Source: Mesostigma viride
Lineage: Eukaryota; Streptophyta; Mesostigmatophyceae; Mesostigmatales; Mesostigmataceae
Assembly: GCA_009746045.1 (NCBI GenBank)
Contig: RPFO01001685.1
Location: 1 to 64,000 of the forward strand
DNA length: 64,000 nt
Reading direction: 5' to 3'
The first letter of the stretch is position 1. Each line of letters begins with the position of its first letter. A program made the translations under genes and the position numbers. The notes below the pieces were generated by a model, which was not told where the DNA came from, searched no databases, and saw only the letters and a program-made list of their open reading frames with translations. Of the stretch, positions 1-64,000 are shown one piece after another.

Positions 1-94
1 TTTGCATGTTTGCCTCCTAGCTCCGTTCCTATGTGCAATTCACGCATTGCCAGCTCAATATTTGAGTGTGTGTAAGGAGAATGGCTTATGGTGG

Positions 95-300
95 TTACAC
101 GTGCTCCCATTTGGGAAGTCACGGAGCAACAGAGTGCTTGTGTAATCCCTGAGTTTGTACAGCGGGGAAGGGGCAGAGACCACGCCAGCCCGTCCTCATG
201 CCACAGGGACATGCACGGGGTGCACAATCGGACCGATCTGCCAAAACGATCCAGTACCCTGTGGGTGCAACAATGAGCCGCATGTGAGCATTGCAATTCT
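95..300 (-). mobile_element. Degenerate 3' UTR fragment of ORF1-only retroelement family 2
   Basis: On the minus strand this matches, with many changes, the 3' UTR of the family 2 elements at 61145-61500 and 39880-40260. Shared blocks include the terminal stem-loop sequence (GTGCTCCC...GGGAGTCAC, here with substitutions), the run around 'gggcagagacc', the palindromic region around 'catgcc', and 'gtgggtgcaa'. It is a diverged, 5'-truncated copy with no coding potential. Confidence 0.6.
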
Positions 301-574
301 TCCAGCCTAGATTTCGCCTACCCTAGTTGTCTCCCCACGGCCCATTGCAAAGCCAGGGTAGCTGAAGACGCAAGCGGTTGTTAATTGGCCCTGAGGATAC
401 GCGTACACTATCGCCTTTCGTCGATTAGCCATTACAGAGAGGGACAGCTCGGATGAGGATTATATCCCACCTAGTACGAAATGGTTGCCAGGGCATGATG
501 CAGACGATAAATTTCTCTGTTCGTTTATAAACTTTAAATATTGTGTAAACTATTTTTTCTAAATGAGATCAAGC
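300..574 (+). mobile_element. 3' end of a family D LINE, interrupted by the Penelope-like element
   Basis: The segment resembles 17820-18010, the C-terminal coding end and 3' UTR of the family D LINE: the acidic stretch 'gacagctcggatgaggatta', the stop region and 'gatgatgcagacgata' recur. The match breaks after 'catagtac' and resumes at 14141 ('agtggcatg...catgacacgcaagtactta'), so the rest of this LINE 3' end lies on the other side of the Penelope-like insertion. The 8-bp sequence ATAGTACA at 575-582 recurs at 14133-14140 as the target-site duplication. Confidence 0.7.
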
Positions 575-1679
575 ATAGTACAGGATTTCCGATTTCTGGC
601 CTGCGCTTGGTTGTCTCTTTGTATAGATTGGTTGAATATAGTTCGTTTTCGGCTAGGAGGCGTGGCTTTGCAGACGGGCAAGAGGATTTCAGCCGTGGGC
701 AACCAAGCACACATTCGTCGGGCTTAGTCCGACGAGTGCGGCACGTGAACCGGCACTTCCCGGTCACACACGACACCATAGAGATAGTCAGCTGCACCGC
801 CTCAATGTCGCGAAACCCCATAGTTCCATCGAATCGTTTTCAGCGGCCGGCATTTCTCTCCGCGTTTCTCACAACTCGTTTTCAGGATTCAATACTCCAT
901 CGTTCCTGCATTTTCCTCTTCTACCAGGTTGTGGCTTTTTTGAAAGCACGAATGTACCGGGATGGGACGCTTCGGCTGTCTCAATCTACACATCAATACG
1001 ATGTCCCCTCTCACCTTCCTCCATCATTCCGCTCACAATTGCACTACGGTTGTGTTTTTGTTCTTTTTCTTGGTTCTCGTTTTGTTTTGCTGTTCTTGTC
1101 CTTTTTCTTTTTTCTTTACTCTTACTGAGGGAGCTAGGCTGGGCTGCGCGCTGGGTGTGCTATCTCGTGTTTTTCTGTGGCACTTGAGAAGACTAACCAA
1201 GGATCGGGCCCTCCCAACACGGCAATATAGCCTTTGCTTTGTTTACCCCTCCAATCTCTTTACAAACGCCAAAAAACACAAAGGCAGAGCACGGTGACTC
1301 ATCTGGAACATGAAGAAGGGAAATCTTTTCGTTACAGGAAAGAGGTGTCAAAGTATGACAATTGGAAGCCCCCCCACTGGGAATCCACATGTTCCGAGGT
1401 CCATTCAGCTGTGCTGTTAGCACATCCTGCCCGGCGAGATTTGCATCATGGAGGTCCACCGCTATCGCGTAACGGTGTGTACGCAGTGAATATTGACTTA
1501 CCTCAATATGCTCCGCTCTGGTTCTGTTTGATGTCTAGCTTCATGCATCTGATCATCATGAAACACCTTATGACTTTCTGGCATGCTTCTTACCCCCACA
1601 GGAATACGGCCAATCCAGTGGCATTTGATTACCGGAAGTACACTGCTATTATCTCGGCCAGTTCCCCAATCGTATCTCC

Positions 1680-3712
1680 TCACAGGATGGCGGAAAGCGT
1701 TGTCGCATCAACGACGCGCCAATACCATCACTGCAGGATGACCACACTCTTACGCGGCCTCCGGCGCTTACAGCGCACACGCATTTGTCGCTTACCAACT
1801 CCACTAGCCCACACCCGAAAGCACCCGTCGCGTCATTTATGCCATTTACAACCGCGGGTACCCTCAGCGTAATCTACGTTGGCCAGACGCAACGGATTGC
1901 CTGGACGCGTTTCAGGAACATGTCCGAGCGGCACGCCGCCTTCATATTGGCCGCCCTGCCGCCAACGACGACATCCCCCTACAGCGGCCGCCATGGCCCA
2001 ATACGGGTGGTGGGATTGGCGAGTCGTCCCCTTGGAACATGTCCTCGGCACTTTACCGGCGCCGCTTTTCGCAAGCCGCAGGGCATCGGGAAACGTTTTT
2101 GGAACGAATGTTAACTGCATTTCTGCCCCACGGTTTTTGCATTGAAGGCAAGATTTCAAAGCTCGGTCTCGCCGCCGCCCGCCTTCCCCCGTCCGTCCCC
2201 GCCCTCTTATGTTCATCCGTGCCTGGCGTCTGAAGCACAATCTCCACCCATATCGCCCTATCCCCCAGCGTCACCCCGGCCCCTCCACCTTCCACACCAT
2301 GTGTCCACCGATCCTTCCCTTTACTTCACCAGTCTCCGCTGCTTACGTCACATGTCTCGGCTTATGCAACGCGGCAACTTTCATGCATCCTATCTCGAAG
2401 CCTGCAGCTTGAAGAAGCTTACCAGCTTACACATTGCCGTCGGGTCGTGCTCCCCAGCTGATCTGCAAGTCCCCCGCTCCCATGCCACTAGTCTGCGAGG
2501 CCTTCTCGCACGTATCATTCGGCACCGTGTCAATGGAATGCAGATGCACTGCGTCCGCACCGTTTACTGATCTCACCTTTCATTCATGCTGCGATGGATG
2601 AGCTGTGTTTGCCACACATTCTGCATTTGCCCCGCAAGTGCAGGCTGCGATGCCGCTCCGTGTGCGCAACACTTTCGGCACTCCATCTGCCGCCTGGCAT
2701 TACTCTCCCACCTTGGGACAATGGTTTTCAAGCAACGGGAAGGTCAGCCGCAGTAGAACGCCCACCGAGCTGGCCACCATCTTGGCAGGGGCCCTCCCCT
2801 GCCAACAACAACGGTATTTCAAGTACCTTGATCCCACCTCACAGCACGTCATGACCGCTGACCTCAGCATCCTGCCGAGCCACACGCTTGTAGACTCTTT
2901 GCCAAAGGCACCAAGTTCTCGGCCGTGGGTCCAGCGCACGTTGTGCCAAAGAGGTGAATGCACTGCTCTCCACATCACTGCGCAAATTCTGCAATGCCAT
3001 GTGCACGGACCTACAGCTTGCTCCCCTTGCCATGGAACCGTGGTTTCGCGCCGTCATTCACGAATGCAATGCACGTCTCACCAGGCTTGATACCGTTTCC
3101 AGCAGGTCCACCGCACCACCTGGCTTCAAACACCACAGATAAAGCACTTCTTGACCACTTCAAGCAGGACTTTATATCACACGTGTGTTGACAAGAGTGC
3201 CAACAACTTTGCTTTATTATATGCAAGAAGCACTACCTTGCTACTTTGCAACACGAGTTGGCGTCCAGCCCTACCTATGTTCAGCGTGCACAGTCCACCG
3301 CCAGTATCACGTGCTGCTCATCGGCTTTTCTGCACAGCCAAAAACATTTTGCTCGCGGCATTCCTTAGCGGCAGCGACGCGCACCACCACTACGTTCCCA
3401 TATCTGTATCTCACTCTTAAGCTGCACAAAACTCCTGTTGCTTTGCGCACCATTGCTGCGTCGCCATTCAGCCCCACTGATGCCTCTCTCGAAACTCATC
3501 TGCCATGCTTTGAATGCTCTTCTTCCCCGAAGCCAATGCATTATGGGTGGAGGTGCTGTCGAATGCCGGGTATGAATGCCGCTGGTAGTGGGATCGTCAT
3601 AGACTCAGCCCAAGTACGTCTTACGCCTTGCCGCCCTTAGCCGTTCTAAGACAGCAGCAGAGAAACGTATACCTATGCCCATAGCCACCTATGATTTCAC
3701 ACCACTCTATAT
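1680..3712 (+). pseudogene. Penelope-like ORF, N-terminal part: GIY-YIG endonuclease and first RT motifs
   Basis: GIY-YIG signatures are readable but in shifting frames: VIYAIY (from 1832), VIYVGQT (from 1869), an RF pair near 1909, QEHV just after it, and YGWWDW..VPLEHV (about 2001-2043), matching the order 'IY..., YVGQT, RF..H, YG...W, PLE' of the family. Farther on, LKLHKTP and LRTIAASP (about 3410-3460) match the RT entry motif P-K-HK-P-RPI of Penelope-like elements, and DFTPLY (about 3691-3708) is motif A with its first catalytic Asp. Coding is cut exactly after this motif by element X. No intact long frame remains; the region between 2045 and 3400 is a decayed linker in which I recognise no domain. 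Confidence 0.7.
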
Positions 3713-3989
3713 CCCTAAATGGTCTTGCTGCCGATTTCCGCCAAAAATCGAGTTCCAGCCGATGCATCGGCCCCTCTCGGGGGACCAGATGCCGCGAAAT
3801 CTATTGAGAATTAGGAAAAGTTTTAGCTGAGAAGATCGAAAGTTTATAAAATTCTTCACAGCATGGTACTAGGGTTTGCATACTTTTGACAAAGTTATAG
3901 AGGTGTTCTGGCCGGTCAAAGTACAAGGGTCAGGGTACTTTTTCCGTACACGTGCATTCCGGGAAAACGACGACCTGGCCATGGCGGCT

Positions 3990-4180
3990 TGCGCCCACGC
4001 ATGGCATTTACGTTTGCGTCGAATTTTCTGTCCAAAACTTAGGATATTGATTTTAACGTCCTAAAGATCATACAGGCCAATTTTTGGTTCGCGGGAATGC
4101 CATTTGATAGGTGTCGGCAGCGTTCTTGCTTGAAAAAACTGCGATCAGGCCGGACGATAGAAACGTTGACAGCAATACCT
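3990..4180 (+). pseudogene. Degenerate conserved ORF of element X, homologous to the ORF in element A
   Basis: Reading from 'atggcatttacg' gives MAFTFASNF, later DIDFNV, and then 'cttgaaaaaactgcgat' (LKKLR in this frame), aligning with MQFRFADEL, EIDFTCPED and LLEKTAIR of the minus-strand ORF in element A (19879-20142). A stop and a frame change break it here. The conservation suggests a once-coding segment, function unknown; it could be part of a transposase or a captured exon. Confidence 0.35.
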
Positions 4181-4199
4181 TTCCGGCGTATTTTTAAAG

Positions 4200-5230
4200 G
4201 ATATATCGGTTTCTTTTACTTTTTATGATACATAGTAGTCGTAAACGTGCAAGGGTGGCCAGAAATCGCCGAATCCAGCGACCATGCTGCACAGCTTGGT
4301 GGCCGAAATGCGCCATTTTCGGCCACCGCCGGGCCAGAGTAACGCCATCCATGCCTGGTAAAGCTTAAGCATCGTTTTCCTATCGATGTTGACATTATAT
4401 ATACGTTCTAGCTTGTGTACACATTCTTTTTGCACTATTCATGCTCTTTCTTGACCTGGCCTGCCCCTTTCTAAAACCCATTCTTAGCTGCTTCCCTCAG
4501 TCAGTTGACCTGCCACAGGGTGATGGTGATAAGTTTTAGAGGCTGTATGGTTTGAATACCTCCATATATGTTTGTATACATTTCCCACACACATATTGCA
4601 TGAGTGTTGAGGCAGTTTGGCTGGTCTCTACTCTGTGGCATCATCAAGCACGTAACTGGTGAGTAAAAGCTTCCCATTGACAGCATGTGCCACCAGGTGT
4701 GCTGGCCATCACCTGGAAAGCTATAGCAGCTTAGGCCTAGTTTATCCTTGCTAGGGCAGGCTGAAATAGGCTCAACACCACTAGTTTGTTGGTGGCTGCC
4801 TCCTAGAATGCATGCCTTGCGTAGGGTGTCCGTACCACGTTACCTACGTGCATGGACAAGGTAGCACCTGCACATAGGTGCCATGTAAGGGCAGTGTGAT
4901 GATGCAGTTATGTTTCCCCATCATTGTGGAAGGGAAATGTATTGTTTGGCATGGTTGGTGGCCATATTAGGGGTCGTATGCCCACCCCTATCCCTTGGTT
5001 GCATTTTACCAACGGTACCCCTATGGGCTGTACTGGGTGTAACTGCTGGTATACCCACCCAAATGATGACCCCAATGGCTCAAACTGTTCAGCAACTAAT
5101 TGTTTATCATCCCTGAAGTGGTAGGTGCCTAGGTCTTATAACATAATTCAAAATGCACATTCTACCAAAAATGAAAACGCGCGTCTTGACCCCCCTGACA
5201 TTGACGGCAGTTAAACATGGCCTACCCTGC
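4200..5230. other. Interior of element X, no gene recognised
   Basis: AT-rich to neutral sequence without a convincing coding frame. Short frames on both strands show no family motif. The segment ends at the duplication ATATATGTG (5231-5239), where the RLE LINE starts. Confidence 0.5.
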
Positions 5231-5239
5231 ATATATGTG

Positions 5240-6925
5240 TCCTGGATTGAGACACGTTTTTTTCTCCATGCACAGCTGAAAAAACCTGCGCCGAGGTGCG
5301 GCACCGCGGCCTACGGTAGTGATTACTGTCTGCGACACGCCCGGGGCTGGCTGCATCTACCTGTCGGCCAATTGTGACCCGTGGGCTAGGCGAATTTGAA
5401 TGCGGCTTTCCCGTTAGTTGTGGCTCCACCGCTCCAGTTTTCTAGGCTGACATGATGAACCGACGGGGGTTCCTGGATTGAGACACGTTTTTTTCTCCAT
5501 GCACAGCTGAAAAAACCTGCGCCGAGGTGCGGCACCGCGGCCTACGGTAGTGATTACTGTCTGCGACACGCCCGGGGCTGGCTGCATCTACCTGTCGGCC
5601 AATTGTGACCCGTGGGCTAGGCGAATTTGAATGCGGCTTTCCCGTTAGTTGTGGCTCCACCGCTCCAGTTTTCTAGGCTGACATGATGAACCGACGGGGG
5701 TTCCTGGATTGAGACACGTTTTTTTCTCCATGCACAGCTGAAAAAACCTGCGCCGAGGTGCGGCACCGCGGCCTACGGTAGTGATTACTGTCTGCGACAC
5801 GCCCGGGGCTGGCTGCATCTACCTGTCGGCCAATTGTGACCCGTGGGCTAGGCGAATTTGAATGCGGCTTTCCCGTTAGTTGTGGCTCCACCGCTCCAGT
5901 TTTCTAGGCTGACATGATGAACCGACGGGGGTTCCTGGATTGAGACACGTTTTTTTCTCCATGCACAGCTGAAAAAACCTGCGCCGAGGTGCGGCACCGC
6001 GGCCTACGGTAGTGATTACTGTCTGCGACACGCCCGGGGCTGGCTGCATCTACCTGTCGGCCAATTGTGACCCGTGGGCTAGGCGAATTTGAATGCGGCT
6101 TTCCCGTTAGTTGTGGCTCCACCGCTCCAGTTTTCTAGGCTGACATGATGAACCGACGGGGGTTCCTGGATTGAGACACGTTTTTTTCTCCATGCACAGC
6201 TGAAAAAACCTGCGCCGAGGTGCGGCACCGCGGCCTACGGTAGTGATTACTGTCTGCGACACGCCCGGGGCTGGCTGCATCTACCTGTCGGCCAATTGTG
6301 ACCCGTGGGCTAGGCGAATTTGAATGCGGCTTTCCCGTTAGTTGTGGCTCCACCGCTCCAGTTTTCTAGGCTGACATGATGAACCGACGGGGGTTCCTGG
6401 ATTGAGACACGTTTTTTTCTCCATGCACAGCTGAAAAAACCTGCGCCGAGGTGCGGCACCGCGGCCTACGTAGTGATTACTGTCTGCGACACGCCCGGGG
6501 CTGGCTGCATCTACCTGTCGGCCAATTGTGACCCGTGGGCTAGGCGAATTTGAATGCGGCTTTCCCGTTAGTTGTGGCTCCACCGCTCCAGTTTTCTAGG
6601 CTGACATGATGAACCGACGGGGGTTCCTGGATTGAGACACGTTTTTTTCTCCATGCACAGCTGAAAAAACCTGCGCCGAGGTGCGGCACCGCGGCCTACG
6701 GTAGTGATTACTGTCTGCGACACGCCCGGGGCTGGCTGCATCTACCTGTCGGCCAATTGTGACCCGTGGGCTAGGCGAATTTGAATGCGGCTTTCCCGTT
6801 AGTTGTGGCTCCACCGCTCCAGTTTTCTAGGCTGACATGATGAACCGACGGGGGTTCCTGGATTGAGACACGTTTTTTTCTCCATGCACAGCTGAAAAAA
6901 CCTGCGCCGAGGTGCGGCACCGCGG
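5240..6925 (+). repeat. 231-bp tandem monomers forming the 5' region of the RLE LINE
   Basis: Seven nearly perfect copies and one truncated copy start at 5240, 5471, 5702, 5933, 6164, 6395, 6625 and 6856. Each begins 'tcctggattgagacacg' and ends 'gaaccgacgggggt'-like sequence. The 6395 copy lacks one base. The last copy stops after 'gcaccgcggcc' and passes into the LINE leader. The first copy begins directly at the target-site duplication, so the array belongs to the mobile element. Its position resembles promoter monomers of mouse L1; that function is inference. Confidence 0.85.
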
Positions 6926-7052
6926 CCGCCCCGCGTTGGGGGGCTGCCGCCCCCCAAACCCCCCGCTTGGGGGGCACGCCCCCCAAACCCCCCGCGTCCG
7001 CATCTCGCTCTCCCCCCGCGCTTCCGGTTCCGTTGTTTTACGCACCTCCCCC

Positions 7053-9902
7053 ATGCCTCCTTCACGACGCCGCACCTCCCGGGCGCGGGATGCGCTGCCT
7101 AGTGGCGCCCCTGCGCCGCGTCGGTCCTTACGCATCGCGGCGCACCTGCAGGAGATGGGCGACCTGGACGACGGCGGTCGTGGCGCCCCTGTGCCACTCT
7201 CGCTTGTGTGCGAGGTCTGCCACAGTGGTGAGGATGCCCCCCGTCTCCTTGTGTGTGATTCGTGCCAATGCGGCTGGCACACGCGCTGCTTGGTCCCGCC
7301 CCTCTTCCGGCTGCCTCCCCCGGGTCCTTGGGCGTGCCCTCATTGCGTGGCCCCGCCTCGGCCGTCCCTAGGCTCCCGACGCGCGGCCGTGTCGACCCCG
7401 GGATCCCATTCGGCCCGCGCCCCCTCCCGCAGCCCCTCGCTGGACCCTCTCCTGGGCCTTGCGGACCTCGTGGAGGGTTCCACACCGTGCTCCCGCTCTC
7501 CCCGCGCCGTCACGTCCGGCCCCTCCGCGGGGTCCCCTGGCCCTGCCCCGCCTAGCTCTGGGGATCCACCTCCGGCCAGCACGGCGGTGGCCACTGACCT
7601 GCGTCCTCCTGTGCTTGAGGGGTCCCTGGCGGCTCTCCTCCCTGAGGCTGTGGGACACCCTGCGGCGACTCCTGTGGTGGGCCCCTGGTCGGCCGCGCTT
7701 GGGTCCCACGACTTCTCCGTTTGGCCCCCCACCAACATTGCGGGCGTCAGCGCGCTCCGGCACGCCACGTTCTCTTGGCTGTATTGCCCCTTGCTGTTGG
7801 ACGCTGTCGGCTTGCACGCGGCGTTTCCTACGCTCCCACGGCCCCCTGAATTTAGTGCCCTTGTGGTTCGTGTCCGGCACATGCTGCAGGCAGCCTCCCC
7901 CCCTGTCCTTGCCTCCACGCTTTGGGGGTTTGTCCTCGAGGACTACCATGCCGGCGGCCGCCTGCCTTGGCACCTGCCCGCGGTGCGCCAAGAATGGCTC
8001 CTGAATCTGGACGCTCAAGTGGCGCAGGCGGTGGTGCTCTTTGCTACAGGGCTTGCCGTGCAGGCCCAGCAGGCCGCCCGTGCGACATATCTCGCTGGGG
8101 GGGCCACCGACCACGCCTTGCTCGATCGCCCTCAGCTGCACACGTTTCTTGCCTCTGCCGGGCCCGGCTCGGCCGGCCTTGTTGCGCAGGCCCACGGGCG
8201 CTTGACTACGGCGGTCACCCCAGCGCAAGCCGCCCGCCTGCGCGTTGACTTCGGGGCTCCTGTCACCGTGCACGCCGGCGACCTGGTTCTGTACGATGCG
8301 GGGGGGGGGCGTGTTCTTGAGCTGAGCGCGGGTGCGGCCGTGCCCGCCATCTTGCACGATGTGCTCGAGCTTGCGGGCATCCCCCATGTCTGGCACCCTG
8401 CTGGTCCGCGCCGCCGTCTTCTCTCCGCCGATGAGATCGCCCGACTGCCGAGCTGGGAGCTGGGGTGGGACGCGGCGCCCGCCCACTACGGGCCGGCCCA
8501 CTTGGTGGATGTCACTGCCAGCGGCCCCTCCTGCCCCATCTGCTTGGACCTGCCTCGCCCTGGTGACGGTCTCTGCCGCCTCCCTGCTTGCGGCCACGTC
8601 TTCCATCAAGCTTGCATCGCCACGAGCTTGCACGCGACCTCCGCCACCTGCCCCCTTTGCCGGGCCGCGGTCCTTTCCCCCTTGCCTCCTGGCGTTCTCC
8701 CGCTGGGGCCCTCGCCCGTGTCCGTGCGCCGCCAGTCCCACGCGCCTGCCCCGACACCTGCCTCCCCTGTGCGTGGTCGTGGGTCGCGCGCCGGCTTGGC
8801 TGCCTCCTCCAGCGCCCCCCTCCCGGCCGTGGGGGCCGTCCCCGCGCCGGTCTTGTCCTCGGCTGCCACGAGCCCTGCTGACCGCCCGGCGGCCGGCCCC
8901 GCCCTGGGTTCCGCTGCAGCTGTAGTTCCTCTGGCTGAGGGTGCTCCCGACCCCTCCCCCTCTCGACCCGGGCCGGCCCAACCGGGTGGGCGCACCCCCT
9001 CAGATGGCTTCCATTATTGCCAAGTCGATGGTCCCCTTGGTGACCCGTGTGGCGCGCGCCTGCCCAACCGGAATTCGTTGCTGGTGCACATTCGGGCTTC
9101 CCACCCCCACATCACGGAGGCCGCCATGCGCGCCATGGACTGCTACCGCTGCCCGGCAGCCCATTGCCAGCGGATTTTTTCGATCCACGGGCGGTACCAG
9201 CATGAGCGGCAGTGCCGCCGCCAAACCCCCCAGAACGGCCTGCCCGGCGGCCCGGCGGCCGCACCGGCCTCCCGGTCCGGGGCGGCCCCTCGGTCGGCCC
9301 CTGCCCCTCCACCGGCATCGCAGGGTACGAGCGATCCGGGGGACCTCTCGGCAGGCTGGGCATTCCTGGCCACGCTCCCTTTTGCCGCCTGTGCGCGCAA
9401 CCCTTGCATGACGCTCCCGGACGTCCCTCACCGCGCCCGGAGCTTGTTTACGCGCTGCGCCCTGCTTTCCCTGGCCCGGATGCATAGTCACCCTCTCGAC
9501 GAACTCGGCCACAAGCTGTTTCTCGTCACCCCCCGGCTCCTCTTAGCGCCGTTGGAGCGGGGCGTGCGTGGCGTACAGGGTGCGGTCATCGCTCGCTGCC
9601 GGCGGTTCCTCCTCGGGGATTGGGAAGGGCTGTGGGCGCTGCAGCCTCCGGCCTCCACCCGGGTGTCGGGGGCCGCCTCCTTTGCCCGGGTGGAAGCTGA
9701 CGTCATGCGGTTGGTGAAGGTAGGTGAATTGAGCCGGGCCATGCAAAAGCTTGAACTGACCGCGTTGGCTCCCTCCACTCCCCCGACCCTGCAGGCTTTG
9801 CGCGACCTTCACCCCGACGAACCGGCCTTTGCGGTGCCCGCCCCGGCCACCCCCCGCCCCCGCCTATTGTCCTGGACCTGGACATCTTCACGGCTGTGCT
9901 GA
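7053..9902 (+). CDS. RLE LINE ORF, N-terminal part: PHD finger, RING-H2 finger, two C2H2 fingers
   Basis: The chosen ATG at 7053 starts MPPSRRRTS, just after the leader; a frame continuing upstream into the last monomer has no better ATG. The frame covers 949 residues. PHD finger, residues ~53-98: Cys-x2-Cys (CEVC), CDSC, WHTRC, CPHC, the Cys4-His-Cys3 pattern of a histone-tail reader. RING-H2, ~494-542: CPICLD, ACGHVFH, CPLCR, typical of E3 ligases. Two C2H2 units at ~654-690 (CQVD..HIRASH) and ~697-725 (CPAAHC..H..QC), placed as in R2-like proteins that bind DNA with N-terminal fingers. The frame ends at 9900-9902 because of a one-base deletion near 9852-9857; the protein should continue into the RT. 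Reading chromatin or ubiquitinating host factors is inference. Confidence 0.8.
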   Translation: MPPSRRRTSRARDALPSGAPAPRRSLRIAAHLQEMGDLDDGGRGAPVPLSLVCEVCHSGEDAPRLLVCDSCQCGWHTRCLVPPLFRLPPPGPWACPHCVAPPRPSLGSRRAAVSTPGSHSARAPSRSPSLDPLLGLADLVEGSTPCSRSPRAVTSGPSAGSPGPAPPSSGDPPPASTAVATDLRPPVLEGSLAALLPEAVGHPAATPVVGPWSAALGSHDFSVWPPTNIAGVSALRHATFSWLYCPLLLDAVGLHAAFPTLPRPPEFSALVVRVRHMLQAASPPVLASTLWGFVLEDYHAGGRLPWHLPAVRQEWLLNLDAQVAQAVVLFATGLAVQAQQAARATYLAGGATDHALLDRPQLHTFLASAGPGSAGLVAQAHGRLTTAVTPAQAARLRVDFGAPVTVHAGDLVLYDAGGGRVLELSAGAAVPAILHDVLELAGIPHVWHPAGPRRRLLSADEIARLPSWELGWDAAPAHYGPAHLVDVTASGPSCPICLDLPRPGDGLCRLPACGHVFHQACIATSLHATSATCPLCRAAVLSPLPPGVLPLGPSPVSVRRQSHAPAPTPASPVRGRGSRAGLAASSSAPLPAVGAVPAPVLSSAATSPADRPAAGPALGSAAAVVPLAEGAPDPSPSRPGPAQPGGRTPSDGFHYCQVDGPLGDPCGARLPNRNSLLVHIRASHPHITEAAMRAMDCYRCPAAHCQRIFSIHGRYQHERQCRRQTPQNGLPGGPAAAPASRSGAAPRSAPAPPPASQGTSDPGDLSAGWAFLATLPFAACARNPCMTLPDVPHRARSLFTRCALLSLARMHSHPLDELGHKLFLVTPRLLLAPLERGVRGVQGAVIARCRRFLLGDWEGLWALQPPASTRVSGAASFARVEADVMRLVKVGELSRAMQKLELTALAPSTPPTLQALRDLHPDEPAFAVPAPATPRPRLLSWTWTSSRLC

Positions 9903-12259
9903 AGGATCTGCCGAACGCCTCCTCCACCGGCCCCTCAGGCTGGCGCTACGAGCACCTCTCCGTGATGGCGGGCCATGGCGGGGCGACCGCACTCTTTGAG
10001 GCTGCCGCCGACTTGGCCGCGGGGTCCCTGGCCCCCGCGGCGCGCCCTTGGCTGGCTGGGGCACGCCTCATTGCCCTCCTGAAAGACGACGTCCCCCCGC
10101 CTGCTGGCCGCGTTCGTCCCATTGCTTGCGGCGAGGTCCTACGCAAGCTGGTGAGTAAGGTCATTTGTCGCCAAAAGGCCCCCGAGTTTCGCGCCTACTT
10201 CTGCCCCAACCGGAGTGATACTGAGGAGTCCGTCGCGGCCCAGCTTGGCGTCGCCACCAAAGGGGGCAGCGACATCATCGTGCACACAGTTCAGGCCTAC
10301 CTCGAGACGCATCCGACCCATGTGGCGCTGAAGGTGGATTGCCACAATGCGTTCAATGCTGTCACCAAGGCTAGCATCTTTGAGGCCGTCGGCGAGGCGT
10401 TCCCTGACCTTCTTGCGTGGACAGCAGCCTGCTACGGCGAACCCACTCAACTCTCCTTCCTCATGGAGGATGGGACGTTCGCCGACATCGCTTCCCGCAC
10501 GGGAACCCAGCAAGGTGACCCCCTCGGCCCCTTTTACCTGTCTGCCCCGCTGCACAAGGCTCTCCAAGGTGTCCACGCTGCGCACCCGGATGTCGTGCTC
10601 CTCGCCTATATGGACGATATCCATGCCCTTGGCCCGGCCGACGCTGTGGTTGCCGCCCTGGCTGCCCTTGAAGTGGCCATGGCGGCCATCAACCTTCGGC
10701 TCACCCTCCCCAAGTGTGCAGTCTTTTCGCCCCAGGGGGACTGCTCTGGCTTCCCCGCGGCTATCCCGGGGGCATTGGCGCGGGCGCGTGGTTTCTCGTG
10801 CCTGGGCGTCCCTGTGGGTGACCCTGACTACGTCGAAGAGGAGCTCCGGGCCACCGTGGAACAGCGCACCCATGTCCTCGAGACTTGGGCGCGCCTCAAG
10901 GACCCCCAGACCAAAGGGCTCCTCCTGTGGTTTTGCGCCCACCCGCGGGTGGTTCACTGGCTCCGTGGCGCTCCCCCCCACTTGGTGCGGCTTGCCGCGG
11001 AAGGCCATGACGAGCGCATTCAGGCCGCCTTGCAGGTGCTCCTCCCCGGCCCTAGCCTGCCAGCTCACTCCATGCGCTTGGCCACCCTCCCCTGCCGCAT
11101 GGGCGGGTGTGGGCTCACCCGCGCCGCCCGCCTCGCCCCCGCCGCCTTCCTTGGCTCTGTTGCTCAGGCCTGGGCGGAGATCCGCCGGTTGGTCCCCAGC
11201 GCCGTCAGCGCCATTCCCGACTTGGTCACCCCATCCCCCTTCCCCTTTGTGCAGGCTGTGCAGGATTCTTACCTCGGGATCCAGCAGGCTTGCGACCTCG
11301 TCCGCCCCGCTCAGGCCGTCCACCGTCGCCTGCCCCGGGGCACGCCCGGCGTGTCCACTGTCGTCAGTCCTAGTGTCTTCCCTGCCTGCGTTCATGAAAA
11401 ACAACAAAAGACCTACGCGGGTATACTACACTGTGCCGACTGGATGGGTCTGCATGCGAGCTTGAACGATCAGGGGAAGGCTTGGCTTCACTCCGTTTCC
11501 CTTGAGGGGAGCGTGGGGTCCGCATTCCTGCGCGCCCTCCCCATGAGCCCTTTGTTCACACTGGTTCCGGCCCTTTACGCCATCGCTCTCCGCCACCAGC
11601 TCTTTGCCCCGCAACCTCTCATCACGGCGGGTGCGTCCTGCGGCAGCTGCGGGCTTGCTCTGGATACTACTGGGACGCACTACATCGCGTGCATGGGTGG
11701 CCAGCAGAACCAGAACTGGTTCCTCTATCTCCATACCGCTCTCCTCCGGGTGGTGTGTGCCATGGTTCGGTCGGTCTTTCCCCACTCCACCATCAAGTGC
11801 GAGGACGCGGATGGGGCCGCCCTCTACTCACCCAACCACCGCCCCGACATTACCGTGCTTGACTACGACGGGCAGGGTTGCCACCTGCTCATCGATGTCT
11901 CCGTGGCTCGGCCGCTTTCCGGTCGCCACATCCTCCGGGCGGCTGTGGATGCCGGCGCTGCTGCCGCTGTGGCTGAGCGCGACAAGTTTGCCTCCTACGG
12001 CAATGTGGGGCCCCACCGGGTCATCCCCTTTGTCCTTGAGGAGTTCGGGGCCATGGGCCCCAAGACAGCGGAGTTTTTCCACGAGTGCTGCCAGCGCCGT
12101 GAAGACCGCCTCGACCTCGAGGGTCAGACCGCCCCGTGGTCGGCCCGCACGTGGTCCTCGTATTGGCGGCAGCGTCTGTCACTCGCCCTCACTCGCACCG
12201 TGGCTGATGTGTTATTCCGCCGCACCCGGGCCGACTTTGTCGCGACCCATGCGGTCTAG
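9863..12259 (+). CDS. RLE LINE ORF, C-terminal part: reverse transcriptase, CCHC, restriction-like endonuclease
   Basis: This frame is open from about 9863 (IVLDLDIF) with no ATG of its own at the start, consistent with fusion to the upstream ORF. RT motifs: LIALLKDD and RPIACGEVLRKL (10069-10155), motif A ALKVDCHNAF (~10326), motif B GTQQGDPLGP (~10501), motif C YMDD (10607-10618). After the thumb come a CCHC knuckle CGSCG..HYIAC (~11638-11694) and RPDITV...LLIDVSV (~11842-11910), the PD-x(n)-D core of a restriction-like endonuclease. The order RT-CCHC-RLE defines early-branching LINEs. The stop is at 12257-12259. With the one missing C restored the ORF would be about 1735 residues. All catalytic residues I can identify are present, so this copy is young. 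Confidence 0.85.
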   Translation, partial: PIVLDLDIFTAVLKDLPNASSTGPSGWRYEHLSVMAGHGGATALFEAAADLAAGSLAPAARPWLAGARLIALLKDDVPPPAGRVRPIACGEVLRKLVSKVICRQKAPEFRAYFCPNRSDTEESVAAQLGVATKGGSDIIVHTVQAYLETHPTHVALKVDCHNAFNAVTKASIFEAVGEAFPDLLAWTAACYGEPTQLSFLMEDGTFADIASRTGTQQGDPLGPFYLSAPLHKALQGVHAAHPDVVLLAYMDDIHALGPADAVVAALAALEVAMAAINLRLTLPKCAVFSPQGDCSGFPAAIPGALARARGFSCLGVPVGDPDYVEEELRATVEQRTHVLETWARLKDPQTKGLLLWFCAHPRVVHWLRGAPPHLVRLAAEGHDERIQAALQVLLPGPSLPAHSMRLATLPCRMGGCGLTRAARLAPAAFLGSVAQAWAEIRRLVPSAVSAIPDLVTPSPFPFVQAVQDSYLGIQQACDLVRPAQAVHRRLPRGTPGVSTVVSPSVFPACVHEKQQKTYAGILHCADWMGLHASLNDQGKAWLHSVSLEGSVGSAFLRALPMSPLFTLVPALYAIALRHQLFAPQPLITAGASCGSCGLALDTTGTHYIACMGGQQNQNWFLYLHTALLRVVCAMVRSVFPHSTIKCEDADGAALYSPNHRPDITVLDYDGQGCHLLIDVSVARPLSGRHILRAAVDAGAAAAVAERDKFASYGNVGPHRVIPFVLEEFGAMGPKTAEFFHECCQRREDRLDLEGQTAPWSARTWSSYWRQRLSLALTRTVADVLFRRTRADFVATHAV

Positions 12260-12472
12260 ATCCCTTCCAGGCCTGCATGGTGGGCCGGCAGCGCTGTTGC
12301 TGCGTGTAGTTTTGTGATGTATAGTTAGTTGTACAGGTCTTGTGCCGCTGGCGTGATCCTTGGATGTCTGTGTCAGATTACTATTAATTTCTTCAGGGTT
12401 ATTCTCCCAGTTATCGGGTTTTTCCTTATGTTGCATGCCTATCTCACCTCCGTAATCTATCATTCTCAATGA
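12260..12472 (+). other. 3' UTR of the RLE LINE
   Basis: The same sequence ('ggtgggccggcagcgctgttg', 'gtgatgtatagttagttg', 'ggcgtgatccttggatg', 'gcatgccta', 'cctccgtaat', 'ctcaatg') appears on the minus strand at 62625-63037, where its distal part is tandemly repeated. It ends at the target-site duplication without poly(A). Confidence 0.75.
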
Positions 12473-12638
12473 ATATATGTGAGGTTGCACAGATATACCA
12501 ACCCGAAGGGCAACTCATGGACATGCTTGGCCCCCAAGGACAGCCATTGGATATGGGTAGGTTGGATGGCATCTGGTTTGCAAAATTGTGAAGATCCAGC
12601 CGATTTATCGGCAGGATCTCAGACCATTTAGGGGATAT

Positions 12639-13567
12639 ACCACACTAGATTTGCACGATTTGAAAGCTCGTTTAGATAGCCTCCTTACTCGTCTGTATGC
12701 ACGTACGTAGGCCTCACGGGCGCAACCACCTGCACGTGCGTGTTTCTCAGACCAAGCCCACGGCAACGTGGCTCTCAGGGATCGCGGCAGGTGCTATCGT
12801 GCGGGATGGTTATAATTATATTATCACGAAGGCTGACCTTATTCATTGGATCTCTTATCTTGTTGATAACACCTTCATCTGTTTTGCGGGCAATGTATAC
12901 CAACAAGCTATCGGCATCCCTATGGGCACTAACTGTGCCGGGCTCCTTGCAAACCTCTATCTATACACTTATGAGCTTGCATTCATGGAGAATCTCATTG
13001 CCTCAAACGATGATGTTCTCATCAGGCGTTTTATCCATACATGTCGATACATTGATGATGTCATCGCTTTCGACAACCCTGATTTCGCAACCCATTTGTA
13101 TATCACCGCTGACCAGTCTGCCTGGCATCTACCCGCAAGCGTCCCTCACATTAAAGCTCACGTCGGAGGATACTCATTGCAATTACCTCGATCTTAACAT
13201 TACCCATAACAAGAAGGGCTGGCGTACGGCTGTCTATGATAAGCGCAAGGATCCTAAATACCAGCAAATTCCTTTTATTCGTTACCCCGATATTCACAGT
13301 CTCCTTTCCCACACAGCAAAATATGGTGTTGTTCTTTCTCAGTTACATCGTTTTTCCCGTCTTTGTTCTTATCGTGTTGATTTCATCACGACTCTTGTTG
13401 AACTCTTGCAGCGTTTATTGGTCAAAGACTATGACCGAGCCATTATGCTCCGTCAAGTCCGATGTTTTTTGCAACGTCACCCACATCTGTTCGGTGCTGC
13501 CCCTTGGCACAAGCTCTACAAACAGGTCGTAGACCGGCTGGATCACATAGTATCTCCGCACATCTGA
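12639..13567 (+). pseudogene. Penelope-like ORF, C-terminal part: reverse transcriptase core and thumb
   Basis: This continues motif A from 3708: joining 3712 to 12639 (one ATAT copy) gives LYIPH followed, after a one-base shift, by DLHDLKARL, the usual sequence after motif A. Then come IGIPMGTNCA (motif B, about 12911-12940) and RYIDDV (motif C with the catalytic Asp pair, about 13045-13062). Another frame carries the thumb: YLDLNITHN, KYQQIPFIRYPD and SQLHRFSRLC, ending with a stop at 13565-13567. At least two frameshifts and a stop show inactivation. Telomerase and group II RTs were considered, but GIPMG with RYIDD and the upstream GIY-YIG favour a Penelope-like element. Confidence 0.78.
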
Positions 13568-14132
13568 ACCCTGTGATGCCAGATCTCCTTTGCGGCCGTT
13601 CCGAGCTTGGCACTGGATTCGTTGTCCACATCGTCGCGTCGCTGCCGCAACACGATGTTTTCTGGCATCCGCGGGCTTTTGGTTCCCGCCGCACATTTGA
13701 AAGTGCTGTCCTCCGGCTTTTTTGCCTTTGCACCGTGTGCAGTTCTTGGACGTTTGGAATCATGCATGGCATGGCTAACGTGATGACTGACTAGCTAGAC
13801 CTTTTCAGTGGTTTTCCATTTGCGGGTATTTCCTCGTAAATGGTGGGAGAGCGATCGCAGCAATGGTGCTCACCACTAGACACTCCCGGCCAGTTAGGCT
13901 CGAAACACACGCCCTGATCAAGCAATGATGCTGTTTCCGGCCCCACCGTCTAGGTCATCTAGTCGCTCCACACGTAAGCCAGCCATAATTTCAATGCACA
14001 AGGATACACATTTCCATCACCATTCATCTTCATCATCCTGAACGACTCGAAAACGCGGAAAAGATAACGGCAGGCTCGAGCTACCATGGTCCGGATTCTC
14101 CCGATTTCTGGCCTGCGCTGGTTGTCTCTTTG
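13568..14132 (+). other. 3' UTR of the Penelope-like element
   Basis: Non-coding. It aligns throughout with 33180-33778 inside panC intron 3: 'gacactcc(t/c)ggcc', 'cctgatca', 'accgtctaggtc', 'agccagccataattt', 'catcatcct', 'gactcga', 'caggctcgagctaccatgg', then the terminal 'ttctggcctgcgctggttgtctctttg'. Two independent copies with the same 3' end fix the element boundary. Confidence 0.75.
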
Positions 14133-14219
14133 ATAGTACAAAGTGGCATGACCATGTACATGACACGCAAGTACTTAACTCCTTACGGGTAGTCGCTAGC
14201 TTTGATATATTAATTAATT

Positions 14220-14660
14220 AATTAAACTCGTGCTCCCGTTGGGGAGTCACGGAGCACCGAAGTGCTTTTAATCCCTGTGTGTGCACTACAGGAGAAAGGG
14301 CAGAGACCCCCAGTCTCCTTCATGCCAAAGGCATGCCACAGCTGCAATCGGGCGCGGCTAGCTAAAAGGACAGGCTAGCGATCCGGCAAACTGTGGGTGC
14401 AATAAGACCCATGTGAGCATATCATAGCAAGGAGCGTGGGCAAGTAATCTGAACATAGCCAGGGCGTAGCATGGCTGTACTATAGAACTAGGCTAAGGCT
14501 ATGGCTGGTTGTGTACCGTGCGTTGGCGGCACGTGACTAGGTGTGTTGGCACAGCTAGGCAAACATTCTAGGCATGGCTGCCTTAGCGACAGTGACTCCA
14601 ATGGTTACAAGCTAGGGCTATTGCTAATCTAGCCCGCTGGGGGCGTCCACATCTTTGATA
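14220..14660 (-). mobile_element. ORF1-only retroelement family 2, 3' UTR copy
   Basis: On the minus strand it ends with the stem-loop GTGACTCCCC / GGGAGCACGAG followed by a TTAA-type tail (14210-14225). The sequence up to 'ctagcccgctgggggcgtccacatctt' matches 61145-61575 closely, so it is a 5'-truncated copy keeping just the end of the ORF1 region. Confidence 0.7.
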
Positions 14661-14699
14661 TATGGATTGATCAATCCAGTCCCTCTATATATCAATGTA

Positions 14700-15040
14700 C
14701 GATCGAGGATCGACATGGGGGGGCTAGGCCTCTCTGTGATTTGGAAAAAGATTATCAATGGGCAGGGCCAAGTGGGCTCAGGTTATAGAGGACAATGACC
14801 CCCCCCAGTGCATGGGGAAACGCCCGCGCGTGTTTGCAAACGCGGAAAGCATGCTAGGCAAGCCCCCTAGTGTCTAGGGCACAATAGATATAAAGAGTAG
14901 GATTGATTTGTACCTAGATAGAAATCAGAAAATCAGAAGATATTAGACCGGTAGGACTGCGTGTACCCATCCATCCGTCCATCGGGGTTAATGCTCGATC
15001 TGTGACTCCCCAACGGGAGCACGCGTTTCATTAATTCTAG
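14700..15040 (+). mobile_element. Family C LINE, 3' end fragment
   Basis: It resembles 35620-36375: coding remnant 'atggggggctaggcctctctgtgat', 'gtttgcaaacgcgg', then 'agattagaccggtagga', a short ATCC run, 'atcggggttaatgctc' and the terminal stem-loop. The ATCC run is only about three units here, against about 120 in the copy at 35840-36332. Confidence 0.7.
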
Positions 15041-18000
15041 TTAATGGTGGATGCCAACGCGACCCTGCCCGTGGGCCGCGGGGGCTGCATGTATGCGCCG
15101 CGCCTAACCGATAGCAATGCCAACACCCCCCTACTTGAGCAACTGCTAACTGAGGGGGACTTGACTGCTGCCAATACGCTGTTTGCTAAACCGCCTGATG
15201 CAGTAGTGACCTTTGTGGGCCCCATGCGCAGGGCGGCTGGCTCGATGCTCCCTCGGCGGCGATGTGTATGCTTGGACTACATACTTGTGCGCAAGTGCTG
15301 GCGCTCTTCCGTCATCGATGCCCGTACGCTGACCACCCCCAGTGTCGCATCGGATCATCGCATGGTCACCGCAACCTTGCACCTACGTCTTCAGGCCCCT
15401 GCGCGCCGCCGCCCCCGGCCCCGCCCTGACTGGACCTGCTTGCGCCCCGGCCGTCCGTGGGCGCAGGGAAAAGTGGTCAGCGGATGAGATACGCCGCGAT
15501 GCAATCAGGTCTGCCTTTGTGGACGCGCAACCTTTGATGTACCTGGACGCAGATCGTGGTGTAGATCTCACGCCACCCTACGAACTGTTCATGCGATCGG
15601 TGGAGCACTGGAGCTTGGCTCTAAGCTTCTCCCCGAGCAACCCCGCGCCCGACCAGCCCCGCTCTACCTGCGCGACGCCCGGGTGGTTGCCGCCCGGCTG
15701 GCGCTAGCGCAGGCCCGCCGCCGCGGGGAGGGCCTGTACCCGTACCAGGAACGGCTTACTCAAGCATATACTGCCGCACATGCGGAGGAGGTGGAGACAC
15801 TTGCCGCCGAAATCAATCGCCACACGGCCGCCAACCAGCACAAGGCGGCCTGGCGCTCTCTCGACCGTCTCACCGGACGCCGGGAAACGCAACGGGCTGA
15901 CATCCCAGGCACCCCCAGTGAACGCCTTGAGATTTGGTTCAGCTCCCAGGCCAAACTATCAGCTAGGGGCCCCTGGCCCGCCCCCCCCGCTTGACCCCGC
16001 TGCAGCTGCACGCCCTGCGGCCAGCCGAGGCGGCCCCATCGAGCCCCCACAGGCGCCCACCAGCGAGACGGACTACCTGGTCCCACCGCTCTCCGGCCCC
16101 CTGGTGGACGGCCCCCACGACGAGTGGACTCCCCAGGAATGGGCTGCTGCCATCTCCACCCTCCGCAATGATGCTGCCATGGGAGTGGACAATATTTCAC
16201 CGGAGGTGGTTAAGATGCCTGAGCTTGAGCCCTTCCTCCGGGGTGTTTGCAACCGGATTCTACGAGATGGCCTCCCCCCGCGGACGTATTGGAAGACCGC
16301 TGTCCGGGTCATGCTCTACAAGGGTGCCCAAGGGGTCCGCCGCGGATACCGGCAACTACCGCGGCGTATGCCTCCAAAGCTGCGTGCTGAAAGTCTTCAT
16401 GCGTCTCCTGCTGAACCGCATGCGCGCCAGCCTCGATCCCCACCTAGGTGAGTCCCAGATGGGCTTCCGTGTTGGTCGCAATTGTGTTATGGTCACTATT
16501 ACCGCGCGCCGCCTGATCGAGGAAGTGGGCCGCCTGGCCCCCGGCCTCTTGCCATTGCTATTGATCTTCGTGGATTACACCAAGGCATTCGATACGGTTA
16601 TATGGGACGCCCTGTGGGTGGTCGATCATTCACCTGTTCCGTGTCCCATCGTACATCGTTGAGATCATCCGCCAGTTCTATGAAGGGTCCCAAGCCCAGG
16701 TCCGTACCGCCGACGGCGTCACTCCGGCATTCCCCCTGCACACCGGGGTGTGGCAGGGCTGTGTGCTCTCCCCATATCTATTCATCATTATGGTGGACTA
16801 TATTATGCGGCGTGCACAAGCCCGCTTCGCCCGGGTGGAGGGGCGCCCGCCGGGGATCGAGATCACGGAGTACGCCATGCAGCTACGGCGGGGTTGACCC
16901 ACCCTACCGCCTGAGCGATCTGATCTACGCTGATGACACGACACTCGTGGAAACCCCAGAGTCAGCCCAACTGTGGCTAGACAGCTTATCACTGGAAGCG
17001 CGGGCGGTGGGGCTTATGATCAGCAAGAAAACGGAGGTCATGGCCATCGGCTTCCCTGCTGGGATTGCCCCACCCACCCTCCTCTTGCTGGACGGCAGCC
17101 CCGTCCCCCCGGCGACTCGCTTCAAGCTCCTCGGCAGCTGGCTTCCCTCCACGGCCGACGACATCAACACCCGCATTGGCCAGGCCTGGGCGGCCCTCCG
17201 CCGCCTCGACAGGTTCTGGACCTGTCGCTACCTGAGTGATCGAGCGACGCAAGCGCATTCTGTTCAAGGCCCTTGTCCTCAGCATCCTCCTTTATGGCTG
17301 CGAGGCGTGGACCCTGGACCAGGCGCTGAGCCAGCAGCTTGACGGCACCGTCACTCGAATGCTCCGTCATATCCTCGGCGTCCGCTACCAAGAACGCCGC
17401 ACCCGGGCCGAGCTCGATCATCTACTGCGAGCTCCCTCTTGTCACCCATACCATCCGACACCGCCGCCTCCTCTTTGCCGGCCATCTTGCCCGCACAGAC
17501 CAGGTGAATACCGATGTGGGCCCTGCGCTAGCTGCCGGGGGGCTTAAGACGGGCCAACCAGGTAGACACCTCCTCCTATGGCAGGGTCCCCTTGTCCCAT
17601 CGCAACCCACTGGCAAACTTGCGCGCGCCGGGCACCGGCGCGGCGCGACCCGGACCTATGTGACACAACTGCTTGAAGATGCAGGGCTTCTGGGACTATC
17701 CGTACTCCGCGCCCGCATGATTGACAAGGAGAAATGGGCTGCCATCTGCGATAAGCACCTTCCCGAGGGGTATGCTCCTGTTTTCTCCCCACGGGCCCCG
17801 CGGCCCGTTGCTAGCCAGGGTAGAAGTCCGCAGGTGGAGGTTATTGGTCCTGAGGATAGCCGCTACACTACCGCCTCGTCTGCCATTACAGTAGAGGACA
17901 GCTCGGATGAGGATTACATCCCCATCTAGTGCTTAACGGTTGGGGGATGATGCAGACGATATTTGTTTAAACTTCTGTGTAATTATTTTTCTAATGAGAT

Positions 18001-18060
18001 TAGCATAGTACTCCGTGGCATGCCTTTGCGCATGACACGCAAGTACTTACTTACTTAATT
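15041..18060 (+). mobile_element. Family D LINE (APE-type non-LTR retrotransposon), 5'-truncated and degenerate
   Basis: It starts inside the apurinic-like endonuclease domain and runs through RT to a 3' UTR ending in a stem-loop (GTGGCATG...CATGACAC, about 18017-18044) and a 'cttacttactt' tail. A second copy of this 3' end is at 300-574 with 14141-14215. Confidence 0.75.
15044..17929 (+). pseudogene. APE endonuclease C-terminus plus reverse transcriptase, multiple frameshifts
   Basis: 15044-15480 reads VDANATLPV, LDYILV and SDHRMV, the last two being motifs of the exonuclease-endonuclease-phosphatase fold; the N-terminal half is missing. The RT follows in several frames: GVDNISPE and GNYRGVCLQ (about 16165-16380), motif A FVDYTKAFDTV (~16567), motif B GVWQGCVLSPYLF (~16747), motif C LIYADDTTLVE (~16920). 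The C-terminal region has LLYGCEAWTL (~17290) and RRLLFAGHLARTDQ (~17465), typical of APE-type LINE tails, and ends with an acidic segment and a stop at 17927-17929. Frame changes near 15480, 15990, 16330, 16620, 16880, 17235 and 17430 show it is inactive. Confidence 0.78.
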
Positions 18061-18722
18061 CTAGTTAATTAATTAATATTCATGCATGCATGCATGCAAC
18101 ATTGGCCCCAGTTGTCGACATATCATACATGCGCCACCCACGCGCGCATTAATTACTTAATTAATTAAAATCATAGCTCCGTGGGGAGCATATGTAACAC
18201 ATAGCCCTGAGAAAGGGGCATCTATGGGTTTGTAATACAATCAGGGCGACAACCTGCAGGTGTAGGATGTACAACTATCACCTGCTCTGGGTGCACGAGG
18301 TGCACCTGCACCGCCATGACGGTTCATGCCTCCTAAACAAGCACAAGCGCACAAGGCGGCTTGAGGAGAGGGCCTAGAAGGCCTGCATGACATATGGGGT
18401 GGAAGGTATGTGGCTAGGCTATAGCTGGTGTACACATGGCATCTCAGCAGAGAGTAGCTCCCTGCTTAGGCATGTAGCATGGCTAAATGCTGACTGCAAC
18501 ATCCATGGGAGGTCCCGTTGTAGGCATGGCGTAGCTAAATACTGAAGGCATCATCCATGGGGGCCATTATGGGCGCACATGCGCGTGCATGGGCCATATG
18601 CTAGGCTAAGCCTGACTAATCTACACTACTGGTATATGTTCCCTAGTCTGAGGTGGCAGGAGGGGCCTGCCAGGACTTGTGGTCAACGTGGATGACCGCC
18701 CCCCTCCAGTACACCGGCTTAA

Positions 18723-20442
18723 CTCGTCGTCTGTCCCAACTCAGTCCTCACAGGAGGACTGAGTTGACAACTTTCAACCGCGTGTAGCGACTAGGTGGGG
18801 GGTCCATCCCAAATGTTTTGATGTGGATCGGGGGTGTACTAGATGTCATTTTGTTGGCAAAAATACTGCATATGTGAAAACTTGACCCGAACACCTGAAA
18901 ATTACACCGACGTTGGGCACCCTTCGCGATTTTGCATTTTTCGGGAAAAGAACGAGTGGGAAAAATTCAATCAAATCCTGGTGCATGAAGAAAAAATATA
19001 GGCATGAAAACAATATAGTTCTTGAAACGTGGCAAAAAACTGGGCTCGATTTGGCCACTGCAACTGCCTGAAACAATTAAAAAACTCTCAGTCCTCAGGA
19101 GAGGAATGGGGCTTTTGCTAACTTTGCTAGCATGTAAGTGCGGTCATACTACACACCACCGTGGCCACCAACCATCCCAATCAACTCATTTCCCTTCAAG
19201 CATTACAGGACAACACACTTGCATCATCATACTTCAGGTATATCATACCTTATCATGTAGTGAGAGCCTATGCATGCACGTAGGGAATGGGCTTGGATAC
19301 CTACCAACAAAGGGTTATGTCATAAGTGTCAACCACCAATATAATGGGTAGGTTAATCATATTTCCATTGTTTCTAACAACAATAGATATGGCTATAACT
19401 GTTTTGCCTTGCCATGATGTGGCCAACATAGTTGCTGGCACATGATGGCAGTGGTTTGTCACCAAGACTTTTCACTCACCCGTAAAAGCTTGAATGCACC
19501 CTTGACGCAGCCCTTGGCCACACAATCATGCAGTATGAACGTAGCAAAAGAATAACTAACATCTATGAAGGAGTTTAAACCTGCACAGCTCCTAAAACCC
19601 TGCACAACTACACTGGGGTAAGGCAAATGCCTGCTAACATCATGTGAAAAGGGGGTTTTAGAGAGGGGCAGGCAACGGTCAAGAAAGAGCATCAAGACTT
19701 GAACCTGACAACGCCTCGCAAGCTTAAACTCATGTACGAACATCAAGAAACGAAGAGGCAACGATTATCCGGCTTTACCTGGCACGGCTGGCGTTACCTT
19801 GGCCCAGGCGGTGCCCGCAAAAGTGGCACTTTGCGGCACATAGACCATGACGTGACAGAATGGTCGAAATCATCAAATCTATACTGTCACTCGATTTATT
19901 CTAATACAATGCATGTTACAATGTAGAAAGAAACCTATCAGCCATTGAAATTGCGCCGGAAAGCAAGCGCAGTCATCAATTCCGTCGACCTGCCTTATCG
20001 CAGTTTTTTCCAGCAAGAACAGTGCCGACACCGGGTAAATCGCATCCCCGCGAGCTAAAAATTGATTTTTATCATCTTCAGGGCATGTGAAATCTATTTC
20101 CTGAGTTTGGACAGCTAACTCGTCCGCAAACCTAAACTGCATGCATGGGCGCGAGCCGCCATGGCTAGGTGGTGCATTTCCGGAACTCGCGTTTCATGTG
20201 GAAAAGTACCCTTACCACCTGTACTTTGACCGTACATTTAGCCGCTCATACCAAATCCAAAAAAATCCCAAAAATATGTCCAAGAAAGATCTTTTCACGT
20301 AGTATTTGAATAAATTTTGAGAGATTTTTATTGTCAAAAATTCTGACCGGGGCGAATTTTCTACGAAACCCAAAAACTCGGTCCTCGAGAGAGGACTGAG
20401 TTCGACTCAGTCCTCCGTAGAGGACCAGGGACAGACGACGAG
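18723..20442. mobile_element. TTAA-flanked inverted-repeat element A
   Basis: Termini CTCGTCGTCTGTCCC (18723-18737) and its reverse complement (20428-20442) are perfect 15-bp inverted repeats flanked by TTAA (18719-18722, 20443-20446). Just inside both ends are hairpins built on ACTCAGTCCTC / GAGGACTGAGT. A TTAA duplication is the hallmark of piggyBac-type transposition. No transposase is visible in 1720 bp, so it is likely non-autonomous. Internal sequence is related to element X. Confidence 0.8.
19879..20142 (-). CDS. Small ORF in element A, conserved in element X
   Basis: An 87-residue frame starts MQFRFADELA and contains EIDFTCPEDD, LLEKTAIR and a hydrophobic end FQWLIGFFLHC. Similar words occur in order in element X (3990-4180), so the segment is conserved between two elements whose termini differ. 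I recognise no family. It may be an exon of a transposase, a captured host exon, or simply conserved non-coding sequence. Confidence 0.3.
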   Translation of the reverse strand: MQFRFADELAVQTQEIDFTCPEDDKNQFLARGDAIYPVSALFLLEKTAIRQVDGIDDCACFPAQFQWLIGFFLHCNMHCIRINRVTV

Positions 20443-20446
20443 TTAA

Positions 20447-22703
20447 GGGGTCCGGACGGACCGGAATTATTTCGCGCCAAAAAATTCGCGCCGGTACCCG
20501 TCACGTGAAATTGTGGTGCACGATGCGCGTAACCCTTGCGCCAAGTTGGCCATGGCGACGTGCGTTAGGTAATAAATGCAGTAATATGGCAATAAGACCG
20601 CAGAAAATTATGCAGATGCGTCAAATTAAAGTTTCATCATGATCTTGCGTAGCCGAAGATGCATTATTGACGAGATCGATGCCATTTTTCATCCGCGTTT
20701 GCGAGGGGGTCTGGCCCGGAAATCTTGCCGCAACGAATAAGCAGCAATACATGCCTACAGCGATAATTACAAAGGTTCTTAGTCCCTAGCGATGCAGAAA
20801 GCAACGTTCATTAACGGGGAGATTGAAAATGTTAAAGAACCTTTTATTTTATTACTTTTCCTCGTCATTTTCGGAAAGAAAACGCCAGGTCCTGCTTTAT
20901 GCGCTGTCAACCCGTCCATGGGTGGCTGGCATTTCTTGCGCGCCTTGTCAGGAAAGATAGCATGCCATTGTACGTCTATTATCCAGTGGTTACCCCCGAA
21001 GTCTATTGCGTTTAGAAATCCCTTTATTCTAAGCTTTCAGCACGGTTTCCTGGAAGGGTGCGTTGTTTTGTTCGCCGCTTGCTGCATGCACGTCTCTAGT
21101 TTTCCGGCAGCTTTCAACCGATTCGCTTACGTTATGCGTGGCAAGCTCTGAAATCCTGTCTAGGATTGATTTGGGTAATATCAAGGTAAGCTGCTACGTT
21201 AATGTAATGATATATGGAAGGATTTGGATGGCAGAGTGCTTATATTGCATATTCAACACGTACCCCGGCATGCCTCGAGGGCGGCATGCAACAAGCTGGC
21301 GAGCATATGAACCGTGCGTCTCAACGTGCTGGGAAACAAGGTGGCTATACTTCTCTTGCTGGCCATGCTTTGTATATGTGTAAGCTATGCTTACGTGTGT
21401 GTTCTCTTTAGATTTGTGGATCACAGCCACTATGCATCACAATCAATGTGCTCTCAAGGATGCTAGCCATGCTTATGAGGATGGCTGCAAGCCATTTCTC
21501 TTATGGCTTTGCTGTATTTCGTGTTTGCGCTTACAGTTCTGTTTTGTTGGTTGGTTTTTGAACGGGGTGATGTGAACCTGCAGGGTTAGAACATTGTGTT
21601 ATTATTGCTGGTTGATTGAGGCATCATCCTCTACTCTAAGTCAGCATAGCACGTGTATATGAGCATGCTGTTTATGCACCTTATTGTTGAGCATGGTTTA
21701 CAACCATGGTGAGGTGTGGGGTGTGGCTAGCATGTACGAGTCACCCATCTAATCCCACATGTTTCTGTTGCTATTGAACGTTGCTTGGGCCTCTAAACAT
21801 TTCTGTTATTACCAATGAAGATTGCCAACTATGCTACCATAGTGTGGTGCTGCATGCTATGAATGACCTCTCTAGTACTCAAGGCTCATGCTCAGCTTGA
21901 TCCTGCATTTGGTGGCTGTTTGTATAACTCAATTGGCAGCCGTCTATGTTAGGATTCTGATGATTTGTGGTGGGCAGGTGATGAAAAGGGTTATGTTTGA
22001 GCTCATGCCAGTCTATACTAGGGTTGAGGGGTGGCAGTTGAGGACACTAGTTTATGCCATCAGTCTAGCTCAGAATGACCTGAATTTTGATTCCAAGATA
22101 GTTTGCATGATAAATAACTTGCTGGCACCTTGTTTGCCCCACTTGGTGGTGGGCAAGGTTGTGATTGGTGCAGCCATTTGGCATAAAACCGTATTTTCGT
22201 GCATTTTTTTTTTTCATACAAAAGTGATGCCTGTTCACATACGTGGTCAGAATGAGCTGAAAATTGGTCCCATTGATATTCCCACCCTGTGGAAGTTATC
22301 TATATCTCCCTGGGCCCAACCCACGCGCATTTGATTTGATTTTTTTTTTTAGTCACAAAAAAGACGTATTTTTCGGTAAACTGCCAAAGTATGCCCAGAC
22401 GTGCGATTTTGGTGCTGCAAATTAGCTCCATTCCTTGGTCTGGGTGGGGATTTGACTGGAATATGGTGTTTGGTACACAAGTGTGGGGGGGTTGTCCTAG
22501 GCAATCCGTGCTTTTAGGGGGTGTGCGCGCCAAAAAAAGCTCCCTGCACATGTATTGTGATGGGCCTTGAACTCAAAAAGTAGCCAGATGCATGCCCAAG
22601 GGTCATATTTATGGTCCCCCATCATAATTTGCATTGCCAGCATGGGTATTGAGTGCAAAACATGTGTATTCAATTTGGGGGGGGGCAGGTCCGTCCGGAC
22701 CCC
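20447..22703. mobile_element. TTAA-flanked inverted-repeat element B, abutting element A
   Basis: Termini GGGGTCCGGACGGACC (20447-20462) and its reverse complement (22688-22703) are perfect 16-bp inverted repeats, each next to TTAA (20443-20446 shared with element A; 22704-22707). Length 2257 bp. Small frames occur (for example 20792-21151 plus strand and 21888-22334 plus strand) but I recognise none. Probably a non-autonomous piggyBac-like element. Confidence 0.78.
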
Positions 22704-22707
22704 TTAA

Positions 22708-23205
22708 TTCCCCCCTGCGCGCTGCCGGAGCTTAAGGTAGGTCGGCCATAGCTCGCGTTGCCGCTGTTGCTGGGCCAGGGTCAAGTCGTCGTCCAGCGTG
22801 AAGCGAGTCTCCAAGAGCTTATTGCTGCGCATTTAAGGAACGCCAGCTTGTCCCCCATGTACTTAAAAGGTGAGAAGCACAGGGGCCGGGCCAGCCTTAC
22901 CCCGCGCGCGGGGGAGGCGGACAGCCGACATCTGCAGCTCACCAGTGAGTTGCATGGGGGCAGGAATGTCGCGCTTAAGTGCCATGAGAAGGCTCGTCGG
23001 GGTCTCACCTGCCGGCTGGTCGAGGTGCTTGACGATGACGTAACTTGTGGCTGCGCTTGTCGAGCTCGGCCGCCTCGCGAAGGTCGAGGGCTTGTTGCTT
23101 GAGTTGTGCCGCGATGGTGGAGGTGGTGGAGGTGGTGGACGCGCGCCCATGCATGCAGCTCGCCCGGTTAGTGACTTTATCAAACTTCCGAATTCGCCAA
23201 TTAAG
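22708..23205 (-). pseudogene. ORF1-like protein remnant (family 1)
   Basis: Reading the minus strand gives ...SAVRLPRARGKAGPAP, then in another frame KYMGDKLAFLK and LTLAQQQRQREIWPTYLKLRQ. These align with RLPRARGNTGAPPLLLIF, DKISFLRRRKRL and LTLAQQQRRRELWPTYLQLRQ of the copy at 60146-60760. The pattern resembles L1 ORF1 proteins (coiled coil, RRM-like and C-terminal nucleic-acid-binding domains); that is a family-level inference. Frameshifts and the TTAA insertions disable it. Confidence 0.6.
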
Positions 23206-23210
23206 CCAAG

Positions 23211-23541
23211 TCTCTCGAAACCCTTGTAAAATTATAAGGGTTTATGCCTCCGATAGGCCTCCAGAGGGCCTCCTTATACCTCCAGCACCCTCTTATACCT
23301 TATAGCAGCATGCGCAGCCAGCTAGCCCATGCATATTTATCTCAACTTGTGATCGTGTAAGCAGTGCACATCAAACTCTAGAGACAACTGGTCAGCGCAT
23401 GCCAGAGTATTACACATCAGAATCATATGGCCGTGCTGTCACAAGCCATAACTATCTAACAACTGTGAATAGAACGGCATGCTTTACATCCATTGCAAGT
23501 TATATAATAAATTTATGCGGATGAAACCACTACTGTTTCCA
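23211..23541. other. Spacer without recognised gene
   Basis: It contains short repeated words ('ttatacctccagcacc', 'cctccagagggcctcc') but no coding or RNA signal that I can support. Confidence 0.5.
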
Positions 23542-23545
23542 TTAA

Positions 23546-25282
23546 CCCGTGTTTTTTTACAACGCGATACATCGCGTTGTAGGGTTAGAACGCGATGTAT
23601 CGCGTTGTAATCTGACACGTGGCAAACCTATTAAACATGCGATTTTTGGTCTGAAACTTTCAAGATAGGTCAGAAACATCTCATAGAATTCAAGAAAAAA
23701 TCCTGGTATTTTTGGTATTTTTTTTGTGACAGCTGCAAACAAATATGTACCACTGAAATCAGGCATTTTCGCGGGACGAAGGTGAAGACGACGGCGATGG
23801 CGGCAGGTAGATCTCGCCAGTTTTCGCGCGAATTTCAGTGGCTGTTGGGTGGCACGACCATGATGATGCGTTCAAAGGTTGATTATTAGGTTTCTACGAG
23901 TTTGTTGAGGTACTGGGGCAAAGGAAACGTAGTTTTTTCCAGTTTCTCACCCAACTTTCATGCGGAAACCCTGGAAACCGGCATACATATTATTACGTCA
24001 AGACTCGGGTCTGCTGCGGCACCATGCTTGGTATTTCCATGGTGTTTCGACTTCTTAACACATGTTTATTCATTCCGAACGTCCGGACTCTCGGCTAAAC
24101 CGAGAATTGTGCAGACTTTTATTGGGTAGCGCCGGGCATGATGGTGCCTGCAAATAGCGTAAGGCGTGACCGTGGCTATTGCTACGGTATGCTGTATTTT
24201 CCTGGAAATGGCCTCTGCCACCGGCTCAATAGTGCTTGCAGGCGTAAGTATATCGTGTTTCTACCTAGTTTCTGCCAGTTTTCCACTTATTTCTACCGAC
24301 CTCTGCCCAGCCTCTCTAAGACCGCCATCCTACTCGACGTTGCTTGCATGTCAGCCATAGCAGGTTGCAGTTGTGCAGTATTTAGGTGCTGTATACGTCG
24401 TCAAGCCGTGCATATATCGTGGGGATTGGATGTTGATGGTTTATACTGCGTTGATTGTGCAAGAAGACCAGCTAGGTGCCCATAATCATGGTGTATAATC
24501 ATGTGTTGTTAGCATCTTGCCACCATTTGCTAGCATGCATTCCAGCGTCATCTTTGCCTGCATGTAAGCTCATGGATCACTCAACCTATCCAAGCCTTGC
24601 ATTACACGTGCCTCTTTCTTTCAGTATTGCACGCGTTATGGAATGAAAACCCAGCACCTCCGTTCCCACGAGGCATGTGCTCAACACGTTGTGAGAGTGG
24701 ATGATGCTTTGGCTATGGCTGCCTGATTCAGTCATATTAGGTCATCCAGTCATGATGTTTGATGCATGTTTGATGCTGTATAACTTATACAACACCTATT
24801 TTCAACGTTTTGACCCTCCAAGCTCACTATGGCCCCGTTTATGGGGCTCATGTCGTTGCGTCATGTTGTGAAGGGCTCTCATTTTTCCCACTGCGTTGTA
24901 CTGCGTTGTAATTGTGATGCTAATGAAAAATAGCTCCAGTGGCCCAATGGGCCTGAGTTTTGTTTCACAGAGCCTGCATATGTTGCCCATAGCTCGTGCA
25001 AGAAGCCAGATTTTTTTCATGAACCATTTGTGAATAAGCACATGACTTGTGACCTAGGGTCAAGAAATCGCGGTCATGGTCAGACCCCCCTGTATTCAAA
25101 CCAGTGCATCTCTCTAATGAATAAGCATTTTGTAGGTCTGAGTAGCTCAAAAAATCCTTTGATTTATGGGCTTTCAGGAAAGTATATACATGACCATGAA
25201 AAAAAATTTTCCTTAGGTGCTATACGCGTTCTAAAAAAAGCTTACAACGCTATATATCGCGTTCTAATTAAAAAAACACGGG
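23546..25282. mobile_element. TTAA-flanked element C, copy 1
   Basis: Flanked by TTAA at 23542-23545 and 25283-25286. Termini are inverted repeats (CCCGTGTTTTTTTA...TAAAAAAACACGGG type). Next to each end is a palindrome ACAACGCGATACATCGCGTTGT or a close variant, doubled at the left end (23559-23612). 1737 bp, no recognisable transposase. It is nearly identical, in inverse orientation, to copy 2 at 45392-47132; only scattered substitutions and a few indels were seen. Confidence 0.83.
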
Positions 25283-25289
25283 TTAAGGA

Positions 25290-25386
25290 GTCCACTAGAT
25301 CCTTTCCAGAATACACTCCTCAGGCTCGAGCTACCATGGTCTGGATTCTCCAGATTTCTGGCCTGCGCTGGTTGTCTCATTGATAC
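25290..25386 (+). mobile_element. Penelope-like element, 3' end fragment
   Basis: From about 25321, 'caggctcgagctaccatggtctggattctcc' and 'gatttctggcctgcgctggttgtctcattg' match the last ~65 bp of the element at 14070-14132. Confidence 0.65.
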
Positions 25387-26030
25387 TCCTAGCCAAGGTA
25401 GACACCATTGGGGTGTAAAAAAAGTAACAGCATGTTACCCAGGATGGGAAACCCTGCATGCACGGCACACGTACAGATTCAGATACCCAAAAATTGCATG
25501 ATTGGTCAGTAGGAGCACCATTTGAGCAAGACTGGCCCGGACGTGCATGCTATGATTATCCCATATTCATCATGCCCATTCTTCTGGAAACTCTAGCTAG
25601 CCGGTTCCTCCATACCTTGGAACATGTACATCCCTGGCTGAGAACGGCATTTGCCCCATCAGCAGCCCATCCGCTTGTGCACGCGGCGGCCTGCAGTACA
25701 CATGATGACAACATACTTTCAATGCATCTACACTGTGGTAATTAACATACTGTCGATGTGTTGTGAATTCATGAATATATACAGCTCCAAAAGCATTCTA
25801 GAGACTGAGATTAAGAGATCGCAAGCTTGCATCCTTGGGACTTTCAAGGAATAGAATACAAGGAGAAGGAATATCTGGAGGGAAAAAAAGTAAATCAGCG
25901 TGACCTATTGCCCTAGACATGAACTATAATCTGATGTCCATTGTCTCATTGATAATCTGACATAAACAGTAATCCATGGGGCACAACTGTAATCAGTTTG
26001 CACGTAAGACATAGAAACTGACAACAACTG
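25387..26030. other. Downstream of the INSIG-like gene, nothing recognised
   Basis: Small frames only, with no family motif. Part may be the 3' UTR of the minus-strand INSIG-like gene. Confidence 0.4.
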
Positions 26031-27809
26031 TTACGTTCCTGGAGAACGGGTCCATACAACTCCTATAAAACTTTGCCAAGCTGTATTCCCTACACCCAGA
26101 AGTTCTAGCATTGCATACATCCAGCGACCAAGAGCTATACCAAGCAAAACAAACAAGGCTACTGTCCGTCTATCCCAGCCAGAGCTACCACAGACAGTCA
26201 AGCCACCAAGTTGTGTGAGCAAGGCACGCAGAGCCCTCACCTGGGGCCCAAATACATCCGGGTGCAGGTAATGCCACAGCCCGAGGTACCTGGATGGTGT
26301 GCCACATGCAGCGGCGGCAGACAGGGGATGGGGGGCACGTAATGCACGTTTACTCACAAGCACTGCATTTGTGTGGCCCGGCCGTCTGGGAGCATAAGTG
26401 ATTTCGGCATGTGGTCCTATGGGTGGTCTACTTATACTACTATGTATACATCAGAGCCTTGTAAACTAGTTGTGACACGTTGGCATCGTGGATACATCCT
26501 CCAACGAGATCCTAAAGCGGATCCACAGGTAAGCAAGGATGGATGTATAGCATACTAGCCATGTTGTGAATATGAGGCATGTGCACGATACGAGACTAGC
26601 GTGAACATTACGCTAAATATTTCTCCACGACCTGGCCATGGTGGGTTAGAGGTCTAGCTGTAGCAGTGAATGGTGCATTGCCCAGCAGAAGCTTGCAGCG
26701 GACGTGAGCTATTTTAGTGAATTCCGTGCCCATACATGCCCTGTGCTCGTGCGTGCTTCATGCAGCTACCACACCATACCACCATGCCCACCACCGCGCC
26801 ACCACCACAACGACCACCGCCACCACCACCACCATGCTCACCTACAGACAACCTGGGTGCCCACATACCTTTGACGGGATATCAATTTGTGCATCAGAGG
26901 CACGGCTCAGACTGCTCTGAGCAACACAAAGACGCTGATGATGGTAGTGACCAGCTCAGGAGCTATACGGTGTAGACAAGAAGAAGCATTTGAACTCGGG
27001 AGATGCGAACATGCCACATGCAGAGCCAGACTCACTTGATGATGACTAGCTCACTCGCAGGTGCGGTCAGTGCACAGAAGAGACCGAGCGCAAACCCCCA
27101 GGGTGTGCGGTCAAACAGCCACCAGTTGGCCATCCCCAGGGATGCCAGTATGAGGCCAATGTTCCCATACGGCACTCCTTGTGCGTACAGCACACTGGAA
27201 AGGGACAGCAAGGCCGTCACCACCCTGCAGATCAAGGGCAGACAGGGGTAGTTGACCGACGCACAGGCGCAGCAGGCAGTCAAGCAGATACCACCGGTGG
27301 GTGGGGCCACTGGCAGAAGATGAACATGTCACCCAGGGGAATCCTGTGAAGAAAGGAGTACAGATTGCACCTGCACGGTCCAAGTGCGGCCAGGCCACTA
27401 GGGCCAACAGACCAAATGACGATTCTTATCCGAGAGAGATCCCAGCCGACACTTTGGTGAGCCCTTGATCTAGGGAGACTTCCATACATGGCTAGGGGCA
27501 ATGCTGCTGCCACGCGTACCCAATTGATGCAGCCACACGGCGCCAGCTGGCAGGCTTGACCTCGCCACCCAACGCACGGTCGCATGCCACGGTGAGTGTG
27601 CCAAGCACCGCGTAGAAGGCGCCCAGCAATGGGGGGATCCAGAGCGAGGTGTGCAGCGTGGCAGGGCCCAGGGGGAGGTCGAGCGGGTAGCTATCATAGC
27701 GGAGCAAGTCGGCGAGCCCGTGAATGCCTGGGCAACGAGCCAGTGACGGGAGGGAGTGACAGGAGGCAGTGCATGATGGGAGGCAGTAATGGGAGGCAGC
27801 AGTGGGCAC
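26031..27809 (-). CDS. INSIG-family endoplasmic-reticulum membrane protein (three visible exons)
   Basis: Minus-strand exons: 27809-27520 (5' limit uncertain), 27224-27036, 26289-26031. Splice sites are GTACGC...CTGCAG and GTGAGT...CATCCAG, with phases matching at both junctions (G completes Gly, then Lys). Exon 1 has SLWIPPLLGAFYAVLG, exon 2 NIGLILASLGMANWWLFDRT and GFALGLF, exon 3 LWHYLHPDVFGP and LGIALGRWMYAM. These follow the INSIG order of a WWIPP-type helix, 'L-A-W-FDRS-G-G-G' and a final GR-ending helix. INSIG proteins bind sterol-regulated partners (SCAP, HMG-CoA reductase) in the ER of animals and fungi; the role here is unknown. Exon 1 may really begin at the acceptor 'ttgcccag' near 27735, with an upstream exon not found. 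A GTGAGG after PDVFGPQ could hide a further intron. Confidence 0.6.
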
Positions 27810-27829
27810 AGAAGGTTAAGCAATGGCAT

Positions 27830-28760
27830 GGCCCGAGTGGCATGCGATGGATGGCAAAAAGGCAAGGTGGCTTGGGCAGCTGTTTGCTAGCATCCATGCA
27901 AACGCTGGTCAGGCACCACAAGCCCACCTCAGGTATGCAGGATCAACGCACCACAAGCCCACCTCCCGCGGCTTCCCGAGGCAACCCCCTTTCTTCTTGG
28001 GTCAGCGGTCAATGCTGCCCGTGCGGCTCCTGCCTGATCACTCCTGAAAAACTGATAATGCATGTGGGCCGTCATGGTGTGTGAAATGAAACCATTTCAG
28101 CAAAAAGGAGAACATTGCCCCTAGTTACGGGATCAAGCCCTAGCAGCTAGACTCGGGAGCCGCAGCAGACAAGGGGCCCGATTTATGAGGGTTGCCCCTT
28201 AGATGATCACCACACCAGGGAGGGCATTGACTCCAGGCCTGCTTGGTGTAAGTATCTGGCCTCGCATGCCCCCTTTCACTCCAAATCCCCCATGCTGGAA
28301 AAAATGTCCGTTAGGCAAACCGTGACCTCCGAATTTGTGATGATGGTGTGGCAGTGATACCTACTGACACCTACTTCCTACTACGACAAGGTGCGCTTCT
28401 CTCACAGTAATCGCAGCAAGAGGGCAGTCCTCCCCTGATACTGGACTTTGGGCATCCCCGAATAAGCCATTTGGTGGTGGCAGGGGTACCTAAGCCCTTT
28501 GTACATCGCAGGCAGGACGTGGGGGCTCACCATCTAGGGGAGGCCCCAGCAGGGCCCCCCATAGGAAAAGCGACCCCGATGTCTTGACCAAGGAACCCGC
28601 ACGAGGCAGCATGCTCCGCGGCGGACTTTCTGCATTATGGAGGGTTGCAATGAAAGTATCAACAGAACCACATATTTGTCATGTAGTGGTCCGGAAGACA
28701 TGCTTAGTCTGTAAGAAAAAAAAAGGAAATCGCAGACACGAGCCGCCCCCCCCCCCGCCC
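27830..28760. other. No gene recognised upstream of the INSIG-like exons
   Basis: An N-terminal INSIG exon may lie here, but I found no frame with a start codon and a donor that I would defend. Confidence 0.4.
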
Positions 28761-28794
28761 CCCCCAAACCCAAACACATAGACATTCACGCAAA

Positions 28795-28905
28795 CCCCAA
28801 CACGCAAACGCAAACGCAAACGCAAACGCAAACGCAAACGCAAACGCAAACGCAAACGCAAACGCAAACGCAAACGCAAACGCAAACACAAACGCAAACG
28901 CACCC
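28795..28905 (+). repeat. Hexanucleotide array (AACGCA)n
   Basis: About 17 head-to-tail AACGCA units lead directly into the CCCCGA array. Confidence 0.9.
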
Positions 28906-29756
<851 letters not shown>

Positions 29757-29759
29757 CAC

Positions 29760-30834
29760 ACCCGAAAAGATTCTAAAAATGCATCCTACTCATGCTATTT
29801 GTCCCTGTATAAAGATGGTATGGTCCCTATCATCCAGGACTTGTAACCGAAATCAAAGCTGCGTACGTCCCGCTGTATTCCTGGGACAACGTGATTTCCT
29901 TTCAGATTATTGCATGCATACGCGCCTTACCAAAACCCAAGGCAAGGTATACGCACTTTTAAAATGCGTAGATCTTACCAGTGGCCACACGATTCTCGCC
30001 AGCCTCCGCCCTTGCTGAGTTCGATCTTGGAAGGCCTGTACTTTGTGTGATAGAAATTCGGCGACCCGGAGGCAATATGATTCTTCGTAAAAGACCCGTA
30101 GGAGACGGGAGAAAGCCAGGTGCACAAGCGCCTTCGATAGCGCGCACCCCCCGGCAGTAGTATGTAGCAGACATTTTTGCCGATGCTAGAAACCGGTCAC
30201 AGTGCCCTATAGTAGTCAACGCGACTGTGACCCTTCATAACCACAAACACATCTCGCCTCACATGCGAAAGGGCGGGCACTTTGAAAATCGGGAGTGCGT
30301 CATTTGCTGCGTACGGGTATGCACAGGAAGAAAATCGGGACTCTCGCTGGGAAAAATCGCTAATAATTACTCACGGCACGAAGCCCGACGACTCAGGAAT
30401 TGAGAATAGATATGGAGAGTTTGATGCGGTTAGCGCAACCTGCATCCACGTGGCAAAGTGACTACTGCGTCATCGTGCCACGTGGCCAGAAGGACGAGAC
30501 AACAGCATAAGAACGGCGGTCGAACGCGCAGGCCAGTGCAGGCCAGTGCGTTGCAAGTTGCAACTGCCAGCTAGGCATGACGACGGGAGTTTTTATCATT
30601 TGTCATAACTCATAAGCGACCTTTTTGTCATAAGCCAACCACTAGAACACTGACTGTCGGACATACCAGGTCGTCTTGGGTCGTCAACATTTTTTGCCCT
30701 CTAGGATTAACATTTACGTGGCATATGTTTGACAGTCGTTTGCTTCTTTTTTAGGCTTTTACGAAGTTTTTTCCTGTCATTAGCTGCATTCTGCACGAAA
30801 GGACGTCGATTATTTGGCGTCATTACATTTATCA
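29760..30834. other. Upstream region of panC
   Basis: No coding region recognised. It is the likely promoter and 5' UTR region of panC. It includes a short direct repeat 'gcaggccagtgc' near 30530-30550. No specific factor site is claimed. Confidence 0.4.
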
Positions 30835-33800
30835 ATGGACCAAAAAGGCGAGAAAGCAAGCATGGCGATTTATGAAACTGTTGCGGAGATGAGATCCTGG
30901 TCTAGAAAGCAAAAAATTGCGGGCAAGCGCGTAGCGTTTGTGCCGACCATGGGCTGCTTGCACGAGGGGCATCTCTCTTTGGTGCAAAAAGCCAAGTCTC
31001 TGGCGGACGTGGTGGTTGTGTCTATCTACGTCAACCCTGGGCAGTTCGCTCCCGGGGAGGACTTCGATGCATACCCTCGACAAAATGAATCGGACCTAAA
31101 GAAGTTGACGGTGCGTTGAGTTTTCTGAACGCGCTCTCACCGCTTCTGCGGCTCTTACCCCTCCCAGCATTGTGCCGAGAACTGAGGAGCACGCTGAACC
31201 GCAAACTGCACACTAAGAATCCCCTAAAATGCGCACATGCAAATGGCGCGTGCATTGTGCCCATCTGATTCGGAGTAACTGCCAATGTTCGACCTTCGTG
31301 CGTGCTTCATACGCGATAGTTGCTTGATGTAGGAACGTACAACCGTGCTCGCGTACAGAAGGAAGTGAAGCCTGTGTCCGCCTGAACTAAGCCATGAGCA
31401 TGCTGGCAAACTTCGGCATTCGATAATTAATTCCATGATTAACAAATTTTGCCCGTGTGCATGCCACGTCGCGGCTGTTCCAGGCAAGCCTGTTTTGCTG
31501 CCCACCCTCGCAATTTTCCCAATGTGCTGACATTGCAGTCATTCTGCGGCATGTTTGGCTTGCCAGGATAGTTAACGTAAATGGCTCTGGGCTTCACGTT
31601 ACCGGGTTCGTTGCAGGTGGAGGGCGTGGACGCCGTGTTCATGCCCCACGACCTGTACATCCGAGACCCCTCCCAAGGGCACAGCATCATCGGCAAGGAG
31701 TCAGCCCCTGTGGCCCACGTGGCGGGCCAGGTGGCGGGCCACGAGACCTGGATCGAGGTCCACCGGCTGCAGCGCGAACTGTGCGGCCGCAGCCGGCCCA
31801 TCTTCTTCCGAGGCGTGGCCACGATCGTCGCCAAATTGTTCAACATTGTGGAGCCCGACGTGGCTATTTTTGGGAAGAAGGACTACCAGCAGCTGTGCGT
31901 CCTCAAGCGCATGGTGCGTGGGGTGCGGGACTTGGTGGTTGTGGTCCTACAGGTGGGCAAAGCAACCCCTCAAGAGGAAGGGTCGCTCTCGCAAAGCCAA
32001 GTCCTCGAGTGTGACCCCAATCGGGGCCAGCTCCCTGTGGCCTGGTCCTTGGCTTGGTCTCTGGGGATGAGCAGTGCTGTGGTGGGCACTTGGGGCGGAT
32101 GCCACTAATGTTGTAGGGGCACTGGGGTGCGCTGGGTACTTGAAGCCTCAACCCCTGGTAGTCGTTGTTGGCATGGATGGCAATGAGCTTGCTGTGTGCA
32201 CCTGCTGCCACTTCATTGTACCCAACATTACTTCTATACTGCCTTGGGAGGGTGCTGACGAGTTTGGACTACTACATTGCACTCTGCGCTTTCCAAGGGA
32301 GGAGTCGTCTTTTTTTGTTTAGTTAAGAGTCTTTCAAAAGGCATGTTCCCATCCCATGGGCCTTTCCTATGCTGGCATTAACTTGATGCTTCTTCTCTCT
32401 GGCCCCGCCCCCCCCCCCCCCTCCCTTCTCCCCCATTTTTCATATTTTGTCCCTGGCCCGTTCCAACAGGTCCGCGACCTCGACTTTGCGATCGAGGTGG
32501 TGGGTGGCGAGCTGATGCGAGAGGCGGACGGTCTGGCGATGAGCAGCAGGAACTTGCTGCTGACCCCCGAACACCGCCAGGAGGTGGGTGGTAACAGCCT
32601 TCTGATGTGGCATGAATGCACAACTTTTGAAGTTCCTAGGATACCTAGTTTGATGAGTTAATTAATTAAATGCACGTAGATTGCGTCACGTGGGTAGCAA
32701 TAAAGGAACCTCCCACCCCTATACACAACAACAAAGAGGGAGGGCGCCCTAGCTTCCCTAACTGCCTCGAGTGGGCAGGCCACTGAGGACTCTCTCTGCA
32801 TCATGGTGCAGGCCCAACTTTGGTTGCAAGACAACAGGAAGTAGCATTTGAAAGCGTAGCGGATGCAGTAACGCTGCCCATCGATCGTCCAGAGGCCACA
32901 GATAGGCTTGGAACACATGGAGAGCTGCCGGTTCGGGAGAATATGAAGGCCTCTCCCGGAGCTAGCCTGAGGGGTTCTAGGGGTAAACCCAGGGTTCACC
33001 CACAACCCCCAACTAGTTTGATAGCAGTACGTGAACAGTGGCAATACTATTTCCATACAATAAAGGGTGAAGTAAGCCCAAGTCTTGTTTTGCCCACACA
33101 TGGGCCACCAAGGTGTGTTGCGTCCTCCCAGTGTTATGCTTCCTGGGACTCCCGACTAAGTGTGATTGTCACTTGACGTAGCAGAAAGTTTTGTTGCCAT
33201 TTCCGACATGGCTTCTTGCTGGTGTCCGTCCCTGTTGTTTGCGGTAGTGGCATAATCCTTTTCCGGCAGTAATGTCTGCGCCGCGGGCTGTTAGCTCCTG
33301 CCGACCGCTGCACCGTGCTGCGATATCTTGTTTTTGTATTTGCAAGTGTGCAGCTTTTCTTGGACATTTTGATTTTGGAAGCATGGCCTGGCTGACGTAA
33401 TGACTGCCATGACCTGTTGATGGTATCTCCATTGAGGGTGATTCCTCGTGCTAAATGGGGTATTTATTTCCATCGAGGGTGATACCTCGTGTTAAATGGC
33501 GGGGAAGCGATCACAGCAGGGTTGCTTTAAAACTGGACACTCCTGGCCGCTAGGAGCACCTGCCCTGATCACGCGAGGTTGTTTTCAGGTAAACCGTCTA
33601 GGTCTCGATGAACGTTAGCCAGCCATAATTTTTAATGTTCACAGCTACACATATCCACCTCCATTCATTTACATCATCCTAAACGACTCGACAAATGCGG
33701 ATAAGATAACAGCAGGCTCGAGCTACCATGGTCCGGACTCTTCCCGATATCTGGCCTGCGCTGGTTGTCTCTTTGATAATCCTTTCTTGCTTTTTCGTGG

Positions 33801-35047
33801 TGCGTGCTAGGATCAGCCCGGTGACTCTTATCTGACTCCAGCTGTGCAAGAAATGTCGCATGGAAGCCCTTCCCTAGAGTATGATATTCCTGCCACGGCA
33901 GCGCGGTGCTGACAAGCGGTGGCAGATGTGTACCTGTGCCTTGCAGGCCACCGCCCTCTTCCGGGGTTTGTCGGCTGCGGTGGCGAAGGCGGAGGAGGGC
34001 GAAACGCGCGCGTCGGAGCTCAAACACGTTATTGAAGGCACAATCGCAGAGACAACCGGGAAGGTGGACTACATCCAGGTAGGGAGGTGGATGGCATGAT
34101 GGTACGTAGGGAGGTTGACTACATGCAGGTAGGGAGGCAGGTGGGCTACATCTAGGTAGGATTTGGATGACAAGAAGGTAGGAAGGTGGACTACATCCAG
34201 GTAGGTAGGTGGACTATATGCAGGTAGGTGGGGTGGTGGAGTACATGCAAGCAAGTGGGGTGGTGGAGTACATGTAGGTAGGTGGGGTGGTGGACTACAT
34301 GCAGGTACGTGCAGGGGTGGACAACATGCAGGTGGGTTGGGTAGTGGACTACATCCATTAAACACCGCGTGTGTCACCTTGGGAGCCTGCCTTGTATTTG
34401 CAGCCTTGGCCTATTCGTGCCGGCAACGCCATCTCCCTCTTCCATAGTATACGGATGTGCTAGTTGTACAGCTCCGAATGCCACCCCTGATCGGGCGATC
34501 TTGATGGTGCCCAGCAAGGCCAAAAGCATGCTTCGTTGCCCTGGTTGAAAATATCATCGATGGCGTCAGGGTATCTCTATGATGTATATCTTCATGAAGG
34601 GGAAGGCTGACGTGTGCAAACTTCAGTTGATTGAGAGCTGATTTGTAGCAGAGCGATGGAGACATGCTTGCGTCATGACTGAATATGCTTGTCGATATCC
34701 ATGGCCATCCTCCCCATTCTGAGCCATCTCCACCATCTTTGTCTCTCGTTCCGCCCACTTCCTGATGCCCTCCCCGTCCGTATTTCTCTTGGCTGAAAGA
34801 CATGGACATGTCAGGGTCACTGCTGACGCTGCATCATGTTCCATGTGCATGGATGATTCCCTGTTGTGTTGTCTTTGTGTGACGTCCTTGCTTGCAGATT
34901 GTTGACCAGGAAGCCCTTCTTGAGGTGGATGATGTCAGCAAACAGCCCTGTGTAATTGCTGTCGCTGTCAAGTATGGAAAAGTACGGCTGATCGACAACA
35001 TGGAAATCGATGTTGCAAACGCCAAGAAAAGGCTGCGGTCAAGCTAG
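30835..35047 (+). CDS. panC: Pantothenate synthetase (pantoate--beta-alanine ligase), five exons
   Basis: Exons 30835-31110, 31617-31913, 32470-32583, 33947-34078 and 34898-35047, all introns phase 0 and GT-AG, total 322 residues (family about 280-310). The enzyme joins pantoate and beta-alanine with ATP, the last step of vitamin B5 synthesis. Visible motifs: [12 protein letters not shown] (nucleotidyltransferase HIGH-type site, residues ~36-47; Cys where Ala or Asn is common), YVNPGQF (~71-77), GKKDYQQL in exon 2 (ATP site), [10 protein letters not shown] in exon 3 (KMSKS-like loop), and a C-terminal [12 protein letters not shown] segment. Start chosen at the ATG giving MDQKGEK, followed ten codons later by another ATG (MAIYETV); no clear transit peptide, so a cytosolic product is likely. 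Exon 2 could also end at 31950, but the family alignment favours 31913. Confidence 0.9.
32655..32830. mobile_element. Dispersed repeat family 3 in panC intron 3
   Basis: 'ttaattaatta..tgcacgt..gcgtcacgtggg' through 'gggaggg(c)gccctagctt', 'gagtgggcaggccac' and 'catggtgc' matches 36930-37115. It looks like a LINE-type 3' end with a TTAA tail; no coding sequence. Confidence 0.55.
33180..33778 (+). mobile_element. 5'-truncated Penelope-like element in panC intron 3
   Basis: It aligns with the 3' UTR of the element at 13568-14132 to the same terminal 'gcgctggttgtctctttg'. It lies in panC intron 3, in the sense orientation. Confidence 0.75.
34079..34360 (+). repeat. Imperfect minisatellite at the start of panC intron 4
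   Basis: Variants of 'gtaggtggggtggtggactacatgca' repeat about ten times directly after the exon 4 donor. Confidence 0.65.
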
Positions 35048-35249
35048 GGAACTGGATCCCAGCTGAAGCGAGCTATATTGGGAGATAGGGAACTGGATCC
35101 CAGCTGAAGCGAGCTATATTGGGAGATAGGGAACTGGATCCCAGCTGAAGCGAGCTATATTGGGAGATAGGGAACTGGATCCCAGCTGAAGCGAGCTGTA
35201 TTGGGAGATAGGGAACTGGATCCCAGCTGAAGCGAGCTATATTGGGAGA
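35045..35249 (+). repeat. 41-bp tandem repeat, five units, starting at the panC stop codon
   Basis: The unit 'tagggaactggatcccagct...attgggaga' recurs five times with one substitution (ctgta for ctata). The TAG stop of panC is the first three bases of unit 1, so every unit begins with the same TAG. Confidence 0.9.
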
Positions 35250-35411
35250 GCACTTGAGGACATTAGTATACGTGGCCCCATAAGCAGTTGATCTTTGCTA
35301 TAGTGCTGCATATGCACAAATGCACGAGACAGTGAAGCATGGAAGGTGCATGCTCATGTGCAATCTTGAGCTACTTCTAAAGATGAGTATGCTTGATTCA
35401 TGAGTTATGTA

Positions 35412-36423
35412 CCTCGGCATGCCATATATTACCAGCATCATTAAGCAGCGGTGCCTGCAGCTAGTAGGGCACTTAGCTCGCACCAACCAGGTAGACACAT
35501 CACGTGCCCCCCCCGCGGGACTGCGCCCAGCTCAGCCTGGCCGGCACCAACTTATGTGGGCCGGGCCCCGCAAAGCTAGACGCAGCAAAGCCCGCACCTT
35601 CAGAGAACAGCTAGTAGAGGACATGGGGGGGCTAGGTCTCTCCGTGATATGGAACAAGATGATGGACAAGGCCAAGTGGGCCCAGGCCATAGAGGACAAC
35701 GAACCCCCTCCCGTGGGGAAACGCCCGCGTGTTTGCAAACGCGGGAAGCACGCTAGACAGGACCCCTAGGGTAGAGAGCTTAGATATAATAGAGTTGCCT
35801 TGATGTTGTAGATAGATTAGACCGGTAGGATTGCGTGTCCCCATCCATCCATCCATCCATCCATCCATCCATCCATCCATCCATCCATCCATCCATCCAT
35901 CCATCCATCCATCCATCCATCCATCCATCCATCCATCCATCCATCCATCCATCCATCCATCCATCCATCCATCCATCCATCCATCCATCCATCCATCCAT
36001 CCATCCATCCATCCATCCATCCATCCATCCATCCATCCATCCATCCATCCATCCATCCATCCATCCATCCATCCATCCATCCATCCATGGATCCATCCAT
36101 CCATCCATCCATCCATCCATCCATCCATCCATCCATCCATCCATCCATCCATCCATCCATCCATCCATCCATCCATCCATCCATCCATCCATCCATCCAT
36201 CCATCCATCCATCCATCCATCCATCCATCCATCCATCCATCCATCCATCCATCCATCCATCCATCCATCCATCCATCCATCCATCCATCCATCCATCCAT
36301 CCATCCATCCATCCATCCATCCATCCATCCATCGGGGTTAATGCTCCGTGACTCCCCAACGGGAGCACGAGTTTAATTAATTAATTAATTAATTAATTAA
36401 TTAATTAATTAATTAATTAATGG
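35412..36423 (+). mobile_element. Family C LINE, 5'-truncated, with an expanded ATCC array in its 3' UTR
   Basis: Flanked by the 8-bp duplication GTTATGTA (35404-35411 and 36424-36431). The coding remnant to 35769 reads [33 protein letters not shown] and [10 protein letters not shown], the C-terminal end of an APE-type LINE, and ends at a stop (35767-35769). The 3' UTR contains the ATCC array, 'ggggttaatgctccgtgac' with the terminal stem-loop, and a TTAA tail of about 13 units. Confidence 0.82.
35841..36332 (+). repeat. (ATCC)n array, about 123 units
   Basis: Almost perfect CATC/ATCC repeat with a single interruption (catggatcc, 36087-36095). Frames in it give only IHPS or MDGW repeats and are not genes. 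Confidence 0.97.
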
Positions 36424-36479
36424 GTTATGTATCTATCAAAACATATGCATAAACTAGATATCGATCAATTGGCATGCAG

Positions 36480-36745
36480 TTTCAGACGGGGCCCCCCCGC
36501 GGGACTAGCTGCGCTCAGCTCAGCCTGGCCGGCAGGTCTCCTTACGTGGGCCGCCGGGCCCCGCAATGCTAGACGCCGCAAGGCCCGCACCTTCAAAGAA
36601 CAGCTAGTAGAGGACATGGCCGGGGGGCCTATCTAAGGCCTATCCGTGATTTGAAACAAGATGATGGACAAGGCCAAGTGGGCCCAGGTCATAGAGGACA
36701 ACGAACCCCCTCCCGTGGGGTAGCGCCCGCGCCTGCCAAGGAGCT
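36480..36745 (+). mobile_element. Family C LINE coding-end fragment
   Basis: 'cccccgcgggactagctgcgctcagc', 'gcccgcaccttcaaagaacag' and 'gatgatggacaaggccaagtgggcccagg' match 35510-35730, with an internal frameshift and stop. The 3' UTR is missing. Confidence 0.65.
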
Positions 36746-36899
36746 TGAATTCGAGTCATCAGTCATGCCAGGGGAACGGGGCTGCCGTCCAGGGCAGCAA
36801 GATCGAGAAGGGTGCCAGCTGGCCAGGTGGGTGATCGGTGGTACGTCCCAGCTCGGAGAAGCCAATAGCCACATGTGACCTCCGTTTTCTTGCATGCTG

Positions 36900-37120
36900 A
36901 CCATATTAATTAATTAATTAATTCATTAGTTAGTTAATTAGCTTGCACGTGAAGTACTCAGCGTCACGTGGGTGCCAATACAGCGTAAAGGATCCCTAAT
37001 TACCTTGTATACACAATTAACGAGAAGGAGGGAGGACGCCCTAGCTTCTCTCACTGCCGCAAGTGGGCAGGCCACAGACGGACGGCGCTCTCTCCACAAC
37101 ATGGTGCCGGGGCGCAACAC
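36900..37120. mobile_element. Dispersed repeat family 3, second copy
   Basis: It carries a TTAA-rich tail (36905-36945) and then the same sequence as 32655-32830. Confidence 0.55.
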
Positions 37121-37621
37121 TGTGGTGCAAAATTAGTCACTTAACTTGTATGTCCCGTGTGAGCATTGTGCACATTGCTACTGGTATCCATGCTACGTCC
37201 TGGCTATGCCCAGATTACTTGCCCACGCTCCTTGTTATTATGACATGCTCACATGGGTCTTATTGCACCCACAGATCCTGCCAGATCGTTAAGCGTGTCC
37301 GATTGCAGCTGTTTCATGCCTTTGGCATGAAGGATCGGAAAGGGGGTCTCTGCCCTTTCTCCTCATGTTGTGTGCACACACACAAAGGTAGCCTAGTCCT
37401 TGTACAGCCATGCATGCTACGCCCTGGCTATGCCCATTTACTTGCCCACGCTCCTTGTTAAATTATGACATGCTCACATGGGTCTTATTGCACCCACAGA
37501 TCCTGCCGGATCGTTAAGCTGTCCGATTGCAGCTGTTTCATGCCTTTGGCATGAAGGATCGGATTAAGGGGGTCTCTGCCCTTTCTCCTCATGTTGTGTG
37601 CGCACACATGCACACACAGGT

Positions 37622-38070
37622 TTCACCTTTGCGGCGTGCCAAATCAGAATATACGCTAGCTTGGCTGATCTCGATAGTACCGGCTACGCCCCCTTCTAAT
37701 AAAGAAGGTTCCAGCCGTGTTCAGCCCGGCGTCTCACGTTGCGAGACTGAACAAGTCTCGCGTGCAGACACGTGTGTAGTACTCCTACACACACGTACAG
37801 ATCTCGAATGATTTATCTAGTAGTACCTAATCCGAAAGGCTTGCATCACTCCCCGGAAAGGAGAACTTTTGCGGATCGATGACTGTAGGTGTAAGCTGGC
37901 GATGCCCTAGGATCCGGAGACGTCCGTCCTATAATAGTCAGCGAAAGTTGGTGCGAGAGGTCCCCAGTTCGATTCCGGTCGGATTCATTTGCAGATCGCG
38001 TTTTCCGCGTTTTCCGCGGACCGGCACTGAACGCAAATGGTTTTCACCTTTGCGGCGTGCCAAATCAGAA
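37622..38070 (+). mobile_element. tRNA-like structured short retroelement, copy 1
   Basis: Flanked by the 9-bp duplication CACACAGGT (37613-37621, 38071-38079). Contains perfect or near-perfect hairpins: GCGAGACT..AGTCTCGC (~37739-37759), a GTGTGTAG/CTACACAC hairpin (~37770-37795), and CCGCG..CGCGG near 38007-38020. A 77-nt segment from 'ggatccgg' near 37910 to 'ccggtcggattca' has acceptor-like pairing GGATCCG with CGGATTC and a B-box-like AGTTCGATTCC. The first ~28 bp repeat the last ~28 bp. No ORF. Copy 2 is at 63047-63448. Confidence 0.65.
37908..37986 (+). ncRNA. tRNA-like segment of the short retroelement
   Basis: The acceptor-like stem pairs seven bases (one G-U), followed by a single A. 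The T-arm-like loop TTCGATT is flanked by CCAG and CCGG (one mismatch). The D and anticodon arms do not fold convincingly, so this is not called a functional tRNA; a tRNA-derived SINE head is the better reading. Confidence 0.4.
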
Positions 38071-38481
38071 CACACAGGTAGTAGCCTAGTCCTTAAGTAC
38101 AGCCATGCATGCTACGTCTTGGCTATGCCCAGATTATACTTGCCCACGCTCCGCCTTGTTATGACATGCTCACATGGGTCTTATATTGCATCCACAGATA
38201 CTGCCGCCTGCCGGATCGTTTAGCGTGTCCGATTGCAGCTGTGGCATGCCTTTGGCATGAAGGAGAAAGGGGGTCTCTGCTCTTTCTCCTGTTGTGCACA
38301 CATGCACAGGGATTAAAAGCACAAGTTTCGGTGCTACGTGACTCCCCAACGGGAGCACGAGTTTAAAATTAATTTTAAATAATTTTAATCCAGGGACGTG
38401 AGCACACACATGTGGCGTTCACATGCATGTGTACACGTGAGGAGCAAATACTAGAGTATCGTACATGCATATGTCATTTGA

Positions 38482-39490
38482 CCTGGTTACCGCCTTGCCG
38501 ACCTGATTTATGCGGATGATACCACCCTCATCGAGAGCCCCGAGCACATTCAGACCTGGCTCAGTGGACTGCCTGGGCCTGGAGGCGCGGGCGGTGGGGC
38601 TGGAGATTAGTGTCAAAACTGAGGCGATGGTGATAGGGGCATCCAGTAAACCACCGCTGCCGCGCCTGCTCGACGGGACGGAGGTCCCGCTTCAAGTTGT
38701 TGGGGAGCTGGCTTCCTGACACCGCCGACGATGTGGACACCCGCATCGGCCTTGCCTGGGCCAAGCTCCGTTCGCTCACACCCTACTGGCGCTCGAAGGG
38801 CCTTAACGGGCACCGCAAGCGCATGCTCTTCAAGGTCCTCGTCCTCACGGTGCTCACGTATGGCGCCGAGGCGTGGACCCTCACACCCAAACTGGCAGCT
38901 CGGCTCGACGGCACAGTTTACAGGATGCTCCGGCAGGTCCTTAATGTAGGTTTTTCCGAGCGTCCGTCATCAGAGTCTTTGTATCATGGCATGCCTCGTG
39001 TTTCGGACGAGATTAGGCAGCGTAGGATAGCATTTGTAGGACACCTTGCACGCACCAGCCAGGTCGACACCACCCTCGGTCTGGCCGGCCCCAGCGGCTT
39101 GGACAGCCAGGGCGGCACATTCTGACCTGGCCTGGCCCCAAGGACATTCCCAAAAGGGTAGGGAAACCTGTCACGAACTACGTTCAGATGTTGCTGGACG
39201 ACCTAGTGGTCCCAGCCCAGTTTGAGCACCGCATCCACTCTCTCTCCCGTCTTTGGACTGCCATGCAGGACAAGACGCGGTGGAAGAAGATTGTCAAGGC
39301 GCACACGCCCGACCCTGTGGGCAAGCCACCTCCCCCAAGCGGAGGAGGCGTTTTGATGAGTAGTGCAGTTAGGATTTTCTAGATAGAGTTAGGATCGTTC
39401 GATCACGCGGCTTCCCATTCATCATGAAATATGTGCTACATGACCTCCCCACGGAGGCATGTGATAATTTAATTTAATTTAATTTTTTTA
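38482..39490 (+). mobile_element. Family A LINE, 5'-truncated
   Basis: Flanked by the 11-bp duplication ATGTCATTTGA (38471-38481, 39491-39501). It begins inside the RT at YRLADLIYADD (motif C), continues with LLGSWLPDTADDVDTRIG-like sequence and VLTYGAEAWTL (~38850-38880), and RRIAFVGHLARTSQVDT (~39025), and ends with the DPVGKPPPP segment near 39330. The 3' UTR ends in a stem-loop (CATGACCTCC...GGAGGCATG, ~39439-39462) and an ATTTA-type tail. A frameshift near 38690 and another near 39120 inactivate it. Confidence 0.83.
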
Positions 39491-39639
39491 ATGTCATTTG
39501 AGAGGGAAACGGTGCATGGCATGTACTAGATCGTCGCATCGAAGGCCGCATGGCCGGTTGTCTGTCTCTCGAGGACTCGCTCCACACTGGATGAGGACTT
39601 GATCGACCCTGGCCCAGCAACAACGGCGACCCGAGCTAT

Positions 39640-39725
39640 TAATTAATTAATTGAACTCGTGCTCCCGTTACATGCAGGGGAGTCATGGAGATGCAGTGAG
39701 CACCAATCAAGGTGGCACTTTCAAT
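39640..39725 (-). mobile_element. Family 2 terminal fragment
   Basis: TTAA tail and a variant of the terminal stem-loop (minus strand) interrupted by 'acatgcag', truncated after about 80 bp. Confidence 0.5.
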
Positions 39726-39870
39726 ATTAATTAATTAATTAATTAGACTCGTGCTCCCGTTGGGGAGTCACGGAGCATTAACCCCGATGGATGGGTGGGT
39801 GCAACATTCCTACCGGTCTAATCTATCTACATTGGCTACATACTACATCTATCTAACACTTTTAATATAT
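39726..39870 (-). mobile_element. Family C LINE, 3' end fragment (minus strand)
   Basis: TTAA tail, terminal stem-loop, 'gcattaaccccgatgg', a short GATG run, and 'taccggtctaatctat' match the reverse of 35815-36375. Confidence 0.7.
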
Positions 39871-39879
39871 ATCCCTGTA

Positions 39880-40620
39880 TGTGTGTGCACAACAGGAAGT
39901 TCTAAAGCTAGGGCAGAGACCCCAGGCTCAATCTTTCTCCTTCATGCCAGAGGCATGCCACAGCTGCAATCGGACACGTTAGATGATCCGGCTTGCAAGT
40001 TCTGTGGGTGCAATATGACCCACCATATATGAGCATAGCCAGGACGTACGTTGCATGGCTGTACAAGGACTAATTAATTAATTAGACAAGGACTAAGCTA
40101 AGATTAAGGCTACGGCTGGTTGTGTAACGTACGTGTGTTAGCGGTGCACGTGACTAGGTATCCAGTGGCACAGCTAGGCAAACATTCTAGGCTTGGCTGC
40201 CATGGCGGCAGTGACTACCAATGGATACATGCAAGCTAGGGCTATTCAAGCTATTCTAGCCCGCAGGGGGCGCCCACATCTTGTGGTTGATCATCAGGTC
40301 CAGGGCTGGCCGCCCCTCCGGTACACCTTGCATGGGCTTCACTTCTGGGGGTCCTGCTTGTGGCGGATCGAGGTATTCCGGCCACAGGTCGCGTCGCTGC
40401 TGGTGCTGGGCGGGGGGTCAGGTCGTCGTCCAGCGTCCAGGTGAGGTCGTGCAACCTCTTGCGACGATAAAGGAACCGCTGCTTGTCCTCACCGGGATCG
40501 AGGAAAAGGTGAGTAGGACTGGTGGGGGAGCCGCCTTGTCCCGAGCTAGACTGTGGGGAGTGCGGTGGCACCCACCCAGTACACCTACCAGGCCCATGAG
40601 GGTATTTTAAAGGAGCTGCT
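39880..40620 (-). mobile_element. ORF1-only family 2 element with ORF1 remnant
   Basis: 3' UTR at 39880-40255, then an ORF1 remnant. It lacks its stem-loop end because it is fused to the family C fragment. Confidence 0.65.
40251..40600 (-). pseudogene. ORF1-like protein C-terminus (family 2)
   Basis: The minus strand reads DKQRFLYRRKRLHDLTWTLDDDLTP, then in another frame the equivalent of AQ..QRRDLWPEYL and a short Pro-rich end. It aligns with DKISFLRRRKRLENTPFTVDDDLTLAQQQRRRELW of family 1 at 60146-60556, so families 1 and 2 carry related ORF1 proteins. Frameshifted. Confidence 0.55.
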
Positions 40621-41286
40621 CCTTCAGCTCGTCGGCAAGGGTGGTTGCCGTCTCCGGCACCTGGCTTCTGGCCGGGGGAAGCGACGCAGCACCAGGTGCC
40701 CGGCATGCAGTCGCGGCGACGCGAGCTATGGCCGACCTGCCTTCAGCTCCGGCAGCTAGAGCGCAGGGGGCCGGGAAACCGGTAGACTGGAGGGGGGCGG
40801 TCATCCACGTCGACCACAAGCCCTGGCAGGCACCCCCTGCCACCCCAGCAACCTCAGTCTAGGGAATATATTACAGTAGTGCAGATCAGTTAGGCTTAGC
40901 TTAGCGCGTGGCCTACGCGCATGTGCGCCCATTTAATGGCCCCCATGGATGATGCCTTAAGAATTCAGCCAACCTATGCCTATAATGGGACTCCCCATGG
41001 ATGGATGCTGCATTAAGAATTTAGCCAAGCTCTGCCTGTATGATGCAGAGAGTCACTCTCTGATGAGAAGCCATGCCCTAGCTTTTGTATAGCCATGATG
41101 ATCTTCCACCCCATGCCAGGCCCCCTTGTGCTCTGAGAGATCATCATTGGTGGTGCAGGTGCCCTAATTGGTGCACCTAGCTCGAGCAGCTGCCTAGGTG
41201 TAGTTTACATCCCTACGCTTGCAGGAAGTATCCCAGAATACATGCCGGCCCTTCTTGCCATACATGCCGGCCCTTCTCAGGGATAT
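40562..41286 (+). mobile_element. ORF1-only family 1 element, left part
   Basis: ORF1 C-terminal remnant GKPVDWRGAVIHVDHKPWQAPPATPATS with a stop at 40860-40862, then the 3' UTR. The 3' UTR is broken at CTCAGGGATAT (41276-41286) by the family A LINE and resumes at 44936. Without the insert, the 3' end matches the reverse of 59715-59790. Confidence 0.75.
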
Positions 41287-41779
41287 TAAATTAAAATTAA
41301 ATTAAATTATAACATGCCTCCGACGTTGGGAGATCATGTAGCACATATTCCTTGATGGATGGGTACGTGGAGTGGAGGAAGCCGCGTAATCGAATTACTA
41401 ACCTAACTCTATAAGCTATCTAGTCTAGAAAATCCTAACTACACTACTCAGCAAAACGCCCCTTCCTCTTAGGGGGGCCGGGGTGGCGCTTGCAAGCCCA
41501 CAGGGGCTGGCGTGTGAGCCTTGACAATCTTCTTCCACCGCGTCTTAATTGTATAATTCTGCATGGCAGTCCAAAGTTAAAGGAGAGAGAGTGGATTAAA
41601 TTAAATTAAATTAAATTAAATTAAATTAAATTAAATTATAACATAACATGCCTCCGTTGGGAGATCATGTAGCGCACATATTCCATGATGGGTGGGTGGA
41701 GTGGATCGAGGAAGCCGCGTAATCGAACTAACCTATTATACTCTATTAAGCTATCTAGTCTAGAAAAAGCCTAACTACA

Positions 41780-44700
41780 CTACTCATCAAAACGCCTCCT
41801 CCTCTTGGGGGGAGGTGGCTTGCCCACAGGGTCTGGCGTGTGAGCGCCTTGACAAGGGTCTGGCGTGTGAGGCGCCGGCCTTGACAATCTGCTGCCACCA
41901 CGTCTTGTTCTGCATGGCAGTCCAAAGAAGGGAGAGAGAGGGGATGCCGTGTTCCGAAACTGCATGCCGGGCTGGGACCACTATAGGTCGTCCAGCAACA
42001 TCTGGATGTAGTTCGTGACAGGTTTCCCTACCCTTTTGGGAATGCCCTTGGGGCCAGGCCAGGTCAGAATGTGCCGCCCTGGCTGGCCAAGCCGCTGGGG
42101 CCTGCCAGACCAAGGGCGGTGTCGACCTGGCTGCATGGTACGAGCAAGGTGTCCTACAAATGCTATCCTACGACCTACGCTGCCTAATTTCGTCCCAAAT
42201 ACGAGGCATACCATGATACAAAGACTCTAATGACGGGCGCTGGGAAAACCCTACGTTAAGAACCTGTCGCAGCATATCCTGTAAACCGTGCCGTTGAGCC
42301 TGGCTGCCAGTGTGGGTGTGAGTGTCCACGCCTCGGCGCCATACGTGAGCACCGTGAGGACGAGGACCTTGAAGAGCATGCGCTTGCGGTGCTCGCCCAG
42401 GCCCTTCGAGCGCCAGTAGGTGTTGAGCGAACAGAGCCTGGCCCAGCTAGGCCAGGCCGATCGATGCGGGTGTCCACATCGTCTGCAGTGCATGTCAGGG
42501 AGCCAACTCCCCAACAGTTTGAAGCGATCGCGGAACGGGACCTCTGTCCCGTCGAGCAGGCGCGGCATGCAGCGGTGGTGTACTGCATGGAGGCCCCAAT
42601 CACCATCGCCTCAGTTTTGACATGAATCTCCAACCCCACCGCCCTCGCCTCCAGGCCCAGACTGTCACTGAGGATCAGGCCCAGTCAGGTCTGAATGTGC
42701 TCGGGGCGCGCGATGAGGGTGATGTCATCCGCATAAATCAGGTCGGCCAGGCGGTATAGCCAGGTTTAACCCCGCCATGCGCGCTCTCCTGTCACGACCT
42801 ACATCCAGATGTTGCTGGGCGACCTAGTGGTCCCAGCCCAGTTTGAGCACCGCATCCACTCTCTCTCCCGTCTAATTTGGACTGCCATATGCAGGACAAG
42901 ACGCGGTGGAAGAAGATTGTGAAGGCGCGCACACGCCCAACCCTGTGGGCAAGCCCCCTCCCCCCAAGCGGAGGCGGCGTTTTGATCGGAGTAGTGTAGT
43001 TAGGATTTTCTAGATAGCTTTGAGTTCTAACTCAAAGGATAGTTCGATCACGCGGCTTCCTCCACCCCATCCATCATGGAATATGTGCTACATGAGCTCC
43101 CCACGGAGGCATGTTATAATTTAATGCGCGCTCTCGTTAAGGATGTCCGGCAAGCCGGGCTCAATTAAACCCAGTAAAGCGCGCACGTGCCCGGCGCATA
43201 TGACCTGGTCCACGACAATAATGATCAGGTATGGGGATCGACAGGACACAACCTTGCCACACCCCGTGGTGAAGGGGGAATGGTGGGGTCCGGTGCCTTC
43301 CGCATGCAGTCCGCACTACTGCCTGTGAGCCCTCATACAGTCGGCGAATATGGCAGCAATAAACGCTGGTGGTACCCAATCCAGAGCTAGGATGGCCCGA
43401 AAGAGCCTCCCAGAGGACCGTGTCGAAGGCCTTGTTGATATATAGTCAACAAAAATGAAGACCAGCGGCAAACTGTCAGGGCAACGGCGACGCACCTCCT
43501 CCATCAACCGGCGCGCGACAAACACAGCCATGACAGTGTTACGACCACGACGGAAACCCATCTGAGACTCAGCCAGGTGTGGGTCCAGCGCGGCGCGGAG
43601 CCTGTGCAGCATCATGCGCATGAAGACCTTCAGCGCGGCGCTCCGTGGAGGCAGACACCCCGGTAGTTACCGGGGTCAGCAGCAGAGCCCTTCTTGTACA
43701 GCATGACGCGGATGGCCGTCTGCCACTCAGCAGGCGGATCGAGGCTCGTCAGAAAGCAGGACACAGTTGCAGAACGCCAGCAGAAGATCCCTAACCGCCG
43801 GGTCAGGGGTCTTAGCTCAGCAGAAAGCTGGTGGTCGGCACCGACCGCCGCGTCGTACCGCAGGCGAGCAAGGGCGCCGTCCAATTCCTTCAAAGTGAAG
43901 GGGTGGACGACGTCGTCGGTGACAAGGCAGCCCTCCTGCAAGGCGGGGACTTGGTAGTCCGCGGCCGAGGCCGGAGGGAGGCGCTGGCGGCGGCGGGGGT
44001 CCGGCAACCCCGAGGCGGGCGGCCGTCTCGGGGTGAAGCGGCGGAGGGGGCGCGCGAGCCCCACCGGTCAAGGAAAACTTGTGGGCCAACCAGCGGTCAA
44101 GGCTGACCGGCGCCGTGCCGTCCCCCGTGTGCTCCACCGGGGTGCGCTGCCGCCGGCCGCCGAGCCGGTCGAGTTGGTACCACATGTCCTTGCCCTGGTT
44201 GCGAGCCTGGCAGGCCTTGGCATCCGCGATGCACTGGGCCGCCTCCGCGTCCTGAGCGTGCTCGTAGGCCTCCACGAGGGCGGCCTTGAGCACTGGTTTC
44301 TGCAGCGGGTCCCGGTTACGCTTGAGGTGGTGCCGGGCGGCCAAGACCTTGGGGTCCTGGCGGTAGAACGGGCCGGGGCGGCGGCGGGGCATGACCGGCA
44401 GGTGCCGGGCCGCCAGCAACGGGGCACGGGCCGCAAAGCCCGCAAGAATGGCGGCATTGGGGGCACCTGTGTCCAGCTCGTCGACGTCTGCCCGGGCGTC
44501 CAGGGCCGACAGGTACTCCAGTCGGCACCGGTTCCGCGCGTGCTCGGCGTCCGTCCAGTCCTCAGGATCTCCCCGGACCGGGCGTAGAGCAGACCAGTCA
44601 GGGCGGACCACTGGGGCGCGGCGCGCGGGGACGTGGAACCGAAGCCGAATGGTCGCGCGCACCAACCGGTGGTCAGAGCACACCATGGGCGTGTCAAACA

Positions 44701-44890
44701 CTCGGGCGTCCAGAACCGAGGTGCACCTGGGCTGCCGTACCACCACGTAGTCCAAACAGGCCTGACGGCCGTTAGGGCTGGCCACGAAAAGTGACCAAGT
44801 CCTGTGAGGGACGTTGGAAGTGGCAGTTGACAGCAACCATCCCGCTATCCCGCAAAAAGGCAGAAAACAGAGAGTGGATGCGGTGTTCAA
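41780..44890 (-). pseudogene. APE-type LINE ORF2 of family A: endonuclease C-terminus and reverse transcriptase
   Basis: Minus strand. Endonuclease end: ACLDYVVVRQPRC and VCSDHRLVRATI (~44760-44640). A Pro/Arg-rich linker with CQARNQGKDMWYQLDRLGGRR follows. RT: GSAADPGNYRGVCL (~43685-43640), SQMGFRRGRNTVMAVFVARRL (~43565-43500), motif A FIFVDYI (~43450, next codons frameshifted), motif B GVWQGCVLS (~43270); after the insert, LADLIYADDITLI (~42750, motif C). Then LTYGAEAWTLTP (~42330), RRIAFVGHLARTMQ (~42170) and the DPVGKPPPP end (~41820). At least five frameshifts. It encodes the part missing from the copy at 38482-39490. Confidence 0.78.
42789..43123 (+). mobile_element. 5'-truncated family A LINE fragment nested in the minus-strand family A LINE
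   Basis: Flanked by the 12-bp duplication ATGCGCGCTCTC (42777-42788, 43124-43135). It carries the last coding segment (FEHRIHSLSR, TRWKKIVKA) and the 3' UTR with stem-loop, matching 39180-39475. Confidence 0.85.
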
Positions 44891-44935
44891 ACTGGGCTGG
44901 GACCACTAGGTCGGCCAGCAACATCTCAGGGATAT

Positions 44936-45000
44936 GTGCTACATGTACATACTCCCAACGGAGTTATGTTCCTACTGAATTAATTCATTGTTGTCCAGAT
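44936..45000 (+). mobile_element. ORF1-only family 1 element, right part (3' end)
   Basis: 'gtgctacat..actcccaacggagttatgttcc' completes the 3' end interrupted at 41286. It is followed by a short 'gaattaattca' tail. Confidence 0.7.
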
Positions 45001-45107
45001 GTAGCTAAGAGGACCTGCATGACGGTGCAAAACAAGTCAAGGGGGCTGACTGCGGGATGGATGGAAAGAGAAAGCAGGGTAAGGAATAAACATGATCAAT
45101 TCATTAA

Positions 45108-45222
45108 TTAAACACGTGCTCCCGTTGGGGAGTCGCGAAGTATTAACCCCAATCGATGGATGGATGGACGAACAATCCTAGTTATCCTACCGGTCTATTG
45201 TATCTATCTAATGCCTAAACTA
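45108..45222 (-). mobile_element. Family C LINE, 3' end fragment (minus strand)
   Basis: Tail 'attaattaaa', terminal stem-loop, 'attaaccccaatcgatgg', and 'taccggtctat'. Confidence 0.65.
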
Positions 45223-45391
45223 ACAAGCGGAGGGACAAGAACAGGAATGACCCTTATTGCATTTTTTTCGCCTAGAATGGGTTACAGGAAAAGAAACCAT
45301 TAAATAATATTTGAAGTGATGCCAGTTCTACATGGCTTAGCTAATGCAAGGATAATCCCCAGCTCGCCCAAGATCTGCGCGCTCTATTTAA

Positions 45392-47132
45392 CCCGTGTTT
45401 TTTTAATTAGAACGCGATATATCGCGTTGTAAGCTTTTTTTAGAACGCGTATAGCACCTAAGGAAAATTTTTTTTCATGGTCATGTATATACTTTCCTGA
45501 AAGCCCATAAATCAAAGGATTTTTTGAGCTACTCAGACCTACAAAATGCTTATTCATTAGAGAGATACACTGGTTTGAATACAGGGGGGTCTGACCATGA
45601 CCGCGATTTCTTGACCCTAGGTCACAAGTCATGTGCTTATTCACAAATGGTTCATGAAAAAAATCTGGCTTCTTGCACGAGCTATGGGCAACATATGCAG
45701 GCTCTGTGAAACAAAACTCAGGCCCATTGGGCCACTGGAGCTATTTTTCATTAGCATCACAATTACAACGCAGTACAACGCAGTGGGAAACATGAGAGCC
45801 CTTCACAACATTACGCAACGACACGAGCCCCATAAACGGGGCCATAGTGAGCTTGGAGGGTCAAAACGTTGAAAATAGGTGTTGTATAAGTTATACTGCA
45901 TCAAACATGCATCAAACATCATGACTGGATGACCTAATATGACTGAATCAGGCAGCCATAGCCAAAGCATCATCCACTCTCACAACGTGTTGAGCACATG
46001 CCTCGTGGGAATGGAGGTGCTGGGTTTTCATTCCATAACGCATGCAATACTGAAAGAAAGAGGCACGTGTAATGCAAGGCTTGGATAGGTTGAGTGATCC
46101 ATGAGCTTACATGCAGGCAAAGATGACGCTGGAATGCATGCTAGCTAGCAAATGGTGGCAAGATGCTAACAACACATGATTATACACCATGATTATGGGC
46201 ACCCAGCTGATCTTCTTGCACAATCAACGCAGTATAAACCATCAACATCCAATCCTCACGATATATGCACGGCTTGACGACGTATACAGCACCTAAATAC
46301 TGCACAACTGCAACCTGCTATGGCTGACATGCAAGCAACGTCGAGTAGGATGGCGGTCTTAGAGAGGCTGGGCAGAGGTCGGTAGAAATAAGTGGAAAAC
46401 TGGCAGAAACTAGGTAGAAACACGATATACTTACGCCTGCAAGCACTATTGAGCCGGTGGCAGAGGCCATTTCCAGGAAAATACAGCATACCGTAGCAAT
46501 AGCCACGGTCACGCCTTACGCTATTTGCAGGCACCATCATGCCCGGAGCTACCCAATAAAAGTCTGCACAAATCTCGGTTTAGCCGAGAGTCCGGGCGTT
46601 CGGAATGAATAAACATGTGTTAAGAAGTCGAAACACCATGGAAATACCAAGCATGGTGCCGCAGCAGACCCGAGTCTTGACGTAATAATATGTATGCCGG
46701 TTTCCAGGGTTTCCGCATGAAAGTTGGGTGAGAAACTGGAAAAAACTACGTTTCCTTTGCCCCAGTACCTCAACAAACTCGTAGAAACCTAATTATCAAC
46801 CTTTGAACGCATCATCATGGTCGTGCTACCCAACAGCCACTGAAATTCGCGCGAAAACTGGCGAGATCTACCTGCCGCCATCGCCGTCGTCTTCACCTTC
46901 GTCCCGCGAAAATGCCTGATTTCAGTGGTACATATTTGTTTGCAGCTGTCACAAAAAAAATACCAAAAATACCAGGATTTTTTCTTGAATTCTATGAGAT
47001 GTTTCTGACCTATCTTGAAAGTTTCAGACCAAAAATCGCATGTTTAATAGGTTTGCCACGTGTCAGATTACAACGCGATACATCGCGTTCTAACCCTACA
47101 ACGCGATGTATCGCGTTGTAAAAAAACACGGG
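45392..47132. mobile_element. TTAA-flanked element C, copy 2 (inverse of copy 1)
   Basis: TTAA at 45388-45391 and 47133-47136. The sequence is the reverse complement of 23546-25282 with few differences (for example 'aacattacgcaacg' here against the equivalent of 'aacatgacgcaacg' there). 1741 bp. Different flanking sequences at the two sites show independent insertion rather than segmental duplication. Confidence 0.85.
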
Positions 47133-47136
47133 TTAA

Positions 47137-47792
47137 GGGCAACTCTTCAATGAGATTGGACACGATGCCTCTGATTGAGATCATCAAAGGAGTTCTTGCC
47201 AACGCTCTGGGTGCGTCCAAGAAGCAATCAGCACATGCACCGAAGATAGCATAGAATATACACATGACTGCACTCGTGCTCAATGCATGGTATGGGGTTG
47301 TGTGGAAATCCCAATTCCAGTGCCACGCAAGCATGCCGTGACTCTCGGACATGAAAGCACACCACTGGCATCAGAGGCGCCAATATTCCTCGTTTCGCAC
47401 CCCTGTCCAACACATGCATGGAAAACAGGCTTCTGCTGCACGTCCATGTTTCGAGCCCGACAGTGCAAGCTGATCCCGGCACAAAATCATTTTCACAAGC
47501 CATTGCCAGGGGGATCGCACTCTTAGGTGTCAGCATCGTATTTGGGCTGCATGACTGGCCTGAATGGTTCAAGGCACTACTGTTTCTTCGGACTTTCCAG
47601 GAATACTGCAAGCCATCTCTGCAGTGATCCAGGGCCCCAACAGATGGCCCAGATTCGCATTTCGATGTCCATGCTTGCATGGCACAGGCGCCGCAGTAGG
47701 TCATCCGCAAGCTGCGTGGTAGGCACGCATGGTCTGTGCTGGACCTCGACCCAGAATGTCTCCTCGTGGAAGTCTCGAAGAAGGAGGCTAGC
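47137..47792. other. Between element C and the TMEM230-like gene, no gene recognised
   Basis: Short frames on both strands, for example 47418-47627 plus (with IARGIALLGVSIVFGLHDWPEWFKALLF, hydrophobic) and a minus-strand frame overlapping the next gene. I cannot place either in a family. It probably includes the 3' UTR of the TMEM230-like gene. Confidence 0.4.
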
Positions 47793-48086
47793 CTAAACTT
47801 CGGGAATATCACGAAACTTAAACCCCTTCGCGCCTTTCCACGCCCAATATGCAATCCTAGTCTCGTAAAATCCTGGAAGGAACAACAGGAATCCCAGGAA
47901 AGTAAGCGTAATTCCACTTGCGTTGGGTCCTCCAATCTTTTCCAGCCAAATAAATAAGCCTACTATGATGCCAACTGCGCCAGCAATGAAGAGAAAGAGC
48001 GCCAAAGCAACTTTCCGACGCACAGCCCATGGATCATATTCGATGGCCCATGAGTCGATCGTGATATCTTCGACTTGCGTGGCCAT
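47793..48086 (-). CDS. TMEM230/TMEM134-family membrane protein
   Basis: A single exon of 97 residues, MATQVEDITID to FRDIPEV, a normal size for the family (human TMEM230 is 120). Two hydrophobic helices, residues ~26-50 (ALALFLFIAGAVGIIVGLFIW) and ~59-80 (ITLTFLGFLLFLPGFYETRIA), form a helical hairpin, followed by the family signature YWAWKGAKGFKFRDIP (A-W-G-x2-GF-F-x2-IP). In animals the protein works in vesicle trafficking (secretory and recycling vesicles); the role here is inferred. The ATG at 48084-48086 is the first in frame. The promoter is probably shared with UBA1. Confidence 0.85.
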   Translation of the reverse strand: MATQVEDITIDSWAIEYDPWAVRRKVALALFLFIAGAVGIIVGLFIWLEKIGGPNASGITLTFLGFLLFLPGFYETRIAYWAWKGAKGFKFRDIPEV

Positions 48087-49004
48087 GTTTATCCACGATA
48101 GCGGGAATTTATGCTGGTGCAGACTTTTCCAAAATTATTAGCGGTCCGCAGCCAAAACCGCATGACCAGGTAGTGGACAGTGACACTCAGCTCTTTCAGT
48201 CCAGAAAACTGCTGTCAATTGGTTTCTAAAAATTTGGCTTGGTCAAAAACTTACACAGGTCAACAACCATCACATACTGAAAATAGTCCCGTTTCTGCAA
48301 CAAAAGAAAATATCGTTATCCGTCTTATGGCGGTGCCAGCGTAGGCAGGAAGTCAGCTCCAGGAGGAATTGAGCCACCGTAGCAAATCCAACAGTTACAA
48401 ATATGTCTAATTTACTCGGTTGTCAACTCGTACTTAACCTACCTGTGCATGAATAACGCAGGATGTTCGCGTCGGTCAAGGACCATTTTTGACGAGGAAA
48501 CACGTCTTCTCACGCGATACCCGGTCTCCGATTTTCCGCAAGCGTGCTCATCCAAGTCAATCAATTCCCACGCCGGCCGAGTGCTCGCTCCGACCATGTC
48601 TACCGTGTCTGGGCGCCTGCATCTAGTAACCTGGGTGCGAGAGCCGACTATCGCCATTCTAGAAGGCCCGCCTACTCGGGGTAGGCTGCGCCAAGGACGC
48701 CCCTAGAGATCGCCCAGGTGGCTAAGTATCGAGAAGGTTTGGCGGGAACGTGAGTTCCGTGGCATTCTGGGCTCGCGCTTGCCAGTTGCCACGCAGCGAT
48801 AGCAGTAGGCTGTTCTATGCTGTTACTTGCAGTGCGGTCGCGCGTCCCCTTCTTCCAGACTTCAAGCCCTTTCTTCCAGACAGGCGGGCACGCGACCAAC
48901 TTGGTGTCGCAGCCGGCTCCTGGCGAGAGAGAGCACGCCATAATAAGAGGATTCCACGCGACGGGAAAACGCGCCCACGGCGCTAGCGGAGCGGGTTACC
49001 TTGT
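48087..49004. promoter_or_regulatory. Divergent intergenic region between the TMEM230-like gene and UBA1
   Basis: 918 bp separate the two start codons on opposite strands. No convincing coding frame. It probably holds both promoters and 5' UTRs. No TATA box or defined factor site is claimed. Confidence 0.5.
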
Positions 49005-52000
49005 ATGCAATCGAAAAAGAAGGCGCCTTCTAGCCCGCCGCACAGCCCCTCGTCTCTTCCACAGCCAAAGAGAAGCCGCGGGCCCGGGATGGCGGCCACC
49101 GACATGGAGCTCGACTATAACATTGATGAGGATCTTCATAGCAGGCAGCTTGCGGTCTATGGCAGGGAGTCGATGCGGCGGCTCGTAGGAGCTAACGTAC
49201 TTATTTCCGGGCTAAGGGGCCTTGGCGTTGAAGTTGGTACGTTTTGTAATAGTTGTTGCTTCGTTCTCTGCCTCATCGGCAGTCGAGTGAGGTTTCCCGC
49301 CCCTCGAGGTCTGCCGTCTTCCTGCAGGATCGTTGCCCTGCTGCAGTGCGCTGCCTTCATATTCTGTCGACTTTGTTTTTTTTTCTGTGGCTGCCAGCCA
49401 AGTCATGTGCCGAATCTTTTGTGGCAGGCATTTTGCTGACGGTTTGGTGTGGTTTGTAGTGTAAAATCTTTTATCGGAGCAGGAGTGTATGTGAATTGTG
49501 TGACTAACTTTTAGTCACACAAAAGGCGGTGCTGTGGTTGTTTCTCATTACGCGAACTACGTTCGCCTGTAAATCGCCGGTGGCTGGGCCCGTGAATTCC
49601 CTTTGTTTTTGCAGCAAAGAACGTGATTCTGGCAGGCGTGAAGTCGGTGACGCTGCACGACGAGGGCGACACCGAATTGTTGGATCTGTCTGCCCAATTC
49701 TACCTCACGGAGGCGGATGTGGGAAAGAACCGTGCGCAGGCCTGCTGCTCCAGGCTGCAGGAGCTGAACAACAGCGTGCACGTGTCCGTCCACCATGGCC
49801 CACTGACGCGCGAGTTCCTGACCGGCTTCCAGGTGTGGTGGCACTTGCTGGCATGGCATCCCTTCGTTGGGGGCGTAGCCAGGAATAGCTTCATGCGCTG
49901 TTGTAATACTGCAATGCAGGGAAATTTATATTTAAAGGATTTCGTCCACATGGGAAGGTTTGGCTCGGGGATGGTAGGCAAGGTATAGGATGTAGAATGG
50001 CTAGTACATATAATTACACGTAAACACGGTACTTGATATGCAGGCAGGCCTCTGGGCCATCCACGGTTAGCCTCAAGTCTTTGGCCCTCTTAGGTCCATG
50101 CCCTTTAGTCATGACTTCGCGTTGCACTGCCCCTTTCAAAAGGATCATTGGCTGCTGTTTCATGGAGCAGAAATCAGGTCGACATCTAGACATTATGGCT
50201 GGCTATGCTGCATGACTGCCACACTCCAAGTAATGCTTGTGTCCCTAACGCGGAGTTTAAGTTTCTTGGAAGGCTTCACTAGGCATTACCCATGCAGAAT
50301 TGGTTGTGCTACCGCTGCCCCTGACTACAAGTCCATCACTGGGCGCCGGGGTGTGCTGGCTGCCATTACTATATATATGCCCACCCTAGTATTGAAGTCT
50401 ATGAGGTTAGTGGCTATCATCCCGTCGCTCCTACCTTTCCTTTTTCTAACATGGACGGATCATTATGCAGTCTTCTAATGGCGAATGCAGCTGGCTGTGG
50501 GCTGAACTTGGCTCAGGGTGAGGGGGGGATGAGGCCACATTTTTTTGGTTATCCAGGGTGTCAAGGGTTGCGACCACATCACAGTTACCATTCTCGGTCC
50601 CCCTGTCACCAGCCTGCACGGATGCTCTGTGGTCGTTCATAGCCTTCGCGTGGGGGTCATGCCAGCATGCGCAGGTGTGGCCATGTCGCCTTAAACATAA
50701 ACTCCCTGCCACCAAAATTCGATTTTTGTTTTCCAAGTCCCTGTTTAGTTTGGACGTCTGGGCTGCGGTCGGCTGCGACTGTGTGGGCGCATTTCTGCCT
50801 GGCCGTGCTGCCCATGTTCCTGCCCACCCCACCCCACCCCAGCCCCTACCCCACCCCACCCCACCCCACCCCACCCCACCCCACCCCACCCCACCCCACC
50901 CCACCCCACCCCACCCCACCCCACCCCACCCCACCCCACCCCACCCCACCCCACCCCACCCCACCACCCCACCCCACCCCACCACCACCACCCCACCCCA
51001 CCCCACCCACCCCACCCCACCCCACCCCACCCCACCCACCCACACCCACCCCACCCCACCCCACCCGAACCCCACCCCACCCAAACCCCACCCCACCCGA
51101 CCCACCCGACCCCACCCGACCCACCCGACCCCACCCGACCCCACCCGACCCCACCCCGCCCGCCCCCCCGCCCCGCCCCGCCGCCCGCCCCGCCCCGCCC
51201 CGCCCCGCCCCGCCCCGCCCCGCCGCCCGCCCCGCCCCGCCCCGCCCGCCCCGCCCGCCCCGCCCGCCCCGCCCCGCCCCGCCCCGCCCCGCCCGCCCCG
51301 CCCCGCCCCGCCCCGCCCCGCCGCCCCGCCCCGCCCCGCCCCGCCCCGCCCCGCCCCGCCCCGCCCCGCCCTGCCCCGCACCCACCCACCCACCCACCTT
51401 GCGTGCCGGTTCTTTGGCTGGTTGGGTGCCCAGTTGCGGCGGTGATCGAACATGCGTCAGCTCATGGTCATGCAAGAACTGTGCCATGCGGGTAGCCCAT
51501 CATCCCCCCCCCACACCTTTCACTGTCACTTGCTCACCCCCTTTTCCTGCCCCATTCCCTCATCCCCGTAGTCCTTCCTCACTCCCCACCCCTCCGTTCT
51601 GCCCCTTGGCCCCGCTCCTGCCTCCCCCTCGCGGCCCCCAGGCGGTCGTGTGCACCGACATGCCCTACGCGGCCGCTGCCGCGGTGAACGAGATCTGCCA
51701 CAAGGCATCCCCCGCAGTCCCCTTCCTTCGCGCCGACATCCGCGGTGTCTTCTGCTCTGCGTTCGCCGACTTTGGCCCCTCATTTGAGGTGACGGACGTG
51801 GACGGGGAGGACCCCCACAGTGGCATCATCGCGTCCATCAGCAACGGAAACCCAGCATTTGTCACGTGCATCGATGATGAGAGGCTCGAGTTCCAGGACG
51901 GGGAGACGGTGACGTTGTCGGAAGTCAAGGGGATGCCGGAGCTCAACACCGGCACATACAAGGTGGGGGTGGGGTGGGGTGTAGCGGCACATACAAGGTT

Positions 52001-55000
52001 GGTGGCGACTGTGTGCAGGGCTGAATGCTTGGGTAGTCGTGGTGGGGCCATGAATGTGGGTGGGTGGGTGGGTGGGTGGGTGGGTGGGTGGGTGGGTGGG
52101 TGGGTGGGTGGGTGGGTGGTGTGGTGGGTGGGTGGGTGGGTGGGTGGGTGGGTGGGTGGGTGGGTGGGTGGGTGGGTGGGTGGGTGGGTGGGTGGGTGGG
52201 TGGGTGGGTGGGTGGGTGGGTGGGTGGGTGGGTGGGTGGGTGGGTGGGTGGGTGGGTGGGTGGGTGGGTGGGTGGGCGGGTGGGTGGGTGGGTGGGTGGG
52301 CGGGTGGGCGGGCGGGCGGGCAGGTGGGCGGGCAGAAAGGACGGCGGGCGGGCGGGCGGACGGGCAGGTGGGCGGGCAGAAAGGACGGCGGGCGGGCGGG
52401 CGGGTGGGTGGGGGGATGGCATCCCGTACAAGGCGGGCGGTGACCCCGTGTGTGTCCGGATGGCATTGAAGAGATGTGGTCTGTTTCGTGTTGGTGGGCG
52501 GGGTTGGGGGTATGTTTCACCCTCCTCGGGGCGGCCATGGTGGTGTGGGGACAATGCAAATTTTCTCAGGGTACAAGAACTCAGGCTGTTGGGTTGAGGA
52601 TAGGGTTAGGGGGGCGGGGGGGGTGGGGGGGGTGGGGGGGAGGGGAAGGCAGTTGGGTTTAGAATGGGTGGGATTTGGGTGGGCTTGTAATGTTTTTTAT
52701 GTACATTGTTCACTTCTTGTGTGCCACCTTTCAGGGCACGGGAACGCGCTTGGGACAAAATTGTGTTGGGGCTATCGTGTCTTTCCATAAATGGCATTCG
52801 CTCAATTCGGGGCATTTCTTCACCACCACCATCATCGCCTCATCACCTGACATCCTGTTTCCGTTCTGCCTACTCTTGTCGTGTGGCGGCCACCGGCCAG
52901 ATTTCGGGCGTGAAGAAGCACTCCTTTTACCTGGAGGCGGACACCACCCAAATGGGCACATACGTCAGTGGGGGTATTGTCACGCAGGTAAGCCCAGCGT
53001 GGCACCGCATGCCGGGCAAGGGTGGTCGCGCCGAGGGACCACTTTTACCTCCCCATTCTGGATTCCGCTTGCTATTTTTTTCTTTTCTCTTCGTGCTTGG
53101 GACTTGAGGGGGTCCCTTGGGCACGGGGATGCTGTTCCATGGAGGGAATATCTGTCTGCTTGCATATATGTTATTCCACAGTCCACATGCATTCATTCCA
53201 CATCACTATGCATGTATGTCCACATCACTCATTCATGCTGCACTTGGTTGTTTCGACATTCAAGCTGTGGACACTATCTGGCTGAACATGATAGTAACCT
53301 AATATGACATAGTCTGTGACGAAACATTATAGTAAATTATTATGACTTACTACTCGGCCAATCCCTTGTTGCCAGGTATGCAGGTATGCCTCCCCCTCCC
53401 CGCTTGCATCCCTCTGTCTTGATTACATCCCTGACACCTCATGTGTTCTCTGATTTTGCCCCCTTCGCCACCCACCCACACCCACGTACCCACCCTCGGA
53501 CCCATCATTCCCCACCCCCCAGGTCAAGCTGCCCCAGACGCTCCACTTCAAGCCGCTGGCGTCCGCGCTGGCCGACCCCGGCAACTTTTTGCTGTCCGAC
53601 TTCTCCAAGCTGGACCGCCCCGCACAGCTGCACATCGCGTTCCAGGCACTTGACCTGTTTGCCGCCGAGAAGGGGCGGCTGCCCTTCCCCGGCAACGCGG
53701 CGGATGGCAGCGCGCTGCTGGCACTGGCGCAGCATGTGAATGCGTCGGCCAGCAGCAGCACCAAGGTGGATGCGGTGGACGCGGCGCTGATGTCGCTCGT
53801 GGCCGGCAACGCAATGGGTCAACTCAGCCCGATGGCGGCCATGCTGGGCGGCGTGGTGGGCCAGGAGGTGGTTAAGGCCTGCACCGGCAAGTTCTCGCCC
53901 CTGCACCAGGTGAGCATCCAGGGGGGTGGTCACACATGCCACCCACGTAGTTGCAGCCATGTGGCATATGTGGGTGCATGTGCGCTTGGCTCCGCAGCTG
54001 CCGTAGTGAGCGGTAGCCTGCATCCTTGGCATGCTCATCCTTGCCACCAGCTGTCTCGCTGGGCCATCGTTTGTCGCAGTTGTACCAGGATCGGATATTT
54101 GCGTTTGTACATGAACCGGATGTTTACGTTTGTACAAGAATCGGAGATTTACGTTTGTACAAGAATGGGATATTCACGTTTGTACTAGAACCGGATATTT
54201 GCGTTTGTACAAGAACCGGAGATTTACGTTTGTACAAGAATAGGATATTCACGTTTGTACAAGAACCGGATATTTACGTTTGTACAAGGATGGGAGATGT
54301 GAGGTTGCCCCAACCATGCAACCATAGGAGGCCGTGGAGGGGGGGGTGTTACCCTCCGGCATGACCTTTGAACCTGCCTTGCATCGACTTGCGACCCCCC
54401 CCTTGTATGATCCTTGATACCCTCACACACCGCTGTCGCTTCTGTGGGGTGCCTGCGCTGTGCTGAGCCTGTCCACCTGTGTGCCCGCTCCCCCCCCCCC
54501 CCCCCCCCCCCCCCCGGTCCAGTTCTTCTACTTTGACAGCGCCGAGTCGTTGCCCAATGCGCCGCTGCCGATGGAGGAGCTGCAGCCGACCGGCAGCCGC
54601 TACGACGGGCAGGTGGTCGTCTTTGGCCGCCAGTTTCAGGAGAAGCTCGCGCAGCTGTCGGTGTTCCTCGTGGGGGCCGGCGCGCTGGGCTGCGAGTTCC
54701 TGAAGAATCTGGGCCTCATGGGTGCGTGCATTCGACACGTGGGCGCATTAGATACGTGGGTATGTGAGTAAGGGAAACAGCCGCACGGGACGTAGGTGAA
54801 GTTTATGGCCTAACGCCGTCTTGACTTAAGCCCTGGCCGCATGGGTGCATGTGTGAAAGGAAGTTGCCTCATGGGTGCGCGCGTGAAAGAATAATAATAG
54901 GCTCATAATAATAGGCTCATGGGTGCGCGCGTGAAAGAATAATAATAGGCTCCTAATAATAGGCTCCTAATAATAGGCTCATAGTAATAGGCTCATGGGT

Positions 55001-58000
55001 GCATGCACGGGAGACGTAGCCAGCATGCACGGGAGCTGACCGCAAGAGTATCCTTTCCTTGAGTTTCCTTTATCTCTACAGACAGGAGCCATACACTGGC
55101 GTTATATATATGCAGCCAGGAGCCATACACTGTCGTTATATATATGCAGACAGGAGCCATACACTGTCGTTATATATATGCAGACAGGAGCCATACACTG
55201 GCATATTATGTCTGTTTGTAGTTTTCCTCGTACGACAGCTACAGGCTTCTTGACTTGCTTTTTCTACATGTTTTCCTCGGTAGAGTTTGCATCTTAATGC
55301 TTTGGATCTATCTATAGGCGCTTGCCACGGTTGGTGTTTGATCCTTCCCCCCGCCACCCTCCCCCTCCTCCCTGATCCCCCCCCCCCCAGGCGTATCGTG
55401 CGGCAGCGGCAAGCTCACGGTGACGGACGATGACACGATCGAGAAGAGCAACCTGTCGCGCCAGTTCCTCTTCCGCGACTGGAACATCGGTCAGGCCAAG
55501 AGCGAGGTGGCGGTCGCGGCCGCGCGCGCGATCAACCCGCACCTGCACGCGGTCGCGCTGCAGAACCGAGTCTCCCCGGACACAGAAACGGTCTTTGATG
55601 ACGCCTTCTGGGAGTCTCTGGACGTGGTGGTTAACGCGCTGGACAACGTGAACGCGCGGCTGTACGTGGACTCGCGCTGCCTCTACTTCCAGAAGCCGCT
55701 GCTGGAGTCCGGCACGCTGGGACCCAAGTGCAACACACAGGTGGGCACATGGCGCGTGCGGCCGGGGGGGTTGTTGGTGCCAGGGTGAGGGTTGGAGAGG
55801 GGAGGGACAGGTGGTCTATTTAATGGAGGTTGCCCTGTTACGGTATTCCCATCCTGTGTCCGTTCTTTAAACTTGTGGCTCTCCGCCTCTGCCATGGGCG
55901 TGGGCTTGTCTGCATGGCACCCACACCTTTTCTCACGGGAGGTGTCTTACAGTCAGGTCATAGCGCTCCTTACTGGAAGTGTCATGCCTTTGTTGGTGAT
56001 GAAATGAACCGCCATCAGGGGTACGCCTGCGTCAGGGTGTTGGCCATCGCACACGGCGGCCTCCTGTTTCAGCCGTGTGTCTGCCGTGGAAAGGAGCCCC
56101 TGGTGGGCTTTATCTTTTGCCACCGCCCTTTCTTGTCGTCTCATCGTTTCGTCTCATATTGATATGGTTCCCATCGGCCCTCTGCTTGGCCCTGATCGGC
56201 CGCACGTTCCGTGTGCATGCACTCTCGTCTGCTGCATCGCCGGGTATCGGGTATTCCATGTTTCGTGTGTTCGTATCTGCTGCAGATGGTCATTCCCAAC
56301 CTGACGGAAAACTACGGCGCGAGCAGGGATCCCCCTGAGAAGCAGGCGCCCATGTGCACGGTGCACTCCTTCCCCCACAACATCGACCACTGCCTGACGT
56401 GGGCCAGGTGAGCCTGCAGCTCGCAGTCAGCCCACCCTCTGCTCCGTATGTGCGCACCAGGGTCCGCATGGTAGAGTGAGGAGGATTCAACCTGGCACAT
56501 GTACTTGGAGATGCGGTCTGCCTGGTGATGGTTAGGGGCAATCAATTGCTTCTCGTTGCGGATGGCCTGCCACCCACGTATGACTTGGTCCTGTTTGATG
56601 TTTTCCTTCTGGAAAAGCGCTAGGGAACAAGTGCACAGCCAGGTGGCGAGAGAATGCGGCTTTTGTTTGTCCTGCACTGCGTCTCCCTGCTGAGCTCTGT
56701 TTGGCTTGGGCCGTCCTCCGGAGTGATAGACCAGCTGCACCCTGGCATGCTACCCTGGCCTGGGTTGCCTGGTAGCTGCATGTCGGGAGTTCCCTGGTCA
56801 GTTACACGTATTAGCCCAGTAATCACACATGAGCTCCTCCCCCCCGTTCTTACGATGCACACTTGCGGCCTAGTCCATGCTGTGGGCTATTCCCACCGCT
56901 TCTCATTCCACGTCACGGCCGTGTTGAGCTATCAGCCTCGGTTGCACTGCACACAGCAGAAAATCGCTTCACCATGGGCTCCCTAATCACTTTACCCTTC
57001 TTTCTCGTCGCCCTCATCCTTTCAACCTCCTCACCACCCTCATTCGCCCTTCCCTCCCCATGACCCTTCTCCCATACATACCCGCAAAGTCCCCATTCCC
57101 TTCTTGGCGCCTCCATCATCCGTTTGTACCCTGTGCCTTCTGCGCACCTCTCTGTATCGGCCGCGCGCTCCTGTGCCTGCGGCTCCCCATGGCCAGGTCC
57201 GAGTTTGAGGGCCTGCTGGATAAGACGCCAAGCGAGGTGAACGCGTTCCTGTCCAACCCTGACGAGTACGGCGCGGCGATGAAGAAGCAGGGCGACGCGA
57301 TGGCCAAGGAGTGCCTCGAGCGCGTGGCCGAGTGCCTAGCCGACCGCTGCACCAACTACGAGGACTGCATCGCATGGGCACGCAAGAGGTGTGGGGGGGG
57401 TCTTTTTGTTGTCATTGTTGTTTTGGGGGTGGAGGGCTTCTCTTTCGCACATGTACGTAGGTGGGTGGGTGGGTGGGTGGGTGGGTGGGTGGGGGGTGGG
57501 TGGGTGGGTGGGTGGGTGGGTGGGCGGGCGGGGGCGGGCGGGCGGCGGGCGGGCGGGCGGGCGGGCGGGCGGGCGGGCGGGCGGGCGGGCGGGCGGGCGG
57601 GCGGGCGGCGGGCGGGCGGGCGGGCGGGCGGGCGGGCGGGCGGGCGGGCGGGCGGGCGGCGGGCGGGCGGGCGGGCGGCGGGCGGGCGGGCGGCGGGCGG
57701 GCGGGCGGGCGGGCGGGCGGCGGCGGGCGGGCGGGCGGGCGGGCGGGCGGGCGGGCGGCGGGCGGGCGGGCGGGCGGGCGGGCGGGCGGGCGGGCGGCGG
57801 GCGGGCGGGTGGGTGGGTGGGTGGGTGGGTGGGTGGGTGGGTGGGTGGGTGGGTGGGTGGGTGGGTGGGTGGGTGGGCGCTTCTTGTTGTGCTCAAGCCC
57901 CCTTCCCATTAATAGCAAGCTCTAGGGCTGCTCGTGTTGCTATTGGTTTTCCTTGTATGCCCATTATTTTCATTTTTATGACATCTTTCCATGTCGTGGC

Positions 58001-59339
58001 ATTCCTGTCCCTGTTATGCCCCCCCTTGTCATTCCCAGGTTCGAGGACTACTTCTGCAACCGTGTGAAGCAGCTGACGTACACCTTCCCGGAGGACGCAA
58101 AGACGAGCAACGGGACGCCCTTCTGGTGCGCACCCAAGCGCTTCCCACGCGCTGTCGAGTTCGACGCGAGCGACCCCTCCATGCTCTCCACAATCGTGGC
58201 GGGCGCAAACCTGCGTGCCGAGACGTTTGGCATCCCCCGCCCCGCGTGGGCCAGCGACATGACCCGCATGGCGGCCGAGGCAGCCAAGGTGGCGGTGGAC
58301 CCGTTTGTGCCTAAGGCAGGGGTCAAAATCGTGACCGACGAGAAGGCCACGGCACCGATCGCGGCGGAGGACGATGAGGGCGTGATAGCGGTGCTGCTGG
58401 AGACTCTGAAGAAGGGGGTGGCAAGCCTGCCGCCAAACTACCGCATGAACCCGGTCACGTTTGAGAAGGTGAGTGGAGCGCCAGGGGGGGGGGGGGGGGG
58501 CTGGGGGGAGGGGGAGGGGGGCTGAGGGGGTAGACTTGGGAGGTAACGCGTCTCTTCCATCGGCACTGATGCTACTTGTTCCCTGCCCATCCGTTTGTCT
58601 GTGCCTGCCTTGCCTGGTTCCCTCCCCCACTGCCTTCCTATCCACTTCTCAGGGCCCTCCCTGCGCTCTGTCTGCCCGTGCTCTTTTACTGAAGTATCTG
58701 CTCCCATGTGCTCTCTCCCACGGCTTCCTTTCCCCGCCTGTGCAGGACAACGACGCCAACTTCCACATGGAGCTCATCACGGGTCTCGCCAACATGCGCG
58801 CGCGCAACTACGGCATCCCCGAGGTGGACCGGCTCAAGGCTAAGCTTTTCGCCGGCCGCATTATCCCCGCGATCGCAACTGCCACCGCGCTGGCCACGGG
58901 CCTTGTCTCGCTCGAGCTCTACAAGGTGCTGCAGGGCGCCAAGCTGGAGCAGTACCGCAACTCGTTTGTGAACCTCGCGCTGCCCCTGTTTGCCATGTCG
59001 GAGCCGGTCCCGCCCAAGGTCACGCGCCACGGTGAGCTGGCGTTCTCCGCGTGGGACCGCTGGGTGGTGGAGGGCGACGTGACGCTGCAGGAGCTGCTGG
59101 ATTGGTTTGCGGCCAAGAAGCTCACGGCGTACAGCATCAGCTGCGGCCAGGCGCTCTTGTTTAACAGCATGTTTGCCAAGCATAAGGACCGCATGGACAA
59201 GAAGGTTTCGGCGCTCGCGGTGGAGATTGCCAAGCTCGTCATCCCGCCCAGCCGGCGCCACTTTGACGTGGTCGTCGCGTGCGAGGACGAGGAGGGGGAG
59301 GACGTCGACGTGCCACTTGTCAGCATCCGGTTCCGATGA
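49005..59339 (+). CDS. UBA1: Ubiquitin-activating enzyme E1, eleven exons
   Basis: Exons: 49005-49236, 49615-49832, 51642-51962, 52901-52987, 53523-53909, 54523-54721, 55391-55740, 56286-56407, 57197-57388, 58039-58468, 58746-59339. All junctions are GT-AG and keep frame; 1043 residues (yeast 1024, human 1058). It adenylates ubiquitin with ATP and passes it from its catalytic Cys to E2 enzymes. Visible: N-terminal inactive adenylation half ([21 protein letters not shown]), the GGIVTQVK segment (exons 4-5), active adenylation domain with VGAGALG (466-471) and [17 protein letters not shown], catalytic Cys ~622 in [14 protein letters not shown], second catalytic Cys half-domain (exons 9-10), [17 protein letters not shown] in exon 11, and the C-terminal ubiquitin-fold domain ending VSIRFR. 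An alternative ATG at 49089 would drop 28 basic residues. Confidence 0.95.
50818..51395 (+). repeat. (CCCCA)n then (CCCCG)n array in UBA1 intron 2
   Basis: A compound C-rich array: CCCCA units to ~51100, mixed CCCGA units, then CCCCG units to ~51375. Frames in it encode only Pro-rich or Gly-rich low-complexity sequence. Confidence 0.93.
52052..52425 (+). repeat. (GGGT)n/(GGGC)n array in UBA1 intron 3
   Basis: About 60 GGGT units pass into GGGC units and two 'aggtgggcgggcagaaaggacggcg' repeats. The G-rich strand is the transcribed-sense strand. Confidence 0.93.
54071..54300 (+). repeat. 25-bp minisatellite in UBA1 intron 5
   Basis: About nine units of 'gtttgtacaagaaccggata' type with variable 5' bases (tatttac, gatttac, tattcac, tatttgc). 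Confidence 0.85.
54491..54515 (+). repeat. Poly(C) tract before the exon 6 acceptor of UBA1
   Basis: A run of about 25 C ends seven bases before the acceptor AG at 54521-54522. It takes the place of a mixed polypyrimidine tract. The true length is prone to sequencing error. Confidence 0.8.
54885..55000 (+). repeat. AATAATAGGCTC minisatellite in UBA1 intron 6
   Basis: Several 'aataataggctc(c/a)t' units and two 'gggtgcgcgcgtgaaaga' units. Confidence 0.75.
55078..55202 (+). repeat. ~34-bp minisatellite in UBA1 intron 6
   Basis: Four units of 'acaggagccatacactg(g/t)cg' followed by 'ttatatatatgcag'. Confidence 0.8.
57461..57878 (+). repeat. (GGGT)n-(GGGC)n-(GGGT)n array in UBA1 intron 9
   Basis: GGGT units (57461-57525), GGGC units with scattered GGC interruptions (57526-57808), then GGGT units again (57809-57878). 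The symmetrical T-C-T order suggests one array whose centre mutated or expanded. Confidence 0.93.
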
Positions 59340-59697
59340 AGGGCTCGCTAGTCTTGTGGAGGATGGTTGCCCTGTAGTCATGGCATTTTTCTTGGTGCTT
59401 TCTCGTGTCAAGAGGTGAATTCGTGATCCTGGTCTTATCGTTATTGGGTCAGTGGAAAAGTAATGTTTGTTGTGAGTTTTCAAGCGATGAATTTGGCTGT
59501 GATTTGCCTCGCATAACAAACATTATTACTATGTGCATGCATGTTGAGTGCATGCTAGATATGGTTGCTGACGCTTGAAAGTGCCACGTGTTGCTAAGAC
59601 TATTTTGCCTTTTGATCAACTAATAATAAATCCATATATGCACCATTTTTTGGGTCGCAAGGTAAAGTCCTCGAGATCTATCGATGGGATGTCCAAC
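59340..59697 (+). other. 3' flank of UBA1
   Basis: Probable 3' UTR and terminator region. A possible poly(A) signal AATAAA is at about 59626-59631. No coding frame recognised. Confidence 0.45.
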
Positions 59698-61010
59698 CAG
59701 AATTGAATTGAATTGAATTGTAACATAACTCCGTTGGGAGGATATGTAGCACATAGCCCAGAGAAGGGCCATATGGCCTATCATACATTCTAAGCTACTT
59801 CCTGCAAGGGTGGGAATGTAAACAACACTTGCTCTAGGTGCACTAGGGCACCTGCACCACCCAGAGTTTCAGGCAACACCCAGCTAAGGGGAGCCTGTCA
59901 TATAGGTGGGGAAGATCAGCACAGCTATACAAGAGCTAGGGCATGGCTTCTCAGCAGGGAGTGACCCCCTGCATGGGCACTGCATAATTAAATAAAGCTA
60001 GGCATCATCTGGAGGGTGGCTCATCATAGGCACATGCACATGTACATGACTAAAAAGGCTAGGCTCAGCTGGTATAGTGCCTGTAGTAGGCGGGCATGTA
60101 CAAGGCCGCTGTCTAACTATTCTACACTACTGCTGCTGTATTCCCCTAGGCTGGGGCTACTGGAGTCGCTGGGGCCGCGGTGGTCGAGGGGGTCGCGTGC
60201 CAGGGCTTGTGGCCGACGTAGATGGCCGCCCCCTTCCAGTACACCGGCTGGCCCGCCTTGGTCTGCCGGAGCTGGAGGTAGGTCGGCCAGAGCTCCCGTC
60301 GCCGTTGTTGCTGCGCCAGGGTCAAGTCGTCGTCCACGGTGAAGGGAGTGTTCTCGAGCCGCTTGCGGCGTCTGAGAAACGAAATCTTGTCCGCTGGGCT
60401 GTCAAAGATGAGAAGAAGCGGAGGCGCCCCTGTATTACCCCGCGCGCGGGGTAGGCGGTGGGTGGTCAGCTTAATCTCACCAAGGAGGCCCATGCGTGCA
60501 AGGATTTTGCTCTCAAACGCACGTGCAAGCTTCTCGGAATTCTCACCTTCCACCATGTCGAAGTTCTTGAGTATATGGCGTTGAGGCTGCGCTTGGCGAG
60601 CTCGGCCTCCTCGCGGAGGTCAAGCGTCTGCCGTTGGAGCTGGGCTGCGACGGCGGAGGTGGTGGAGGTGGTATGTTGCTTAAGCATGTCCGCCCAGGTC
60701 GTGATGGGAGGAGCATCGCCGGCCAGGCCAGCAGGGGCTGGCTTGGCGGCAATGTCCTTCACCGCCTGGGCGGTGAGGCCTGCGGTGTTCTGCAGGACCT
60801 CGATAGCGACATTGGCATTGTCCCTAAGACGCTGGTCGATGTCGCGGAGCTGGGCGGTGATGGAGTCGGTGGAGGCGGAGGGGGGGGTGGGGGTGGAGGC
60901 GAGGAGGGTGGCGGTGCATGGCCAACCAGAGCAGGCCAGAAATCTGGAGAATCTGGACCATGACCAGTCCAGCTAGCTCGGACCATGTGCACAGCCGGCG
61001 CTGCATGGCG
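59698..61010 (-). mobile_element. ORF1-only family 1 element, longest copy
   Basis: Minus strand. The tail (GAATT)4 is at 59700-59720, then the terminal stem-loop region ('taacataactccgttgggaggatatgtagcacata'), a 3' UTR to ~60145, and an ORF1-like coding region to ~61000. No RT is present between ORF1 and the 3' UTR, so it is an ORF1-only element rather than a 5'-truncated LINE. Confidence 0.75.
60146..60965 (-). pseudogene. L1-ORF1-like protein (family 1), one or more frameshifts
   Basis: Minus strand. The upstream part reads MKDIAAKPAPAGLAG, TTWADMLKQHTTST and a heptad-like LQRQTLDLREEAELAKRSLNAIY (likely coiled coil); after a frameshift near 60550 it continues VEGENSEKLARAFESKILARMG, HRLPRARGNTGAP, DKISFLRRRKRLEN, LTLAQQQRRRELWPTYLQLRQ and PVYWKGAAIYVGHKPW, with the stop at 60146-60148. 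Coiled coil, then RRM-like, then a basic C-terminal domain is the plan of LINE ORF1 RNA-binding proteins; similarity is by pattern only. Related remnants are at 22708-23205, 40562-40862, 40251-40600 and 61560-61800. Confidence 0.65.
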
Positions 61011-61139
61011 GTCGATGTCGCTCACTGCTGGCATTGTATAGAAACATACCGGTCGCCTCGGTCGACACGGGCCGCGCACCAGCATGCTATAGACATGTCT
61101 CACTAAATACTGCAGCAGCATACACCAATCAATGAATGA

Positions 61140-61800
61140 ATTAAACTCGTGCTCCCGTTGGGGAGTCACGGAGCACCGAAGTGCTTTAATCCCTGTGTGC
61201 ACACAACAGGTAGAAAGGGCAGAGACCCCCTTTCTCCTTCATGCCAAAGGCATGCCACAGCTGCAATCGGACTCGGTAAACGATCCGGCAAGATCTGTGG
61301 GTGCAATAAGACCCATGTGAGCATATCATAACAAGGAGAGTGGGCAAGTAATCTGAGCATAGCCAGGACGTAGCATGGCTGTTCAAGGACCGTAAGCTAA
61401 GGCTATGGCCGGCTGGTTGTGTACCGTGTGTCAGTGTTAGCGGAGCACTTGACTAGGTATGGTGGCACAGCTAGGCAAATATTCTATGCATGGCTGCGGT
61501 GCCCGCCGCGGGCAGTGACTACCAATGGATACAAGCTAGGGCTATTAGCTATTCTAGCCCGCAGGGGGCGTCGAGATCTCACATCTTGTGGCTGATCATC
61601 AGGTCCCCGCCCCTCCATTACACCTTGGGCTTCGATCTGGGGCCGCCCTGCATGCTTGTGGCGGAGGTATTCTGGGGCCACAGGTCGCGTCGCTGCTGCT
61701 GCTGAGCGGGGGTCAGGTCGTCGTCCAGCGTCCAGGTGAGGTCGTGCAACCTCTTGCGATCGACGAGACTGAGAAAGGAACCGCTGCTTGTACGTCCTAC
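61140..61800 (-). mobile_element. ORF1-only family 2 element with short ORF1 remnant
   Basis: Minus strand. Terminal stem-loop at 61147-61173, 3' UTR to ~61565, then an ORF1 end reading RKRLHDLTWTLDDDLTP and QQRRDLWPQ in two frames (about 61770-61670). It is the cleanest copy of the family 2 3' UTR. Confidence 0.7.
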
Positions 61801-61974
61801 ATGCTAGCTGTTTGTCCATGTACATGCATGCACTTACCACTGGACGTACACTCCAAGCCCCGAGGAACAAACGCACGTGTACTCTGATCGCGTGATTTTC
61901 AAGTTTTTGTAGCTAAATTGTACGTGTAGCCTGAATTGTATGGCTGGCTAGATGTATACATGTTGCTCTGAACG

Positions 61975-62190
61975 AGCTAGCCAGCCATACATTTCTGGCC
62001 TGCGCTGGTTGTCTCCTTGATACATGCAAGGCTACACACGTGTACTGACGATGTACAATTCCATCCACCTCCATTTTCAAATTTCCATCATCCTGAACTG
62101 ATGACTCAACAAAATCACATGTGCAATGTAGTGATCAGATAACAGTGATCGGGCTAGGATAAGACTGATAACAGTGATCAGGCTAGCTTA
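61975..62190 (+). mobile_element. Rearranged Penelope-like 3' end fragment
   Basis: 'catttctggcctgcgctggttgtctccttgata' (61989-62020) is the element terminus; 'ccacctccattttca...catcatcctgaac' and 'agataacagtgatc' next to it resemble the part that normally lies before the terminus. The order is permuted and the copy is short. Confidence 0.5.
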
Positions 62191-62199
62191 ATTGAGCTA

Positions 62200-62618
62200 T
62201 AGGCGCGAAACTCGGGGGCCTTTTAACTTTGGCGATCGACAAATGACCGCTTACTCACCAGCCCGAGCTTGCATAGGACCTCGCCGCAAGCAATGGGACG
62301 AACGCGGCCAGCAGGCGGGGGGGCGTCGTCTTTAATTCAGGAGGGTAATGAGGCGTGCCCCAGCCAGCCAAGGGCGCGCCGCTGGGGCCAGGTACCCCGC
62401 GGCCAAGTCGGCGGCAGCCTCAAAGAGTGCGGTCGCCCCGCCATGCATGCATGGCCCGCCATCACGAAGAGGCAGGTGCTCGTAGCCCCAGCCCGAGGGG
62501 CCGGTGGATGAGGCGTTCGGCAGAATATTCCTTGAGCACAGCCGTGAACATGTCCAGGTCCAGGACAATAGGCGGGGGCGGGGGGGTGGCCGGGGCGGGC
62601 ACCGCAAAGGCAGCCGTA
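62200..62618 (-). mobile_element. RLE LINE fragment, start of the RT domain
   Basis: The minus strand matches 9822-10195: PNASSTGPSGW, YLAPAARPWLAGARLI and RPIACGEVL. It contains the C-run near the ORF junction with seven C where the intact copy has six. Small insertions disrupt the frame. Confidence 0.75.
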
Positions 62619-62945
62619 TATATTCACATTGAGAATAATAAATTAATTACGGAGGTGAGATTGGCATGCAACAGTAGGAAAAAACCCGACAAGAAGAAGA
62701 ACCCTGAAGAAAGCAATAGATATAGTAATCTGACACGATATATATTGATAAATCAGACGAATGAAAAATTACGGTGACCAGTTGAGATTGGCATGCAACA
62801 TAAGGAAAACCCCGAAAAGAAGAAGAACCCTGAAGAAACAATATGTATTCATTGAGAATGATAGATTACGGAGGTGAGATGGGCATGCAACATAAGGAAA
62901 AAACCGAAACGGAGAATAACCGTGAGAAATTAATAGGAATCTGAC
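62619..62945 (-). repeat. Triplicated distal 3' UTR of the RLE LINE
   Basis: The block 'ttacggaggtgaga(t)(t/g)ggcatgcaac' with 'gaagaagaaccctgaagaaa' occurs at ~62640-62720, ~62770-62840 and ~62868-62935. The copy at 12372-12472 has it once. Confidence 0.75.
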
Positions 62946-63046
62946 ACGGACATCCAAGGATCACGCCAGCTGCACAAGGTACAACTAACTACATCACAAA
63001 ACTACGACTCGCTGCAACAGCGCTGCCGGCCCACCATATATGCAGG

Positions 63047-63448
63047 ATCGATTTCGATAGTACCGGCTACGCCCCCTTCTAATAAAGAAGGTTCTGGACA
63101 GCCGTGTTCAGCCCGTCTCACGTTGCGAGACTGAACAAGTCTCGCGTGCAGACACGTGTGTAGTACTCCTACACACAGATCTCGAGTGATTTATCTAGTA
63201 CCAAATCCGAAAGAAGGCTACTAGTTGCATACTCCCCGGAAAGGAGAACTTTTGCGGATGACTGTAGGTGTAAGTTGGCGATGCCCTAGGATCCGGAGAT
63301 GTCCGTCCTATAGTCAGCGAAAGTTGGTGCGAGAGGTCCCCAGTTCGATTCCGGTCGGATTCATTCAAGCAGATCGCGCTTTTCCGCGTTTTCCGCGGAC
63401 CGGCACTGAACGCAAATGGTTTTCACCTTTGCGGCGTGCCTGATCAGA
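63047..63448 (+). mobile_element. tRNA-like structured short retroelement, copy 2
   Basis: Flanked by the 9-bp duplication ATATGCAGG (63038-63046, 63449-63457) inside the 3' UTR of the RLE LINE fragment; the uninterrupted site is seen at 12270-12285. Same hairpins and tRNA-like segment (~63290-63364) as copy 1, with a few small indels. It lacks the extra 5' repeat of copy 1. Confidence 0.7.
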
Positions 63449-64000
63449 ATATGCAGGCCTGGGAGGGATCTAGACCGCATGGGTCGCGACAAAGTCGGCC
63501 CGGGCAGTGCGGCGGAATAACACATCAGCCACGGTGCGAGTCAGTGACAGGCACTGCCGCCAATACGAGGACCACTTGCGGGCTGACCACGGGGCGGTCT
63601 GACCCTCGAGGTCGGGGCGCTGGCAGCACTCGTGAAAAAACTCCGCTGTCTTTGGGCATGATAGATGCAAGGCCCCGAACTCCTCAAGGACAAAGGGGAT
63701 GACCCCGTGGGGCCCCACATTGCCGTAGGAGGCAAACTTGTCGCGCTCAGCCACAGCGGCAGCGCAGCGCCGGCATCGATCCACAGCCGCCCGGAGGATG
63801 TGGCGACCGGAGAGCGGCCGAGCCTGGCTTATCTCTGGCACGGAGACATCGATGAGCAGGTGGCAACCCTGGCAGCCCGTCGTAGTCAAGCACGGTAATG
63901 TCGGGGCGGTGGTTGGGTGAGTAGAGGGCGGCCCCATCCGCGTCCTCGCACTTGATGGTGGAGTGGGGAAACGATATATATAGTGGCCGGGCTTTCTGTT

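Follow-up and report, generated by a model that had tools for sequence, protein, structure and literature searches.

The window analysed here comprises 64,000 nucleotides of Mesostigma viride contig RPFO01001685.1, and on its forward strand, at 5240..12472, it carries a LINE-like element flanked by a perfect 9-bp repeat. By eye, a ubiquitin E1 gene resembles those of the green lineage. The two copies of the element's target-site duplication, ATATATGTG, lie at 5231..5239 and 12473..12481, beyond both the 5' monomer array and the coding region; a flanking duplication is expected of an RLE-class LINE. The element begins with a tandem array on the forward strand (5240..6927; Tandem Repeats Finder) in which a 231-bp monomer is repeated 7.3 times with 99% matching, and these monomers may constitute its promoter. 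It ends with a stop codon and a 3' untranslated end (12257..12472, +), and the same 3' end is found in partial copies of the family. Head-to-tail partial copies were detected on the reverse strand at 62200..63971 (BLASTN, 79-89% identity), covering element positions 6538-7233, two 3' fragments and then 4586-4958; the 3' boundary is confirmed by partial copies whose ends fall at element positions 7233 and 7232. It is well supported that the element inserted as one unit, with a short duplication on either side.

The original prediction placed PHD and RING-H2 fingers upstream of the reverse transcriptase (RT) in a single ORF. The domains are present, in the order PHD, RING-H2, two zinc fingers, RT, CCHC knuckle and RLE, but in this copy they are not encoded in one continuous ORF, as the frame breaks just before the RT. 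The N-terminal coding part (7053..9899, +) specifies 949 amino acids from the ATG at 7053 in a frame that is open from 6912; the PHD, the RING and the finger pair share this frame, which stops at 9902. The RT, a linker, the CCHC knuckle and the RLE occupy 800 codons in another frame (9857..12256, +) that ends at 12259. At the junction just before the RT, where the copy at 5240-12472 is in two frames, a partial copy near 62 kb keeps the register.

The RT was recognised by the Pfam model RVT_1 (6.6e-13), and its catalytic motifs LKVDCHNAFN, GTQQGDPLGP and YMDD lie at 10328..10618 (+). They are followed on the same strand by a CCHC knuckle, C-x2-C-x9-H-x3-C (11639..11692), and by an RLE core, RPD...D...K (11840..12001), of which RPD was assigned by eye. 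D680 and K710 of the RLE were invariant in all seven rows of alignment A1; PD itself is absent from three relatives, L056, L079 and L092. Relatives were obtained with a degenerate pattern for QQGDPLGP, which hit 93 loci (2 viral, 91 genome), seven of which encode relatives (tblastn, E up to 0.01). Scans with a single protein of viral_contigs and genome_contigs, and an alignment scan of viral_contigs, had returned no relatives. The contigs that carry the relatives are 3.4-7.1 kb long and binned as bacterial, and most likely represent eukaryotic contamination.

When the RT-RLE part together with six relatives was used as a profile against the PDB, R2 proteins came first (7.9e-24 for the whole match), and LINE-1 scored 8.2e-17. 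A colinear second stretch of the R2 match covers the CCHC-RLE region and is weak when taken alone (i-Evalue 0.1). The R2 match emerged with the profile only, since the single RT-RLE sequence found nothing in the PDB at E up to 0.01, and a looser search with it gave nothing beyond retroviral-type RTs, none of them with an E below 0.34. Neither coding part matched an apurinic-type (APE) endonuclease in Pfam at E up to 1. The element has a LINE-type RT and, beyond it, a CCHC knuckle and then a PD-(D/E)xK restriction-like endonuclease, and because R2 proteins lead the profile search, the sequence supports the predicted assignment to the RLE-class LINEs. An RT tree of eight rows, which contained none of the named clades (no NeSL, CRE, R4, Hero or Utopia), had long branches, with weak values (68/84) near the row of the window; for both reasons it was set aside as a clade classifier. 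An AlphaFold2 model of the RT-RLE part built from the single sequence was too poor to be used (mean pLDDT 38.3).

The PHD finger lies at 7209..7346 (+), or residues 53-98 when numbering starts at the ATG at 7053. It matched Pfam PF00628 (1.2e-6) with 28.9 bits against a curated cut-off of 24, and all eight metal ligands of the Cys4-His-Cys3 set are present. In the PDB list for the N-terminal part, which holds the best 60 of 92 sequences, the top match of the PHD was that of KDM5B (9.5e-12), and four of the five best matches were KDM5-type PHD chains, the remaining one being PHF12. The RING-H2 finger lies at 8532..8660 (+), residues 494-536, and matched Pfam zf-RING_2 (2.7e-9) with 37.6 bits against a cut-off of 27.3. 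Its C3H2C3 set of eight metal ligands is likewise complete, and the top RING among the best 60 of 92 PDB sequences was that of Arkadia (3.9e-7). Failure of profile searches to recover the two domains had been named beforehand as a refutation; both were recovered, and the claim was not refuted. The stretch of ~290 amino acids between them (7653..8519, +) matched no Pfam family at E up to 5, and a single-sequence AlphaFold2 model of the PHD-to-RING part, in which the interval is helical, was left unused because of its low quality (mean pLDDT 38.0).

Two zinc fingers follow on the forward strand, both recognised by their ligands by eye, and the pair matched no Pfam model at E up to 5. The first (9018..9104; C-x9-C-x12-H-x4-H) is a C2H2 finger as predicted; the second (9141..9215), also expected to be C2H2, proved to be of the C2HC type by its ligand spacing, C-x4-C-x11-H-x3-C. 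The second finger falls within a weak alignment to L025, one of the relatives (E 0.006 in a set of 11 sequences). A further segment ahead of the RT (9723..9824, +) is common to relatives by BLASTP, with weak matches throughout (L025, E 0.006-0.007; L034 and L061, 0.04-0.15).

On balance, we favour the reading that this is a full-length insertion of an RLE LINE with a PHD and a RING-H2 finger upstream of the zinc-finger pair, and that these domains may act in chromatin tethering and ubiquitin ligation, respectively. The PHD may bind the H3 tail, probably with the lysine 4 unmodified; this preference is proposed because PHDs of KDM5 proteins, which read H3, make up the majority of its closest matches of known structure. 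A less probable alternative is that the two fingers are real domains of the family but provide a protein-protein or RNA-protein scaffold, in multimerisation or RNP assembly, rather than a histone reader and an E3 ligase. Both folds include members that neither read histones nor ligate ubiquitin. The KDM5 kinship of the PHD speaks against a scaffold, and the RING points both ways: by eye it lacks the Trp ahead of the last Cys pair that commonly contacts the E2, but it retains CPIC and CPLC, and its last Cys is immediately followed by an Arg, in the position usual for the linchpin. The scaffold explanation also gains from a 2014 paper whose authors were aware of no functional study on a LINE PHD (PMC4120745).

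It is rather unlikely that a host PHD/RING segment was captured once, in the copy at 5240-12472 or its immediate source, where it came to lie behind the 5' monomers and ahead of the finger-RT part, and is useless to the element. Such an event would account for the PHD-RING region being single copy within the window, with none among the partial copies there, and for the lack of a PHD or RING in all six relatives scanned, three of which (L047, L056 and L092) are cut by the contig end and three (L025, L061 and L079) open within their contigs. All that the flanking repeat shows is that the 5240-12472 insertion brought the PHD-RING stretch with it. Against a useless passenger, however, the 949 codons are open and in frame with the second finger and the pre-RT segment that are weakly common to relatives, the zinc ligands of both domains are intact, and GC3 differs little between the N-terminal part, taken from the ATG at 7053 onwards (73-77%), and the RT-RLE part (75-78%). 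In L079, visual inspection of the N-terminus suggested an OTU-like motif, but neither Pfam nor the PDB supported it and it is not claimed. That the PHD and RING matches arose by chance or mistranslation in GC-rich DNA, where the base composition lengthens alternative frames as well, is highly improbable and was rejected, since two independent families pass curated cut-offs with complete ligand sets, a 537-aa antisense ORF over the same DNA drew no hit from Pfam (E up to 0.01), and none of 300 order-2 Markov simulations of the GC-rich stretch (mean 388, maximum 735) equals the 996-aa stop-free run in length.

All five 5' junctions read had ATAT within 16 bp, compared with 3.8% of 16-mers in the window, a motif that was picked after the junctions were seen and with three of the five junctions nested in one array. 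Because all five fall in ATAT-type sequence, a TATATA-like target is suggested. No rRNA match to Rfam was found in the window at the gathering score, as insertion into 28S rDNA, a trait of the R2 clade, would give, nor was there a U2 match at that score, as for the U2 snRNA gene insertion of Utopia. Under the favoured reading, the monomers would likely drive transcription as a promoter, and the element would likely move by target-primed reverse transcription, in which the finger pair and the RLE would likely choose and nick a TATATA-like site. The PHD could dock the RNP on the histone H3 tail, and the RING could recruit an E2 and ubiquitinate a neighbouring chromatin or host protein, or the element's own protein, perhaps to clear the site or to govern repair.

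Host proteins of the UHRF1 type carry a PHD and a RING on one chain, and the UHRF1 PHD is among the best 60 of 92 PDB matches; these are host chromatin factors with further domains and without an RT. A more speculative and doubtful extension is that a LINE lineage carries a UHRF1-like module, in which the PHD would read the H3 tail and the RING would act at the nick to ubiquitinate histone or a host factor bound to chromatin. Target choice would then have two layers, DNA sequence (fingers and RLE, TATATA-like) and chromatin state, and the element would write a mark at its landing site. If the domains work as they look, a PHD and a RING would be an unusual way for an RLE LINE, a retrotransposon of an old class, to steer or shield its insertion.

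The layout had been put forward as non-standard for the class, and this is borne out by the six relatives and by the RLE-LINE literature passages searched, in which we met no RLE LINE with a PHD or RING. A description of PHD fingers in CR1-like LINEs dates from 2003, according to a title cited in PMC3747384, and by PMC4120745 some subgroups of CR1/L2 have one at the N-terminus of a single ORF, together with a repetitive 5' region. The element shares with them a PHD within a LINE protein, but they are of the APE class, and the word RING is absent from the main text of that paper. According to PMC4640811, an Ulp1-like protease occurs in nematode NeSL and in Utopia-1_TSP; RLE LINEs can thus add an N-terminal domain of a ubiquitin-like system, a protease there and a RING-type finger with a PHD here; no U2 gene was found in the window. 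The DNA transposons Ginger1, Mutator and Helitron, according to PMC2836005, carry OTU, Ulp1 or PHD domains, one family having both Ulp1 and PHD, and such captured proteases led to the suspicion that the ubiquitin system takes part in transposition. They resemble the element in bringing ubiquitin-related or SUMO-related enzymes into transposon proteins, but they lack an RT and have proteases instead of a RING. With a reader-type and a ligase-type finger beside an RLE, ideas on LINE PHDs and on ubiquitin in transposons would become testable in one protein. R2 proteins already serve for gene insertion (PMC11331408). R2 and R2-like elements (R2Bm, R2Tg) share with it the succession of RT, CCHC knuckle and RLE, and zinc fingers upstream of the RT (R2 fingers from PMC5678591), whereas the present element adds the upstream PHD and RING and the 231-bp monomer array and, by Rfam within the window, has no rDNA target. 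In the RT motif, it reads GTQQGDPLGP where R2Tg has GVKQGDPMSP.

The PHD and RING-H2 fingers of the original prediction were both recovered by Pfam profiles above their cut-offs. Numbered from the ATG at 7053, the PHD finger occupies residues 53-98 (7209-7346, plus strand; 1.2e-6, 28.9 bits against a cut-off of 24) and the RING-H2 finger residues 494-536 (8532-8660, plus strand; zf-RING_2, 2.7e-9, 37.6 bits against a cut-off of 27.3), and each also matched PDB sequences. Among the best 60 of 92 PDB sequences, the PHD finger matched that of KDM5B at 9.5e-12, its top five matches being four KDM5-type chains and one PHF12; Arkadia was the top RING for the RING finger (3.9e-7, also among the best 60 of 92). 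The ~290 aa between the two fingers were without a Pfam match at E up to 5, and the antisense ORF over the PHD-RING stretch gave zero Pfam matches at E up to 0.01. The 996-aa open run was longer than those in 300 of 300 order-2 Markov simulations, which averaged 388 and reached at most 735. The PHD and RING reading is real and correct in its main point, and PHD plus RING in an RLE-class LINE is an uncommon domain set, seen here in one copy.

The predicted boundaries of the element (5240-12472, plus strand) also held, since a ATATATGTG repeat directly abuts both ends (5231-5239 and 12473-12481). In the 5' part, a 231-bp monomer is repeated 7.3 times in tandem with 99% matches. Two partial copies at 62-64 kb, stopping at element positions 7233 and 7232, confirm the 3' end; the alignment of a third 3' fragment there reaches position 7226 only. 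The PHD-RING stretch lies within this flanked unit and therefore moved with it. Insertion of an RLE-class LINE with duplication is supported, and would likely have proceeded by target-primed reverse transcription.

The RT part matched Pfam RVT_1 at 6.6e-13, and seven of 93 fetched loci (L025, L034, L047, L056, L061, L079 and L092) encode RT relatives, with best E values of 3e-18 to 2e-47. These loci lie on short, apparently eukaryotic contigs in bacterial bins, and eukaryotic contamination of the bins is the most likely source of all seven. A profile of the RT-RLE alignment, containing the window protein and six relatives (L047, with runs of N, left out), supported the RLE class: in the PDB it found R2 retrotransposon proteins first (7.9e-24) and LINE-1 next (8.2e-17), with a second, weak colinear stretch to R2 spanning both the CCHC knuckle and the RLE (i-Evalue 0.1). 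The window protein alone did not find R2 in the PDB. D680 and K710, which we take to be the places of RLE catalytic residues, are invariant in all seven alignment rows; L056, L079 and L092 do not retain the first PD of the RLE. An eight-row tree, whose rows do not include CRE, NeSL, R4, Hero or Utopia, was weak where the window row attaches. The N-terminus of the related protein in L079 (613-1500) has an NGNC...NHY pattern, OTU-like by eye; neither Pfam nor PDB supported an OTU domain.

The coding domains of the predicted ORF are present, but in the main copy the N-terminal and RT parts lie in two frames rather than one, with a switch at about 9.85 kb. A 5'-truncated copy at 62.2-62.6 kb, with frames read by eye, is in register across this place and is broken further on by short insertions; the family therefore probably has a single ORF, and the break in the main copy would stem from mutation or from an error in sequencing. 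Of the two C2H2 fingers predicted before the RT, the first stands, with a wide first spacing, whereas the second is C2HC, both judged by ligands only. This region (8703-9899) was without a Pfam match at E up to 5. In a comparison of only 11 sequences, the second finger and pre-RT segment aligned weakly to L025 (E 0.006-0.007), and the segment upstream of the RT gave E 0.04-0.15 with L034 and L061; this alignment to relatives supports the N-terminal reading frame.

The PHD finger has Gly at what is presumably the aromatic-cage place of K4me3 readers, with Trp one residue later. The RING retains CPIC, CPLC and an Arg directly after the last Cys and is without the common Trp. Judged by sequence, the PHD finger may be an H3 reader and the RING a ligase, and a chromatin tether with local ubiquitin activity is, we infer, the best single reading. 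A scaffold role for the PHD-RING part is a real rival. So is a one-off capture of this part: a second copy of the PHD-RING region was not found within the 64-kb window. Neither PHD nor RING was detected in six of six relatives scanned (Pfam, E up to 1), a scan that left out L034, covered L047 over 1-2004 only, and did not include the upstream open frames of L025 (1-600) and L061 (3963-6761, minus strand). L047, L056 and L092 are cut upstream by the contig end; L025, L061 and L079 open within their own contigs. Since the relatives share only 22-31% identity with the window protein over the alignment, their missing fingers say little about the element's own family.

Excerpts of earlier reports describe CR1/L2 LINE proteins with PHD (PMC4120745, whose authors were aware of no functional work on such a PHD), NeSL and Utopia elements with an Ulp1-like protease (PMC4640811), and DNA transposons with OTU, Ulp1 and PHD, for which a ubiquitin role was proposed (PMC2836005). 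The term PHD is absent from the main text of PMC5678591, PMC3636483 and PMC5348765, and the "ring finger" in an excerpt of PMC5678591 denotes a section of the RT hand rather than a zinc finger. No paper among those listed was recognised as describing an RLE-class LINE with PHD or RING; the listings covered open-licence PMC but not Repbase, and some were limited to 20 of 29 to 478 papers, so that this absence is weak evidence.

Partial copies of this LINE, arranged head to tail, occupy 62200-63971 (minus strand), and their 5' junctions all lie in ATAT-type sequence. Of the five 5' junctions readable in the window, one belongs to the main element and four to partial copies at 62-64 kb. ATAT occurred within 16 bp upstream in 5/5 and ATATAT in 4/5, whereas the corresponding shares of all window 16-mers are 3.8% and 0.5%. 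The motif was picked once the junctions had been inspected, and three of them are not independent, since they sit nested head to tail behind a single copy. A TATATA-like target that each duplication restores, leaving it open to another insertion, would account for the nesting. RLE-class LINEs with microsatellite targets are known, according to excerpts of PMC4640811 and PMC3636483. Over 855 aligned bases, 62202-62611 and 63451-63971 differ from the main copy by 14 insertions (1-15 bp), 2 deletions and 26 substitutions, and some of the insertions resemble local duplications by eye; these insertion-rich differences would reflect an unusual spectrum of mutations or an effect of the assembly. A ~400-bp repeat (63050-63457) interrupts the 3' end of a LINE copy and recurs at 37667-38078 with 89% identity; it shows a tRNA-like B-box by eye and may be a SINE.

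Flanking the LINE, segments at 3185-3637 and 12697-13567 (plus strand) resemble Penelope-like RT by eye and are perhaps one element split by the LINE insertion. Pfam did not bear out this resemblance: 3185-3637 matched BIRC6 (6.2e-6, just under the cut-off), and 12740-13564 had no significant match. Other LINE-like fragments lie at 15044-17929 and 43817-44890, with RVT_1 at 15991-16659 (6.9e-8); 16482-17339 and 43820-44890 had no Pfam match and are LINE-like by eye only. A pantoate-beta-alanine ligase exon was found at 31581-32105 (plus strand; Pfam, 1.4e-26). Ubiquitin-activating enzyme E1 exons span 49005-59339 (plus strand), with Pfam E1_4HB, UBA_E1_SCCH and E1_UFD between 53589 and 59336; the N-terminal piece at 49005 was recognised by eye only, without a Pfam match, and the exons are kept apart by long simple-repeat-rich stretches.
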